64,000 nucleotides of DNA. Source: Huiozyma naganishii CBS 8797 (lineage: Eukaryota; Ascomycota; Saccharomycetes; Saccharomycetales; Saccharomycetaceae). This document shows positions 1 to 64,000 of the stretch, in pieces. The stretch's first letter is position 1, and each line of letters begins with the position of its first letter. Location: NCBI RefSeq assembly GCF_000348985.1, contig NC_035932.1:310001-374000 (forward strand), read 5' to 3'. Under the pieces are notes generated by a model that saw only the letters and a program-made list of their open reading frames with translations, searched no databases and was not told where the DNA came from. A program made the translations under genes and the position numbers.

Positions 1-335
1 CAGATTCAGTTACAGGAAAAGAGCACACAGGATCGAGTATCTCGTGAGGATAAACGGCACCGACGACGAGTTCGAACCGTTACGAATTGTTTTGAACAGT
101 ATCACAGTGAACTGTTCAAAATAATGAATTTTTGCAAATTCGATATTTTTGAAACTCGAGACGCAGAGACAGTTGACACAAGAGACACAACAAGACCGTT
201 AAAAAGCGACACAGCGACCCAGTGACGTTTTACTTGTTTGGTGCTACAGGTGGGCAATTGGTGACGACGAGACGGCCGTTTATTCGACGTCGATACGCCC
301 TCGGAGCGTCGAGAAACAGTGCAAAAAGGGAACAG
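1..335. other. Left edge, upstream region of RMD1
   Basis: This stretch lies upstream of the chosen RMD1 start. The RMD1 frame is open for 38 codons before the ATG at 336, but that extension would begin at a GTG codon, so I treat it as promoter and leader. I see no RNA gene or repeat. A B-box-like TTCGAAC near 70-76 has no A box at a suitable distance and is not a tRNA. Confidence 0.5.
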
Positions 336-1553
336 ATGGCCCGTGCAGCGGAGAACGAGCGGGTGCCGCTCGTGGGGGATACCTCCAGTGCGAAGACGGA
401 TAGATACGTACCCGGGAGGAATGTGGGCCCGCAGAGGACGTCGCGGACTGCGCAGAAACTGAAATTGCTGCCCGAAGAACCCTTCCAGCGGGGCAATAGT
501 AGTGATACTGGTACTCGTACTGGCGGCGGTGCATCCACACTCACGCCAGTTGATCGGGACGTGTACTCTCAAGTGGACAGGATTTTGGACAAGCCTGCGA
601 GGAGGGATGCGGAGAAGCTGGGCAAGGCGCACAGGCATCTCCTACCGCGTTGTACCGCGTACTGCACGGCGAGTAGTTACAATATGCGGGAGCTGATACG
701 ATGGTTCAAAGATTCCAAGAAGGTGCACCACACGCACGCGCGGCTGTTTGACGAGTGTTTATACACGCCCTTCATGTACACGGATTGGCGCGGGGACAAG
801 CGGTTTGAGCATGAGGATGTGATCCGGCTCGATGCGGAGGGCGGAGAGATCAACGTAAGCGATAAACAGCCAGACCTCTTCGTGTTCGAATACGGTGTTG
901 TGGTCATGTGGGGGTTTACAGAGCGCGAGGAGAAGGCGTTTTTAAGCGATATAGACAGATTTGAGAAGGAGAAGCTCGCGGACGAGGATGTCCAGGTCGA
1001 GGAGTTTAACTACTACGTGACGCAGTCGTACCAACCGAGGATCTACAACGATTTCATTACGTTGCGAGACGGGTCCAACTACATGGTAAAGCTATCGATA
1101 GCACATGCAATTGCACAGAGTGTCAAGATCTCGTTCTTCGAGGAGCTCGTAGACAACACGATAGAAGACACGCAAGATATCCCGCAAGAGATCGCGCTCA
1201 GCGGGAAAGTGTCCATGACAAAAGAGGAGATTATGAAGAGTATTGGTGAGCTGTTCATCTTGCGGATCAACATCAACCTGCACGGGTCTGTGCTGGACTC
1301 TCCAGAGATTATGTGGTCCGAACCACAACTGGAGCCCATCTACCAGGCCACAAGAGGGTACCTCGAGATCAACCAGCGGGTTGCGCTGCTGAATCAGCGG
1401 CTGGAGGTCATCTCAGATTTGTTACAGATGTTGAAGGAACAACTGGGCCACTCACACGAGGAATACCTGGAGTTCATAGTGATCATCCTAGTGGGAGTCG
1501 AGGTGGTGATTTCACTAGTCAACGTCTTCTCCGACATAATAGCCAACCGTTGA
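336..1553 (+). CDS. RMD1: RMD1-family protein (DUF155), required for meiotic nuclear division
   Basis: This 405-residue protein belongs to the RMD1/YDR282C (DUF155) family. Yeast Rmd1 is needed for sporulation, but its biochemical activity is not established. The sequence shows the family core VFEYGVVVMWGFTEREE in the middle third, and near the C-terminus a hydrophobic helix (EFIVIILVGVEVVISLVN) that suggests a membrane anchor. The long, basic and acidic N-terminal third is low in similarity and probably disordered. I chose the ATG at 336; the frame upstream is open but starts with GTG. S. cerevisiae Rmd1 is about 430 residues and the mitochondrial paralogue YDR282C about 414. I prefer RMD1 because MED2, PTC1 and RPT2 (YDL005C-YDL007W) follow nearby, as around YDL001W. 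Compared with that locus, RMD1 is inverted relative to MED2 and the three genes between them (NHP10, MCD1, ATP16) are absent. Confidence 0.85.
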   Translation: MARAAENERVPLVGDTSSAKTDRYVPGRNVGPQRTSRTAQKLKLLPEEPFQRGNSSDTGTRTGGGASTLTPVDRDVYSQVDRILDKPARRDAEKLGKAHRHLLPRCTAYCTASSYNMRELIRWFKDSKKVHHTHARLFDECLYTPFMYTDWRGDKRFEHEDVIRLDAEGGEINVSDKQPDLFVFEYGVVVMWGFTEREEKAFLSDIDRFEKEKLADEDVQVEEFNYYVTQSYQPRIYNDFITLRDGSNYMVKLSIAHAIAQSVKISFFEELVDNTIEDTQDIPQEIALSGKVSMTKEEIMKSIGELFILRININLHGSVLDSPEIMWSEPQLEPIYQATRGYLEINQRVALLNQRLEVISDLLQMLKEQLGHSHEEYLEFIVIILVGVEVVISLVNVFSDIIANR

Positions 1554-2286
1554 AAAGGCGGCCGTCGTTGTCTTGAGAAGATTTAGGAAAACACAGGGTA
1601 ATCGTGTCACTCGTACAAGCGGTGTATACCACTGCATGTGTCCTGGCTGTGGGCATGAATCGACAAGAGCAGTGTATATTGACCAGATTGTGCTATCAGT
1701 GAAAGAGAGAGAGAAAGGGCCGCTCCGCCCTCCTATGCTTCTTGCCTGTGGCAGATTGTGATACCTCTTTGCTGTGGAGTCTTCAAACGTTTGCTGCTCT
1801 CTGAATAAACATGCCGTCGGGTTTATGGCATGGATAGAATTTTAAGCACAGGTTATATATATATAGAGAGAGGGATATCATTACAGTTCACGTATAATGA
1901 AAGAAATGCATTCAATCAATGCAAGGGAGGGATAATCCAAGACTAACTATGTCTGTGCGTGTTGTAACTATATGAAGAAGTCTTGGTAGATCATCAAACA
2001 TTAGCAGACACCACACCTGGCAACTTAAAGTCAAGGCGTAAAACGTGAGTCTCAACAGTTAGACTAGCTCCAGATGGAACCGACTTATGATCGACTGTTC
2101 CAGGGAGCTGTCCGGTACTTACACAATGTATGGGATTATGTACCTTGAGTTGTGGTCTTCAACCACAATTGTCTCATCGACAGTTTAAAGCATATACAGC
2201 AAATTAGCATACATAAACAGTATACAAAGAGGCGATGACCATCGCCTTACAGTCTCTCTACACAGACACAGCTCACGCACGGGCGT
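1554..2286. other. Intergenic region between converging RMD1 and ECM15
   Basis: The two flanking genes end toward each other here, so 3' ends from both strands must lie in it. It contains a short (TA)n-(GA)n microsatellite at about 1853-1873. Short open frames such as 1573-1761 have no codon or family support. In S. cerevisiae both RMD1 and ECM15 lie beside centromeres (CEN4 and CEN2), so I looked for CDEI and CDEIII boxes and found none. Confidence 0.5.
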
Positions 2287-2610
2287 TTACTGGTTCAGCT
2301 TGGCGATCTTCTCATTCAGAGTGATGACTTTGTCGTTCGCGGTCTGATGCTTGTCCGTCCTGGTACCGATACGCACATCTGCGTGCACCCTCTCGTACCC
2401 GTTTGCATGTGCAAACTCGTGCAGCTCACCAATCAGAGTCATCACCTCGTCCCAGGGACCCTCGATCGTCGTCCCGGCACTGTGCAGCGTGCTCTTCAAG
2501 TGCGATTGACGAATCTTGTTCTCGACAAGGGCAACGAAGTCAGAGACGCTGGGCGAGCCGGTCCCAAGGGGGACCATACACACATCTGCTAAACAGTATA
2601 TCTTTGGCAT
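2287..2610 (-). CDS. ECM15: Ecm15, MTH1187/YkoF-type (DUF77) small protein
   Basis: This 107-residue protein matches yeast Ecm15 (104 residues) along its whole length, with the family blocks [39 protein letters not shown] and [13 protein letters not shown]. The family folds as a ferredoxin-like oligomer, and some members bind thiamine or its precursors. The role in yeast is unclear; the name comes from a cell-wall screen. I chose the internal ATG at 2610 because the family begins MPKI at that point. The frame continues upstream through a poly-Asn stretch to another ATG at 2721, giving a possible 144-residue form. The gene is divergent from MED2, and the spacer is only 183 bp. In S. cerevisiae the gene is YBL001C on another chromosome, so its place beside MED2 is part of the mosaic gene order. 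Confidence 0.88.
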
Positions 2611-2793
2611 TGGGGAGTAAGCGGTTAGGGACGGCTTGGTGTTGCTGCTATTGTTATTGCTATTGTTATTGTTGCTGTTGCTTTTAATATTTAAATTTGA
2701 ACAAATTTGAAGAGAGTCCATCGATGATGACAACCTCACTTCTTATACTGTTGAGACGGTGAATTGTGGACCGTGGACGCTGTGACTGAGAGA

Positions 2794-3969
2794 ATGACGG
2801 AACAGAACAAGCTAACACGCTGCTTTGATGATATACTCAGACTGTCAAGTGAGATGCTCGTGCAACAGCAGCTAAAGACGATACAGCTGGACACGGTTAA
2901 CGGGTTCACGCAGGATCACCAGAAGGTGCTCTCGGAGAAAATCCACTCGTTCCATGGGATACTCGACGAAGTAGACGTTACGTTACTCAACGCTGTGAGG
3001 TTTGTGGAGAAATTTGACGCCGTATCCAAGGAGAAAGAGCTGGAAAGGGTGAAACAGAGGGAGCGGGAGGCGCAAATCACCGCCGAAGAGGAGGCAAGGA
3101 AGAAGCGGGAATTGAAGTTGGAACAGCAGCAACAACAACAACACCAGCTGGAACAGGAACAACAGGAGCTGGAAAGAATGCGGAAGGAGGAACAAGAACG
3201 TTCGAACAAAAAGGACGAGAGTGCAGGGTTCACGCAGTCCAGTACAGACTTGGACCTCATGGGAGAGTTGAAGATGGACTTCGACAACTCGGACCCGACA
3301 AGTCTGCTGTCGACTTTTGGAGACGTTGGAGGACCCATCGACCTCTCTGGACCCAGCAACACGGACATGACGAGCACCCAGACATCGGACAACTACAAAC
3401 AGGAAAGCAAACGAGACGCGGACAACTCCAAAAACAACCCCTCCAATATCAGCGACAATACGGCGGATTTCTTACTGGAAACTAACCCATCCGAGCTTAA
3501 CAACAAGAACAACAACGATAACACAAACTCAGAACTGCCGCAGAATAAACAGCCCGCGGCGAGAGAGCCTCAGAATACAATGTTTAATGACCTCGATTCG
3601 ATGGACATGTCTCTGTTTGCTGAGCTTGATAACCCAAAGTTTGGGGCCAGCTCGTTGGAAACACCACCTATGGGCAATAACGCGAACAGCGGCGAGGCCA
3701 ACGCTGAGTCGAGAAACTTGGGCAACAGTTTTGAGGGGAATAATAATAACGATACCATCAACGACAGCAACACGAACAATATTAATAATACTAATAACAA
3801 TAATGACAAGATGAAGGACAGTAACGGCGATACTAATGCATTGGACCCTTCATCAATGGACCCTCTACAAGACAATGGAGATGACTACTTGACACTTAAT
3901 GACTTCAACGATTTGAATATTGACTGGAACGCTAACCCTAACGATACCACTGACATATTCAATATATGA
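2794..3969 (+). CDS. MED2: Mediator complex tail subunit 2
   Basis: This protein of 391 residues is the fungal Mediator tail subunit Med2, which works with Med3 and Med15 as a contact surface for activators such as Gal4 and Gcn4 in RNA polymerase II transcription. The conserved part is the first 100 or so residues (MTEQNKLTRCFDDILRLSSE, then TLLNAVRFVEKFD). A highly charged coiled-coil-like region with a poly-Gln run follows (about residues 110-150). The remainder is Asn-, Asp- and Ser-rich and probably disordered, ending in an acidic tail. S. cerevisiae Med2 is 431 residues. The first ATG in frame is at 2794; the open extension before it begins with TTG. The gene converges on PTC1, exactly as in S. 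cerevisiae (YDL005C-YDL006W), which supports the call despite the low-complexity C-terminus. Confidence 0.87.
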   Translation: MTEQNKLTRCFDDILRLSSEMLVQQQLKTIQLDTVNGFTQDHQKVLSEKIHSFHGILDEVDVTLLNAVRFVEKFDAVSKEKELERVKQREREAQITAEEEARKKRELKLEQQQQQQHQLEQEQQELERMRKEEQERSNKKDESAGFTQSSTDLDLMGELKMDFDNSDPTSLLSTFGDVGGPIDLSGPSNTDMTSTQTSDNYKQESKRDADNSKNNPSNISDNTADFLLETNPSELNNKNNNDNTNSELPQNKQPAAREPQNTMFNDLDSMDMSLFAELDNPKFGASSLETPPMGNNANSGEANAESRNLGNSFEGNNNNDTINDSNTNNINNTNNNNDKMKDSNGDTNALDPSSMDPLQDNGDDYLTLNDFNDLNIDWNANPNDTTDIFNI

Positions 3970-4271
3970 AAACGATTGACTCTGCGTTTCTTGAAGACAG
4001 AGAGCGTGGTAAGGTCAAGATGGGACGCCCATTGGAGGGGCGTGGGTGGCGTGGGTAGAAAAAAGGTACGTTGATATATAAGTTATGCAAATGTTATTGT
4101 GTTTAGCAGGATACTATGTTTCTCCTTTCAGGTATCGTCCAAAAGTTTCTTTGTGACTCTCCCTCTACGTGTCTGTATGGCAACTTTATATGCCATCATC
4201 CTCCGTTGGGTGTCGTAAATATGTCTCTTGGCCCAGCTGAAAAAATTCCTCTGTCCCCTCGTTGATTGCCT
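3970..4271. other. Convergent spacer MED2-PTC1
   Basis: This 302-bp region between two converging stop codons holds no supported gene. AT-rich stretches around 4060-4110 are compatible with 3' end formation for both genes. Confidence 0.45.
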
Positions 4272-5177
4272 TCAAAGGAAAACAACCATGACGGTGACGT
4301 TATCTGTTGTCCCTCGCTCTAGTGCGCACCGCACAAGATTCTTCGCTGCTTCGTTCGGGTCCGTATAATCCTTGATCAGCTCACAGGCCTCCTGGTCGTC
4401 TATGACATCCCAGAGTCCGTCGCATGCGAGTATCAAAAATGCATCCTCATTGGTTATCTCTACGCTCGTCGTGAATGGGTTCCCAATGACGAGGCTGTCG
4501 AAAAACTTGTCCCCGAGTGACCTTGTTACGGCCAGCATCCCATTCACTCGGCTCTTCATTATAAGCCCGCCGGCCTTTTCGACCCTTTGCATCTCAAGAA
4601 TGTCGGACGCCTTGTGGTCGTACGTCAGCCGTATACTGTTCCCGTTGCGGAATAATACTATTCGTGAGTCGCCGACATTCCCCGTGTACAGTTTCCTTTT
4701 GTGCTGACCCAACTCCACCTGGTCTGCCGGTATATCATCCGGGAGTTCCCAGCGAAGAACACACACGGCCGCGGTGCAACCACTGCTCCCCTGCAACTGA
4801 GAGTTGATCTCCTTATCTATGAGGACAAACGAGTCATTCAGCACATCTCTTACGTCGCGAGTCTCATCCTCCAGCAGCGTCTTCTCCACCACAGTGTGCA
4901 GGTGCGACCCACACCACTTCGAAGCCTGTATACCTGCATGTCCATCGAAAACGGCGAAATACCCCCAGTCAAGCCGCGATGCGAAATTCTTCACGTACGT
5001 GTGCACATCCTCCATCGACCGTCGAAACTTTGAATTCTTGTTTTCCGCTACACCAACGCTGTACGTAGCCTCGATCGACATCTCAGAAGCCGCCGACGAC
5101 GTCGGTGTCAACTGCCGCACAGACGACACACTGCGGCTCCTGCCACTCTGAGAACACTCATCCGTAGAACCTCTCAT
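4272..5177 (-). CDS. PTC1: Type 2C serine/threonine protein phosphatase Ptc1
   Basis: This protein of 301 residues is a PP2C phosphatase. In yeast, Ptc1 dephosphorylates the MAP kinase Hog1 and others through the adaptor Nbp2, and it affects organelle inheritance. All the PP2C motifs are present in order: RRSMEDVH, the metal-binding FAVFDGHAG, SGCTAAVCVL, GNVGDSRIVL, LTYDHKASD, GMLAVTRSLGD, ACDGLWDV and the C-terminal DNVTVMVV. S. cerevisiae Ptc1 has 281 residues; the extra length here is a Ser- and Arg-rich N-terminal tail. The ATG at 5177 is the first in frame, since the preceding open codons start with TTG. PTC1 and RPT2 are transcribed in the same direction, with a 533-bp spacer that should carry the PTC1 promoter. 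Confidence 0.95.
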   Translation of the reverse strand: MRGSTDECSQSGRSRSVSSVRQLTPTSSAASEMSIEATYSVGVAENKNSKFRRSMEDVHTYVKNFASRLDWGYFAVFDGHAGIQASKWCGSHLHTVVEKTLLEDETRDVRDVLNDSFVLIDKEINSQLQGSSGCTAAVCVLRWELPDDIPADQVELGQHKRKLYTGNVGDSRIVLFRNGNSIRLTYDHKASDILEMQRVEKAGGLIMKSRVNGMLAVTRSLGDKFFDSLVIGNPFTTSVEITNEDAFLILACDGLWDVIDDQEACELIKDYTDPNEAAKNLVRCALERGTTDNVTVMVVFL

Positions 5178-5710
5178 TACTGCCCCAAACGCCAAGAAAT
5201 AATAATAGAAAACCTTTTTGCAACAAGCGTCTTTCTAACACACAATCCTGAAACTGCCTGCTGAACTCTGAACTCAACTATTCCCCCTTATGTAAGAAAC
5301 TGATCAAACAAACGGCACTAAACTTAACTTTCTGCCCTCGACCGGAAACCTATCTATATAAATATAGATATTGAAAACAATAAAAAGGGAAAAAGGGAAA
5401 AAGACAACTTCCGTACAAAACAACGACAGAATCCCAACAGTGACAGTCTTCTCAAACTGAGTAGACTGTTCAGACTCAAACCGTCAAGACTTCACCCAGT
5501 TTTGAACCGAACACCAAAATTGTTATTTTTATTTCAAATTATTTCTTTCTTTTTTGAGGTTTTCCGCGTCACGTGATCCGAAGACAAATTCGGCCGAACG
5601 GTTCGGCCGAAGCTGTTTCTGGGACAGGAAGATGGCGGGACAGAACCGGGTTGACTAACGAACGTACGTGCGTGTACTTTATATACGTGCACATCATCAA
5701 GGGTTTGATA
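5178..5710. other. RPT2 3' region and PTC1 promoter
   Basis: This holds the PTC1 promoter and the RPT2 3' end. A Cbf1/Pho4-type E-box (GTCACGTG, 5568-5575) is followed by a double palindrome at 5589-5611 (listed separately). The stretch 5360-5410 is A-rich. No gene is supported. Confidence 0.5.
5589..5611. repeat. Two copies of the 10-bp palindrome TTCGGCCGAA
   Basis: Two perfect copies of a self-complementary 10-mer stand at 5589-5598 and 5602-5611 with a 3-bp spacer (CGG). Paired CGG triplets are typical of binding sites for Zn(2)Cys(6) regulators. The pair lies about 410 bp upstream of the PTC1 ATG and 100 bp past the RPT2 stop. Its function is not known. Confidence 0.6.
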
Positions 5711-7018
5711 TCATAGGTACAGGCCTTCCAGGTTCTCCTCCACTTTGTTCTTCATCACACGCTCCTTGGCCTGCTTGAAGTCTTCCGCGGTCACTTGCAT
5801 TCTTCTCTCTCTGAGCGCAAGCAGCCCGGCCTCCGTACACACGGCCTGGATGTCGGCCCCCGAGAGGTCGTCTTTGCTCGTTACAAGTTTCTCGAGGTCC
5901 ACGTCCGCGCTCAGGTTCATCTTCGAAGTGTGGATCCCTAGGATCTTCTTCTTCGTGGCCAGGTCCGGACTCTCAAAAAGGATCTTACGGTCGATTCTGC
6001 CCGGTCTGATCAACGCTGGGTCCAGAGTCTCAATCTTGTTCGTAGCCATGATGACCTTCACATCACCCCTGTCGTCGAACCCGTCCAGCTGGTTTAGCAA
6101 CTCCAACATAGTCCTCTGGATTTCCCTTTCACCACCACTATTCGAGTCGTATCTCTTCGTACCAATAGCATCAATTTCGTCTATGAACACAATACTGGGG
6201 GCGTTGTCACCAGCAACTTTGAAGATCTGCCTACAAAGTCTGGGACCGTCACCTAGATACTTTTGAATCAGTTCTGACCCGACGATCCTCAAGAAAGTCG
6301 CCGATGTTTGATTTGCAACGGCCTTCGCCAAGAGAGTTTTACCAGTACCTGGTGCACCATACAGAATCACACCCTTTGGTGGCTTAATACCCATCTCCTC
6401 GTACAGTTCAGGGTGCGTCAGAGGTAGTTCCACAGACTCTTTAATTTCTTGGATTTGAGACTCCAACCCACCGATGTCACTGTAGGACTCAGTTGGAGAC
6501 TTGTCCATCTTCATAACAGACACCATTGGATCCGCATCGTCCTGTAATACACCGACAACGGACATGGTCTTATTATGGAGTAGAACTGAACAGCCGGGTT
6601 CCAACAGTTCTTTATCGACGAAGGATAAGATGGACACGTAGTAATCTGGCATGGTGGGACTCGTCACAATGGCATGATCGTCGTCAATAATCTCCTCCAA
6701 AGTACCAATACTCAACGGGTTGCCCCTGATTTCTTCCAATTGCTTCTTCTCCTCCTCCTGTTTCTTCTCTAGCGGTTTCAGTATCTCAGAGTTTGTCACA
6801 AACTCTTCCTCCAGCAACAGATGGTCCTTGATCCGCTCCATCCTCAAAAGTTTCAACTTACAACGGATGTTTGGGTATACTTTGGGCAGCTTCTCAGCCG
6901 TGGCTGGTCCGTGCTTCCTCTTCTTCCTCCCAAATTTGGATTGCACTGGAGGCTCATACTTGGGTTTTTGAGAGCTCTTCTTCTTCTTGTCCTGTCCTGA
7001 CGAGGCACCTTGTCCCAT
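5711..7018 (-). CDS. RPT2: 26S proteasome regulatory ATPase Rpt2
   Basis: This 435-residue protein is the AAA-ATPase Rpt2 of the proteasome base, which unfolds substrates and opens the gate of the 20S core. It starts [12 protein letters not shown], giving a Gly-2 N-myristoylation site typical of Rpt2. An OB-fold region follows, then the AAA domain with Walker [14 protein letters not shown], Walker [12 protein letters not shown], and RPGRIDRK arginine fingers. It ends LYL, the HbYX motif that docks into the alpha ring. S. cerevisiae Rpt2 has 437 residues. An in-frame upstream extension of 30 codons exists, but it would destroy the myristoylation site, so I start at 7018. A PACE-like Rpn4 site lies about 100 bp upstream, and RPN4 itself is in this window. 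Confidence 0.97.
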
Positions 7019-7120
7019 CTTTATTCCTATTAAATTAAGTAGGGTGTTGAGGTAAAATAAGCGGTCGACCTCCTGTATCAACAACAACACTCTTCCCAAT
7101 CCGTTCAAGGTTTCAATAGT

Positions 7121-7129
7121 TTTGCCACT
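7121..7129 (-). promoter_or_regulatory. PACE-like Rpn4 site upstream of RPT2
   Basis: The minus strand reads AGTGGCAAA, one base from the proteasome-associated control element GGTGGCAAA, 103 bp upstream of the RPT2 ATG. Rpn4 activates proteasome genes through PACE in yeast. Motif and position are seen; function is inferred. Confidence 0.6.
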
Positions 7130-7199
7130 TTTCGACTCTCTCTGCTCTTTGTTTAAACCAAAAAAACAATAAAATTCCCCAAAAAAACAAGAAAAAAAA

Positions 7200-7281
7200 C
7201 GACAACTGCAGGATTCGAACCTGCGCGGGCAGAGCCCAAAAGATTTCTAATCTTACGCCTTAACCACTCGGCCAAATTGCC
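7200..7281 (-). tRNA. tRNA-Ser(AGA)
   Basis: The minus strand carries an 82-nt tRNA without intron. The acceptor ends pair (GGCAATT... with ...AGTTGTCG, one mismatch). The A box TGGCCGAGTGG and B box GGTTCGAATCC are intact, the anticodon loop reads TTAGAAA (anticodon AGA), and there is a long class-II variable arm as expected for serine. It is nearly identical to the S. cerevisiae tRNA-Ser(AGA) as I remember it. Confidence 0.97.
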
Positions 7282-7935
7282 CAATTGGAAAATTGAAATT
7301 TTGGTACATACCCCTATTTATCTAAATTTGAAGGGGAATGTCACGGGATGCAGCTATAAAAGGTGGGCTTGTTGGATCACAGGTGCCAAAAACAAGCAAA
7401 AACATATTTTTACAAGTATAGAATGATCGAACAGGGTCAATGCACTGTCTTTAAGTACCCACGAAGGGCTTATGCATATAAACCTCTTGCGAACGTTGCT
7501 GCGGTGACTCAGTACAAGGGTTGAAAGTCAAATGAGAAACAAAACCGAGGACTGCGTGCATCATACCATTTGGACTTGAAAATTCTACAGAGGACTATAG
7601 TTTGGGTAAACGGAGGGAGCAGAGTAAGGCATTTGCTTTTGAGTTATTTCCATGGGTGTTTGCAGAGAGTCAGACACTGGCGACTCCATACCAGGAGGTT
7701 GCTCCAAACACTGGCCCATCCCTGGATTTAAGGCATCGCTGTAGTAAAAATTGCCCTGGTATTGAGTGGGCTACAAGCTGGAGTACATCATCGACTCGCT
7801 CGAGAACTACAGGATTGCTGTAGCAAAAAGAACACAGAGACGAATACTGTAATATATACTCTTAGAAAAATGACATTAGTTTCATATGTATGGTTGATGT
7901 ATAAAATCAGGCTGGGACCGGTACTTGTTCGGCAT
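7282..7935. other. Junction region between tRNA-Ser and GAL7, no clear gene
   Basis: This spacer joins a chromosome IV-like segment (RPT2) to a chromosome II-like segment (GAL7), so it is a synteny breakpoint beside a tRNA gene, a common situation in yeasts. It has no complete gene. A short stretch at about 7770-7850 reads in one plus frame as GYKLEYIIDSLENYRIAVAK with a stop just before it, which looks like the broken end of a gene I cannot identify. I found no clear LTR ends. Confidence 0.4.
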
Positions 7936-9033
7936 CTACAAATTGGCAGTGTAATGTATTTCACCATCCAATTTTCTTAGTCTTTCAGCGGCCTGTTCAG
8001 CAGTCAAATCTCTTTGTGGTTCTCCAAGCAATTCAAAACCCACCAAAAATTTCCGAACAGTAGCCGATCTCAACAATGGTGGATAGAAATGCAAATGTAA
8101 CCAACTGTGATCCAGCTCCTCCTTGGTTGCATTTAATGGAGCTTGGTGGATACCCATAGAGTATGGGAAGCTGGTTTCAAAGAGATTGTCATATTTCGTG
8201 GTCAAAATCTTCAGCGCACTTGCCAAGTCTCTTTTTTGAGCCTCATTCAACGAAGTGATGTTTGGAATCTTTGTTTTCGCAACAACCATGGTCTCAAATG
8301 GCCAAACAGCCCAGTAGGGGACAACGACCAAAAACGTATCGTTTTCAAACACGGTTCTGGTTTTTTCCTGCATTTCCAGTTCAACGTAGTCTGCTAGCAA
8401 ATCTGTGTGGTTTGCTGCCTTGTATTTATCGAAGGACTTGAACTCTCTAGACACTTCGCTTGGAACGGTTTCCAAACACCACGCTTGCCCATGAGGATGC
8501 AAGTTGGAGCAACCCATAGCGGTACCCTTGTTCTCGAAAATCTGCAAATACTTGAATGGCTTGTGCTCTTCAATTGCCTGCTTAGACAAATCGGTATACA
8601 GTTTTTGCCACGCACCGACAACTTTCACCAAATCATCTTTGGACATAAGTGGCAAGGTAACATTGTGCTTAGGACTGAAACAAATGACGAAACAGTTACC
8701 TCTAACGGATTGAACCTTGAACAGCCTGTTCTTTAGGGAATCTTTGTCACCAGTCTCTTTCAAACTTGGCTGATCAGTTTTAACGGCGGCATAGTCGTTT
8801 TGAAAGATATAAGTAGACTCGTATTTTGGGTTTTTACCCCCTGTTGCCCTGTCATTACCGGGACAAAGAAAGCACTTCTCGTCGTACTCAGGAATGTCCG
8901 GTTTGAAAGGAGCCTCTTGCTGACCCAACCAAGGCCTTTTTGCTCTATGTGGGGAGACCAGAACCCATGAGTCCGTCAACGGATTGTAACGTCTGTGAGA
9001 ATGGTCGGTAAAATCAAATGCACCAGTAGTCAT
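7936..9033 (-). CDS. GAL7: Galactose-1-phosphate uridylyltransferase
   Basis: This 365-residue enzyme transfers UMP from UDP-glucose to galactose-1-phosphate, the second step of the Leloir pathway. The zinc-binding CFLCPGN lies near residue 50. The catalytic HPHGQAW, with the nucleophilic histidine, lies near residue 180, and the second metal and substrate region near the C-terminus includes SWLHLHFYPP. The length matches S. cerevisiae Gal7 (366). The gene is divergent from GAL1 across a 2.07-kb spacer, where S. cerevisiae has GAL10. Two perfect Gal4 sites lie 223-284 bp upstream of its ATG. A TATA-like sequence (minus strand TATTTAAAG, near 9167-9175) is about 135 bp upstream. Strong galactose induction is therefore expected. 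Confidence 0.97.
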   Translation of the reverse strand: MTTGAFDFTDHSHRRYNPLTDSWVLVSPHRAKRPWLGQQEAPFKPDIPEYDEKCFLCPGNDRATGGKNPKYESTYIFQNDYAAVKTDQPSLKETGDKDSLKNRLFKVQSVRGNCFVICFSPKHNVTLPLMSKDDLVKVVGAWQKLYTDLSKQAIEEHKPFKYLQIFENKGTAMGCSNLHPHGQAWCLETVPSEVSREFKSFDKYKAANHTDLLADYVELEMQEKTRTVFENDTFLVVVPYWAVWPFETMVVAKTKIPNITSLNEAQKRDLASALKILTTKYDNLFETSFPYSMGIHQAPLNATKEELDHSWLHLHFYPPLLRSATVRKFLVGFELLGEPQRDLTAEQAAERLRKLDGEIHYTANL

Positions 9034-9255
9034 TCTGATATGTATTTTCTTTGTAGTTTTAGTTGTTTTTCCTTAATTTGTTAAGTGGTTTCTTATACTC
9101 TAACCAAAACGAAAGGGAAGTATCAAGTGGGACCATCTTTAAAGTCATCATGGAAGTGCCGCCTTTAAATATTACTCAAGACTCAAGTCACTGGTGCAAC
9201 TTATTAAGAAGTGCGTCTGCGGTTTGGAACACTCTGATATTAGTCTCCCATGCTA

Positions 9256-9317
9256 CGGACGAGTGTTGTCCGAATGTCAAAATTATTTTTCCCCTCTCTT
9301 CGGAAAACTGTTTCCCG
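9256..9317. promoter_or_regulatory. Gal4 upstream activating sites of GAL7 (two perfect sites)
   Basis: Perfect CGG-N11-CCG motifs stand at 9256-9272 and 9301-9317. Two one-mismatch copies flank them, CGG-N11-CTG at 9220-9236 and TGG-N11-CCG at 9322-9338. CGG-N11-CCG is the established Gal4 dimer site, and the distance to the GAL7 start fits a promoter UAS. Confidence 0.88.
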
Positions 9318-9800
9318 AATATGGAAGCCCTCTTTCCGTGAAGGAAACAGGTATAACGGAGTGGAGAGGATAATTCCCTGGCCCATATTGTGAGTGAAAT
9401 ATTGTGCAAGCGTGAATTAGCAATATCGAAATACTGCATGTTGAAGAGTGCTCATCCTTCAAGGGAAAAAACCAGAAACTTGCCTAATCGTGAGGCCATT
9501 AAAAACTTGAGTGATTGAAATCTCGCTGGTGGAAAATGAAACAAGTGCAGTTTATTGCCTTAATTCTGATACCTGGAAAACGGCAAACCACATGATGATG
9601 CCTTGAGGAACATAGAAAACTACTTGTGACCGTCAACCCAAGCTTCGAAATAGAGAAGTACGGATACGGAATTTTCTTCTAAGCACAAGAAGTGCACTTG
9701 CTATGTTCACTATAATGTCATGAGGAACCTACAAAACGCTGTAAAACTTGATACATTACCGATTTTAGAGAACTGACAAAAAACTGTCTCATAAACGTAT

Positions 9801-9867
9801 TTGCCCCGCACTGCCCCGCACTGCCCCACCTTCCCCATTACGATACAATGAGTTTCAAGAAGCGGGG
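9801..9867. promoter_or_regulatory. Mig1-like GC-box array with 10-bp tandem repeat
   Basis: Three tandem 10-bp units of the form (C/T)TGCCCC(G/A)C(A/C) occupy 9801-9830. On the minus strand they contain GCGGGG, GCGGGG and GTGGGG, all fitting the Mig1 core (G/C)(C/T)GGGG. A further GCGGGG is on the plus strand at 9862-9867. Mig1 represses GAL genes in glucose. The A/T-rich flank that Mig1 prefers is weak next to the tandem copies, so binding is inferred. Confidence 0.5.
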
Positions 9868-10531
9868 AATGTGTTGAAATGTGGAATCAGAACATGCTTA
9901 TCCCAGCTGTTCTATAGGAAAAGTTTTCATGGAAGAAGTTGTCGAGATAATCTTTATGTACTTTTTAATAGAACTGAGCTTACAAGAACGGCTACTGGGA
10001 CCCTACTAGTCCCGTTAAGAGCAACCTGTTTGGGACGGTGGACACGATAAGTCCATCATACGTATTTGATGCCTCATTGAGTGGCTTATCTGTCATTAAG
10101 ACATTAGATATTTCCACATAAGGATGCAGAGAGTTCAGCAGTATGTCAGGCAGAATGCTCCTCGGGGAAAACAGACGGCTAAACGTAGAAACGCCATTAA
10201 TATTTCGCGTCACATACTGATAAGGGAGCGTGGGCAAGGGTCAAAGAGAGTGAAATGGAAGTAGTCAAGATGTGCTACAATGTGGGGCTCTCTTTGCAGT
10301 TGCGAAAGGTGCAGAACGGAAAAGAGAACGCGCTGCTCGAAGCTTCAATTGCACACCTTGCCCCCATACAGCGTACATAGATACGCACATCTGTTGGTTT
10401 CGCTTCCATACCACTTGTAATATGGCTCGAAAGATATACCCTCCTTGCAATACAGCCCATCTTGCTTCTCCCTTACCCCTGGAACCCCGTTCTTAACTAA
10501 GGCAATAGCCATCTGGAAAGTGCTTCTAATT

Positions 10532-10743
10532 CGGCAGTATTGTGTCCGGGGTACTCCGCCCCGACATGGAGTGTGGGGGTCCCCGAACAGATCTTTCTGC
10601 GACGCCAATACGTCGGCACATAGCGCTCCGGAACAGCAGAGTGTCCTGTCCCGTTGCCAGGACTTCGTCGGCCCTTCTTTCCTCGAGAAGAGACGTTAAA
10701 AAGTGGGAAAAAGAGTTTCATGCGTCCGGAACACAGTGCTCCG
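10532..10743. promoter_or_regulatory. Gal4 upstream activating sites of GAL1 (four perfect sites)
   Basis: Perfect CGG-N11-CCG motifs stand at 10532-10548, 10547-10563, 10614-10630 and 10727-10743. The first two share two bases, so only one dimer can probably bind there at a time. The cluster is 364-575 bp upstream of the GAL1 ATG and is comparable to the four-site UAS-G between GAL10 and GAL1 in S. cerevisiae. Confidence 0.93.
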
Positions 10744-11106
10744 TGCACAAGTGTCTCGCACAGAGCCCCTCCTCCCCCCACCTTGCTCACCCCACATATC
10801 ATGCCACATAGGAACGGAGAAGAGTGCAGTTTGCTAAGGTTTCTCCCATGGAGCATACACATCCGAAGATGTACGCTTTCCCTCGACAGTGCTGCAACAG
10901 AGTAAGCAAAGGACATGCCCTCTCCGCAATAAGTTTGGTTTTGTAAGATATAAAAAGCGAGGTGGTCTGCTCTTACCGATAGTCCGAACTGCCCTTTTTA
11001 TTCCTTTCCGTCTTCTTGTGTAAAAAGAGCCCATCAAACTGTTTGTTGATAGAAATCCATCTCAACTCGCTACAACAAATATTATCAAAAAACCTTCCAA
11101 CTAATA

Positions 11107-12657
11107 ATGTCAGTTCCTGTATATCCTTGCAATTCCGACAAATTGCCAAAATCATTGGCTGCTAAATGCCCTGTCATCATCAAAGGGTTCGAAAAGGCCT
11201 TTGGTACAAAACCTGACTTTGTTGCCAGATCTCCAGGTAGAGTGAATTTGATCGGTGAACATATTGACTATGCCGATTTCTCTGTTTTACCTTTGGCTAT
11301 TGACGTCGACATGTTGTTGGCTGTTAAGGCTTTGGATGACAAAAAGCCTTCTATTACTTTGGCCAATGCGGACTCTAGATTTAGCGAGAGAAAGTTTGAC
11401 CTACCATTGGATGGGTCTTACGTCACCATCGACCCAACGATCTCCGACTGGTCTAACTACTTCAAGTGTGGTCTACATGTTGCTGTTGAATACTTGAAGA
11501 AAATTGCACCAGAAAAGTTTGCCAAGGCCCCTGTTAAGGGTCTACAAGTTTACTGTCAAGGTAATGTCCCAACTGGTTCCGGTCTTTCCTCCTCTGCTGC
11601 CTTCATTTGTGCCGTCGCTTTGGCTGTCATCAGAGTAAATATGGGCGACTCTTACGAAGTGTCCAAGAACGACTTGACGAAAATAACAGTTGTTGCCGAG
11701 CATTTGGTCGGTGTTAACAACGGTGGTATGGACCAAGCCGCCTCTGTTTGTGGTGAAGAGGACCACGCGTTGTACGTTGAATTCAAGCCGGAATTGAAGG
11801 CTACACCATTCAAATTCCCAAATTTGAAAAACACTGAGGTTACCTTCGTCATCGCTAACACTTTGGTAGTTTCCAACAAGCAAGAGACCGCTCCAACCAA
11901 CTACAATCTGAGAGTCGTTGAGGTTGTTGCCGCCGCCAACATCTTGGCCAAGAAATATGGTGTTGTCTTGAAGCATGACGGCCCATCCAATTTGAACAAG
12001 GGTAACTTGAGAGACTTTGTGAATGCATACTATGCAAAGTACATGAATGTCGCGGAACCTTGGAACGGCGAGATCACTTCTGGTATCGAACGTTTGACCA
12101 AGATGTTGGAACTGGTCGAAGAAACCTTCGGTGCCAAGAAAAGTGGTTACACTGTTGACGACGCTGCCTCTGCTCTGGGTATTTCCAGCGAGGAATTCAC
12201 CAAGGAATACTTGACTTCATTCCCAGTCAGATTTGACACTTTGAAATTATACCAGAGATCCAAGCACGTTTATGCGGAAGCTTTGAGAGTCTTGAAGGCT
12301 TTGAAGGTTATGACCGGCTCTTCGTTTACCAAGGATGAAGACTTCTTCCGTGAGTTTGGTAATTTGATGAACGAGTCCCAGGAATCATGCGACAAGCTGT
12401 ACAACTGTTCCTGTTCCGAGATCGACAGTCTTTGTCAGATCGCCTTGAACAACGGGTCTGCCGGTTCACGTCTAACTGGTGCCGGTTGGGGTGGCTGTAC
12501 GGTCCACTTGGTTCCAATCGAAAAGGTGGACCAGGTCAAGAAGGCATTGATCGACCAATACTACAAAGTCAAATACCCAAAGATTACAGACGAAGAACTA
12601 AAGGAGGCCATCATTGTTTCCAAGCCAGCACTAGGTTCCTGTGTATGCACTTTGTGA
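11107..12657 (+). CDS. GAL1: Galactokinase
   Basis: This protein of 516 residues phosphorylates galactose at the first step of the Leloir pathway. It has the galactokinase signature [17 protein letters not shown] near residue 45, the ATP-binding [12 protein letters not shown] near 155-166, the catalytic Asp in [11 protein letters not shown] near 205-215, and the C-terminal [15 protein letters not shown]. The Ser-Ala pair in GLSSSAA, missing in the co-inducer Gal3, is intact, so this is an active kinase; in species without GAL3 the same protein also acts as the co-inducer that binds Gal80. S. cerevisiae Gal1 is 528 residues. FUR4 follows, as in S. cerevisiae (YBR020W-YBR021W). Codon use is strongly biased, as expected for a highly expressed gene. 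Confidence 0.97.
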
Positions 12658-13329
12658 GAAGCTCATCCTCAAGCCTCTCTTTATAAAATGTTTTGACGAT
12701 TTTGACGATTTTTTTGTATTCGATCACTGTGCACTTTCCTTTACGATATAGCGTGATTTAGGTGTATAATCATATAATCAATGTACTGTACGATTCTTAC
12801 AATAACCTTTGACAAATAGTTTGTCTTCTCCAGGTGCTGAGAGCCTTCTTTTGCTACCTTTTCTGCACTGTGGTGTCGTACCAATCTGTTATCAGGTATC
12901 CCCAGTCTACGTCCTTTTTTGTACAGACAAATGTCCTTCGCCCTTTTTCAGAGACCCTGCCAAATGTCCAGATCCATTCTCTTTTGGGAACAAATCTTTT
13001 GTGTCATGGATACGGCTTGTCCTGACAAGGGCACAATTCTTATCTGTTTTTTTAATCGCCGACGACAAAAAAAAAAAAAAATGAAGTGAAAAATTTCAGC
13101 GATGAGATGAGTATATATAACAGAAAAATGCGATAGCCTCCAGTTCCTTCGAGGAAGATCCGGTTTTCTTCGGTTCAGAAACTGCTTGGCCACAAGCTGT
13201 ACACGAATATCTGTTTTAGCTAGATACCAAAGAAAATTCTTCTCTGAATTTTGAGTCAAATTAAACAGCAGCTTCCCCACATTTTGACATACCGATCAGC
13301 CGTGCCTACCTATCGATACTCAAAGAAAA
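12658..13329. other. GAL1-FUR4 spacer
   Basis: This 672-bp stretch holds the GAL1 3' end and the FUR4 promoter. It contains a poly-A run at about 13067-13081. Open frames here are short and overlapping, without family support. Confidence 0.45.
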
Positions 13330-15291
13330 ATGCCCGAGGATGTTACTGAATATTTCTCCTCTACAAAGAAGTCACACCATCGTAACAGTGAGTATGAGGC
13401 CCTAGACACTTCATCGTATCAGAAATCTGCTTACAGCCGACAAAAGCACGAAACCAATGTGCGAACAATTCCTGTGGGGAGCAGTAGCGCTGTGTCAACG
13501 CATATTTGTGAGGATGAGATGGGGTTTGAAGATACTGAATCACAAGAAAATGAAACGGAGGAGGAAGAGGAGGATCCATTCAAGGATGAGCCCTTTTTCA
13601 AGAGAATCTATCACAAATATTTGATAGTCGATAAATCCATTGCCGATGTTTCCATCTTAGATTCGTTCATGTACAATAGCGATCTAAGGCCTGTGGAGGA
13701 AAGAAGAAGAGCTTGGTCTTGGTTCAACTACTGTTATTTTTGGCTTGCTGAGTGTTTCAATATCAATACATGGCAGATTGCCGCCACAGGTCTACAATTG
13801 GGGCTGAACTGGTGGCAATGTTGGATCACCATTTGGATAGGATACACGTTCGTCGGTATATTTGTATGTCTAGCATCCAGAGCCGGCTCATCTTACCACA
13901 TCTCATTTCCTATAACGACTAGAGCCTCGTTTGGGATTTTCTTCTCATTGTGGCCCATCATCAACAGAATTGTCATGGCTATTGTCTGGTACGCAGTCCA
14001 GTCGTGGTTGGGTGTGGAACCGGTATCTTTGATGCTGCGTTCAATATTCGGTAACGATCTACCAGATAGGATACCAAACCATTTTGGTTCTCCAAACTCC
14101 ACTACATACCAATTCATGTGCTTCATGATTTTTTGGGCATGCGAATTACCATTTCTGTGGGTCCCTCCGCACAAAGTGAGACATTTGTTCACCGTCAAGG
14201 CCGTCTTGGTTCCATTTGGTGCGTTCGGCTTTCTAATCTGGTCAATAAAAAAAGCACATAATAAAATTGCATTGGGTAGTTTGACCGATACTCAGCTGAC
14301 GGGTACAGCATTTTCATGGGCATTCTTGAGAAGTTTGATGGGTTGTATGGCCAATTTTTCCACGTTGACCCTAAATGCACCTGATTTTTCGAGGTTTGCC
14401 AAGACAAAGAATGCAGCTCTCTATTCGCAGCTGATTTGTATCCCATTTTTATTTTCGATTACTTGTTTGATTGGTATCTTGGTCACCGCTGCAGGGTATG
14501 AAATGTACGGTATCAACTATTGGTCACCTGTGGAAGTCTTAGAACAATATTTGATAAGAAGTTACACTAAGGGCACAAGAGCTGGCGTATTTTTGATATC
14601 GTTTGTTTTCGCTGTAGCACAGTTGGGGGCCAACATTTCTGCGAACTCGTTATCCTGCGGTACTGACTTGACTGCCATTTTACCGAAATTTTTGAATATC
14701 AGACGTGGTTCCATCTTTTGTGCGTGTATGGCGCTGTGCATTTGTCCATGGAATATGATGTCAACATCTTCAAAGTTTACAATGGCACTGTCAGCGTACG
14801 CCATTTTCTTGTCCAGTATTGCGGGGGTCATATGTTCCGATTACTTTGTTGTCAGAAGAGGGTATTTGAAATTAACCCATCTGTACTCGAACAGAAAGGG
14901 TTCGTTTTACATGTACGGTAACAAATACGGTATTAACTGGAGGGCGTTAGTAGCATACTTATGTGGTGTTGCCCCAAATCTGCCCGGGTTCATTGGTGAT
15001 GTCGGTGCCCCCAAAATCACAGTCTCCATTGGTGCAATGAGAGTTTACTACCTCAGTTACTGGGTAGGGTATGCTATCAGTTTTCTTGCGTATACCATTC
15101 TTTGTTACTTATTCCCCGTACCAGGCCAACCAGTGAAGAATATCTTGAAGGATAAGGGCTGGTTTCAGATATGGGCCGATGTGGAGAATTTTGAAGAGGA
15201 GTGGCTCGAAACTCTGGAAAAGGAGGACCTCTATGACGACGTTGTCAGCGTTGATGTGCACGACAGCGATGAAAAGAAGTACTTTTATTAA
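13330..15291 (+). CDS. FUR4: Uracil permease of the NCS1 family
   Basis: This plasma-membrane uracil/proton symporter of 653 residues closely follows S. cerevisiae Fur4 (633). About residues 1-110 are hydrophilic with an acidic run (ETEEEEEDPF) near residue 78, the part where Fur4 is phosphorylated and ubiquitinated for endocytosis. The transporter core starts with RRAWSWFNYCYFWLAECFNI and GLNWWQCWITIWIG and has about twelve membrane segments, including the NCS1 blocks PITTRASFGIFFSLWP, FSRFAKTKNAALYSQL and SLSCGTDLTAILP. The related uridine (Fui1) and allantoin (Dal4) permeases are alternatives, but similarity and the place next to GAL1 favour FUR4. Confidence 0.95.
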   Translation: MPEDVTEYFSSTKKSHHRNSEYEALDTSSYQKSAYSRQKHETNVRTIPVGSSSAVSTHICEDEMGFEDTESQENETEEEEEDPFKDEPFFKRIYHKYLIVDKSIADVSILDSFMYNSDLRPVEERRRAWSWFNYCYFWLAECFNINTWQIAATGLQLGLNWWQCWITIWIGYTFVGIFVCLASRAGSSYHISFPITTRASFGIFFSLWPIINRIVMAIVWYAVQSWLGVEPVSLMLRSIFGNDLPDRIPNHFGSPNSTTYQFMCFMIFWACELPFLWVPPHKVRHLFTVKAVLVPFGAFGFLIWSIKKAHNKIALGSLTDTQLTGTAFSWAFLRSLMGCMANFSTLTLNAPDFSRFAKTKNAALYSQLICIPFLFSITCLIGILVTAAGYEMYGINYWSPVEVLEQYLIRSYTKGTRAGVFLISFVFAVAQLGANISANSLSCGTDLTAILPKFLNIRRGSIFCACMALCICPWNMMSTSSKFTMALSAYAIFLSSIAGVICSDYFVVRRGYLKLTHLYSNRKGSFYMYGNKYGINWRALVAYLCGVAPNLPGFIGDVGAPKITVSIGAMRVYYLSYWVGYAISFLAYTILCYLFPVPGQPVKNILKDKGWFQIWADVENFEEEWLETLEKEDLYDDVVSVDVHDSDEKKYFY

Positions 15292-15705
15292 ACTCTACCT
15301 TATTTTTTCATCACTGAAAAATTAATATAAAACACTTTATACCTGTAGACTACTATCATGAATCTCAAAAATTAATAATGATTAATAACGTATAATGTAT
15401 AATGTATAACGTATACCCTGATCATGTACGTGGTGTATATAATATACTGGAAACAGGACTTTTACTTATACGTCTATTTTCGAGAATCTCGAGTGACGAA
15501 AAAAAATTTTCCTTTTGGGACAAAGGTAATTGACCTGAAAAATTTACCATAAATAAGAGGTCTGCTCAAGATACTGCGTGATTGAAGAGAGGAGCTGGGG
15601 TTCAGCTATAAATACCAACAACTGCCAATTCGTTACTACAACTTAATTGCTGTTTGGGCTGTGTTTTAGATTGCTTTTTGCTCCAAAGAACTGCTACGAA
15701 TAGCG
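15292..15705. other. FUR4-CHS3 spacer
   Basis: This 414-bp, AT-rich spacer has short imperfect tandem repeats of ATTAATAA and GTATAATGTATAA type at about 15373-15416 and a TATA-like TATAAATA near 15606. It holds the CHS3 promoter; no gene is seen. Confidence 0.45.
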
Positions 15706-18700
15706 ATGAATAACGATGACTACCATTTGCATTTGGACGAAGAGTTGCTTCTCCGGGATAGGCGCGGCTCATTGAGGTCGAATTTGCCTCGTAGACAAGG
15801 TTCGCTCGTTAGGCCTGAAAGAAACAGATTAAATAATCCCAAAGATCCGCATTACTACTACGCGAAGAAGACACAAGAGCATGCGGATCGGTTGAACGTC
15901 CAAACTTCCGCTACTGGGGTAAACCCTCCATTCTACGGACCTTCGAGAAACTCACTGTTGTCCGAAAACATGGCCTACAATAATAGGTTTAGAGAGAGCA
16001 GTAGTTATCCAATGCAAGAGATGCCCAATGAGGACACAGGCTCATCTCACTCCGAGGACGCTGCCCCATCGCAGAATCCATTCAACGATACCCCGCCAAT
16101 AAGACATGCGGCGAAACCTTTAGAACCTAGCAAAGGTGTCTCTGTATGGCAGATATACTGCCGAGTCATTACATTCTGGATACCAGGCCCCGTTTTAACT
16201 TTATTCGGGATGCCAAAGAAGGAGAGGCAAATGGCTTGGAGGGAAAAGATTGCGATCCTTTCCGTAATCGTGTATATCGGAGCAATTATCGCATATCTAA
16301 CCTTCGGGTTTACGAAAACTGTATGTGGAGCACCGTCACTACGTTTGCAATCAGATGACGTTTCGTCGGGATACGTTTCAGCAAATGGAAAACTGTACCT
16401 TTTCGATGGTACCGGTACCGAAGGCAGCGACCTAGAAGCCGATGGTGTGAGCAAAATACGAGGCCCTTGGACAACTGCTGGAAAAGACGTCTCTTTCCTT
16501 TTCCAAAATGTTAATGGAAATTGCCATAATGTGATTGTACCCAGAGATAACTCCTCGATACCCCATGATGATAACAACAACCTCGCATGGTATTTTCCTT
16601 GTAAAGTCAGAGACATTGATGGATCCACTAAACCAAACTTTACGGCTTCTGAGCATTATGATGGGTGGGGCTGCCATACCTCCGAGAGTGCCAGGAAAAG
16701 TTTCTACAGTCTAAAAAGTGAGGCCGACGTCTATTTCACCTGGGACAGCTTGGCAAATTCCTCTCGAAACCTAGTGGTATACAACGACGATGTCCTAGAT
16801 TTGGACTTGTTGAAATGGCTAGATAAAGATCAATTAGAATACCCTCCGATATTTGACGATTTATTGAACTCGCAACTGCAAGGCTATGATCTTTCGATCG
16901 TTTTGTCGACTGCATATGAGAGGAAAATTGCAAGGTGCTTAAGCGAAACCATAAAAGTGGGGGGTATCGATTCTAGGACTGTTGGTTGCATTGCATCAGA
17001 TGTTGTACTTTACGTTTCCCTCGTGTTTATCCTGTCCGTCGTTGTGGCTAAATTTGCTGTAGCATGCTATTTCAGATGGGTTGTTTCCAGAAAGCAAGGT
17101 GTGGGTTTTCTCGAGAATGATCGCATGAATGATTACCTAAATGCTATCGAGGACTGGTCTGAGAATCCAAACGGCCCTGGAACTCTGCACCAAAGTAATT
17201 CATTAGCCTCCGGGAACACCACTTTTAACGGTGTCGAAGAAAACAAAACAAACAGAAAAGCAAATGCGACGAGAAGCAATAACTTCATTGATAACTCCGA
17301 TTTGTCTGTAGAATTTAGAAACGCAACCACCATGTCACTACAAAACGCCCAAAAAATAGCCGATAAAGAATCGCGGGCCAACTTTACCGAGCATAAAAAT
17401 GACTCTTTGTATCCGTCAAACTCAACTATAATGGACGGCCTAACAGAATCTCGCGATTCAATTTATCATCCTCCAGAGACTTTAGACCCCACCATTATCC
17501 ATCACGACAGTGTCCAACAACCTCCTGTTGAATATAAACCTTTTGGCTACCCACTGGCCCATACCATATGCTTTGTCACTTGTTATTCAGAAAACGAACA
17601 AAGTTTGAGAGCGACATTAGATTCCTTGGCTGTGACCGACTACCCTAACTCCCATAAACTTCTGATGGTAGTGTGTGATGGTCTGATCAAAGGTTCAGGA
17701 AACGACAAAATTACACCAGAAATTGCTCTAGATATGATGGAAGACTTTACAACCCCCCCTGAAGATGTTCTTCCTTACTCTTACGTTGCCGTTGCGTCCG
17801 GTTCAAAAAGACACAACATGGCCAAAATATACGCTGGGTTTTACAAGTTTGATGATAGTACAGTACCTTCAGATAAACAGCTCCGTGTTCCTATAGTCAC
17901 TATTGTTAAATGTGGCACTGCAGAAGAACAGGGATCTGCGAAACCAGGAAACAGAGGTAAACGTGATTCTCAGATAATATTGATGTCTTTTTTGCAGAAG
18001 ATTACGTTTGATGAAAGAATGTCTGAATTGGAATTCCAGCTACTGAAAAATATATGGCAACTGACTGGTTTAATGGCCGATTTCTACGAAACTGTTCTAA
18101 TGGTTGATGCTGATACAAAGGTCTTTCCTGACTCTTTAAAACACATGGTCGCAGAAATGGTAAAAGACCCATCAATTATGGGCCTATGTGGCGAGACAAA
18201 AATCGCAAACAAAAGTCAGTCATGGGTCACAGCAATCCAGGTCTTTGAATATTTCGTTTCCCATCATCAGGCGAAGGCATTTGAATCTGTGTTTGGCTCT
18301 GTTAGTTGTCTTCCCGGTTGCTTTTCTATTTATCGGATCAAGGCTCCTAAAGGTTCTGACGGTTACTGGGTACCCATTTTAGCAAATCCTGACATTGTTG
18401 AGCGTTACTCAGACAACGTTACCGACTCTTTGCACAAGAAAAATTTGCTACTGCTAGGAGAAGATAGGTACCTGTCTTACTTGATGCTGAAAACGTTCCC
18501 CAGGAGAAAGCAAATATTCTTACCGAAAGCCGCCTGCAAAACAATCGTACCTGATACCTTCAAAGTCCTGCTATCTCAACGTCGTCGTTGGATTAATTCC
18601 ACTGTCCACAATCTGTTTGAATTGGTCCTGATCCGAGATCTCTGCGGTACCTTCTGTTTTTCTATGCAATTTGTCATCTTCATCGAACTGATGGGTACTT

Positions 18701-19119
18701 TGGTTTTACCTTTGGCAATTTGCTTCACCATTTACGTGATCATTTTTGCTATTGTATCCACACCAACTCCCATTATCACACTGGTGTTGTTAGCTGTCAT
18801 CCTTGGTCTACCCGGTGTTTTGGTTGTGGTTACGGCAACCAAATGGTCGTACCTAATGTGGATGGCAATCTATATTGCCGCTCTGCCAATATGGAATTTT
18901 GTGCTTCCAACATACGCATACTGGAAATTCGATGACTTTTCTTGGGGCGAAACCAGAACCATTGCCGGAAGCAACAAAAAGTTAGAAGACGATGTTGAGG
19001 GTGAATTCGACTATAGCAGTATACAGATGAAGACTTGGCGTGAATATGAAAATAGAGACCGCTTGGAAAACAATGAGTTTATGGGGAATAGCAGAGATAG
19101 CCCGTTGTTTGACTCATGA
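15706..19119 (+). CDS. CHS3: Chitin synthase III catalytic subunit
   Basis: This polytopic glycosyltransferase of 1137 residues makes most of the cell-wall chitin from UDP-GlcNAc (S. cerevisiae Chs3, 1165 residues). A polar N-terminal region (about 1-140) precedes two membrane segments (near 165 and 190), a long lumenal loop with several N-glycosylation sequons, and another segment near 435. The catalytic domain shows CFVTCYSENEQSLRATLDSL, LMVDADTKVFPDSL, GEDRYLSYL and the product-binding SQRRRWINS, followed by the C-terminal membrane cluster. In S. cerevisiae the order is FUR4-POA1-CHS3; here CHS3 comes first and the CHS3-POA1 pair is inverted. Confidence 0.97.
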   Translation: MNNDDYHLHLDEELLLRDRRGSLRSNLPRRQGSLVRPERNRLNNPKDPHYYYAKKTQEHADRLNVQTSATGVNPPFYGPSRNSLLSENMAYNNRFRESSSYPMQEMPNEDTGSSHSEDAAPSQNPFNDTPPIRHAAKPLEPSKGVSVWQIYCRVITFWIPGPVLTLFGMPKKERQMAWREKIAILSVIVYIGAIIAYLTFGFTKTVCGAPSLRLQSDDVSSGYVSANGKLYLFDGTGTEGSDLEADGVSKIRGPWTTAGKDVSFLFQNVNGNCHNVIVPRDNSSIPHDDNNNLAWYFPCKVRDIDGSTKPNFTASEHYDGWGCHTSESARKSFYSLKSEADVYFTWDSLANSSRNLVVYNDDVLDLDLLKWLDKDQLEYPPIFDDLLNSQLQGYDLSIVLSTAYERKIARCLSETIKVGGIDSRTVGCIASDVVLYVSLVFILSVVVAKFAVACYFRWVVSRKQGVGFLENDRMNDYLNAIEDWSENPNGPGTLHQSNSLASGNTTFNGVEENKTNRKANATRSNNFIDNSDLSVEFRNATTMSLQNAQKIADKESRANFTEHKNDSLYPSNSTIMDGLTESRDSIYHPPETLDPTIIHHDSVQQPPVEYKPFGYPLAHTICFVTCYSENEQSLRATLDSLAVTDYPNSHKLLMVVCDGLIKGSGNDKITPEIALDMMEDFTTPPEDVLPYSYVAVASGSKRHNMAKIYAGFYKFDDSTVPSDKQLRVPIVTIVKCGTAEEQGSAKPGNRGKRDSQIILMSFLQKITFDERMSELEFQLLKNIWQLTGLMADFYETVLMVDADTKVFPDSLKHMVAEMVKDPSIMGLCGETKIANKSQSWVTAIQVFEYFVSHHQAKAFESVFGSVSCLPGCFSIYRIKAPKGSDGYWVPILANPDIVERYSDNVTDSLHKKNLLLLGEDRYLSYLMLKTFPRRKQIFLPKAACKTIVPDTFKVLLSQRRRWINSTVHNLFELVLIRDLCGTFCFSMQFVIFIELMGTLVLPLAICFTIYVIIFAIVSTPTPIITLVLLAVILGLPGVLVVVTATKWSYLMWMAIYIAALPIWNFVLPTYAYWKFDDFSWGETRTIAGSNKKLEDDVEGEFDYSSIQMKTWREYENRDRLENNEFMGNSRDSPLFDS

Positions 19120-19192
19120 AAAGGCGCATATAAAGTAATGTGGCATATTTACTTACTTCAGCATACAGGCCATTTGCATTAGCGGAACATAT

Positions 19193-19660
19193 TTAAAGTA
19201 CATATACCGTAAACTGTTCTGCGAATTCATGCAGAATGCTTTCAGTCTGCTCCCAAGGAACACCAAATATGCCACTATTAATCTTTGGCATTTCCAGTTT
19301 GTAGTCCGCCAAACTTTCTTGGTCTTTAATCTGTCGTGCTAAATCTTTTAATGCATTCCTTGTATATCTTAAAATAGTTTCGTCGTTCTGGTCACAACCG
19401 CCCATCGGGGCGGTGAAGAGACATCCAATAAGTAAGTTACTATTTCTACTACTCATTATGATTCTGCATTTCCCTAGTAAACCAGTCCTGTTATTTTCAC
19501 ACAGCTCAACATATTTCTTTTCTGCCTCTGGAAAACGACATGCAAGTTGATATGCGATACCACCACCCCAAGAGCCACTACAATTACATGAATGAAGCAG
19601 AATACGAGGGTACTCCTTTTCTGCAAGGATGTTACCTTTAAGGTACGTAATATTACCCAT
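19193..19660 (-). CDS. POA1: ADP-ribose 1''-phosphate phosphatase (macro domain)
   Basis: This single macro-domain protein has 155 residues (S. cerevisiae Poa1, 177). Poa1 removes the phosphate from ADP-ribose 1''-phosphate, a by-product of tRNA splicing. The N-terminal YLKGNIL, the nucleotide loop [17 protein letters not shown], and the second loop [10 protein letters not shown] with a conserved glycine turn are visible. The protein is shorter at the C-terminus than the S. cerevisiae one but the domain is complete. The ATG at 19660 is the only reasonable start. The gene converges on CHS3 with a 73-bp spacer, the same relation as in S. cerevisiae. Confidence 0.92.
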
Positions 19661-19917
19661 GCTCGATGTCGTGGTATACTTACTTGTTCCCTACTGTAGG
19701 TGCGGCATCCCGGCAAACACTAGAGCAAAAAAAAATAAAAATACTGTGAATCTATGGAAGTTCAAAATTTGAAAGTTCATGATGTAGAAACAACGTGGTA
19801 TATGTTGAGATAATGTACATTTAAATATTAAGTCAAACCGGAGTTTGAATGAACCCACTGTTTGACTGTGGCGGCTCTTGAGTATTTTAGCGTGAAAATA
19901 TTGGGTATATCGCTTGT

Positions 19918-22900
19918 TTAGCTTTTCTTGAAAGGATTACTCATCGACAATTTCATCGAGCTACCTCCCTCGCGCTTATTATGGAAACGAACCAAATCTC
20001 TCAAGTATTTTACAAACAAAAAGCCCATGGACCCAACCACTCTGAATGCGGCTAGAGCTGCTACGGACCACAAAATAAAAATTAGGTAACCATTGTTCGC
20101 GTCTTCTGGTTTGTAAACTTGGATAATGGACATAATCAGAATCATATTTGAGAGCATCCATATCATCACAATACGGGTTCTAATGTCTCTGTAATAATCA
20201 TTATGCCTTTGAACGGAATCCACCTTGTTTTCTTTGAATTCGGGTTCCTTCAAACGGCTCTTAATTTCCATGTACTTTTTCTCTACTTCTTGAGGCCAGT
20301 CTGTCTCAACAATTTGTTTCCCGTCTGGGCCTTGAACAACAATCGCATTTGCCAACTTCTTCGATTCCTCATTGGAACCCTTTGTACCCCAGGAGACGTC
20401 GTGGGTGTTACAGAAGGCAAAGACTTGCAGAGTACACGTGAAAGCGGGCAAGGTAACGAAATACTGAATTGATGAGGTAAGCATATGCCATGGGTCCAAG
20501 TAAATAATCGAGGAGAATGCATAAAGACCATAGGTAGACAGAATGGAAACAATAATGTTGACAAAAACACTATGAGGTTCCGAACCAGAATGTAGGGCCT
20601 TCGCGGCAAACACAAAACCACAGACCAATGAATAAATCGCACATATTGTTATAATTACCATGGAAATAATAAACAGATGTTTGGCACCTTGTGGTCTGTT
20701 ACCCATGGAGATAATAAACAGACTTGCCAAATCACAGAATATCAGATATTTCAAAAAGATGAAAAGAGCCTCGCCATGCTTAATAACGTCATTTAGGGAA
20801 CCCGCCAAATAATAGAAGGTTAAGACAAAATTGGCAATCGAGAACCATGAGAAAAGCATCTGTACAAACTGGTAAAAGAACTCGATTTGGAAAAAGATCA
20901 ACCTAGTCACAGAATGTTTAGTTTTATAGATTTGAAGAAAGTGAAGTTGTGCGTACAGTGCAGCAAACATCGCACCATTCAACCAACGTCTCCTCTGAGA
21001 AATAAATTCAGGAATGTCTTCTGGAACATCGGTATCACCTGTGGCCTCTTTGACGTACTTTAATACCCATTTGGCACTTCTTTTGGCTACTAGTTCCCAA
21101 CAAAGGATCCTGTCCTCGGCCAGATACATATTTGCCGTGAACACATCATGGTCTCTTCCTTCTTGTGTCTCACCGAGGAAATATGAATGCAAGGGGCCTG
21201 TTCCGTCTTCATGGTTCTGCAAAGCCCTGTATCTATAGGCTGATAAAGCACCGGGAAGCACAGAAATGTAACCAAACAAACTTTCCAGTGGTTTGTCTAA
21301 AATATTGGATATTTTGTATTCAAAGTTCTGAGATGCCACCAACGGATTTAGTAACTTTTTACCGTATTTCCCTTTCATTGCGACAATTTGACCGGCTGCC
21401 CCAGCAACGTTAGAATCATTGTCAAATGTTTTCCACAAGTGGTAGATAGCTGTATCGCCTAATCTGGTACCAACATCAACCAGCGCAACAACAGTAGGCT
21501 GTAAAACGGGGCAGAAGGCGTTGAATAGCCAGCGATGGGAGTTGATTTTTTTCTTGTTCTCCTCTTTCAAACAGAAAACCATTTGAACGGGCACAATGCC
21601 TTCAGAGACGTAATCTAGATGTGAGTTGATGGACACCTGAGTCGTTAGTTCAAAGATATGAGCTTGCACTGGGTCACCATTGACCGACGCCTTTGCCATA
21701 TCTTCTTGATAAAGACCCAATGCAGCTAAATAATCGAGAGCACCTTGATTCACCTTGGCTCTACCATCGCTGATCAAGATGACGGAAACCTTTTTCCATC
21801 CGTCAGGCCCCCAAACCTGGGATTTATCACGTTGACATAGATGCGCCACATTTCTCATGATGGAATGGATTGTTCTCCCCAACGATATCTTATCCTCGTT
21901 GTACATCGTGATGCATACAGCGATTTGACATTCACGATTCATTTCAGCAAATCTGAGACTGTAACCAGCCTCCAAAAATTCGTCAGAGTCCACCGTACAA
22001 GCAGTATATCTCATTTCTGTGAATTCCGGGCTGTCACGTCTGGGCAACGTATCCAATAGCCCTCTTGGAATTGGGTTATCCAGTTTTAGCATTGCCTTCT
22101 TTAAAGTTGGGTCATGAGGTTGTGGTCTCCTCTTGCTTTCTGAGTTGGCCCTTCTTACATAATCCCGGCGCACGGGGTGGTTTAATTCAAACCTGGTCTC
22201 TTTGAAAGTATCCACAGACATCATGGACTCCTCATCAAATGATTTACGGAACTTACTGTCGTTTTCGTAGGACGATCTCGCAGCAGTTGATTCACTAGAG
22301 GCCGTGAATTTTGAGTCCTGAGAGTATCTTCTCCCGAACAAATTATTTGACCCTGGAACACTTGTTTGACGGAGCTTTGGATCTGAATAGTAGCTGCTGG
22401 TCATATCCGCTGACTTTGTAGCATCATGAAGTGGGTAATCGTCCTGGTAAGAAAAAGTGATAGGAGGCAGCCTATCTTGAGGATTGGGGGGGACCCTCTC
22501 TGGAGATCTTACTGGGGATCTTGTTGCATATCTTTGCATATTTTCCCTTTCTTGAGAAGTGATGAAGGGAGAATGCATTTGTTCAGGAAGCCCACCATGG
22601 CCACGTCCCAAATCGATTGCAACGTCACCAACTTTGCGGGGGGAACCCATGGGGGACAGGTAATTGTTTTGTACCATGGGGGAAGCAGGGTTGCTGTCCC
22701 TATAGAACTGAGTTCTGTGGCGACGGTCTGGTGAGTATCTCAGCGCAGCTTTGGAAGGCGATTGAGGCAGAGCAGGCGGCAACCCTTGGAAATTCTGGGA
22801 TTGTGAACCACTGTAGTTAAATTCACTGTCTGGATCATTCATAGCACTATTATTGGTATGAAATCTGGTCAAAGCCGGTCTAGCGGGGGACTTTGTTGGA

Positions 22901-22941
22901 GACCCACTGGAAGGATCCGCCATAAACGGATTGCGGGTCAT
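19918..22941 (-). CDS. CHS2: Chitin synthase II, primary septum synthesis
   Basis: This 1007-residue protein is Chs2 (963 in S. cerevisiae), which builds the primary septum at cytokinesis. It starts MTRNPFM like the S. cerevisiae protein. The first 150 residues contain seven full CDK consensus sites ([28 protein letters not shown]), matching the known Cdk1 hold on Chs2 export from the ER. The catalytic part has [41 protein letters not shown] and SQRRRWLNG, and multiple membrane segments follow. In S. cerevisiae CHS2 is next to SCO1 (YBR038W-YBR037C) in the same divergent arrangement; here it is also only one gene from CHS3. Confidence 0.97.
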
Positions 22942-23119
22942 CAGAGAAGTATCTAAATGGCTTTAGCAGAGTGGCCAGAGTGTAAAAAAAAAAGGTCAAC
23001 AACTGATTGCCCACTAGCAGAATAGAAAACAGGGCCAGTCTGAACTTCCAATCCTCAAGGACTCCCGAGTCTTGCCAAGAACCCAAACTCTCGGGGACTA
23101 CTGTCTTATTTGAATACAT
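22880..23119 (-). CDS. Possible small membrane protein overlapping the CHS2 start
   Basis: A 79-codon frame starting at the ATG at 23119 runs into the first 62 bp of CHS2 in another frame. It encodes a polar start, a hydrophobic segment ([20 protein letters not shown]) and a basic end. The frame stays open another 27 codons upstream to a stop at 23201-23203, without an ATG. I do not recognise a family. The protein-like composition is suggestive, but the region is also the CHS2 promoter, so it may be chance. Confidence 0.25.
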
Positions 23120-23379
23120 CTCTTCAAAGTTGACATATCCCAAACAGTGTCGATGTTTCCCAATCGGGAATAATGTAAATATTCTAAAAAGAAGCCCTAA
23201 TTAGGGCTTGCAGTGTTCATTCCTCTTCATCTGGTGATGTTGGGAGAGACCATGCCTCATATACGAGGATGATGATTAGCGTTAAGTCTAGCTAGGTACC
23301 GTGCCATTATCCCGATTAGAGCGTAGTAGTTTGTGATCTGGAGTAGGTTTGATTGTGAGTGAGTGAGTTTATTGTTGAG
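22942..23379. other. Divergent CHS2-SCO promoter region
   Basis: Both flanking genes are read away from this 438-bp region, so it holds both promoters. The doubtful small membrane ORF covers its left part. An inverted repeat of GCCCTAA around the centre 23199-23202 (AAGCCCTAATTAGGGCTT) is a perfect 18-bp palindrome at 23192-23209 and may be a regulatory site. Confidence 0.5.
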
Positions 23380-24276
23380 ATGTTGAAGAGACAGTTATTC
23401 GCCGGTAGGTCGTTGAAGGTTGTGCGAGGGGTGCCCCTGCAATTGAGGAGTTGTATATCTACCAGTTCCATGAAATACAATAAACAAGACCCCTCGCTAG
23501 TTGAAGAGATCAACAAGATCAAATTGAGTGATATTAAAATTGGCTCTGACAGTGGTCAAACGAGTCAAATTTTGAGGAACGGAACAACTCCGACCAGGAA
23601 TAAGCAAGGGATGTCTACAGCGCAGATTCTTCTCTTACTGGGTGCTCTCGGTGCTGGTGTCTATTACTGGGCTTCAAAAGAGAAGCAGAGACTTGAAGTG
23701 GAGAGGGAGGCAGAATCCAATAGGGCGGCAGTGGGGGGATCCTTTAATTTAATCGATCAAGATGGGCGTCCGTTTTCCAGTGACAAACTTTTGGGTAAAT
23801 TCAGTCTGTTGTATTTTGGGTTCACGCATTGTCCCGATATATGCCCTGCGGAACTGGACAAAATGGCATTTTGGGTCGATGAAATAAAGAAACAGTTGAA
23901 GATGGACGTGCAACCCATATTTGTCACCTGTGACCCGCAAAGGGATACACCAGATGTCATGAAGAGGTACTTGAAAGATTTCCACTCGAAAATAATAGGG
24001 TTGACAGGCTCGCATTCGCAGATAAAGGATATGTGTGCCAAGTACAAAGTTTTCTTTTCAACCCCAGAAAACGTAACTGCAAAGGACGATTACATTGTCG
24101 ATCATTCGACATTTATCTATCTGATCGACCCTGAAGGCTCGTTTATCGACGGGTTAGGCACTATTTACGACGAGAAGGAAGGGCTCGAGAAAGTGAAGGC
24201 GCAGATTAATGCGTATGTGCCGCGATTGGAAAGAGAGAAGAGAATGGGGAGGTGGTACTCGTTTCTGTTCAAGTGA
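23380..24276 (+). CDS. SCO1: Copper chaperone for cytochrome c oxidase (Sco1/Sco2)
   Basis: This mitochondrial inner-membrane protein of 298 residues delivers copper to the CuA site of Cox2. The sequence begins with a basic, Ser- and Leu-rich presequence, then one membrane segment (ILLLLGALGAGVYYWA near residue 85) and a thioredoxin-like domain with the copper ligands CPDIC and the distal His in IVDHSTFIYLID. S. cerevisiae Sco1 has 295 residues and Sco2 301. The ATG at 23380 is the first in frame; the extension above it starts with GTG. The neighbours are those of SCO1 on one side (CHS2, CSG2) and of SCO2 on the other (OLA1, ETR1), so one gene here stands in the place of both; only the generic function is certain. 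Confidence 0.93.
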   Translation: MLKRQLFAGRSLKVVRGVPLQLRSCISTSSMKYNKQDPSLVEEINKIKLSDIKIGSDSGQTSQILRNGTTPTRNKQGMSTAQILLLLGALGAGVYYWASKEKQRLEVEREAESNRAAVGGSFNLIDQDGRPFSSDKLLGKFSLLYFGFTHCPDICPAELDKMAFWVDEIKKQLKMDVQPIFVTCDPQRDTPDVMKRYLKDFHSKIIGLTGSHSQIKDMCAKYKVFFSTPENVTAKDDYIVDHSTFIYLIDPEGSFIDGLGTIYDEKEGLEKVKAQINAYVPRLEREKRMGRWYSFLFK

Positions 24277-24556
24277 AAATACATGTAAATACGTACTAGA
24301 TCTTAGTGCACAAAATGGAGTGATGTAATTAAGAATGAACGGGAAATCACCAGGATATGGTTTACGTAGAGAAAGTTGCCTACTGATGTTGTGCGATAAT
24401 CCAATCTTATTACAATCCAAGTACTACATATAGCATTGATGAAAAGAAATTTCGACTCTGTTGTATAAATTATCTATGAAGTGTGCGTTGTTGTTGTTGC
24501 TATCTTTTCTGGGTACGGCGGGCAAAAAAATGCTGTTAGATTTACAGTTTGGTAAA

Positions 24557-25738
24557 TCAGTTCTTCCCAGCGCCTGCTCTGAAATAGATAACATCACCGT
24601 CTTCAACGACGTAATCTTTACCCTTCTGTAGCAGTTTCCCTGCCGATTTGATGGCTGCATCATCTTTGTATTCAACAACGTCCTCGTATTTCATGACCTG
24701 GGCCAGGATAAAGGTGTTCATTAAGTCGTTGTGAATGACACCTGCTGCTTGAGGCGCCTTTGTGCCCTTTCTGATGGTCCACTCACGTACTTCATCTGGA
24801 CCACAAGTGAAGAAGGAGATCAGATCAAGCTTTTCTCTCATTGTCGTGATGATTCTTGGTAGGGCAGACTGCGCGGAGATGGATTTCAACTCCTCGGCGG
24901 CCTCCTCCTCGCTCATGTGGGACAGTCTCTCTTCTAGAGACACAGAGAATGGAATGATCAAGTCACCTGGGGAGTGCTTGTCGACCCATTCCTTGATTCT
25001 TAGCAAATGCTTGTTCTTCTTTCTCAAGTAATCCTTTTCGGACAAGTTGATCAAGTAGATACATGGCTTCGCGGTCAACAAGAACATGGAGTTGATGGTC
25101 TCGACCTCCTTTGGAGTCCACTCCTGGTTGGCCACTCTTTGCCCGTCCTCTAGCAACTTGATGATTCTTTCGATCAAAGCCATCTCCTCCTTCTTCTGCT
25201 TGACCTCTAGAGACTGGCCACCTCTCTTGGCGATCTTCTCAGCACTTTCCAATGCCTTCTGAGAAAACTCAATATCCTTCAATCTCAACTCACCAAGAAT
25301 AATCTCCAAGTCACGGACTGGGTCAACGTCACCCTCGATGTGGATAATTTCCGCATCATCAAAACAACGGACGACTTGGTAAATGGAGTCCACGGACCGA
25401 ATGTGGGACAAGAAAGCGTTCCCCAAACCTTCACCAGCGGAGGCACCTTTAGTCAACCCTGCAATATCGTAAACGGTCAAATGCGCTGGAACCTCAGAGG
25501 CAGGCTTGTAAATCTTGACCAACTCGTCGAATCTCGACGAGGGCACAATGACACGGGCCTCTTCTGGGTCAATTGTCGCAAAGGGGTAGTTCGCTGGGTT
25601 CCCTAATGGACATCTGGTGATAGCCTGGAAGAAAGTGGACTTCCCGACGTTCGCCAAACCGACGATACCAGCCTTCAAATTGTTACCTGGACGGCCCAAA
25701 AGGACTTTTTTCTCCTCAACTTGCTTCTTTGGTGGCAT
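24557..25738 (-). CDS. OLA1: Obg-like P-loop ATPase/GTPase Ola1
   Basis: This 393-residue protein (S. cerevisiae Ola1/YBR025C, 394) is a YchF-family nucleotide hydrolase that prefers ATP and takes part in translation and stress responses. It has the P-loop GLANVGKSTFFQA, the switch region YPFATIDPEEARV, DIAGLTKGASAGEGLGN, and the altered specificity motif NLSEKD in place of NKxD, which defines the ATP-preferring subfamily. A helical insert follows, and a C-terminal TGS domain including GVIHNDLMNTFILAQV. Length, start and composition agree with the family. Codon use is biased toward highly expressed genes. Confidence 0.97.
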   Translation of the reverse strand: MPPKKQVEEKKVLLGRPGNNLKAGIVGLANVGKSTFFQAITRCPLGNPANYPFATIDPEEARVIVPSSRFDELVKIYKPASEVPAHLTVYDIAGLTKGASAGEGLGNAFLSHIRSVDSIYQVVRCFDDAEIIHIEGDVDPVRDLEIILGELRLKDIEFSQKALESAEKIAKRGGQSLEVKQKKEEMALIERIIKLLEDGQRVANQEWTPKEVETINSMFLLTAKPCIYLINLSEKDYLRKKNKHLLRIKEWVDKHSPGDLIIPFSVSLEERLSHMSEEEAAEELKSISAQSALPRIITTMREKLDLISFFTCGPDEVREWTIRKGTKAPQAAGVIHNDLMNTFILAQVMKYEDVVEYKDDAAIKSAGKLLQKGKDYVVEDGDVIYFRAGAGKN

Positions 25739-26058
25739 ACTGTACTAATTGCTTCTTCCGTGTACGTGTGTACGTGTGTATATACGTATTCTGAGGCTTC
25801 ATGAACACTCGAGACAGCCTCTCATTAGGACGTCCAACGCAGCACTGCTCGACCGAAGTGGAAAAAAATTTTCAGCTTAAGTAAGGCCGGGACCGGGTAA
25901 ACGGCTACGATATTTTGGAACAGAGTGAGTGGAAGAGGGATGCGAAGACTGTTCAGTTGATTATCTGTACTGCCCTCTGTCCCTCCCCCCAGTGGTAAGT
26001 CCTGTGTGCGGTTCAACAGGGTGAGGTCACTTGCAGGTATAGATACAATTGTGGGAAA
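25739..26058. other. Divergent OLA1-CSG2 promoter region
   Basis: This 320-bp spacer separates divergently transcribed OLA1 and CSG2. It has short TACGTGTG repeats at about 25760-25785. No gene is supported. Confidence 0.45.
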
Positions 26059-27282
26059 ATGCTCCGCAGAGTAGCGTGGTTTACGGCCGTGATTGGGTAC
26101 GTGATACAGACCAAGGGCTTCTCGATTATACAGTCGAAGAAGTTCATGGACGTCGACCCTGCGAAGGAGAGCAGTGCGAAGCTCAATGGGTTCTCCAACG
26201 AGGAGATGAAGCGATGCATGACCATATACCTGGCCTTCATATATTTTGTCTCGCTGCTACTGCTATTACCGATAACAAGTTTCTTTACGGATAAAATCGG
26301 GTCCATGGGCAGTGGGTACTCGCGAGTACCAGACGGTACAGACGAAAGAGAGAACATGGTGAGCAACTCTTCAGAGGAGGAGTACGAATTGCAGAATATC
26401 GTGTCGCCAAGACCTTCGGCGCTGAGTCTCGATTTGACTTTACAATTGGACACAAGTGCAGCTCATTCACAGGACACTGCGATATCTACGAAATCTACTG
26501 TCCAATACATTGGGAAGTTGCTCTTCTTGACCATTTTCACCATGATCCCAGTTTTCACGTACATGCTGGCTCTGTCGTTGTCCCCCGCGTTCGATGTCGC
26601 GTTGATCCAAAACACAGCCGTGTTCGAGATCGTAACGTTACTCTACGGTGTGTGTGGTATCGCTAGGAAGAACCACGTGTTCAGGAATTTCCTCGTCATG
26701 ATGGCAGCACTCGCTAGCATACAGGTTATCTCGTACACAAAGGCCACCTGCGACATGCTGGCGGGGAAACTGTCCATCAACCCAAGTACGGGGGAAGTGA
26801 CCGACCTGTTCCTGTTTGACAGACTCAAGGCGTCGCTCATCTGTGGGCTCGGGTCGCTTTCTGTGGGGGTCTTCGCAGTGATGTGGCACAGGTGGTTCGG
26901 TAAACCATCTGCCTCGCTCATCCAGCAGAGCTCACACTTGTCGCTGATCGGTATCATGTCCATCATCCTGTTGCTCCCCTTTGTGCCCGATTTGAAACTG
27001 AGCTACCAGGTCATCTCTTTTTACTACGCTGACAAAACATTCTGGCTCACGTTGATGGGGTCCCTGTTCTTTGGTACCGTGCCATGTCTGTTCTCTCTAC
27101 TACATTTGAACAAGAAAAATCCACCAGAGTTTGTCACAACGGTGAATCTGGGATCGATAATATTCATGGGACTGGCAGAATGGTTGACAGAACCAATACA
27201 GACAACTATTGTCAGATGGGAGGTCATCGGGTACATTGTCCTTGTTTTGAGCTGTATATTTCTATCAATGACGCTGCGTTAG
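26059..27282 (+). CDS. CSG2: Csg2, regulatory subunit for inositolphosphorylceramide mannosylation
   Basis: This ER membrane protein of 407 residues (S. cerevisiae Csg2, 410) partners with the mannosyltransferases Sur1/Csg1 and Csh1 in making mannosyl-inositolphosphorylceramide; loss makes yeast calcium-sensitive. The sequence has a short N-terminal hydrophobic segment, a segment near residue 60 (LAFIYFVSLLLLLPI), a polar acidic loop (about 75-150), and about seven to eight further membrane segments. No enzymatic motif is visible, as expected for a regulatory subunit. The neighbours SCO and CHS2 match YBR036C-YBR038W, with OLA1 inserted between SCO and CSG2. Confidence 0.92.
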   Translation: MLRRVAWFTAVIGYVIQTKGFSIIQSKKFMDVDPAKESSAKLNGFSNEEMKRCMTIYLAFIYFVSLLLLLPITSFFTDKIGSMGSGYSRVPDGTDERENMVSNSSEEEYELQNIVSPRPSALSLDLTLQLDTSAAHSQDTAISTKSTVQYIGKLLFLTIFTMIPVFTYMLALSLSPAFDVALIQNTAVFEIVTLLYGVCGIARKNHVFRNFLVMMAALASIQVISYTKATCDMLAGKLSINPSTGEVTDLFLFDRLKASLICGLGSLSVGVFAVMWHRWFGKPSASLIQQSSHLSLIGIMSIILLLPFVPDLKLSYQVISFYYADKTFWLTLMGSLFFGTVPCLFSLLHLNKKNPPEFVTTVNLGSIIFMGLAEWLTEPIQTTIVRWEVIGYIVLVLSCIFLSMTLR

Positions 27283-27494
27283 TTGGTAGACTTAACAAAT
27301 TATGTATATGTAAAAGTTATTCTTATAATGTGTCATTTTTTGGAGGGTTAAATGCTGGAAGGTGGGGGAAAAATCATGTGGAAGATAAATGAAGAGTGCA
27401 CCCTTGACCGTTGAGAGGAATATATGTAAATAGACACTAAAAAGCAAACAAACTTATGGTATATAATAGAGCTGTAAAAAATGTGCCAGTCAGC

Positions 27495-28631
27495 TCAATC
27501 CCATTTCAGTACTACCATCTGTTTCTTGCCCTTCTTGTTAATTGCATTTTTGACCATCCCTAGTACATCATCATCGGAATCCTTTTCAACATCCCATTCT
27601 ACGGTTTCTATCTCATTCTTTGGTGAGACAATCTTGTCAGACTTGTACAGTTCAATGAACTCTTGTACGGTCTTTATTTTCGTCTCTGGACTTTTCTTGT
27701 TCAATTCAGTGACCCAATACCCGGCGGAGGTCAATCCTTTGAATATGTGTAAAGAGGTGGGTAAAGTCACCGGTTGTTTAGACATACCACCGTACGTCAG
27801 CATCAATGCATTCTTCTCCAGTTTTCTTGCAATTGACGAACTTGATTTCCCACCAACCGAATTCAACGCCAATCGAACACGGGCATCCGGTCCAAGGATC
27901 TCAGGCAACTTTTCTTTCCCAAAGATCTTGTCGTTGTTTTCTGTTTCAGAGATGACCTTCGTGGCACCAAATTTCTGCTCCAACACGGACGCAACATCCG
28001 CAAAATTGTCCCTGTCTCTAATAACACTCAAAGTCTTAATCCCATTCGCCTTGGCTATTTGGGTAACCAGTTTGGAAACACCAGAAGTACCTGCGTTTTG
28101 GATCAGCCACTCGTTCTGGCCCTTGTTCCATTTCACAAAGTTGTTGACCAACTGGTACGCCGTGACACCATTAACTGAAACCGTCGCCGCACTAAATAGA
28201 TCGAGACCGTTCACTTTAATCAAATGGGACGAGTCCGGGAACACACGATAGTTGGACCAGGTACCCTGATTTGCCTGCAATGGGATAACCCAGTCGCCCT
28301 TCTTCAAGTTACCGGAAGAGTTACGCGGAGTGTGGATAACTTCGAAGACAGCTTCGTTGCCTGCAATGGCCGAAGGTACTTCTGTCGAGTAATTCATCGT
28401 CTTTAGGGGTAGCGATGGGTAAACGCCTTGCAACTGGTTGACATCCGATGGATTGATCGGGAAAGCCAGCGTACGCACCACAATCGAGCTGTTCAAATCC
28501 TCAGCTGCAGTATAGTTGTGCAGTGACAATACTGAGGAGCAATCATCGACGTTGTGCGTCGAATAAATGATAGACTTGAAGCTCGTGGGGATCTTAGTGG
28601 CCATCGTTCTTCTAAATGTGTGTGGTAACAT
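27495..28631 (-). CDS. ETR1: Mitochondrial 2-enoyl thioester reductase
   Basis: This 378-residue protein (S. cerevisiae Etr1, 380) is the NADPH-dependent trans-2-enoyl-ACP reductase of mitochondrial type II fatty acid synthesis, needed for lipoic acid and respiration. It belongs to the medium-chain dehydrogenase/reductase superfamily. Visible family blocks are FPINPSDVNQLQGVYP near the N-terminus, IAGNEAVFEV, QANQGTWSNYRVF, the nucleotide-binding QNAGTSGVSKLVTQIAKANG, and RLALNSVGGKSS. The basic N-terminus (MLPHTFRRTMATK) fits a presequence. I start at 28631; the frame continues upstream for 77 more codons through sequence unlike the family, so that part is promoter. Confidence 0.95.
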   Translation of the reverse strand: MLPHTFRRTMATKIPTSFKSIIYSTHNVDDCSSVLSLHNYTAAEDLNSSIVVRTLAFPINPSDVNQLQGVYPSLPLKTMNYSTEVPSAIAGNEAVFEVIHTPRNSSGNLKKGDWVIPLQANQGTWSNYRVFPDSSHLIKVNGLDLFSAATVSVNGVTAYQLVNNFVKWNKGQNEWLIQNAGTSGVSKLVTQIAKANGIKTLSVIRDRDNFADVASVLEQKFGATKVISETENNDKIFGKEKLPEILGPDARVRLALNSVGGKSSSSIARKLEKNALMLTYGGMSKQPVTLPTSLHIFKGLTSAGYWVTELNKKSPETKIKTVQEFIELYKSDKIVSPKNEIETVEWDVEKDSDDDVLGMVKNAINKKGKKQMVVLKWD

Positions 28632-28973
28632 GCTTGGTATTGGCTTGCCGGCAAAGATTACAATTCCACAGATACCAATCAGCACAGAACTAATACTTAT
28701 ATATATATATAAGTGGAGGTAAGGGGATACTGCCTCTCCCATAGGCCAGAATTTCAGAACTCCAACAACCGTTTCGGACCCTCGAGCAGCAGCAAATTGA
28801 ACCCTGGAGAACAGTGAGCTGGGTAACAGCGGACTGTTACTGCCCCAGAGACAGGGTCCCAAACTAAAGGAACACTGGACTCGGGATGCCTTGCAAACCA
28901 GTGCTCAGATTGTCGTCTATAGCTGCGGGATGTATATACTGATTGCGACTTGCTGTTGTGGTCATTTCTTTTG

Positions 28974-29253
28974 ATGGGGGAGGTAGAAGGATTACCTTAT
29001 GACGATCCCTCTGACTTACGTATACTGAAAAGTGGTTGGTGTGTTCAGTTCCAGTGATGGGAAGAGTAGTCGCACCATCAAACCTTTCATCGAGTCCGTG
29101 TACGTAACAGAACTGGACATTTGTAGAAAGAGGAGGATTAGAATTCGAGATGGTTTGTGTTTTATGCCATAGGACCTAACAGATTCGGACGAAGATGTTG
29201 AAGGGACAAGCGCTGCTTATGGGTACATGACTTTTTACTCAACGATGCATTGA
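28974..29253 (+). pseudogene. Possible degraded gene of unknown identity
   Basis: Three plus-strand pieces in different frames read like protein. Piece one runs 28974-29057, starting at ATG (contains LPYDDPSDLRILKSGW). Piece two is 29041-29172 (contains TIKPFIESVYVTELDICRK). Piece three is 29182-29253 (contains SDEDVEGTSAAYGYMTF). They follow in order with frame changes and stops between. I do not recognise a family, and chance is possible. Confidence 0.25.
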
Positions 29254-30422
29254 CTGTTCTTGCATGCTGCTCATTTGTGCTTTTTAACATGCGTTGCTCG
29301 GTCTACATATGCAAGTGTCAAGGTCTTTAGAAGTGTGAATTTTCGATGGGTTTGTGATAGGACTAAACATTGACCCGCATTTGGAGCATGAGGACCTCAG
29401 CACAAACCACTTCCATGCGGCATGGAGCTGTAGATAAATGGTTTGTAAAAAGGTTGCATATTTTCTTGCTGAATACTCCTTACGGTTCCGCTGACATGAC
29501 AGCTTCTCTTCTAGGTATTTATATAGCTAGTACTGTTAAGAACATCGCCTTGTAGTCTGTATTCCCATATGAGAGCTGTGAATTCACTGTCAGAATGAGT
29601 GCTTATACACAAAACAGGATTAAGATTATGATTGGGTGGAGGTGTGGACAGAACAAACGACAGCCAAAATTTAGTATCGGTTACTGATGCACAATAAGTG
29701 TTTCTCTTCTCTTCTCCTCGGAGATGGAAACTTATGTTTCTATTAACCAAACCAAGATCAGAATCATTTCTTGTCCGACTTTCAAAAAGACGATGTGACA
29801 AATACATCTTATTTCAAGTAGCCTAAAACCGGTAATTGGGTTGCGGTTTCCTCAATTTTCAACGTACAACTCAAACCAGAGCGTCCAACGGTAACTTCGC
29901 CTATCCGGGACCATCGCCCTGGTATAATTGTAAGGTCACCTAAACCAACCACAGCTACTGGACTCAATACAGGAGTGGTCTACAGATAATAAGGGTTATG
30001 GTGGCGCTAAGTATATGGAACGGTTCAATTCACTTGGCCCATCTTTTCTCGGTTTCGTACCTTATTGGTCACAAAAGAAGGGGTAGGGTTACTTCTAGAA
30101 ATAGACTGACAGTGGCATCCACTATGCCATAACAATGCATGAGCCTTGATTCCCACTACCATTCTATGAGAAGGTACGGTATACCAACGGCTTAGCTGAT
30201 GGATATGCCTCATTAAGGGTTTATTTCCTCTTTTAGAAAAAGGTCCTTAATAGCTGCATAACAATAGCTCCACGACTGCTTAACGGCTGACAGTTCAGCG
30301 GTCCATAGAAGACCCATGAATAGTCACTGTCACAGGTTCCGCATTGACTGCTATGATTGTGTCATAATTGTGTCGTTTAGGGACCGGTTCAGCTTGCAGT
30401 GAGTAGACTATTGTGTTTCCAT

Positions 30423-30605
30423 TTTGCTATTATTTGCGAATAAACGTACGATAATCAGGGTCCATTGTGCATACCCAGAAGCATGTATTGTGTACCGGTT
30501 GCAAAGCGGGAACGTACTGGAGTGCTCTGAATTGGGTCAGTAAAAGTGGCGAGATTATACCGATTTGCTATTATTTGCTGGAAAATCGTACGATGATCAG
30601 GGTCC
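30423..30605. repeat. Diverged direct repeat upstream of the orphan gene
   Basis: Two copies of a roughly 41-bp element occur at 30423-30463 and 30564-30605, 141 bp apart. Both begin TTTGCTATTATTTGC and end with CGTACGAT, one variable base, then ATCAGGGTCC. They lie 190-370 bp upstream of the ATG at 30792. They may be the conserved part of a 140-bp tandem duplication or paired regulator sites. Confidence 0.75.
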
Positions 30606-30791
30606 TCATTGCCAAGTGACATGGCGCCCCCTCTTTTACTCGTGCTTGTAATAGTTCAAAATATTTTGTATAAGAGGGCAGGCTATTTCTGACATCCCTC
30701 ATCCAGTCCATACATCTTCTCATCTTTCTTCCCTATCCTCAAGTATTCATTACCAGCGAGTACCAAAATCAACTAAACAGCAGTTACAATA

Positions 30792-31463
30792 ATGAGATTC
30801 ACTAATATAATTCAAGGTCTACTTGTCCTGTCTGGACTACAAGCGGTTCAAGGCAAATGGTACAGGCTAAAGCAGCACATGAGAGACTCCTACCAAGAAG
30901 CTGTCTCCAATATGCTGGATAAATTGGCACCTTATTCCACTGGTGAATTTAGGGATGAGGTTGCCAACATCACAGCACAAAGTTCCGAGGTTCTAAAAAC
31001 TTATGGAGACTTTGTGTTTCCCCTCCCACTTGTGGAGGGAATCCTGGCCAACAAGATGAAAATATTAGAGACCCATCCTGAGAATGTTACAACAATCTTG
31101 AATAACATCCAAGATGGGCTTCAGTTTGCCATCGAAACAACTCCAGACTTTTACCTGGAGAAAGTTAAAGACTACATAAAGGGTAAATCAAAACTACATG
31201 AACTTCTGCCCTTAGACTACTTTGAAAGTGGAGCGTTAGAAGAAATTGGCTCTCCGATGGAGTTTTTAACATTGGCAAGGACACCAAGGCACCCGAGACT
31301 GGAATCGTTTCTCAGGGGACTCATAGCAGTGATGGCCCTGTTAGGCGGGGCAATGGCGCTGTGCGGGTCACTGGGGAAATACCAGTGCAAGATGATTTTA
31401 ATGGTCGCGGCATTGACAATTCTAGTTTGGTCCTTACACCTTCGCAGAGAGTTTGGTGTGTAG
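30792..31463 (+). CDS. Orphan secreted or membrane protein
   Basis: I do not recognise this 223-residue protein. It starts with a typical signal peptide (a short basic start, then a hydrophobic core ending near LQAVQG, residues 1-21). A mostly helical, charged region with two Asn-x-Thr/Ser sequons (NIT near 60, NVT near 98) follows. The C-terminus has two closely spaced hydrophobic segments (GLIAVMALLGGAMALCGSL and MILMVAALTILVWSLHL) before a short basic tail, suggesting a hairpin membrane anchor with a lumenal or extracellular ectodomain. The AT-rich 5' flank (a TATA-like TTGTATAAG near 30666-30674) looks like a real promoter. It has no counterpart in the S. cerevisiae gene order here and may be a lineage-specific or fast-evolving gene. 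No function should be assigned. Confidence 0.7.
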   Translation: MRFTNIIQGLLVLSGLQAVQGKWYRLKQHMRDSYQEAVSNMLDKLAPYSTGEFRDEVANITAQSSEVLKTYGDFVFPLPLVEGILANKMKILETHPENVTTILNNIQDGLQFAIETTPDFYLEKVKDYIKGKSKLHELLPLDYFESGALEEIGSPMEFLTLARTPRHPRLESFLRGLIAVMALLGGAMALCGSLGKYQCKMILMVAALTILVWSLHLRREFGV

Positions 31464-31597
31464 CTTGTAAATATTTACGTACATCCTTGGCGTGTTCTGT
31501 ACCTCATATATTCCTTAGATAGAAATACCCTCCTGCATTTACAAAACTGACTGTTCACACATTGTACTTACAACAGTACGTGTGTAAGCAATAAGTA

Positions 31598-32879
31598 ATG
31601 GGTAGCAAAGATTCCACTGTCCTTTGGCCTCTGTCTCTAGCTCTTTCAGGTNNNNNNNNNNNNNNNNNNNNNNNNNNNNNNNNNNNNNNNNNNNNNNNNN
31701 NNNNNNNNNNNNNNNNNNNNNNNNNNNNNNNNNNNNNNNNNNNNNNNNNNNACGGATCCGGTTGAGCGGGAAAAGCTCGCAGTGCATTGCCAGGTGTACA
31801 ATGACAAGGTAGCCAAACACTTTCACCAACATCTGGATAACTTGGAGAAACTGCAGAAGGATTACAAAGATGCGGTTATCTGTTTCTCTCGGCTCATCGG
31901 ACAGAAGGCGGGACTCTACCGCCGCATGTATGAACCGGACTGCCGCTCTCACCTGAAAGTTAAACTGAAAGAAGAGGTTGCCTGGATACATTGTTTGTAC
32001 GTCAGACTGTAAATGGCACGTTTCACATCAGCTTGTGAACTAGGCAACATAATTGCCCGCTCTCTAAAGCATTGCATAAACTGGCGCATTACCGGCACCA
32101 TGACCATTATTCCAATATCCCGCAAGTTCTGAATACCCAGCCTCTGCTACGATCAGTTCGACCGCCTAGTCCCTATTATTAAACTCGACCCCATAGTCTC
32201 CCCATGCCCTAAGGCGAACGCTCATATACCAAGTGAGCTAGTACCCTCGAGAACAGAGCACGCCACCAACCCCAATTGGTGTGCGAGCTCCCAGTACCAT
32301 CAGAGCAGAAGGACCTGTGTGGTGAGAGGACGTACAAGAAGGACTACAATGAGTACGGCCAAACTTAAAATCTTAAAGTCATGCGCAAAGCTGAACTACA
32401 CCATTGAAAAAAAATCAATGCTATTGGGCACTCCGAGTCTACCAGATGTCGAAAAGTGATCCAATCTTTTATGAAAGGTTCAAAACTGTCCTGATCGGAG
32501 GGTTTCCACAAAGTAAAGGGCAAGGCAAAGAAGACAACAAAAGCCTTCTTCCGGAAACTTTTTAAGCGTGAATTGATTATAGGATAATCACAGTCTACTG
32601 CATTGAATTTGGGTAAAGATCCTTGAGGAAGATAACAATTCTTTGACGGCGATTGAGTCTACTAATGATGAGCGCTCTAGAAAAAAGCTGGAATCAGACT
32701 ACGCGCGGTACAGGGAGAAAGAGTTAAACAAGGTTCAGAGAAGACTCACATTAATGGAAGCAAACAATAAAACGTTGGCTCCGGAACTGGTGCGCTTCTC
32801 TAACGTCATTTCGGCAAAGACTTCCTCTTACGGCACCTTAGCGAAATGCTTCAGTCAAGCTACGTTCTGTCCAAAATAA
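31598..32879 (+). pseudogene. Relic of a BAR-domain gene (Rvs161/Rvs167-like)
   Basis: Plus-strand pieces in changing frames resemble successive parts of a BAR domain, the banana-shaped membrane-curving domain of amphiphysins. A possible start (ATG 31598, MGSKDS) runs into the N gap. Piece A (31752-32012) contains LEKLQKDYKDAVICFSRLIG, like the first BAR helices. Piece B (32133-32459) has IIKLDPIVSPC, comparable to the segment ending in VTPC in Rvs167. Piece C (32613-32879) contains DERSRKKLESDYARYREKE and NKVQRRLTLMEANNKTLAPE, comparable to the HKKLDLDRH... and late helices. Stops and frame changes between the pieces indicate decay. The comparison is from memory without alignment; the N gap hides about 100 bases or more. 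Piece C alone could still be part of another coiled-coil gene. Confidence 0.4.
31652..31751. other. Assembly gap (100 N)
   Basis: A run of exactly 100 unknown bases is a conventional scaffold gap of unknown real size. Frames called across it are not reliable. Confidence 0.99.
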
Positions 32880-33411
32880 ACGAAAATGCCATATGGGTCA
32901 AGTTTCATATCATCAGGCGCTAAACCAGGCCTCTCTAATCTCTGCAATTATAACATTTTGCATAAGCTAGTGCATTAATCGCACCCTGCTTCAACTGTTT
33001 TTTTATTACTATTGTATTAGCTTACCAAACAAAAATATTCCTACTTTTTAACCGGCCCCCCTCGTAATGCTTACTTCTAAGTCTACAAAGCTTGGAAGCC
33101 TCTAAAAACCCTTGAACTTCAGGTATTTGTGAGCTACTTGCAAAAGTGATGATGATGACGACAGCTGGAGAGAAAATTAAATAAAAAATATTTGTGTACT
33201 GTTGACTATTTTACAAAGAGTACAGGTAAAAACAGTATATTTTAACCCTTTTATGCCTCAATTATTGATATCTGATTGTCACATGGAGTAGAAAAATGTG
33301 TGTTGTACAAGGATTTCAAAACGAAACATGATAGACTTGATGAATGGAATAGGAAAAGATACTAATGTCGATGAGGAAAGAAACCCAACGACATGCGAGT
33401 AAAAAAACTTC

Positions 33412-34410
<999 letters not shown>

Positions 34411-34763
34411 TTATTCTATTGTATTTTTTTGTTTCGTGTTGCTACTAGATAGCTATCAACGACTATACCAAAACCACTGTACGGACTCAATACGTTGCCA
34501 ATCAAACACTACAAGAACGACGCCATTGAACAAACCACAACCAACTCAATTGAACTCTGTCAAATTTAGAGATGAGCTCTGAAAAATTTCACGACTCAGA
34601 AAAATTTTTCAGAAAGAAAAAAATATAAAAAATTTTCCAAAAATCACGTCACACGAAATTGAACAGTTTCTTGACCTTTAAATCGAAGAGGACCCCCCCT
34701 CTACATGGTCTACTACATCACGGTTGGAGTTTGTGTTTCTTCTGGGAAAGGAACAGGAGCGTA
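34411..34763. other. Divergent NOP1-TSC13 promoter region
   Basis: This 353-bp spacer lies between the two start codons. The TSC13 frame is open upstream but begins with TTG. Ribosome-biogenesis motifs at 34571-34610 are listed separately. Confidence 0.5.
34571..34610. promoter_or_regulatory. PAC- and RRPE-like motifs in the NOP1 promoter
   Basis: GATGAGCT (34571-34578) matches the core of the PAC element, and TGAAAAATTTC (34580-34590) plus AAAAATTTTTC (34600-34610) fit the RRPE element. In yeast these pair upstream of ribosome-biogenesis genes, which suits NOP1, 160-200 bp away. Confidence 0.6.
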
Positions 34764-35699
34764 ATGGTCACTGTAGAGTCTCGTTCTAAGTCGCTGCGCA
34801 GCTGCGAGCTGCAATTGGATGGGAAGACGTCGTTGGACGACGTGCTTGTCCAGATTTCGAAGCAAAACAAGGGTATAAGCAAGCACAGGTTACGGTTGAC
34901 GTACTTGAAGGAGAACAAGCAGGTGCCCATTATCGAGGATGCGTTTTTCAGTAAAGATGATGGCGCGTCTATCTCTGGAATGACTCTGTATGTCAAGGAC
35001 TTGGGCCCACAGATCTCGTGGAGACTTGTGTTTTTCATCGAGTACCTGGGTCCCATCTTGATCCATTCTGCGTTGTACTATTTGTCGACCAAGAGTGCTG
35101 CTCGTGAGAGATTCCACAGTAGGAGGCCGTACGACCCGTTTTTGAACCAGGTCGCCTATATATTGGTTATGGGACACTATTTCAAGCGGGAATTTGAAAC
35201 GTTGTTTGTGCACCAGTTCTCGTTGGCCACCATGCCGCTGTTCAACGTGTTCAAGAACTCGTTCCACTACTGGATTTTGAACGGTGCGATCTCGTTTGGA
35301 TACTTCGGTTACGGGTTTCTTCTGTCGAACGAACGCGTCTACGAAGTCTTGGACACTTTGAGACTGACTAAATTAAGCACTCTAATTGCCTTATTCGCAC
35401 TCGCTGAGACTTGGAACTTTTACATCCACGTCCGGTTGAGAGTCTGGGGGGACCAGCAGAAGGCATTGGGGAACGCAAAGAAACGTGTCCCGATTAATGA
35501 CGGTGTGTTTAAAGCGTTGGTCGCTCCAAATTATACGTTCGAAGTGTGGGCTTGGATATTCTTCACTGTGATCTTCAAGTTCAACTTCTTCGGTGTTCTG
35601 TTTTTGACTGTTTCGACAACCCAGATGTACCTGTGGGCACAGAAGAAAAACAAGAAGTACGGTACAAGAAGGGCTTTCCTCATCCCCTACATTGTTTAG
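34764..35699 (+). CDS. TSC13: Very-long-chain trans-2-enoyl-CoA reductase
   Basis: This protein of 311 residues (S. cerevisiae Tsc13, 310) catalyses the last step of ER fatty-acid elongation that supplies C26 chains for sphingolipids. It has an N-terminal ubiquitin-like region followed by about six membrane segments and a C-terminal steroid 5-alpha-reductase domain. The conserved Lys is in HYFKREFETLFVH, and the catalytic Tyr is in the PNYTFEVWAW block. It ends in a basic tail (KKNKKYGTRRAFLIP) typical of ER enzymes in this family. I chose the ATG at 34764 by length and because the open frame above starts at TTG. Confidence 0.95.
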   Translation: MVTVESRSKSLRSCELQLDGKTSLDDVLVQISKQNKGISKHRLRLTYLKENKQVPIIEDAFFSKDDGASISGMTLYVKDLGPQISWRLVFFIEYLGPILIHSALYYLSTKSAARERFHSRRPYDPFLNQVAYILVMGHYFKREFETLFVHQFSLATMPLFNVFKNSFHYWILNGAISFGYFGYGFLLSNERVYEVLDTLRLTKLSTLIALFALAETWNFYIHVRLRVWGDQQKALGNAKKRVPINDGVFKALVAPNYTFEVWAWIFFTVIFKFNFFGVLFLTVSTTQMYLWAQKKNKKYGTRRAFLIPYIV

Positions 35700-35807
35700 T
35701 TGCGTTTTGCTTATCAAGTTGCTTGTTATGATGTTTTTATGGCGATTATGCAATATAGTGGTGTGTACAGAACTGATGATAGAAAAAAATTCCGTATTTA
35801 GTTAAGC

Positions 35808-37346
<1,539 letters not shown>

Positions 37347-37521
37347 TCAAACAGGAGCAATTGGAGGATCCACGGGAGTAACACGACGGTTTTCAGTATC
37401 GCAGATGAGTCCTGATCTGTATCCATCAGTTCGAGGCGGATACATGAACAATTTCTAAAATTTCAGTAAACAGTGAAAGTAAGCGGTTTTAAAGAGAGAC
37501 GCCACTCGTAAACAACAACAG

Positions 37522-37527
37522 ACGCGT
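37522..37527. promoter_or_regulatory. MCB-like ACGCGT in the CDC7-ERP3 promoter
   Basis: One perfect ACGCGT, the MBF core, lies 191 bp upstream of the CDC7 ATG and 38 bp upstream of ERP3. A single six-base site can occur by chance. Confidence 0.35.
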
Positions 37528-37564
37528 TACGTGACTTGGCGTGCAACCATCCTGCTAAGCCCCC

Positions 37565-38266
37565 ATGAGAATGAACAGTCGTCGTCTGTTGCGGGTTGCT
37601 GCTATTGCTATTGCTGTTGTGGGGTGCCCCCATGCCTGGGCGTCACCGCTCACGTTTGAGTTGAAAGGTGGCCAGCGGGAGTGTTTCTACACGCTGACGC
37701 CGGACGTGGACTGCGATGTGTCGTACTATTTTGCCGTGCAGCAGTCTGCGAACAACGACTTCAAAATTGGGTACGAGGTGTTTGGCCCGGACTCTGCGAC
37801 GGAGGCGATCATCCGTCGCGAGGGCGAGCGGCAGGGCGAGTGGGGGTTTGTTGCCGAGCCCAAGGGCGAGTACTCTTTCTGTTTTTACGACCCTGGGCAC
37901 AGCGACAAAGTGGTGGACTTGGAGATCACGTACAAGTGTGCGAAGCAGGACGCGAGGGACCTGCGGCGTGCGGCACGCAAGAGGCAAAAGCCGTTGGGGG
38001 AGGCCCCCGGGCACGATGCAGCAGAGCAATTGCAAGGGTCCCTCGAGAACTCAGTCGACACGATTGAGAGACAATTGTACCAGTTGGAGCGGTCGATGCA
38101 GTACTACAAGACGAGAAACAACCGGAACCACGACACGGTGCAGTCCACCGAGCGCCGCATCGCAATGTTTTCCCTGTACGGTATCGTGCTCATCTTGGGC
38201 ATGTCCGCCGCACAGATCGCCGTGCTCCAATGGTTCTTCAAGGAGTCCCGCAAGCAGAAAGTATGA
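37565..38266 (+). CDS. ERP3: p24-family cargo receptor Erp3
   Basis: This 233-residue type I membrane protein of the early secretory pathway is closely similar to S. cerevisiae Erp3 (225). It has a signal peptide (to about ASP, residue 28), a GOLD domain with the paired cysteines (GQRECFYTL and YSFCFYD), a heptad coiled coil (SVDTIERQLYQLERSMQYYK), one membrane segment, and a short cytosolic tail with an FF signal (WFFKESRKQKV) for COPII and COPI binding. The divergent neighbour CDC7 is at 37331. ADE1 follows 215 bp downstream. Confidence 0.95.
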   Translation: MRMNSRRLLRVAAIAIAVVGCPHAWASPLTFELKGGQRECFYTLTPDVDCDVSYYFAVQQSANNDFKIGYEVFGPDSATEAIIRREGERQGEWGFVAEPKGEYSFCFYDPGHSDKVVDLEITYKCAKQDARDLRRAARKRQKPLGEAPGHDAAEQLQGSLENSVDTIERQLYQLERSMQYYKTRNNRNHDTVQSTERRIAMFSLYGIVLILGMSAAQIAVLQWFFKESRKQKV

Positions 38267-38342
38267 GTCCCCGTGCAATTGGCAACTGCAATTGCAACTG
38301 GGCGAGTTATTGCTGTGCGAAATTGGGTGAAATTTTTCTGGA

Positions 38343-38348
38343 GAGTCA
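38343..38348 (-). promoter_or_regulatory. Bas1/Gcn4-type TGACTC upstream of ADE1
   Basis: TGACTC on the minus strand lies 134 bp upstream of the ADE1 ATG, close to a TATATAAGG at 38409-38417. Bas1-Bas2 and Gcn4 activate ADE genes through TGACTC in S. cerevisiae. A six-base match is weak alone. Confidence 0.4.
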
Positions 38349-38481
38349 ACGATGGTACTCTGATTCTGACTTCTCTTGCGGTCTGTGCGATGGGTGTCTG
38401 TGTAGGTTGTATATAAGGGCATTGCCGTGTGGTGAGAGGGCAAACACGCAGAGGAACCAGTGCAAGCAACCAAGACCAACG

Positions 38482-39408
38482 ATGACGAGCATTTTGGAGA
38501 CGAATTTGGACGGGATCCTGCCCCTAGTTGCACGCGGGAAGGTGCGTGACATCTACCAAGTGGACAGCAAGACTCTGCTGTTTGTAGCGACGGACCGGAT
38601 CTCCGCGTACGACGTGATCATGGAGAACACGATCCCGGACAAGGGCAAGCTTCTGACGCAACTATCCGAGTTCTGGTTCGAATTTTTAAGCGGGGACATC
38701 CGCAACCACTTGGTGCCATTTGACCAGGGGAAGACGCTGTTCGACTACTTGCCCGAGGCTCTGTCCCAGGAGAAGTACCGCACGCAGTTGGACGGGAGGT
38801 CTCTGCTCGTGCGCAAGCACAAGCTGATCCCACTAGAGGTCATTGTGCGCGGGCACATCACGGGGTCCGCTTGGAAGGAGTACTTGAAGTCCGGGACCGT
38901 GCACGGTGCTGTGGCCCCCACTGGGTTGCAAGAATCGCAGCAGTTCCCAGAACCGATCTTCACGCCGTCGACAAAGGCTGATCAAGGCCAGCACGACGAG
39001 AACATCTCCGTCGAGCAAGTCGGGAAGCTTGTTGGCCGGGAGCTAGCGCAGCGGATCGGCGAGACCGCCGTGAAGCTGTACACCAAGTGCAGGGACTACG
39101 CACGCACGCACGGGATCATCATTGCGGACACGAAGTTCGAGTTCGGGATCGACGAGTCCTCTGGCGAGCTGATCCTCGTGGACGAGGTGCTCACCCCGGA
39201 CTCGTCCCGCTTCTGGAGCGGCGCACGGTACACGGTGGGCTCCTCGCAGGACTCCTACGACAAGCAGTACCTGCGCGACTGGCTCACGAAGCAGGGCGTC
39301 GCGGGGCAGCCGGGCATCTCCATGCCCGCCCAGGTCGTCGAGCAGACGAGGGCGAAGTACATAGAGGCCTTCGAGTGTCTCACCGGGCACAGCTACACCA
39401 GCAAGTAA
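38482..39408 (+). CDS. ADE1: SAICAR synthetase (purine biosynthesis)
   Basis: This 308-residue enzyme (S. cerevisiae Ade1, 306) joins aspartate to CAIR at a late step of IMP synthesis; loss gives red colonies in yeast. It begins with the ATP-binding GKVRDIYQVDSKTLLFVATD and has DRISAYDVIMENTIPDKG. The signature regions HKLIPLEVIVRGHITGSAWK and later LVDEVLTPDSSRFW are typical of PurC. The frame is open upstream into ERP3, but a TATA box and the family length fix the start at 38482. In S. cerevisiae ADE1 (YAR015W) is on chromosome I, together with YAT1 and SWH1, which follow here. Confidence 0.97.
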   Translation: MTSILETNLDGILPLVARGKVRDIYQVDSKTLLFVATDRISAYDVIMENTIPDKGKLLTQLSEFWFEFLSGDIRNHLVPFDQGKTLFDYLPEALSQEKYRTQLDGRSLLVRKHKLIPLEVIVRGHITGSAWKEYLKSGTVHGAVAPTGLQESQQFPEPIFTPSTKADQGQHDENISVEQVGKLVGRELAQRIGETAVKLYTKCRDYARTHGIIIADTKFEFGIDESSGELILVDEVLTPDSSRFWSGARYTVGSSQDSYDKQYLRDWLTKQGVAGQPGISMPAQVVEQTRAKYIEAFECLTGHSYTSK

Positions 39409-39431
39409 CCGTGTGTAACGTACGTAGCCAG

Positions 39432-39453
39432 CGCCGGTTTCGGATCACCGGCG
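39432..39453. terminator. Small hairpin after ADE1
   Basis: Perfect 7-bp arms CGCCGGT and ACCGGCG with an 8-nt loop stand 24 bp after the ADE1 stop. In yeast this may be only a 3' UTR structure; a terminator role is a guess. Confidence 0.3.
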
Positions 39454-39618
39454 TTGTGAGTAAGTAATCCGCATGACTCTCTTTTCGTGATTCAATATTT
39501 AAATTTCTCAGTGCTCGATGAGTTGTGTGTATATAAGGGTAGTGGGTTGGGGTTGTAGTTGGGTTGGAGTGGTTGTCCTCCTGTTACCGGCTGGCCAAGA
39601 CAGGGTGGTGTACCGACT

Positions 39619-41760
39619 ATGGCAAATACTCAAAATGTTGACTCTTTCAATCCGGTGTTGAAACGGCTGCCCGTCCCTGCGCTGCAGGATACGCTGAACA
39701 GGTACCTGGACAGGGTGGAGCCCCTACAGGACCAGAGGCAGAACAAGCGGACGCGGGATGCTGTGTTCTGCCCTGAGAACATGGAGAATCTTACTGTGCT
39801 GCACGAGAAACTGCTCGAGTACGACAAGCAGCTCGCTGTGGAGCAGCCGAAGTCGTCGTACATCGAGCAGTTCTGGTACGATGCGTACTTGCTGTACGAT
39901 GCGTCTGTCGTGTTGAACGTGAACCCGTTCTTCCAACTGCAGGATGACCCGACGTTGAAGGACACGGCTTTGTCGGAGGACGGGCCCTACGGTATTCACA
40001 CGGTGCAGATCAAGCGGACCGCGAAACTTGTTACCTCGATGCTCAAATTTATCCAACAGATCCGGAGACGCACTTTGAAACCGGATGTGCTGCGTGGCGG
40101 CGTACCCTTGTCGATGGACCAGTACGATAAGTTGTTTGGGTCCTCGCGGATCCCGCCTGGTCCAGGGGAGCAGTCCTGCCACTTGCAGAGTGACCCGACG
40201 TCGCACCACGTTATGGTGATGTACAAGTCGCAGTTCTACTGGTTCGACGTGCTAGACGTGCACAACAGGCCGATCTTCACCACACCGGCAGAGCTGGAGT
40301 ATAACTTGTACTCGATCCTTATGGACGGGAACACGGACCAGGACGTGCACAGACTGCCCTTTGGCGTCTTCACCACGGAGAGCAGAAGGATATGGTCCAA
40401 CATCAGGGACTACGTGGCGCAGAGCGAGGACAAGACGAACTGGAAGAACGTGAAGTTGATCGATTCAGCGCTGTTCGTCATTTGTCTCGACGACGTTGCA
40501 TTTGACGATACACCACAGGGCCAACAGGAGTTGGCAACCTCAATGCTCTGCGGGACCTCTAAAGTGCAACTCGACTTCAAGTCCGCGGCGATGCCCTTGA
40601 ACATCCAGAGCGGGACTTGTCTCAACCGCTGGTACGATAAGTTGCAACTGATCGTGACGATGAACGGGAAGGCAGGGATCAATTTTGAACACACGGGCAT
40701 CGACGGGCACACGGTGCTCCGGCTGGCCACGGACATCTACACTGACTCGATCCTGAGTTTTGCACGGGGGGTCACGGACAACGTCCCTGACATCTTCGAC
40801 CCGAACGGGCTGCGCGCCTCATCTGCGTCAGGGTCCCCGCCCCCTGGCAGGGAATCCTCCCCCTCCGCAAAGGCGAACTTGATCACGATCCCGCGGAAAC
40901 TCGAGTGGAAGATCGACCCGTTCCTGCTCTCATCCTTGCACTTTGCGGAGACGAAGATCTCGGACCTGATCTCGCAGTACGAGCTTGTGTCCCTGGACTT
41001 CGAGAAGTTCGGCGCCTCGCACATCAAGTCCAGCTTCAAGTGTTCCCCCGACGCGTTCACGCAGCAGATCTTCCAAGTCGCGTACTACGCACTGTACGGG
41101 AAGTTCGAGACCGTGTACGAGCCGGCGATGACGAAAGTGTACCAGAACGGACGCACGGAGGCGATCCGGTCCGTGACCGTGCCCTCCAAGAAGTTTGTCA
41201 AGTCCATATTCGACCGGCGTGCGACAGACGAGGACCGGAAACAGTTTCTCCAGGATTCTTGCAAGGAACACTCGAGAATCACAAGGGAGTGTTCCATGGG
41301 TCAAGGCCAGGACCGTCACCTGTACGCGCTGTACTCGATCTGGAACCAGTGGTACAGGGACGCAATGCCCTTGCCACCTCTCTTCAAGGATCGGTCCTGG
41401 CAACTGATGGCCACGAACGTGCTGTCGACGTCGAACTGTGGGAACCCGTGCCTGAGGAGTTTCGGGTTCGGGCCCGTGACGCCGAACGGGTTCGGCATCG
41501 GGTACATCATCCGGAACAACTCGATCTCGATCGTCGTGTCCTCGAAGCACAGACAGACGCAGCGGTTCGTCTCGCTCATCGAAAAATCGCTGCTGGAGAT
41601 CGACCACATCTTCAACAGGGACAAGAACTCGAACGCAGAGGAGACGGACTACCTCGTCAACTCGAGAGGACTCGTAGAGGCCCCAAACAAGACAAAATCA
41701 GACGACTTACGATACCTGCTAGCAGGCTACGACTACTTCGACGTGAGCGTCACAGGCTAG
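39619..41760 (+). CDS. YAT1: Carnitine acetyltransferase Yat1
   Basis: This 713-residue enzyme belongs to the carnitine acyltransferase family (S. cerevisiae Yat1, 687; the other paralogues are Cat2 and Yat2). It moves acetyl units between CoA and carnitine. The N-terminal block LKRLPVPALQDTLNRYLD is the family start. The catalytic His is in NFEHTGIDGHTVLRLATD near residue 360. The C-terminal part has SKKFVKSIFDRR and CGNPCLRSFGFGPVTPNGFGIGY. There is no clear mitochondrial presequence or peroxisomal SKL end, which fits Yat1 rather than Cat2. Its place between ADE1 and SWH1/OSH2 also matches YAR035W. The ATG at 39619 is first in frame. Confidence 0.88.
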   Translation: MANTQNVDSFNPVLKRLPVPALQDTLNRYLDRVEPLQDQRQNKRTRDAVFCPENMENLTVLHEKLLEYDKQLAVEQPKSSYIEQFWYDAYLLYDASVVLNVNPFFQLQDDPTLKDTALSEDGPYGIHTVQIKRTAKLVTSMLKFIQQIRRRTLKPDVLRGGVPLSMDQYDKLFGSSRIPPGPGEQSCHLQSDPTSHHVMVMYKSQFYWFDVLDVHNRPIFTTPAELEYNLYSILMDGNTDQDVHRLPFGVFTTESRRIWSNIRDYVAQSEDKTNWKNVKLIDSALFVICLDDVAFDDTPQGQQELATSMLCGTSKVQLDFKSAAMPLNIQSGTCLNRWYDKLQLIVTMNGKAGINFEHTGIDGHTVLRLATDIYTDSILSFARGVTDNVPDIFDPNGLRASSASGSPPPGRESSPSAKANLITIPRKLEWKIDPFLLSSLHFAETKISDLISQYELVSLDFEKFGASHIKSSFKCSPDAFTQQIFQVAYYALYGKFETVYEPAMTKVYQNGRTEAIRSVTVPSKKFVKSIFDRRATDEDRKQFLQDSCKEHSRITRECSMGQGQDRHLYALYSIWNQWYRDAMPLPPLFKDRSWQLMATNVLSTSNCGNPCLRSFGFGPVTPNGFGIGYIIRNNSISIVVSSKHRQTQRFVSLIEKSLLEIDHIFNRDKNSNAEETDYLVNSRGLVEAPNKTKSDDLRYLLAGYDYFDVSVTG

Positions 41761-42051
41761 CACATATCAACCACCACCAATTGACAGCACATATAAACGT
41801 AACGTACGTAATAGCATCGCTTACACTCATTACTATGGGGAGAACTCTTAACTATGTGTCTTATTCCGGGTGATACCTCGTGATACTTACGCCCCTTTTA
41901 AAGCGGATATTTGAACCTCAGTCACCCCGGGATGCAGTAGAGCAGCTGGTTCAGACGGGCCGGTAGTTGATAAGAGCAGGGACGGTTGCTTTAGAACCGG
42001 GTATTTGCTTACGTAGGAAGTTGCTTCTCAAACACGCACAATATCAGAGGT

Positions 42052-45000
42052 ATGAGTGATTCGGAGGGTGCTGTCGTGGAAGGCCCCTCGAGCAAGCCGC
42101 TGCTGAAACTACAACTGCTGGAGGTGCTACGCGATGGGTCCTTTGAGAGTCTGTCGCAGCTGGTGGGCACACATTTCAAGCCCATGGAGAACCCGATAGT
42201 GCAGGAATTGGCGCCGCTGCTGCTGCACTACGCGGTGCAAGTCGCGCCGTTGAAGTTGATTAAAGAGGTTGTCGCGAACTGGGTACGCAAGCCGGAAGTC
42301 TCGTTGTCTGTGGTCGGTGTGCCGCTGCAGTTAAACACGAGGGACGAGTTCGGGAACACTCCCTTGCATCTGGCTGCGGCGCAGTCGAGAACGAAAGTCA
42401 TCGAGTTCCTGCTAGAACAGCCAGATATAGATGAAACGGTGCTTAACGACGACGGGAGGATGCCCATCGACATGTGTTCAAACTTGAACGTGGCGGACAT
42501 GATGCAGATTTATAGGTCGAACTACGCCGCTGGGGTTATCAAGGCCGCGTACGAGGGATTCCATAAGAGGGACTTCAAGTCCTTGGAGAAACTGTTCACG
42601 GATAGCAGGAACAAAGAGTTCCTCGACATCAACAAATTCGCGCTGGAGAACTCGCACAGGTTTGTACTGTACGACTACGTAAAGAGGAAAGACGTGGAGA
42701 TGTGTCGGTGGTTGTTGGACCACGGCGCGTCCCCTCTCATTAAGAACCCGAACGGGGTCAGCGCGCTGGACCTTATCCGCCATCAGCAGAAACACCAGCC
42801 ATCGGGGGCGAAAACGCAACTGAGCGAGCTGTTTAGCGCCATGGTCGAGGAGGAACGTGTCCTGAACGCAACAAAGAGCCTCAAGGAGGCCCCCACGTAC
42901 AAGGGCTATTTGAAGAAATACGCAAACTTGGGGAAAGGTTACAAACTGCGGTACTTCGTTTTGGACAGCGACGGGAAACTTTCGTACTACAAGAACCCTT
43001 CTGCTGTTGGTAGTCCATGTCGCGGTAGTCTCAACTTAGCGTCATGCGTCCTGCACATGAACTCCACAGAGAAACTGAAGTTCGAGGTCATCGGAGGCAG
43101 TAACAGTTCCGCGAAGTGGAGACTGAAGGGTAACCACCCAGTGGAGACGAATAACTGGGTCATGGTCATCCAAAGTGCCATCAGGTACGCGAAGGACAAA
43201 AACAGGGTCAAGAAGACGAACACGAACGTCACACCGGCAATGGCCGTGAACGACCCAAGCAGCTCGTCCATTGTAACGGAAAGTATGATCCACCACAATA
43301 TGCAAGAGGCAAACGGTTGCGCCAACAATGTCACCCCGGGCAGCATACCTTTCCCTCGTGTGCACAGGTCAAGAACCATTGAGGGCCCCTTCCCGAAATC
43401 CCCAACACAGATGAGCGCGATGCGGTTCCCAAATCGGAAAGCTAGCAGGTCCACTTCAATTAACTCTGGTGATGTAGAGATGAGCAAAAACTTGACAGAG
43501 TCAGGTAAGAGCTACATTACACAGGTTATTGGGTCTCGCCTAGAGGGGTCTACTGCGACGCTGACAAAGCATAAGTCGAACGACACCGTGGGAATGAAAC
43601 CCCTCGCTGCACCAGTAAAATTGCCCGCGTTCATGACCTCCAATTCAGGGATCTCGTACATGAGCGGTGACAACTCGAGTGTCAGATCGTTATCTGCAGG
43701 GAGCGCCAATGGGAACTCCGCCGATGCAGTCGCAGGCGTTTACCAAGACGGTTTTGTCGACAACGAGGACACCGATTCGGAGGATGACGAAGACGCGGCC
43801 ATCTACGACAAGGACGAGGAATACTTGAAAGTGGAGTACGGGCCATTTGTGGAAAAGTTGAGCTTGTACCAGAAGACCATTGGTCTTGAGTTGAACTCGA
43901 TCAATGAGATTTTGGGATCTACCGACTACCACCAAACACCCGCTGAACTTGAAACGATCAAGACTTCTTTACAGAGACTGTCGCAGAATATTGTGGAGAT
44001 GAACCAGCTGACGATCAAGAGAGACGAGAAGTTGGTCAACATGTTGACCAAGCAACGGGACATGAACAATGTGTGGATCAACACCATGAAGGACCTGGAG
44101 ATCGAACTGGCCGACAAATCTGAGAGACTGGCTACTTTGGGCAGGGGCCGTAACACTTTAAAGAGGACACTGAGAAAGAAGAGACTAGAAAACCAGTCCA
44201 AGAGTAACCAGGTGTCCTTTGACAACGTGGCGTCGCTGAAGGTTAACGCCGGTGATCAACCTGACGACACATTGGCTGATATTGCGAGGTTCATCACCGC
44301 GACAAAGGACGAGGATGAACAATCTGACGCTGACGAATTCTACGATGCGGAGGAACTGCTAGACGATTTGGAGATGGAGGGCACAAGAAGCATCACATCT
44401 GGCGGCGCCTTGTCGTATACGAAGACCAACGAGGAGGAAGTGCACCAGCCAGCGTCTGAGGAGCCAAGAGCGATTGATTCGCAACTGGATGAGGAAGAGC
44501 TCACCATGAGACCAGCAAGGGTACAGCGCGTTGTTTATGCCCCTGTCTCAGATGATGTGCAGCATACGTTTACCGAAAAGTCTGGTATGATACCACAGGG
44601 TAATGTGGAAGAGGCGTTGGAGGCTAAGCAGAAAATGGCATCCTTCATCAGTGGTGAAAGGGCAAGAGAAGCTGGTGAGATACAAGCGAGCAAAGAGAAG
44701 GAGAATGCTGGTGAGGTACAAGCGAGCAAAGAGAAGGAGAATGCCGATGAGGCAGTCTCAACCCATGAACCTGTTGCTGCCAACAAGGAAAGCGGGTCGA
44801 AGCAGCTGGTCCCCAAGCACCCTGTTGGGTTGACAAAGAGTCAGAAGGAGAAGGAGTTGTTTCTGTGGAAGGAAGGCTCGTTCCTTGGTTACGAGGACGG
44901 TGTTCGGAAACGGTTGCGGTTGTCTCAAGATGACAGGCCTAAAGTTAGTCTGTGGACTGTACTAAAATCGATGATTGGTAAAGATATGACACGGATGACT

Positions 45001-46122
45001 TTACCCGTAGTGTTCAACGAACCCACTTCATTATTGCAAAGGGTCGCCGAGGATTTGGAGTTTTCCAACCTACTTGATGACGCTGCGACGTTCCCTGATT
45101 CTACTTTGAGATTGCTTTACGTTTCCATTTTCACTGCATCGTGCTACGCGTCGACAGTAGACAGAATTGCGAAACCGTTCAACCCATTGCTCGGGGAGAC
45201 CTTTGAGTATTCCCGTCCTGACAAGAACTACCGGTTTTTCGCTGAGCAAGTGTCACACCATCCTCCAATCTCTGCGACATGGACGGAGGCTCCCAAATGG
45301 GATTTCTGGGGGGAGAGTGCCGTGGACACGAACTTCAACGGGCGTTCGTTTGGTGTGAAGCATTTGGGTCTGTGGTATATCAAGCTGCGTCCTGACAACG
45401 GCGACCCTGAGGAGTTGTACACTTACAAGAAGCCAGACAACACTGTGATCGGTATCCTTGTTGGGAACCCGCAGGTGGACAACCACGGGGAGGTGCGGAT
45501 AGTGAACCACACGAACGGGGAGTACTGTGTGTTGAACTTCAAAGCTCGTGGGTGGAGGTCCTCTAGTGCGTACGAGATGAAAGGTGAAGTGTTCGACAAG
45601 AACAACAAGAAGATGTGGGTTATTGGTGGACGGTGGAACGACTCGATCTACGCGAAGCGTGTGACGGGCAAGGGTTCCTCTGGAGACATCGGACTGGACC
45701 ACAAGTCGAAGGGCACAGCCCGGGAGAGCACAAAGCCGGACTACGAGGGGCACAAGTTCCTTGTTTGGAAGGCGATCAAGAGGCCTCCAGCCCCCTTCAA
45801 CTTGACCCCATTCGCGATCACACTGAACGCGCCACAGAAACATCTTGTCCCCTGGCTACCCCCCACTGACACGCGTCTAAGACCAGACCAGCGTGCGATG
45901 GAGGAGGGCGAGTACGATAAGGCCGCTGAGGAGAAGAACCGTGTTGAGGAGAAACAGCGTGCCGTGCGCAAGACCCGGGAACAAGAGGGCACCAAGTACG
46001 AGCCCCGCTGGTTCGCCCGGGACGTGCACCCTGTCACGAAGAAGCCCTTCTGGCACTACAAGGGTGAGTACTGGACCCTGCGTGAGTCCAAGAAGCTCGC
46101 GGGCGAGGGCGATATCTTCTGA
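42052..46122 (+). CDS. Long oxysterol-binding protein homologue (Osh1/Osh2)
   Basis: This 1356-residue lipid-transfer protein is longer than S. cerevisiae Swh1/Osh1 (1188) and Osh2 (1283). Domains run in order: ankyrin repeats (about 50-250, with FGNTPLHLAAAQSRTKVIEFL), a PH domain (about 281-380, starting YKGYLKKYANLGKGYKLRYF), a disordered and coiled-coil linker, an FFAT motif EFYDAEE at 762-768 that binds VAP/Scs2 at the ER, and the lipid-binding ORD, with the signature EQVSHHPPIS from about 1065. It would act at ER-Golgi, nucleus-vacuole or plasma-membrane contacts in sterol and PI4P exchange. Two 36-bp tandem copies (44674-44745) encode GEIQASKEKENA-type units in the linker. The neighbours include both YAR035W (SWH1 side) and YDL020C (OSH2 side), so it could be the counterpart of either. 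Confidence 0.95.
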   Translation: MSDSEGAVVEGPSSKPLLKLQLLEVLRDGSFESLSQLVGTHFKPMENPIVQELAPLLLHYAVQVAPLKLIKEVVANWVRKPEVSLSVVGVPLQLNTRDEFGNTPLHLAAAQSRTKVIEFLLEQPDIDETVLNDDGRMPIDMCSNLNVADMMQIYRSNYAAGVIKAAYEGFHKRDFKSLEKLFTDSRNKEFLDINKFALENSHRFVLYDYVKRKDVEMCRWLLDHGASPLIKNPNGVSALDLIRHQQKHQPSGAKTQLSELFSAMVEEERVLNATKSLKEAPTYKGYLKKYANLGKGYKLRYFVLDSDGKLSYYKNPSAVGSPCRGSLNLASCVLHMNSTEKLKFEVIGGSNSSAKWRLKGNHPVETNNWVMVIQSAIRYAKDKNRVKKTNTNVTPAMAVNDPSSSSIVTESMIHHNMQEANGCANNVTPGSIPFPRVHRSRTIEGPFPKSPTQMSAMRFPNRKASRSTSINSGDVEMSKNLTESGKSYITQVIGSRLEGSTATLTKHKSNDTVGMKPLAAPVKLPAFMTSNSGISYMSGDNSSVRSLSAGSANGNSADAVAGVYQDGFVDNEDTDSEDDEDAAIYDKDEEYLKVEYGPFVEKLSLYQKTIGLELNSINEILGSTDYHQTPAELETIKTSLQRLSQNIVEMNQLTIKRDEKLVNMLTKQRDMNNVWINTMKDLEIELADKSERLATLGRGRNTLKRTLRKKRLENQSKSNQVSFDNVASLKVNAGDQPDDTLADIARFITATKDEDEQSDADEFYDAEELLDDLEMEGTRSITSGGALSYTKTNEEEVHQPASEEPRAIDSQLDEEELTMRPARVQRVVYAPVSDDVQHTFTEKSGMIPQGNVEEALEAKQKMASFISGERAREAGEIQASKEKENAGEVQASKEKENADEAVSTHEPVAANKESGSKQLVPKHPVGLTKSQKEKELFLWKEGSFLGYEDGVRKRLRLSQDDRPKVSLWTVLKSMIGKDMTRMTLPVVFNEPTSLLQRVAEDLEFSNLLDDAATFPDSTLRLLYVSIFTASCYASTVDRIAKPFNPLLGETFEYSRPDKNYRFFAEQVSHHPPISATWTEAPKWDFWGESAVDTNFNGRSFGVKHLGLWYIKLRPDNGDPEELYTYKKPDNTVIGILVGNPQVDNHGEVRIVNHTNGEYCVLNFKARGWRSSSAYEMKGEVFDKNNKKMWVIGGRWNDSIYAKRVTGKGSSGDIGLDHKSKGTARESTKPDYEGHKFLVWKAIKRPPAPFNLTPFAITLNAPQKHLVPWLPPTDTRLRPDQRAMEEGEYDKAAEEKNRVEEKQRAVRKTREQEGTKYEPRWFARDVHPVTKKPFWHYKGEYWTLRESKKLAGEGDIF
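44674..44745. repeat. 36-bp tandem duplication inside the OSH gene
   Basis: Two adjacent 36-bp units (44674-44709, 44710-44745) differ at two bases and keep the frame, adding a charged 12-residue unit to the linker before the lipid-binding domain. The near identity shows a recent duplication. Confidence 0.9.
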
Positions 46123-46742
46123 GGTGGGAGAGACAACGAAATCACTCTATTAATTGTAAATGTATCTTGAAACATTAATATATACATATATACGCAGTAT
46201 TGACTAATTGTATACCCTTTTGGGTATTGTATTCGAAAGGGGAAACGCTACCAAAAAGGGAAATGCTACTGTAAAAAGAAACTTTTTCCAGTTTGGAAAA
46301 CTATTTCCGTTTCCAGCAGTCTTTCTCTTTCTGGTAACATTCCCCTTTAGGAAACTGTTCCCAGATTTCTCAAGCCCTAACTGCCCGGCCCGGTCCTTAA
46401 GTATGTAGTGGGGTGCACTTCCCCATACTTAATACCTGTTTCTGACAGTTAGGGCTTTGGATTTGGGTCTCCGCCGCGCCTCTTAGTAATCTTTCTTTCT
46501 TTTCTTTTTCTGGCGGATATTTTTTGTTCTGTCGTCTTCCATTGCGTTTTCCGTTGAGGAAGTATAAAAGGAAACGAGTGTCCAGTTGCGCGGAGGGGGG
46601 GGTGTTGTTGCAGTTGTTGAGGACGGTAAGGACTGTACAGACGTTTTCTAGCTGAGGTTGGGGACACTGGACAGATTTGGAATAGAGAGAGTAGAGATCT
46701 GCTGATAGAATCTCCCTTTTCAAGGACTATTAACAATAAATA
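46123..46742. other. OSH-RPN4 spacer with fold-back structure
   Basis: This 620-bp region holds the RPN4 promoter. It has a hairpin-like ATACCC-TTTT-GGGTAT at about 46212-46227, related GGGGAA...GCTACC-type segments in opposite orientation (about 46236-46252 and 46333-46352), and a nested palindrome at 46372-46457, listed separately. No coding gene is supported. Confidence 0.6.
46372..46457. repeat. 86-bp nested palindrome
   Basis: Outer arms AAGCCCTAACTG (46372-46383) and CAGTTAGGGCTT (46446-46457) are perfect inverses. Inner arms TTAAGTATG (46397-46405) and CATACTTAA (46424-46432) are too, and both pairs share one centre at 46414.5, next to GTGCAC. It could form a cruciform or an RNA hairpin, or be the remnant of a foldback element. 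Confidence 0.85.
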
Positions 46743-48059
46743 ATGACATCGCTGGAACTCAATTTAAAGAGAACGCTCACGGATGTGTTGGAGGATGAGC
46801 TGTACCATATTAACTGCCGGGCGGGCGAGTTCGGCAGCAACAGTTTTGGTAACACTTATGCGGTGCCCGGTTGGGCAGGCGACAGTACGTCGGAGCTTGT
46901 GGGCGGGGTAGATCACGATACGGCGCTCCCGGGGGCTGGTATGGCGTACAATAGTATATTCAGCAGGTACGCTGACCCGAATCTGACTACAACGACGGCG
47001 GCGGCGGCGTGTGTTGCTGCTGCGTCGTACGTTTCTGGGTCAGCACAGAGTCCAGGGGGCGGAGCGCCCAGTGGGACTGTGAATTTGAACAGCGTGCTGC
47101 ATGTGCCGAACCCGTTTATACAGGCTGCTGGGGCCGCTGCTACGGCTGCGGCGGCAGGATCTCGAGGGCTCTTTGCTCCGGCACAGTTCGACGTCAAGAT
47201 CTTTAACGACTATACGGCAGCGGGTAACGTTGGTGGGAGTGTTGGTGGTGACGATGACTTCGCGATGATCCCAGAGGAGGATTTCTTCGAGGATAAGGCG
47301 TCGTACCCTTTGCAGGACAACACGCTTGCATTGAACAACGAGGATGCGAAGATGAAGTTCGACGAGGAGTTCACCGACGACGAGGACGACGAGGACGAGG
47401 ACGAGAATTTGTTTGAGGATGACGGCACCTGGGTCCAGGACTCCTTCCCCGCACAGCCTGTGCCACGACAGGTGCACTCGCCAGTGTATTACATGGACGG
47501 TGCCGGAACCGAATCCGCTCTATACTACAGTGACGACGACGACGACGATACCGGACTCGAGGTGCTGGACGATGTTGGCCCCCAGCGCGAGCTTCTGGGG
47601 GAGACGGACAAAGCACTCACGGCGGAGGACACGGAGAGGTCGCAGTCGATTGTGCTGCGGGAGAAACCGAAGGTCGAGCGCCCGACGGCCCGCCGGCGTA
47701 GCCACCACCACCACCACAGCTCCGCGACTGGGGCCACTGCATCGGGGGAGATATTCACGTGCCGCCTCGCGAGCGCGGCGCCCGGTGGCGGTGGCGGTGG
47801 CGGTGTCCCCTGTGGAGCCAGTTTTTCGCGGATCTACGACCTCACGCGACACCAGAACACGATCCACGCGAAGAAGCGGTCTGTGTTCCGGTGCACGCAG
47901 TGCATTGCGCTGTTTGGCGACGAGGGGTACGCGAAGACTTTTTCCCGACTGGACGCCCTCACGCGACACATCAAGTCTAAGCATGAGGAGCTGACCCCGG
48001 AGGAGGTGCGCAGCGCGACACAGCACGCGAGACAGAACATGGCCTACGTTGCAGGTTAG
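46743..48059 (+). CDS. RPN4: Proteasome gene transcription activator Rpn4
   Basis: This 438-residue zinc-finger activator (S. cerevisiae Rpn4, 531) binds PACE sites in proteasome promoters and is itself degraded by the proteasome. The N-terminal part is Ala- and Gly-rich, then come two acidic stretches (about 190-225 and 255-290) likely to be activation regions. The C-terminus has the DNA-binding part with DLTRHQNTIHAKKRSVFRCTQCI and KTFSRLDALTRHIKSKHE, strongly similar to yeast Rpn4. The first finger contains an unusual insertion: its two cysteines (340 and 357) are 16 residues apart, including seven glycines. RPN4 follows the OSH gene as YDL020C follows YDL019C, and RPT2, a likely target, lies in the same window. 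Confidence 0.92.
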   Translation: MTSLELNLKRTLTDVLEDELYHINCRAGEFGSNSFGNTYAVPGWAGDSTSELVGGVDHDTALPGAGMAYNSIFSRYADPNLTTTTAAAACVAAASYVSGSAQSPGGGAPSGTVNLNSVLHVPNPFIQAAGAAATAAAAGSRGLFAPAQFDVKIFNDYTAAGNVGGSVGGDDDFAMIPEEDFFEDKASYPLQDNTLALNNEDAKMKFDEEFTDDEDDEDEDENLFEDDGTWVQDSFPAQPVPRQVHSPVYYMDGAGTESALYYSDDDDDDTGLEVLDDVGPQRELLGETDKALTAEDTERSQSIVLREKPKVERPTARRRSHHHHHSSATGATASGEIFTCRLASAAPGGGGGGGVPCGASFSRIYDLTRHQNTIHAKKRSVFRCTQCIALFGDEGYAKTFSRLDALTRHIKSKHEELTPEEVRSATQHARQNMAYVAG

Positions 48060-48425
48060 AAACTGCAGGGACAAGCATACACTGACATACATACCAGTAC
48101 ATACGAAACACATCTGATACCACTGTCTTGGCGGCGATGACGTCATGGGAGGGAAGCCTCGAGGAATATGACGTGCGTTTGCAGGCACCGCCAGATATTT
48201 CCACTTTGGGGGTCTTGAAGTGAGCTAAACCGTAATAGTAAGTATATTCTTTTTTGGATTTCTAGTTAGTATGTGGGTGCGTACATAATCATTGGCGATG
48301 GTCTTCTACACACTGCAGCGGCCTCGTCGTTTTCACACGTGCGTTGAGGTGGGGGCGTGTGCTTGAGGGTTTATGTGATTGCGTTGGTGCATGTGTGTGA
48401 ATATTAAATTGAGAGACTGTGGTCT
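48060..48425. other. Convergent spacer RPN4-GPD1
   Basis: This 366-bp region takes the 3' ends of both genes. It has a TG-rich stretch (about 48335-48400). No gene is seen. Confidence 0.45.
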
Positions 48426-49607
48426 TCATTGTTTGACGACGCGGAATTCCTCCAGGTCGTCGATCAAGTCTGGGATGGAGTCCATGGGGACGTTGTTGTA
48501 GACGATCTGGTAGACGGACTCGAACAGGGGGAACTCGTCCAGCAGTTCGCAGGTCTCCAGCCACTCGTGGACCTCCTTGCAGGTGATGATCCCCTGGGCG
48601 GACTGTCCGTTCAGCAGTTCCTTCTCCGCGTCGAATGCGCTCAGACCGGTCTTGGCCATGTGTTTGGCGACTTTGACGTTCCTCCCACCGGAACAAGTAG
48701 TGATCAAGTCCGCGACACCGGCTGACTCTTGGTAGTAGGTCTCGACACGGGACTCTGGGAAGAACATCTGTCCGAACTTGATGATCTCGCCGAGCCCAAC
48801 ACGCTGGATTGCAGCGGAGGCGTTGTTCCCCCACCCGAGCCCCTCGACGAACCCACAGCCCAGCGCGACGACGTTCTTCAGCGCGCCTGCAATGGAGATC
48901 CCTGCGACGTCCTCGATGACGCTGACGTGGAAGTACGGTCTGTGGAACAGCACTTTCAGGATCTTGTGGTCGACGTCGTGGCCCTCGCCCCTGAAGTCGT
49001 CAGGGATATGGTACGCGACGGTGGTCTCAGACCAGTGCTCCTTGGCGACCTCGGGGGCCAAGTTGGCACCGGACAGAGCACCGCACTCTATGCCGAGTTC
49101 CTCGGTGATGAACGAGGACAGCAGCTGCACGCCCTTCTTCCCCACCTCGAACCCCTTGAGGCACGAGATCGCTCTTGCGGTCTTCTTGACGTGGCCCTTC
49201 AACTGGTCGACGATCTTGGGCAGGAACTGGTGCGGGATGTTGAAGATGATGAGGTCTGCGTCCCTGACGGTGTCCAGCAGGTCTGGGTTGGCGACCAAGT
49301 TTTCCGGTAGTTTGATGTCTGGCAGGTATTTCACGTTCTCGTGCTCGGTATTTATGATATCCGTGAGGTTCTTCCCGTCGATCTGCTCCTGGAAGACCCA
49401 CATCTTGACCTCTGCGTTGAACAGTCTCGGGTGGTCCACGGTGTTCTCGGAGACGACCTTCGCGATGGTGGTCCCCCAGTTCCCGGACCCGATGACACAG
49501 ACGTGGAACGGGTTGTCCATCTCCTTCAGGGAGATCGTCGACGCGGTCTTCTTCATCGAGCCGTCGAGCACGTTGGAGGTGTGTTGTAATCTATCTACAG
49601 CGGCCAT
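48426..49607 (-). CDS. GPD1: NAD-dependent glycerol-3-phosphate dehydrogenase
   Basis: This 393-residue enzyme reduces dihydroxyacetone phosphate to glycerol-3-phosphate, the controlling step of glycerol production in osmotic stress and redox balance (S. cerevisiae Gpd1, 391; Gpd2, 440). The NAD-binding loop is VIGSGNWGTTIAKVV, followed by VFNIPHQFLPKI and CLKGFEV. The catalytic lysine is in GALKNVVALGCGFVEGLGWG. In S. cerevisiae Gpd1 the N-terminus carries a PTS2 signal and Ypk1-phosphorylated serines; here the PTS2-like RLQHTSNVL has Val where His or Gln is needed, and the RxRxxS context is changed to KKTASTIS. It is in the position of YDL022W, so GPD1 rather than GPD2. Confidence 0.96.
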   Translation of the reverse strand: MAAVDRLQHTSNVLDGSMKKTASTISLKEMDNPFHVCVIGSGNWGTTIAKVVSENTVDHPRLFNAEVKMWVFQEQIDGKNLTDIINTEHENVKYLPDIKLPENLVANPDLLDTVRDADLIIFNIPHQFLPKIVDQLKGHVKKTARAISCLKGFEVGKKGVQLLSSFITEELGIECGALSGANLAPEVAKEHWSETTVAYHIPDDFRGEGHDVDHKILKVLFHRPYFHVSVIEDVAGISIAGALKNVVALGCGFVEGLGWGNNASAAIQRVGLGEIIKFGQMFFPESRVETYYQESAGVADLITTCSGGRNVKVAKHMAKTGLSAFDAEKELLNGQSAQGIITCKEVHEWLETCELLDEFPLFESVYQIVYNNVPMDSIPDLIDDLEEFRVVKQ

Positions 49608-50437
49608 TATCGTGTAGTTGTGTTTGCGAATTTGGTATGCGTGTGTGTGTGTGTGTGGCTAGCTGCTGACAGCGAAACAAAAGGAGACTCCTCAAAGACG
49701 CAGAGTACCCTTTCTCCCCCCCCAAAACCACGTCCTTTATATATTTATAGATCTAGTATCTCCCAGCTTACGTATCCCATTCTACGGAAAATTTTTCTTC
49801 CCTAACGTAAGCGCAAAAGGGGAGGCCCGCGCTGCTGGGCGGGTAACTGCGGTGTTTTTTTCCCTCCGGTTTCCCCTTTGGGAAGCTCGGGCCAAAAATG
49901 GGCCAAATGTGGGCCAAGCGACGTGGCCCACATTTGGCCCTCCCCCCGTTTTCCTCGTTCCGCTGCCGGGGGAATAGGGGCCGGGCGGGGCGGGGGGCCA
50001 AGTGTGGCCCTGGGTCAAAGCGGGCCTGGGTCAAACTGGGGAGGGCCAAATGTGGGTCACGCTGGGTCTGCCCGGTCTTCCGGTCTTCCGGTTTATTTGC
50101 ACGTGGACAAAAGAGGAGGCGGAACGAGGCGGGGTAAAAGAAAGGGCGGGCGGGGTACCCGGCACTCTGACTTCTTCCGGTGACTCCCTCTCGTGCCTCC
50201 CCCGTGACTCCTTATGGATGACTCCCCCCCCGGGAGTACAACTCCGCCCGCGCACCTTCTCACGGTGCGCTGCACTGCTACATACAACCCGATACACGAT
50301 ACACCCCAAGGTATCTAGCTAGAAGTCCCAGCTGTGCACAGTGCCCAGTGTATATATAGAGGCTCTGTCTAAACCATACGTACCACTTCACATGGGTGCT
50401 TCCTACTGGTTCTTCTTGCTTAGGCCCAGGATCGCTC
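49608..50437. other. Divergent GPD1-RTK1 promoter region, GC-rich with repeated GGCCAAATGTGG
   Basis: This 830-bp spacer is unusually G+C-rich from about 49810 to 50280. It has a (TG)n tract at 49642-49655, stress-element-like CCCCT/AGGGG cores near 49817 and 49874, the inverted repeat at 49900-49940, and further copies of the same arm at 49995-50009 (diverged) and 50043-50059 (one mismatch). Overlapping open frames here come from the base composition and are not genes. Confidence 0.6.
49900..49940. repeat. Perfect 17-bp inverted repeat in the GPD1 promoter
   Basis: Arms at 49900-49916 (GGGCCAAATGTGGGCCA) and 49924-49940 are exact reverse complements around a 7-bp spacer. They lie 293-333 bp upstream of the GPD1 ATG. 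Repetition of the arm nearby suggests binding sites for a dimeric regulator rather than chance. Confidence 0.9.
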
Positions 50438-51931
50438 ATGGAACCAAAATATAACTACAATCAGCAGTCTGTACAGTTGCAACCCTCCAAATCGCTGTCG
50501 TCGATCTTTGGTGGGAACACCAAATTCAAGTCATTGGCCGCAGCCAATTTCATCTCGGAGAACGGGATCAAGTCAGGGCTGGCGTCGAGGCATAGCAACT
50601 CGCAGACCTCCATAGCGGACACTTTCAGTGATGCGTGGCCCGCAGTGGACAGTATTGTAGAGGGGGAGACCCGCCAGGATCACTCGAAGTTGCACCCAGC
50701 TCAGAAAGTACAGCGGAAACTGGAAGGTTTGTATATACCGTTGGAGGAATATACCGAGGGGCCCGCAGTGGAGCATCACCATCACGGGATTTTCAAGATG
50801 GGTACACACCTGCTAAAGAAACTGGGGACAGCAGCAACAGATGTTGGTAGAACAAATCACCATGAGGGGAGCGCGAGGAAGACGGAGGGGCCACGCCTCG
50901 ATAAGATCAAGTTCTTGGACAAGTACGAGATTCTGAATAAAGTGATCGGGGAGGGCGCCACTGGGTCCGTCCAAGTCATCAGGGAACAGGCCACGGGGAC
51001 ACTCTACGCAATGAAAGTGTTTAGACCACAGCAGGTGGTGTTGGAGTCGAAACACGCGTACAGGAGACACTTGCAAAAAATTATCCAGGAGTTCTCCATT
51101 GGGGTCGTGTTGCACCACGAAAATGTCATCAAGACAGTGGACTTGCTCATAGATAACGACGTGAACCACGTGTCCGTCCTGGTCCTCGAGTACGTCCCCT
51201 ACGACTTCTTCAACCTCGTCATGTCGGGACAGATGACCGTAGAAGAGAGTAACTGCTACTTTAAGCAACTCGCCAGTACAATACAGTACCTCCATAAAAA
51301 CGGCATTGCCCACAGAGATCTGAAACTGGATAACCTCGTCGTCACGGACCAAGGGATCCTAAAACTGCTGGATTTCGGGTCCGCGTTCATTTTCAAAGCT
51401 CAGGGCCAGGGGGGCGTAGAGAAATGTCTAGGGATCGTCGGGTCAGACCCATACTTGTCCCCAGAACTACTGGAGACAACTTACAAAAAATATGACCCAC
51501 GTCCAGTAGACGTATGGGCATGCGCCATCATTTACTACTGCATGATCATGGGGAAGTTCCCCTGGAAGGCCCCGCGGAAATCGTTCAATTCGTTCAGACT
51601 GTTTTCAGAGGACCCAGACGACGAGGCAGACGTCTCAAAGGGACCACTGCGTTTACTTAGAGTGCTTCCCAAGGAATCGCAGCATATAATAGCGGGGATG
51701 CTCCTCTTGTCACCGAAAACTAGAGCCACAGTAGAGGAGGTCCTGGAGGACCCCTGGGTCCGTTCTATCCATCGTTGTCGTGCGGGACACAATAACGAGG
51801 ATACAATTGCACACGTCCATCATTTAGTCACCGAAGAGGGGCTGGAAGAACTCAAGAGGACGGAAAAAGACGTGCACGCCTTCCACCATTTGCATATCAA
51901 TAACACCGCCTCAAGACAATTATCAATGTAA
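50438..51931 (+). CDS. RTK1: Protein kinase of the HAL4/HAL5-NPR1 family, probably Rtk1
   Basis: This 497-residue kinase has a disordered N-terminal 160 residues and a full kinase domain: YEILNKVIGEGATGSVQVI, catalytic Lys in YAMKVF, loop IAHRDLKLDNLVV, LLDFGSAF and SDPYLSPELLETT in place of the usual APE. Family members regulate plasma-membrane transporters in fungi; Rtk1 itself (S. cerevisiae, 620 residues) is little characterised. The call to RTK1 (YDL025C) rests on place: GPD1 on one side and MRX9-MPS1 on the other, as in S. cerevisiae. The first in-frame ATG is at 50438; an out-of-frame ATG lies just above at 50392. Confidence 0.8.
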   Translation: MEPKYNYNQQSVQLQPSKSLSSIFGGNTKFKSLAAANFISENGIKSGLASRHSNSQTSIADTFSDAWPAVDSIVEGETRQDHSKLHPAQKVQRKLEGLYIPLEEYTEGPAVEHHHHGIFKMGTHLLKKLGTAATDVGRTNHHEGSARKTEGPRLDKIKFLDKYEILNKVIGEGATGSVQVIREQATGTLYAMKVFRPQQVVLESKHAYRRHLQKIIQEFSIGVVLHHENVIKTVDLLIDNDVNHVSVLVLEYVPYDFFNLVMSGQMTVEESNCYFKQLASTIQYLHKNGIAHRDLKLDNLVVTDQGILKLLDFGSAFIFKAQGQGGVEKCLGIVGSDPYLSPELLETTYKKYDPRPVDVWACAIIYYCMIMGKFPWKAPRKSFNSFRLFSEDPDDEADVSKGPLRLLRVLPKESQHIIAGMLLLSPKTRATVEEVLEDPWVRSIHRCRAGHNNEDTIAHVHHLVTEEGLEELKRTEKDVHAFHHLHINNTASRQLSM

Positions 51932-52029
51932 TAGTAACGTAGTCATCGGCATTCTTATATAATAGACTCTTAAAAAAATTATATTAAAGCGAGACTTTTG
52001 CAGAGACTGTAACCCCAAAGAACGGTACC

Positions 52030-52470
52030 ATGGCATCTCGTGCCGGTATGGCTAAACAAAGTGTCGCTGAAGATGGGACGATTCTTGTGCCACCGCCAAA
52101 GGCCGCCACGGGGAATAAAGACCACTACCAGAGGCTGAACTACCTGTACCAACTGTCGATGTTCACCACTCTGAACGACAAACAACCGCTCGCGAGGACG
52201 TATGCGAAAAACTTGGACCTTGTAAGCAAGAAGACAAAATGCAGTCTCTTGCCCCAGGTGAAGAGAACGATCTGCAAGAAGTGTCATAGCATCTTGATAC
52301 CGAACAAAACGGCTTCTACCAAAATTAGGAACAAAGCGAGGAGGAAAGATCCCAAAAATGACGATCTTGTGATCAGATGTGTATGTGGAGAGGAGAAAGT
52401 ATTCAGAATTGGACTCAACCGAGATTACAGATCGTTTGCAGAGAGAGGGGGGAACATAATTGACGTATAG
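52030..52470 (+). CDS. RPR2: Nuclear RNase P subunit Rpr2
   Basis: This 146-residue protein (S. cerevisiae Rpr2, 144) is the subunit specific to RNase P, the enzyme that trims tRNA 5' ends. It has the conserved start DGTILVPPPKA, the helical HYQRLNYLYQLSMF region, and a zinc ribbon with ICKKCH and RCVCG cysteine pairs (CxxC and CxC). The gene is YIR015W on chromosome IX in S. cerevisiae; here it stands between RTK1 and MRX9, which are adjacent genes on chromosome IV there, so it has been inserted or kept from another track. The spacers to both neighbours are only about 100-130 bp. Confidence 0.93.
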   Translation: MASRAGMAKQSVAEDGTILVPPPKAATGNKDHYQRLNYLYQLSMFTTLNDKQPLARTYAKNLDLVSKKTKCSLLPQVKRTICKKCHSILIPNKTASTKIRNKARRKDPKNDDLVIRCVCGEEKVFRIGLNRDYRSFAERGGNIIDV

Positions 52471-52598
52471 AGGGGATGCTCCTCTTGTAGCATATCTAAG
52501 AATATATATCATGATTTAAATTTCAAATGATGCTTTGCTTGATGGGGGGGGACTGATAGATACCCGCATTGGTCCGTTCCCAGACTCGCTCCACAGCT

Positions 52599-53588
52599 AT
52601 GTTGCCCATACTAGGTCTTTGCAGCAGGGCGGGTTTATCCTCGAGAGTACGGTTATTAAGTGTCGAAGTTTTGCGCAAGTGTCAGATGAGAACTTTAGTT
52701 CATGTAAGAGATTCCAGGCCCTTATCAGTAGCAAGAGACACTCGCCCACGGTTAACGGTCAGATGGCCACGAATACTCTTCAAAGGGCGGGCAAATCTAA
52801 CAATAAGAAGAAACTTTAACGAGAGGGGCGGAGGGCTCCCACAGGGGGGCGGTCCCAAAATAAGATATTACAGGATATCAATGGTACCGTTGTTGATCTT
52901 CAGTACCGTTACTTTAATGGTATTTGTGATTGTGCTCCCCGTTTTGCTCAAACTGTTCTTCCCGGTTATACTTGTCGCGATCATCGTCTACCAATTCAAG
53001 AAATGGCAGAGAAATCAGTTGTACAGTCGACTGATGAAGTACCTGCCGAAGAGTGACCTGTATACCACCAAGAGTCAGTTCATGTCTCTACGGAGGAGTT
53101 TTGGTCTGCTGTCCAACGAAGCAGTTGTTGGCAAAAGCGTGGAGTTTACCAACTTCGTCAAGACACGGATAATGGAAGCGCTGGCAAAGGACACGATGAA
53201 AATACGTTCCACGCTAATTAAACCCAGTTGGATCCCAAAGAACGCTGCAGTGGAAGAGTATCAATTAACGATTGGTTTGAACAGGGTTAAAATGTTTGCG
53301 AAGGCGCTGCAGGGCCAATCCAAAGCAGTATTCAGCGTGGAATACCCGTTATTTTTCGTTACCAAATTGGAGGATCGAACTAAGCAATCGCACTTGATGG
53401 GGAAAGTTTGTCTGCATTTCTTGTACGATTACTCGTCAATATTGAAGAATTCTGCAAAGAGTTTCGATCCTGAAACACTGTTCAAACAGATGAACGATAC
53501 AGAGTCGAAGGTACAGTACGTAATATCCGTCATTCAAACCGGGACACTGTCGCCAAAACCTTTCATCCTCTATACCAGACATGACTGA
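52599..53588 (+). CDS. MRX9: Probable mitochondrial protein Mrx9
   Basis: This 329-residue protein has an Arg-rich, acid-free N-terminal 90 residues typical of a mitochondrial presequence, followed by a long hydrophobic stretch (PLLIFSTVTLMVFVIVLPVL and LFFPVILVAIIVYQF, about residues 96-132) and a basic, soluble C-terminal domain. I identify it mainly by place: the gene between RTK1 and MPS1 in S. cerevisiae is YDL027C/MRX9 (420 residues), a mitochondrial protein associated with the mitochondrial ribosome organisation network. The start at 52599 is the first ATG in frame; the TTG above it is excluded. The function beyond that association is unknown. Confidence 0.65.
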   Translation: MLPILGLCSRAGLSSRVRLLSVEVLRKCQMRTLVHVRDSRPLSVARDTRPRLTVRWPRILFKGRANLTIRRNFNERGGGLPQGGGPKIRYYRISMVPLLIFSTVTLMVFVIVLPVLLKLFFPVILVAIIVYQFKKWQRNQLYSRLMKYLPKSDLYTTKSQFMSLRRSFGLLSNEAVVGKSVEFTNFVKTRIMEALAKDTMKIRSTLIKPSWIPKNAAVEEYQLTIGLNRVKMFAKALQGQSKAVFSVEYPLFFVTKLEDRTKQSHLMGKVCLHFLYDYSSILKNSAKSFDPETLFKQMNDTESKVQYVISVIQTGTLSPKPFILYTRHD

Positions 53589-54194
53589 GCGGTGCGACTG
53601 TGGTAGGATTTCGTTCCGAGTTATCATATAACTGAAGTTTATTTATTGTAATGGGACAATATATTCCAATTAATAACTTGTGTCAAACTTTCTACATAAA
53701 AGTAGTCTATCTCACTTTAAACGTTACTTTTAATACGTTGACAAGATTAGACTGAACTTTACAATCACCCATTTTAAAGAATAAAACAGTTTCTCTGTAT
53801 TCTACAAACCAATACCAGTACTTGTAAAGCCCTAAAGGGAACCCTCGTACCTGAAACTGGGAAGCATTTTCAGGGAAACGTATCCCAACCATAACCCGTC
53901 ACCCTCGCAACTACCATTAATTCAAAGTAATATACATACATACAACAAAAAATTATATTCATTACCCGAGCCTCTTGGTAACCACCAATTGCATCCACAA
54001 TCGGACGACTCTATCCTGAGGGTTCTCAGTGCTAAGGACCCTCCCGCTTTTTGATTACCCGAAATTTGCAACTTTTTGAGTATATTTTTTGTGGTTTTAA
54101 TTCTTTCTTAAAACAGTGAAAAGGTAAACAAGTGGTATATCTTGAGAGACAGTCCTTGAAGTTGAATCAAGAAGATACACCGACGGCGTCCAAA
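53589..54194. other. MRX9-MPS1 spacer
   Basis: This 606-bp AT-rich region contains the MPS1 promoter and leader. On the minus strand a 61-codon frame with a proper ATG (53707-53892) reads with many aromatic residues (LYKYWYWFVEYRETVLFF); it is listed separately as doubtful. Confidence 0.45.
53707..53892 (-). CDS. Doubtful small ORF, 61 residues
   Basis: An ATG-initiated frame of 61 codons is opposite in direction to its neighbours. It is rich in aromatic and basic residues, without a clear membrane segment. I know no homologue. It may be a relic or chance. Confidence 0.2.
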   Translation of the reverse strand: MVGIRFPENASQFQVRGFPLGLYKYWYWFVEYRETVLFFKMGDCKVQSNLVNVLKVTFKVR

Positions 54195-56492
54195 ATGTCG
54201 CGTTACCTGTCTCAGGATAGGCGAGGAGCAGACGGCAATATAGAAGGCGCGGGTTCTCTGTCTCGGTCCACTTCGACGATAAGGAGTATGGTGGACGCGA
54301 GTGATGATGAGGAAGATGAGGATAATATAATAGGACCGCCGAAACTAAGCGATTTTGGTTCCAATTTGCTCAATGAGAGTGCAAATCATAGTGGGACGTT
54401 TACCAAGTTTCGAGGTCTTGGTATGGCGCACTCCCCGAGGGTGACCCAGCGGATCGATGGCCCAGGTGGTAATAATATCGTATCACACCGCAACGGGTCG
54501 TCGCCGTCCAGCTCTTCTATCTTTGGGAGTACCGTTTACAACCCAGCTAGACCATCCAGCATGACTACAGTGAATAACCTCAAACATGAGGACAGTTCGA
54601 GGATCAGCACGGTCAAGAATGATGTGCTGAACAGGACTCTGGAGAGAAGAAGACTTTCGAGAACCGCGTCGTCTCTATCTAACCCACCCACGGTAAACAG
54701 CATTGATCTGAAGGACCACGAGGTAAATATCGAAAAGATTAAACAAACCATCAGAGATGAAACCACCTCCAAACTACTAGAGCGGAGGGCCAAACGATTT
54801 TTGAATCTGGAGAGGAGGAATAGACTGGGCCCAGCGAAGAGAACCTCAATGACGTCGAGTCTTATAACTTCTGAAATGGACGATTTATTAATACAGCGGG
54901 ATGCGAAGGGCGAGGTTGAACAACAAGATAGAGAGATGACTCCACAGGTGGACTACTCCAACATTGTGTTTGGTGACCTAAACCCATTCCAGTACGTTAA
55001 CAAATATAACATCCCCATGGAGGAACTACCTCAAATCTCAAAAGTTTACATAGAGAAAAGGAAGGAGGAGAATAGAAGGGTTGCATTACGGAAACACTCA
55101 TCCTCTTCGTTAAACGTCGTGAGCAATAGCAGCCAATACTGGGCGAATAAGGGCAATTATGACGACAAGTCTGAAGAGAACGAAAAACCTGTTGCCGATC
55201 TTCTGGGTCCAGCCATACGACATTCCGACCAAACGGGCACGTCTGGGCCCTTACCGCCGAGGACACCGGTCCAATTGAACGAGTCAAACCACAACGTAAT
55301 GAAACAGGAGCTACCGGCTCATAACAATGAAAACTATAACGTTAATAAGTTGATCCGCAAAAGAGAAGTGCTTGCAAACTTGAACGTGAATCAGAAAGAA
55401 CCGGAGTTGAAAAAACCGAAAAATAACTTGGAACAACTCGACAAACCGGCCATCATCAAACGCGTGGAGATTCAGGAACCGAAACCTTCGAAGAAAAATA
55501 CAAGCATTGTGATCAATAACGAAGAATACGAGAAGATCGAACTGCTGGGCAGTGGTGGCTCCTCCAAAGTTTACAAAGTAAGGGACTCCTCCAAGAAAGT
55601 GTTTGCACTCAAACGAGTGGCCATAGACATGTTCGAGGAGTCCTCCGTGGAAAGCTTCAAAGGTGAAATTGCTCTTCTGGAAAAGTTGAAAAACCAGGAG
55701 AGGGTAGTTCAACTGTACAACTACGCGTTAGAATCTAGCGTTCTCTACTTAATCATGGAGTGCGGTGATTACGATTTATCTGTAATGTTGCGCGAGAGAC
55801 TGAACAAACCGTTGGATACCGAGTTTGTCAGGTATTACGCCAGAGAGATTAGTCACTGTGTTAAAGTGGTGCATGATGTAGGTATTGTGCACTCGGACTT
55901 GAAACCGGCTAACTTTATTTTCGTCAAGGGCACGTTAAAGATAATTGATTTTGGTATCGCCAATGCAGTCCCAGAACATACCGTAAACATTTACAGGGAA
56001 ACACAGATTGGTACACCCAACTACATGGCACCAGAGGCACTCGTTGCAATGAACTACACGAACGGGGAATCCAATGTGAGCAGATGGAAAGTCGGTAAGC
56101 CTTCCGACGTCTGGTCCCTCGGCTGTATCATCTACCAAATGGTGTATGGCAAACCCCCCTATGCATCCTTTCAAGGTAACGACAGAATACGTGCTATAAT
56201 AAAACCCTCTGTGAAGATCGAGTATCCTAGCGTCAAGGAGGGCGTGACTGTTCCGAATTCCATCATCGAACTAATCAAAGTTTGTTTGAATAGAGATCCC
56301 AACAAGAGGGTCGATGTTGACGGCATGCTGAACAGCACTTTTTTGAGCCCCATATTGGTCTCAGAAGCCTTTGTCCGTGACTTAGTGAAAAACGCAGTAG
56401 AGTACGGTATCAAGCAAGGCGACGTTTCCATCACTACCATCGATGCATTGGCGAACGATGTGATTGAGAAATTATCAGAGTATAGAATCTGA
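54195..56492 (+). CDS. MPS1: Dual-specificity kinase Mps1
   Basis: This 765-residue kinase (S. cerevisiae Mps1, 764) is needed for spindle pole body duplication and the spindle checkpoint. A long disordered N-terminal region (about 1-435) contains many phosphorylatable Ser and Thr. The kinase domain starts YEKIELLGSGGSSKVYKV, with Lys in FALKRVAID, the Mps1-typical HSDLKPANFIF instead of HRD, DFGIANAV, an activation loop ending GTPNYMAPEAL, and GCIIYQMVYGKPPY. The first ATG at 54195 gives nearly the S. cerevisiae length. In S. cerevisiae ARP2, PRP9 and DBP10 separate MPS1 from SLM3; here SLM3 follows after 224 bp. Confidence 0.97.
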   Translation: MSRYLSQDRRGADGNIEGAGSLSRSTSTIRSMVDASDDEEDEDNIIGPPKLSDFGSNLLNESANHSGTFTKFRGLGMAHSPRVTQRIDGPGGNNIVSHRNGSSPSSSSIFGSTVYNPARPSSMTTVNNLKHEDSSRISTVKNDVLNRTLERRRLSRTASSLSNPPTVNSIDLKDHEVNIEKIKQTIRDETTSKLLERRAKRFLNLERRNRLGPAKRTSMTSSLITSEMDDLLIQRDAKGEVEQQDREMTPQVDYSNIVFGDLNPFQYVNKYNIPMEELPQISKVYIEKRKEENRRVALRKHSSSSLNVVSNSSQYWANKGNYDDKSEENEKPVADLLGPAIRHSDQTGTSGPLPPRTPVQLNESNHNVMKQELPAHNNENYNVNKLIRKREVLANLNVNQKEPELKKPKNNLEQLDKPAIIKRVEIQEPKPSKKNTSIVINNEEYEKIELLGSGGSSKVYKVRDSSKKVFALKRVAIDMFEESSVESFKGEIALLEKLKNQERVVQLYNYALESSVLYLIMECGDYDLSVMLRERLNKPLDTEFVRYYAREISHCVKVVHDVGIVHSDLKPANFIFVKGTLKIIDFGIANAVPEHTVNIYRETQIGTPNYMAPEALVAMNYTNGESNVSRWKVGKPSDVWSLGCIIYQMVYGKPPYASFQGNDRIRAIIKPSVKIEYPSVKEGVTVPNSIIELIKVCLNRDPNKRVDVDGMLNSTFLSPILVSEAFVRDLVKNAVEYGIKQGDVSITTIDALANDVIEKLSEYRI

Positions 56493-56716
56493 GCACTTAC
56501 ACAGCCACCCTGAATCATGTTGTCCTCGAGGACTTCTTCACAGCATCGTCATTATTTCCCGTTCCTTACCGAACGTTGTGTAACAATTAAGTATCATTTT
56601 TAATAATATTATTTGCATTTTAAACTGTCTCGAGAATCAAACAAAGACGTCCTTGCAAGCGCCCTTTAAAGATACAGCAAACACAGGTCCAGAAAGATAC
56701 ACCGTGGTGTTTGAGA

Positions 56717-57961
56717 ATGTTTGCCAGGTACAGTAAAGCACTACTAAATCGAATACCGGAAGGTTTTAAGCAAGCGCACCCCGATAAATTCGATAATGTA
56801 GTAGTTGCGATGTCATCTGGGGTGGATTCGTCCGTGGCAGCCAGCATATTCAGCTCATTCCCGAATGCGACCGGTGTGTACATGAGGAATTGGTCGAGTG
56901 CAAACAACGATAACGAGAACCCGAAACATTGCGACGAACAGGACTGGAAGGACGCTTTCTCCGTTGCCCGTTATTTGGGTATCCCCATAGAGTTAATGAA
57001 TTTTGAGAAGGACTACTGGATCGATGTGTTTGAACCAATGCTGAATGGGTATGCTGCTGGGGGGACTCCAAACCCAGATATTCTTTGCAACAGATTCATA
57101 AAATTTGGGAAATTGAGAGAAGCACTAGATCTGAAGTACGGCACCGGGAACTATTGGCTTGTCATGGGTCACTACTCCAGAATTTTGGAGCAGGTCAGGG
57201 ACCACGAATTTCAACTGTGGAGAGGGCTGCCCTCCGGTAAGGACCAGAGTTACTACCTGTCACAGTTGAAACCGGAGATACTACCAAACGTGATTTTACC
57301 CATTGGCCATTTCCTCAAATCAGAAACAAGACAGTTTGCTCGAGAATTGAACTTACCTGTAGCCGATAAACCGGACTCACAGGGAATCTGTTTTGTGAAC
57401 AACAGCCAACAGGGCAAATTCAAGAATTTCTTACGGGAGTATTTACCAAACGAGCCGGGAAACATTATTACATTGGACCCAGCCACTGGAGAGAAGACCG
57501 TTTGGGGCCGCCACGACGGGCTCTGGTCGTACACAGTTGGACAGAAGATTGGCATACCGATGCCCCAGGGGAAGGGTCACCACAAAGGTGCCTGGTTCGT
57601 CTCGCAGAAATTCAAAGACACCAACGAAATTGTCATCGTTCCTGGAGGAGTGCACACCTCGCTGTACCGCGACTCACTCTCAATATCCGGATTCAGACAC
57701 CTTCTGCCGACAACTACTACCCCCGAACAGCTACTAAAGACGATACAGGACGCCATACGTAACTCGTCCCTGTACATGCAGTATAGGTCGCTGCAGGAAC
57801 CAATACCCGTGGTGTCCTGCAGCGTTGCAACTGACCCATCTGCAACGCTGCTACCGTCCTTCCAGCTGACACTGGCGACACCACAGAGGGCCATGGCCCA
57901 GGGACAGTACGGGTGTCTCTACATAAACGACCGGGTGCTCGGCAGCGGCAGCATCGAGTAG
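56717..57961 (+). CDS. SLM3: Mitochondrial tRNA-specific 2-thiouridylase
   Basis: This protein of 414 residues (S. cerevisiae Slm3/Mto2, 417) is the MnmA-type enzyme that puts sulphur on U34 of mitochondrial tRNA-Lys, -Glu and -Gln. The ATP-binding PP-loop VAMSSGVDSSVAAS is near residue 35. The catalytic cysteines are in NPDILCNRFIKFG and QGICFVNN, and GLWSYTVGQKIGI is the central beta-barrel block. A basic, acid-poor first 25 residues (MFARYSKALLNRIPEGFK) serve as presequence. The ATG at 56717 is chosen; two codons above start with TTG. Confidence 0.96.
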   Translation: MFARYSKALLNRIPEGFKQAHPDKFDNVVVAMSSGVDSSVAASIFSSFPNATGVYMRNWSSANNDNENPKHCDEQDWKDAFSVARYLGIPIELMNFEKDYWIDVFEPMLNGYAAGGTPNPDILCNRFIKFGKLREALDLKYGTGNYWLVMGHYSRILEQVRDHEFQLWRGLPSGKDQSYYLSQLKPEILPNVILPIGHFLKSETRQFARELNLPVADKPDSQGICFVNNSQQGKFKNFLREYLPNEPGNIITLDPATGEKTVWGRHDGLWSYTVGQKIGIPMPQGKGHHKGAWFVSQKFKDTNEIVIVPGGVHTSLYRDSLSISGFRHLLPTTTTPEQLLKTIQDAIRNSSLYMQYRSLQEPIPVVSCSVATDPSATLLPSFQLTLATPQRAMAQGQYGCLYINDRVLGSGSIE

Positions 57962-58925
57962 TGTACCGGTACCAGTACCAGTACAGGGCGCTACCATACT
58001 TTTTTCAAGCACGCGTTTTCAGTCACGTGTTTTTAAAGAAATGAAGGAAAATTTTTTTCGTGGTTTTTTCCTCAAAACAAAACAGAAAAGAGATTCTGAC
58101 TGTAGAATTTGATACGTTCCTGTGCGGTGCAGTGGTTCGGACGTGATAAGGCAAGTGTTGTGTCTTTGACGGGCTAGCATTCCTTGTGGTTTTACAAGTG
58201 TTGTATTTCTCTTCCTGTTATTGGCAGAAGTGTTTACAGTTCCGTGAAAGCACTTGATTCGGTCTCAGGTTATTCTTTCCTTCTTTTTCCGTTTCATTTC
58301 CCCCCATTTTTGAGTGGAGTTTGTCGGACAAGAAGATATCCAGTTTTCTGATCAATCCCACAGAAGAGTCCTTATCAGTGTCACCCTTTTTTCTTTACTT
58401 CAGTGGTGGACGAAACTCTTTTGAACGTTAACTAAGTGAATTTTTTACTTGGGAAAGTTATACCTACTTGCACTGGGTGTTTGATAGGGGAAAAAAAAGA
58501 ACCAGAAAATACAGTGCTAATAATAGAGAGAGAGAGGAAGAATAAACAGATTTCCTGGTAACAGTACACTTTTATTTTCTCTGCTCTTTGATTTGTCATA
58601 TTACCGGCAGTGGCGACTATATGCTAATAGATACACCTTCGTCGATACAAACACATTTTGGAAACATACAATTTGATAACTGTTGTGAGTCAGAGATCCA
58701 GGGGGACTACAGAGTGACACCCAACTGCTTATTAAACTACTACTATAAAAATTACACTACTACTATCAAGAGAAGGAAGAGGAGAATTAAGGCAAGGTAT
58801 AAGGATCGAGAGGAGATAAAGGGAGGAGGTAAGAGAAGAGAGAGAAGCCCGAAAGAGAAACACAAGGGAGTGATACGATAGAGAGGTTCTTTCCGAAGGG
58901 CACATACAAAGAAAACACTACCACC
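57962..58925. other. GPR1 promoter and leader
   Basis: This 964-bp region upstream of GPR1 is AT-rich with long pyrimidine runs and an E-box GTCACGTG at 58022-58029. Near the SLM3 end there are GGTACCAGTACCAGTAC repeats (57967-57983). An ATG-initiated 86-codon frame (58621-58881) stops 45 bp upstream of the GPR1 ATG and, if the transcript is long enough, would be an upstream ORF. Confidence 0.5.
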
Positions 58926-61542
58926 ATGCATTTTAGTATACCGCGGGCTCTATGGTCTGAGAAGTCCGTGAGAAATGTCAGTTACGGTAGGAGAGTCTTA
59001 AACACCACGACCGTTAACATTGCATTGGGTTTGCCAGGCATGGTGTCCACCTTAACTGCATACCAGCTACTGAACGTTAGACTCATAGCCATATGTGCAT
59101 CCGGCGCGTCAATTACGGTCGGATTGATATCCATATTCATCATTACCTCTTACGACAGGAGAAAAAGGCTGTTTAGACACGAACTGATCATGTTCTTAAT
59201 CGTCTGTGATTTCCTAAAGGCACTCATTTTACTGATCTACCCAGTCATCATTCTAGCAAATGGTCGAGTCTACGCGACACCGAGCATGATCAACACATTA
59301 GGGTGGTTCACACAATTCGCCACGGAGGGGTCGGATTTTGCCATCATGTTCTTTGCTATACATTTTGCATTACTAATATTCAAACCCAGTTGGAAGTGGA
59401 GAAACAAGAAGACAGGCAACATCGAAGGTGGACTTTACAAGTATAAAAAGATTATTTGGCCAACCACTTTCCTTGTTCCGAGTATAATGGCGAGTCTGGT
59501 ATTCATCGATTACAACGTGATAGACTACCCAGACCCAAATTCCATCAACATTGTGCTGGATAACAACAACTACAATTTCGAGTACAAACCAAGACGTGGT
59601 GGATATAAACCTTGGAGTGCATGGTGCTATCTGCCGGCTCGACCACTGTGGTATAAATACGTCTTGAGTTGGGGACCAAGGTACATCCTGATACTCACTA
59701 TTATTGCGATCTATTGTTCCATCTACATTTACGTTCTGAAGGAAACGCGGAAAATTAAATCGCAAATGAAGGATTTTGGTTCTAAATCAAAAAAGGCCGA
59801 TGAGGATGCAGACAAAGACCTCCCACCAATGAAAAGATTCACCAAGCGGTGCATGAGATCACTTCACCATATATTTGGCGCAATCACTAATTTTTTCTGG
59901 TTGAGCTTAGAGATGGATGGAGACGATTCCCTAGGTTCCAGTAAGTCATTATCTACAAAAAGCTTGGCATCTTGTCCTGTTAGTCCGGACCTACCCAACA
60001 TCCCTGATGTTGCACATGACGATACAGCTACACCGGCCCAAGAAGGTAGCGGGATCGAAATGACTCATTTTACTCCACATGAGGACTTATCAAAAAAGAT
60101 AATGAATGTTCACAGTACAACTAGGGAACCTTGGAGGTCACAAAACACAGATTATAATAGTCCATTGGGGGCAGATGAACGCTTGGGTCCATCACAATGC
60201 TCGCCGTCCTCATCATCGGAATCCACAAGAGCCCCGACACTGGCGTCTGATTTCTACCCAGCTTCTCTATCGTCTAACTCAACTGCGCAAAGCAACGAGA
60301 TGCCTTTGGTGGCAAACTTGAACTCTTTCCCGACACGTACCCGTACTCAGAGTAACGTAGAGGATTCAACAAATTTTTCTTCAGTGAACGAACAGTTCCA
60401 GAGGGAGAATTATAGAAGAATGAAAAAGAAGAGGCTGCAGATCCAGAAGAACTTGAGGGCAATTTTCATTTACCCTTTCTCATACATTCTACTTTGGCTT
60501 TTCCCCATTATTGCAGACATTTCGCAGACCAGACATGAGTTGCTTCACGGGCCGATTATGTGGTTGACTTATATCGACACATTTATCAGACCAATGAGTT
60601 GCTTTGTCCATTCCTTCGTGTTTATATTCAAAGAAAAACCTTGGAAGTACTCTTGGAATCGGGTCCAAGCAGAGGCGTTGAAGAACAAATATATGCTAAG
60701 GGGCGAAATCGGCGAAGATGAGATTATGCAGCTTTGTCATAGCAAGTGGGGGAGGAGGGGATGGTATTACCGCTCAACATGGAACAAGCACAGATGCTGG
60801 AAACATAAAGATAATGGATTCAAGCGAACCTGCTGGTACATTGGCAGATTCTTCAAGTGCATATTCCGGCTTAAGAAAGTAAACTTTAATGACAATTGCA
60901 ATGATTGCCTCTACTGGAATAGATACTACTATTTGGATACAATTCCTCGGTCATCAGGTTACACCACCGTGTCGAGCACTGATGTATCGCCGCAACATAA
61001 TGGACTGAAGTTTTCTCAACCGTCAAGTTTGAACGAGTTGCCGTCAAAAAAACAAACGTGTGAGGAGTCACTAATCGTCAAAGTGCCTTGGTTCTGGAGA
61101 TTTATTCATAACATTCCAATGCTGTACGGTATAGACCTGGATGAGTTGAACAGGTCTATAAAGCTGAGCTATACCAACGACGACGATGATTTTGTCATCC
61201 CAGGGCTATCGCTTGCTTTGAACAATGATATCAACACGGACAACTTGACATCCCATGATAATAATATTCATAACAGGATAACGAGCAGTCTATTGCAGGG
61301 TCCCGGTTTAAAGAAACCGAAACTCACAAACCAAAATAGTTTCTCCACACTCCACCAAAACGGGAACAACACTACAACCTCCCATACTAATTTTGCATAT
61401 CCGAACAGTAATATAATTACCCCTAATCAGCATCAATACGACCACAAAACACAGCATCTAGATGAAAACAGACAACGGCAACAACCCACTACTAATGCAA
61501 CGGGCACTTCTGCCATCGGCAAAAGTATTACCATTACGACTA

Positions 61543-61573
<31 letters not shown>

Positions 61574-61628
61574 ACACGCGGGCCAAGTAGACTTACTGAC
61601 TTTCCTAAATGATATGCCGGAATCATAG
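58926..61628 (+). CDS. GPR1: Glucose/sucrose-sensing G-protein-coupled receptor
   Basis: This plasma-membrane receptor of 900 residues (S. cerevisiae Gpr1, 961) senses sugar and acts through Gpa2 to raise cAMP. Five membrane segments lie in the first 290 residues (one begins LIAICASGASITVGLISIFI). A very long third cytoplasmic loop (about 300-500) is Ser- and Pro-rich. Segments six and seven (IFIYPFSYILLWLFPIIAD and GPIMWLTYIDTFIRPMSC) follow, and then a long cytosolic tail. Near the end the tail has an Asn run encoded by AAT repeats at about 61541-61568. It stands beside the PUS9-type gene as YDL035C-YDL036C do. Confidence 0.94.
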
Positions 61629-61794
61629 CTGTACTAACTGGAACCTCTAGTAAGCAAGACCCCAAAAGTGGTACTGTTCATCTACTTGTACTATATATAT
61701 TACATACACGTTTTAATAAAAATCTAACGTTTTTCAATTGAGGTGAAATTTTACTCTTCGCTGGTTCCTGATTATTTGGTAGCGACCGAAGTCC

Positions 61795-63618
61795 ATGTTC
61801 CCTGTGAGACAGACTTGTTTTCTAGTCTCCCGCCTACCTCACATCCGAACATTGAAGGTACCAGCTATGACCACAAAAGATACCCCCAATGAATTTGATC
61901 AATATCTGCATGAGGAGGTGAGACAGGCGAAGCAGACGCAGGAGAACAAGTTGAAGAAACGGAAAGTTAACGTAACGACGAAGGAACTGCGTGACTCCAA
62001 TGGGTTCCGGCTTCGCTGGAATGAATCGAATAAGTTGAAACAGAAACAGGAGGACCCCGATTACGACGCTGTAATTGAGAATGGGTTACGGAAGATCAAA
62101 CCGTACTACTTCACTTACAAAACTTTCTGCAAGGAGAGATGGCGGGATCGGAAGTTGTTAGATGTGTTCGTCAGCGAATTCCGCGATAGGGACAAGAAGT
62201 ATTACCAAAGGGCTATCGAGGAAGGTTCTGTGTTTCTTGACGGAAAACCTGCAAACCTTGACAGTGTGGTCAAGAACGGTAATCTGATAACGCATCAATT
62301 GCATAGACACGAACCTTCAGTGACTGCAAATCCCGTGAAGGTTGTATTCCAAGACGACGATATTTTAGTGATCGACAAACCCAGTGGGATCCCCGTGCAT
62401 CCAACTGGCCGCTACCGTTTCAATTCTGTCACAAAGATGTTGCAGAGAGATTTGGGGATTGCGGTCCACCCTTGCAACCGACTGGATAAGCAAACCAGTG
62501 GGTTGATGTTTCTCGCGAAAACACCGAAGGGTGCTGATGAGATTGGAGACCAACTGAAGGCGAGGGAGGTCACGAAGGAGTACGTTGCCCGCGTGGTGGG
62601 GGAGTTCCCCCGGGAAGAGATTACGGTAGAAAAACCATTGAAGACGTTAGAGCCTAGGGTTTCCCTCAATGTGGTGTGTCAAATAGATGATGAGAATGCC
62701 AAGCATGCCAAAACAGTATTCCAAAGGATCAGTTACGATGGTAAGACGAGCATTGTAAAATGTAAGCCGTTAACTGGGAGACAGCACCAAATCAGAGTCC
62801 ATTTGCAGTACCTGGGCCATCCGATTGCGAACGACCCGATCTACTCGAACCCGAGTATATGGGGGGATGCGCTGGGTGCTCGCGGGGAAGCTGACTTCGA
62901 CGATGTGATCACGAAGTTGTACGAGATCGGTAAGACCAAGTCAGCTCAGAGCTGGTACTTCAGAGACTGCAAAGGTGAGGTGCAAAGAGAGGAGAAATGC
63001 ACAGACTGTGGAACCGACTTGTACACTGATCCAGACCTAAACGGGTTGATTCTATGGTTGCATGCGTACAAGTACGAGTCCTCCATCTTGGACGACGAAA
63101 CGGGCAAGAAGAAGTGGAGTTACCGCACGTCCTTCCCTCAATGGGCTCTGGACCCTCACAAAAAGTACATGGAATTTGCTATAGAGGAGGCTCGCAAGTG
63201 TGGCCCCACGACCACCGCATTCAGTGTCGGAGCTGTTTTAACCAACGGCACCGATGTGTTAGAGGTAGGATACTCCAGAGAACTACCGGGCAACACACAC
63301 GCTGAGCAGTGCGCCCTAGAGAAGTATTTTACCAAGACGGGTCACAGAAGGGTCCCCCCGGGGACGGTTCTATACACGACCATGGAACCATGCTCGTTTC
63401 GACTAAGCGGCAACGACCCGTGTGTTCAGCGGGTACTCTCCCTCGGAGGGGACATACAGACGGTGTTTGTCGGCGTCATGGAGCCAGACACCTTCGTCAA
63501 GAACAATACAAGTCTCACTCTCCTGGAAAACGCGGGAATCAATTACATCCAAATCCCAGGGTACGAAAGTGAGTGTACAAAGATAGCCTTCCATGGGCAC
63601 CCAGACCAAACGGCCTGA
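61795..63618 (+). CDS. RIB2: Bifunctional tRNA pseudouridine-32 synthase and riboflavin-pathway deaminase
   Basis: This 607-residue protein has two enzymes. The N-terminal part is an RluA-type pseudouridine synthase with the catalytic Asp in [13 protein letters not shown] and [17 protein letters not shown]. The C-terminal part is a cytidine-deaminase-like domain with zinc ligands in NTHAEQCAL and [15 protein letters not shown]. cerevisiae Rib2 (591) joins Psi32 synthesis on cytosolic tRNAs with the DRAP deaminase of riboflavin synthesis; its paralogue Pus9 (462) lacks the deaminase and acts in mitochondria. This gene has the RIB2 domains but stands in the PUS9 position between GPR1 and NAT1. 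From the first ATG the 24 residues before the second ATG (61867) are basic and without acids, like a mitochondrial presequence, so both compartments could be served. Confidence 0.93.
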
Positions 63619-63832
63619 CTACTCCCACCAGTGTATACTGTATCTGTAGGTGTCAAAGTGCGAGGGACCTTCCTTCTTGTCTTTCGGGTAACTTCGCAGT
63701 TAGTCTCGACATCAAAAATTTTATTTCGTAGTGAACAAAACGGTATTACACTGTGAACAGTGGAAGAGTTCGTGGGAGATAGAGGGTGTCTGTGTGTCCA
63801 TTGAGTTTGATAACTGCTCGTATTCCATTAGA

Positions 63833-64000
63833 ATGTCGAGAAGGAAACTTATGAAGCCGAAGGCGGCTTCGAAATCGACCCCCGCGAAGGACAATTCGCA
63901 GTTCTTGGAGGCGCTGAAACTTTACGAGGACAAGAATTACAAGAAGTCCGTTAAGTTGCTGGATGCGCTGTTGAAGAAGGACTCGCGTAACCCGGATACG
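63833..64000 (+). CDS. NAT1: NatA N-terminal acetyltransferase auxiliary subunit, 5' part
   Basis: Only the first 56 codons are in the window; the frame runs off the end. The sequence begins MSRRKLMKPKAASK and has NSQFLEALKLYEDKNYKKS and KLLDALLKKD, the first tetratricopeptide helices of Nat1, nearly the same as in S. cerevisiae Nat1 (854 residues). Nat1 anchors the catalytic Ard1 at the ribosome. Its position after the PUS9/RIB2 gene fits YDL040C. Confidence 0.9.
   Translation, partial: MSRRKLMKPKAASKSTPAKDNSQFLEALKLYEDKNYKKSVKLLDALLKKDSRNPDT

What the first reader, a model, noticed from the sequence alone, without database searches (positions are those of the whole stretch)
9034..11106. 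Galactose cluster without GAL10 but with two full Gal4-site clusters
GAL7 and GAL1 face away from each other with 2.07 kb between their start codons and no epimerase/mutarotase gene, though GAL10 stands there in S. cerevisiae. Regulation has not decayed: six perfect CGG-N11-CCG sites remain, two next to GAL7 and four next to GAL1. The Leloir pathway needs an epimerase, so GAL10 must be elsewhere, perhaps on the sister copy of this region after the whole-genome duplication. The spacer has about 1.2 kb between the two UAS clusters, less than a GAL10 gene.
Basis: partly seen in the sequence, partly recalled or inferred. Interest (0 to 1): 0.75.

Follow-up and report, generated by a model that had tools for sequence, protein, structure and literature searches.

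The report
Yeast galactose cluster split in two
In the yeast Kazachstania naganishii the classic three-gene galactose cluster has been divided between the two copies of one ancient duplicated region, with GAL7 and GAL1 at one site and GAL10 beside a second galactokinase gene about 38 kb away, and database gene numbers suggest that relatives divided it in the same or the opposite way.

Summary
GAL7 (7936-9033, -) and GAL1 (11107-12657, +) diverge across 2,073 bp with six CGG-N11-CCG sites (0.36 expected) and no trace of GAL10. Two of the six overlap by 2 bp, so at most five can be filled at once.

The host is Kazachstania (Huiozyma) naganishii CBS 8797. Its only GAL10 found lies on the same chromosome at C11:277604-279673, 38 kb from GAL7, divergent from a second galactokinase, with four Gal4-type sites between. 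Five collinear paralogue pairs indicate sister copies of one duplicated region. GAL4 and GAL80 are present.

Added here: the spacer carries an old solo LTR (about 9872-10140). Consecutive locus tags imply the same split in Vanderwaltozyma polyspora and Tetrapisispora phaffii, and the reverse ({GAL1,GAL10}+{GAL7,second kinase}) in K. africana and Naumovozyma dairenensis. GAL7 groups by species rather than by locus; GAL10 leans the same way without a firm rejection. Two clusters may have persisted and exchanged sequence before sorting. Ten paper searches listed no description. Expression and growth were not tested.

The parts
7936..9033 (-). GAL7, galactose-1-phosphate uridylyltransferase, 365 aa; the only copy found in the genome
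   Evidence: PF01087, PF02744; one match
9256..9272 (.). Gal4-type site CGG-N11-CCG, 223 bp upstream of GAL7
9301..9317 (.). Gal4-type site, 268 bp upstream of GAL7
9872..10140 (.). decayed solo LTR of a Ty-like retrotransposon, in the space between the two site groups; TG...CA ends, 4 of 5 bp target-site duplication (GAATG/GTATG)
   Evidence: 12 other matches in the genome at 68-76%; of five copies whose ends I printed (287-301 bp) three have a perfect 5-bp duplication and two have 4 of 5, read by eye; edges of this copy set by eye
10532..10548 (.). Gal4-type site on the GAL1 side (overlaps the next by 2 bp)
10547..10563 (.). Gal4-type site on the GAL1 side (overlaps the previous by 2 bp); the only one of the six that fits the fuller recalled consensus
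10614..10630 (.). Gal4-type site on the GAL1 side
10727..10743 (.). Gal4-type site, 364 bp upstream of GAL1
10949..10954 (+). TATA-like box of GAL1 (TATAAA), consensus match only
11107..12657 (+). GAL1, galactokinase, 516 aa, groups with GAL1-type kinases
13330..15291 (+). FUR4-like permease (PF02133); FUR4 flanks GAL1 in S. cerevisiae (recalled)
15706..19119 (+). CHS3-like chitin synthase; paralogue at C11:262190-265408 (58% identity)
23380..24276 (+). SCO1/2-like; paralogue at C11:260932-261825 (54%)
26059..27282 (+). CSG2-like; paralogue at C11:259574-260713 (41%)
42052..46122 (+). OSH oxysterol-binding protein; paralogue at C11:240000-242912 (41% over 408 aa; that frame runs off the fetched stretch)
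7200..7281 (-). tRNA-Ser(AGA) beside GAL7; identical inverted copy at C11:285924-286005

Best explanation
The ancestral cluster GAL7-GAL10-GAL1 was doubled by the yeast whole-genome duplication and the two copies were thinned in complementary ways. The copy in this window kept GAL7 and GAL1 with their own Gal4 sites (two and four) and lost GAL10. The sister copy kept GAL10 in its ancestral place, divergent from the second galactokinase and with four shared Gal4 sites, and lost GAL7. The Leloir pathway therefore remains complete, encoded at two sites on one chromosome and held together in trans by Gal4 and Gal80 rather than by adjacency. Shown: gene content, site counts, absence of a detectable relic, one GAL10 and one GAL7 found, collinear paralogue pairs, and presence of GAL4 and GAL80. 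Inferred: origin by whole-genome duplication, retention of GAL10 in place rather than a move, Gal4 occupancy and galactose induction, and an inducer or kinase role for the second galactokinase.
For: One GAL10 at C11:277604-279673, named KNAG_0K01390 in the database. One GAL7 and two galactokinases. Four CGGN11CCG sites in the 1,128-bp kinase-GAL10 spacer against 0.195 expected, P 5e-5; 0 of 2,000 shuffles reach four. Collinear inverted paralogue pairs OSH, CSG2, SCO, CHS3, galactokinase. A PDR-type ABC transporter (PF06422) lies one ORF away from the second kinase, as SNQ2 lies near GAL3 in S. cerevisiae (recalled); PMC6196229 (passages) gives V. polyspora SNQ2 homologues 1037.47 and 1036.28, consecutive with its two galactokinases Kpol_1037p46 and Kpol_1036p27. 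The second kinase groups with Kpol_1036p27, TPHA_0M00650, KAFR_0C00810 and NDAI_0G01860 (95/89). GAL4 with its zinc cluster is on C4; GAL80 (74% identity) is on C7 with a Gal4-type site 284 bp before the start of the match.
Against: No expression or growth data. If GAL10 had simply stayed on the sister copy since the duplication, it should group with the V. polyspora and T. phaffii GAL10 genes, which also lie beside the second kinase; instead the best tree puts it with K. africana and N. dairenensis, whose GAL10 lies beside GAL1. Strict locus-wise descent was rejected in two row sets (AU 1e-6, an unfair set; 1.9e-4) but not in two others (0.13; 0.058). For GAL7 locus-wise descent is rejected (0.0027 and 0.00013). 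Exchange between the copies, or a move, is therefore needed for at least GAL7. In the kinase tree Saccharomyces GAL1 and GAL3 group together (94/95), so GAL3 itself does not fall in the second-kinase clade. Of the ten sites at the two loci only two (one each) fit the fuller recalled Gal4 consensus.
Confidence: 0.82

Rival explanations
1. GAL10 moved. A single GAL10 beside GAL1 in the Kazachstania ancestor was copied into the sister locus (by ectopic recombination through the similar kinase genes or Gal4 sites) and then lost from the GAL1 locus.
For: GAL10 of K. naganishii nests with K. africana and N. dairenensis GAL10, which lie beside GAL1 by locus tags.
Against: It sits exactly in the ancestral slot and orientation (ancestral order recalled). 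T. phaffii and V. polyspora also have GAL10 beside the second kinase by locus tags. A close relative appears to have a second-kinase-type gene, GAL10 and GAL7 on one 11,292-bp contig (equal contig lengths), so that locus probably held a full cluster. Only short matches (best E 0.007, 32 bp) remain between the two spacers.
Confidence: 0.2
2. The second locus is a later segmental duplication on the same chromosome, not the whole-genome-duplication sister.
For: Both blocks lie on one chromosome, inverted, with the GAL genes about 38 kb apart.
Against: Paralogue identities are low (64, 58, 54, 41, 41%), the other ORFs of the two blocks found no such collinear partner, and the second kinase belongs to a clade with second kinases of several other post-WGD genera.
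Confidence: 0.04
3. The window locus is a dying cluster in a strain that does not use galactose; GAL10 loss is part of pathway decay.
For: No growth data were seen for this species: one search, 15 of 18 papers listed; the two papers opened gave none.
Against: Open frames of all three enzymes and GAL80 are uninterrupted, GAL4 is open as far as fetched, and sites are clustered at both loci.
Confidence: 0.05

Closest known systems
S. cerevisiae GAL7-GAL10-GAL1 cluster (chromosome II) and the GAL3 locus (chromosome IV)
   Same: GAL7 and GAL1 orientation, FUR4-like gene after GAL1, Gal4-type sites, GAL4 and GAL80 present; the second kinase lies near a PDR-type ABC transporter, as GAL3 does near SNQ2 (S. 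cerevisiae layout recalled)
   Different: GAL10 is missing from between GAL7 and GAL1 and stands beside the second kinase. The second kinase lacks the two-residue gap that S. mikatae GAL3 shows in the GLSSS motif, so it may still phosphorylate galactose.
V. polyspora and T. phaffii GAL loci (by consecutive locus tags)
   Same: {GAL7,GAL1} at one locus and {GAL10,second kinase} at the other
   Different: Their GAL10 and GAL7 sequences are not the closest to those of K. naganishii
K. africana and N. dairenensis GAL loci (by consecutive locus tags)
   Same: cluster split over two kinase-bearing loci
   Different: Opposite assignment: {GAL1,GAL10} and {GAL7,second kinase}. The N. dairenensis kinase beside GAL10 is a 348-aa record.

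Membership tests
Gal4-regulated GAL locus of Saccharomycetaceae | GAL7 and GAL1 intact with their family domains | tested here: met
Gal4-regulated GAL locus of Saccharomycetaceae | clustered CGG-N11-CCG sites above chance | tested here: met
Gal4-regulated GAL locus of Saccharomycetaceae | GAL4 and GAL80 in the genome | tested here: met
Gal4-regulated GAL locus of Saccharomycetaceae | galactose induction | not testable with these tools
   no expression data
Contiguous GAL7-GAL10-GAL1 cluster | all three enzymes adjacent | tested here: not met
   GAL10 is at C11:277604-279673
WGD sister (ohnolog) region | collinear paralogues on both sides | tested here: met
   five pairs in inverted order
WGD sister (ohnolog) region | one ancestral region in undoubled relatives matching both | not tested
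   I read no yeast genome other than the window's own
GAL3 (co-inducer without kinase activity) | loss of two residues in the GLSSSAA motif (recalled as the Gal3 hallmark; seen in S. mikatae GAL3) | tested here: not met
   the K. naganishii second kinase reads GLSSSTAF without a gap
Solo LTR of an LTR retrotransposon | dispersed unit with TG...CA ends and short target-site duplication | tested here: met
   the window copy is decayed (4 of 5 duplication bases)

The most novel reading that the evidence does not exclude
Two complete GAL clusters survived side by side long after the whole-genome duplication. Their kinases diverged into two roles, while GAL7 and GAL10 were kept alike by gene conversion between the loci. 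Each lineage then independently dropped one copy of each enzyme, so that in five sampled species each locus keeps one kinase and one other enzyme, with the assignment reversed between K. naganishii, V. polyspora and T. phaffii on one hand and K. africana and N. dairenensis on the other.
Probability: 0.4. Interest if true: 0.7.

Novelty: new variant of a known kind. Interest (0 to 1): 0.55.

Why it matters
The GAL cluster is the textbook case of a metabolic gene cluster thought to be kept together by selection. Here it was broken up and shared between two duplicated loci while its regulatory sites stayed, and relatives seem to have done so in opposite ways. If that holds, it is a natural set of replicates for asking what adjacency of GAL genes is worth, how long duplicated clusters exchange sequence, and whether reciprocal loss of GAL7 or GAL10 could contribute to hybrid incompatibility between lineages.

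Tried and rejected
GAL10 relic in the spacer: not found by protein or DNA. GAL7 relic in the kinase-GAL10 spacer or in the stretch after GAL10: nothing convincing (best E 0.009 and 0.062 with 42 queries). Galactokinase queries gave 54 weak hits at E up to 1 in the stretch after GAL10; the best eight (E 0.009-0.026) fall on 37-40 residues near C11:281.8-281.9 kb. I took them as chance without a shuffle test. An SNQ2 relic between GAL1 and the FUR4-like gene: none (best E 0.10). CEN-like motif scan over C11:240-374 kb: no match. The LTR query found nothing in the phage collection (not an informative collection for it). PMC10651018 was opened for galactose growth but its 'naganishii' is Ogataea. 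The gene I first called THI74-like is CSG2 by Pfam. An inversion between the two tRNA-Ser genes was considered as the cause of the split and set aside: it would not change which genes lie outside them.

Full report
What is there. GAL7 (7936-9033, -) and GAL1 (11107-12657, +) are intact and face away from each other across 2,073 bp. Six CGG-N11-CCG sites lie in that spacer. The whole window has 12 against 9.27 expected (25 of 100 shuffles reach 12), so the excess is confined to the spacer: 0.36 expected there at the genome rate of 1,877 per 10.85 Mb (the reversed control pattern gives 1,349), Poisson P 2e-6, and 0 of 2,000 dinucleotide shuffles reach six. Of spacings 5 to 17, six matches are at N11, one at N6, none elsewhere. 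Sites 10532 and 10547 overlap by two bases, so at most five can be filled at once. Only one of the six (10547) also fits the fuller consensus CGGRNNRCYNYNCNCCG, which I recalled; genome-wide that pattern has 22 matches against 7 for its reversed control.

No GAL10 in the spacer. With 45 GAL10 proteins the best tblastn score is 21.6 bits, while 40 shuffled spacers reach up to 25.0. The K. naganishii GAL10 DNA gives nothing better than E 2.5. What does lie in the middle is a dispersed repeat. Window 9318-10531 matches 12 other places in the genome at 68-76%. I compared ten fetched stretches that hold such copies and printed the ends of five: they are 287-301 bp, begin TGTTGA and end AACA; three of the five are flanked by a perfect 5-bp duplication and the other two by four of five bases, read off by eye. 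The window copy, about 9872-10140, has TG...CA ends and GAATG/GTATG flanks. I read it as an old solo LTR. Six of the other copies (L046-L050, L052) are 80-92% alike, while the window copy matches at 68-76%, so the insertion is probably old; three further copies (L053-L055) are only 72-79% like those six. Whether the insertion preceded or followed the loss of GAL10 cannot be told. No tRNA was found in the fetched stretches around these copies.

Where GAL10 is. The genome (13 contigs, 10.85 Mb) is that of Huiozyma (Kazachstania) naganishii CBS 8797: the database names its GAL10 KNAG_0K01390 (taxonomy). GAL10 is single as far as found at C11:277604-279673 (+). The window is C11:310001-374000, so GAL10 ends 38 kb from GAL7. 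Divergent from it at C11:274907-276475 (-) is a second galactokinase, 64% identical to GAL1. Their 1,128-bp spacer holds four CGGN11CCG sites against 0.195 expected, P 5e-5; at other spacings it has one each at N8, N10 and N15. One of the four fits the fuller consensus. One GAL7 was found. GAL4 is on C4: the dimerisation family match is 22.4 bits over a cut-off of 22, and the frame, fetched in part, has the zinc cluster. GAL80 is on C7, 74% identical to a recalled S. cerevisiae Gal80, with a Gal4-type site 284 bp before the start of the match; a 50% identical second gene is on C2. The pathway and its switch are therefore complete in sequence.

Sister copies. ORFs of C11:240-374 kb compared with each other give five paralogue pairs in one order, inverted: OSH, CSG2, SCO, CHS3 and galactokinase. 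Single-gene orientations depart from this for CHS3 and CSG2. Other matches among these ORFs are protein kinases and chitin synthases of large families, one low-complexity match, a tandem pair at 254.9-259.1 kb, and a small match between 271795 and 282823. One ORF away from the second kinase is a PDR-type ABC transporter (PF06422), like SNQ2 near GAL3 in S. cerevisiae (recalled). PMC6196229 (passages only) places the two V. polyspora SNQ2 homologues at 1037.47 and 1036.28, consecutive with its two galactokinases Kpol_1037p46 and Kpol_1036p27.

Relatives. I read no other yeast genome, so neighbours are inferred from consecutive locus tags. V. polyspora: GAL7 1037p45 and kinase p46; GAL10 1036p26 and kinase p27. 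T. phaffii: kinase 0A04230 and GAL7 0A04240; kinase 0M00650 and GAL10 0M00660. K. africana: kinase 0F02420 and GAL10 0F02430; GAL7 0C00800 and kinase 0C00810. N. dairenensis: kinase 0A07270 (348 aa) and GAL10 0A07280; kinase 0G01860 and GAL7 0G01870. Each list shows only 120 of thousands of hits, so further copies in these species are not excluded.

Trees. Kinases (58 of 120 listed plus the second K. naganishii kinase): 18 rows form a second-kinase clade (95/89) with K. naganishii, K. africana, N. dairenensis, V. polyspora, T. phaffii, H. blattae and M. exigua members; Saccharomyces GAL1 and GAL3 instead group with each other (94/95). Two of the three long rows that the program warns of (TPHA_0M00650, Kpol_1036p27) lie in this clade. 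GAL10 (41 of 120 listed): the K. naganishii gene nests with K. africana and N. dairenensis (97/91 and 95/97), not with V. polyspora and T. phaffii; in the 33-row set the same forks have lower support (79/75 and 89/87). Forcing locus-wise clades gave AU p 1e-6 (three rows, an unfair set because close relatives were shut out), 0.13 (33-row set, eight rows dropped), 0.058 and 1.9e-4 (full set; the last includes a row from a GAL1-type contig). So GAL10 leans towards species-wise grouping without a firm rejection of the alternative. GAL7 (40 of 120 listed; 24-row set): the K. naganishii gene falls with the 11,292-bp contig and K. africana (96/97 and 94/93), whose GAL7 lie beside second kinases; locus-wise clades are rejected at 0.0027 and 0.00013, though deep branches of this tree are weak and some are at odds with accepted yeast relationships (recalled). 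The groups were defined by gene location, but I had seen the trees before testing.

Reading. The cluster was doubled and then thinned in complementary ways. GAL10 in K. naganishii stands in the ancestral position and orientation beside the second kinase, which favours retention in place. The GAL7 trees, and less firmly the GAL10 trees, call for sequence exchange between the two loci before loss, or for moves. The second kinase keeps GLSSSTAF without the gap that S. mikatae GAL3 shows, and the conserved GMDQ, so it may be both inducer and kinase.

Print. Ten searches of the held open-access library listed no title or abstract opening that describes this split (one search listed 15 of 18 papers, 15 of 16; the others all). 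I read passages of PMC5089864, PMC6196229, PMC8084343, PMC10651018 and PMC11017505; the rest I saw as listings and abstract openings. Nearest in print: PMC6196229 remarks that members of the GAL10/aldose-1-epimerase similarity group lie near SNQ2 homologues of pre- and post-WGD yeasts, without discussing the GAL cluster in the passages I saw; PMC8084343 scored which species have clustered GAL genes, but its per-species data were not seen. Subscription papers and the Yeast Gene Order Browser were not available, and the gene order itself is open to anyone browsing these genomes, so I claim a new variant, not a first sighting.

Noticed in passing
C11:240000-276475 and window 11107-46122: Two sister regions lie on one chromosome in inverted order on either side of a stretch of YBL/YDL-type genes (gene names recalled), as if two duplicated arms had been joined around one centre.
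   Followed up: partly
C11:281309-294209: A 12.9-kb stretch with no open frame over 148 codons, GC 39%, 60 N, one tRNA-Ser, one copy of the LTR-like repeat and a short frame similar to the 541-aa ORF at 271795, which has no Pfam match.
   Followed up: partly
window 7200-7281 and C11:285924-286005: Two identical tRNA-Ser(AGA) genes (82 of 82 bases) in inverted orientation 31 kb apart, at the edges of the segment between the two GAL loci.
   Followed up: partly
kinase tree: Saccharomyces GAL1 and GAL3 group with each other rather than with the two post-WGD kinase types, which suggests gene conversion in that genus.
   Followed up: no
G000:C2:41368-42621: A second GAL80-like gene, 50% identical to the recalled S. 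cerevisiae Gal80 query, beside the main one on C7 (74%).
   Followed up: no
N. dairenensis record P0059 (NDAI_0A07270): The GAL1-type kinase beside GAL10 is only 348 aa and lacks the third Pfam domain, so the second-type kinase may be the only complete galactokinase listed for that species.
   Followed up: no
window 36001-52000: GC is 52-57% over about 16 kb against 41-50% in the rest of the window.
   Followed up: no
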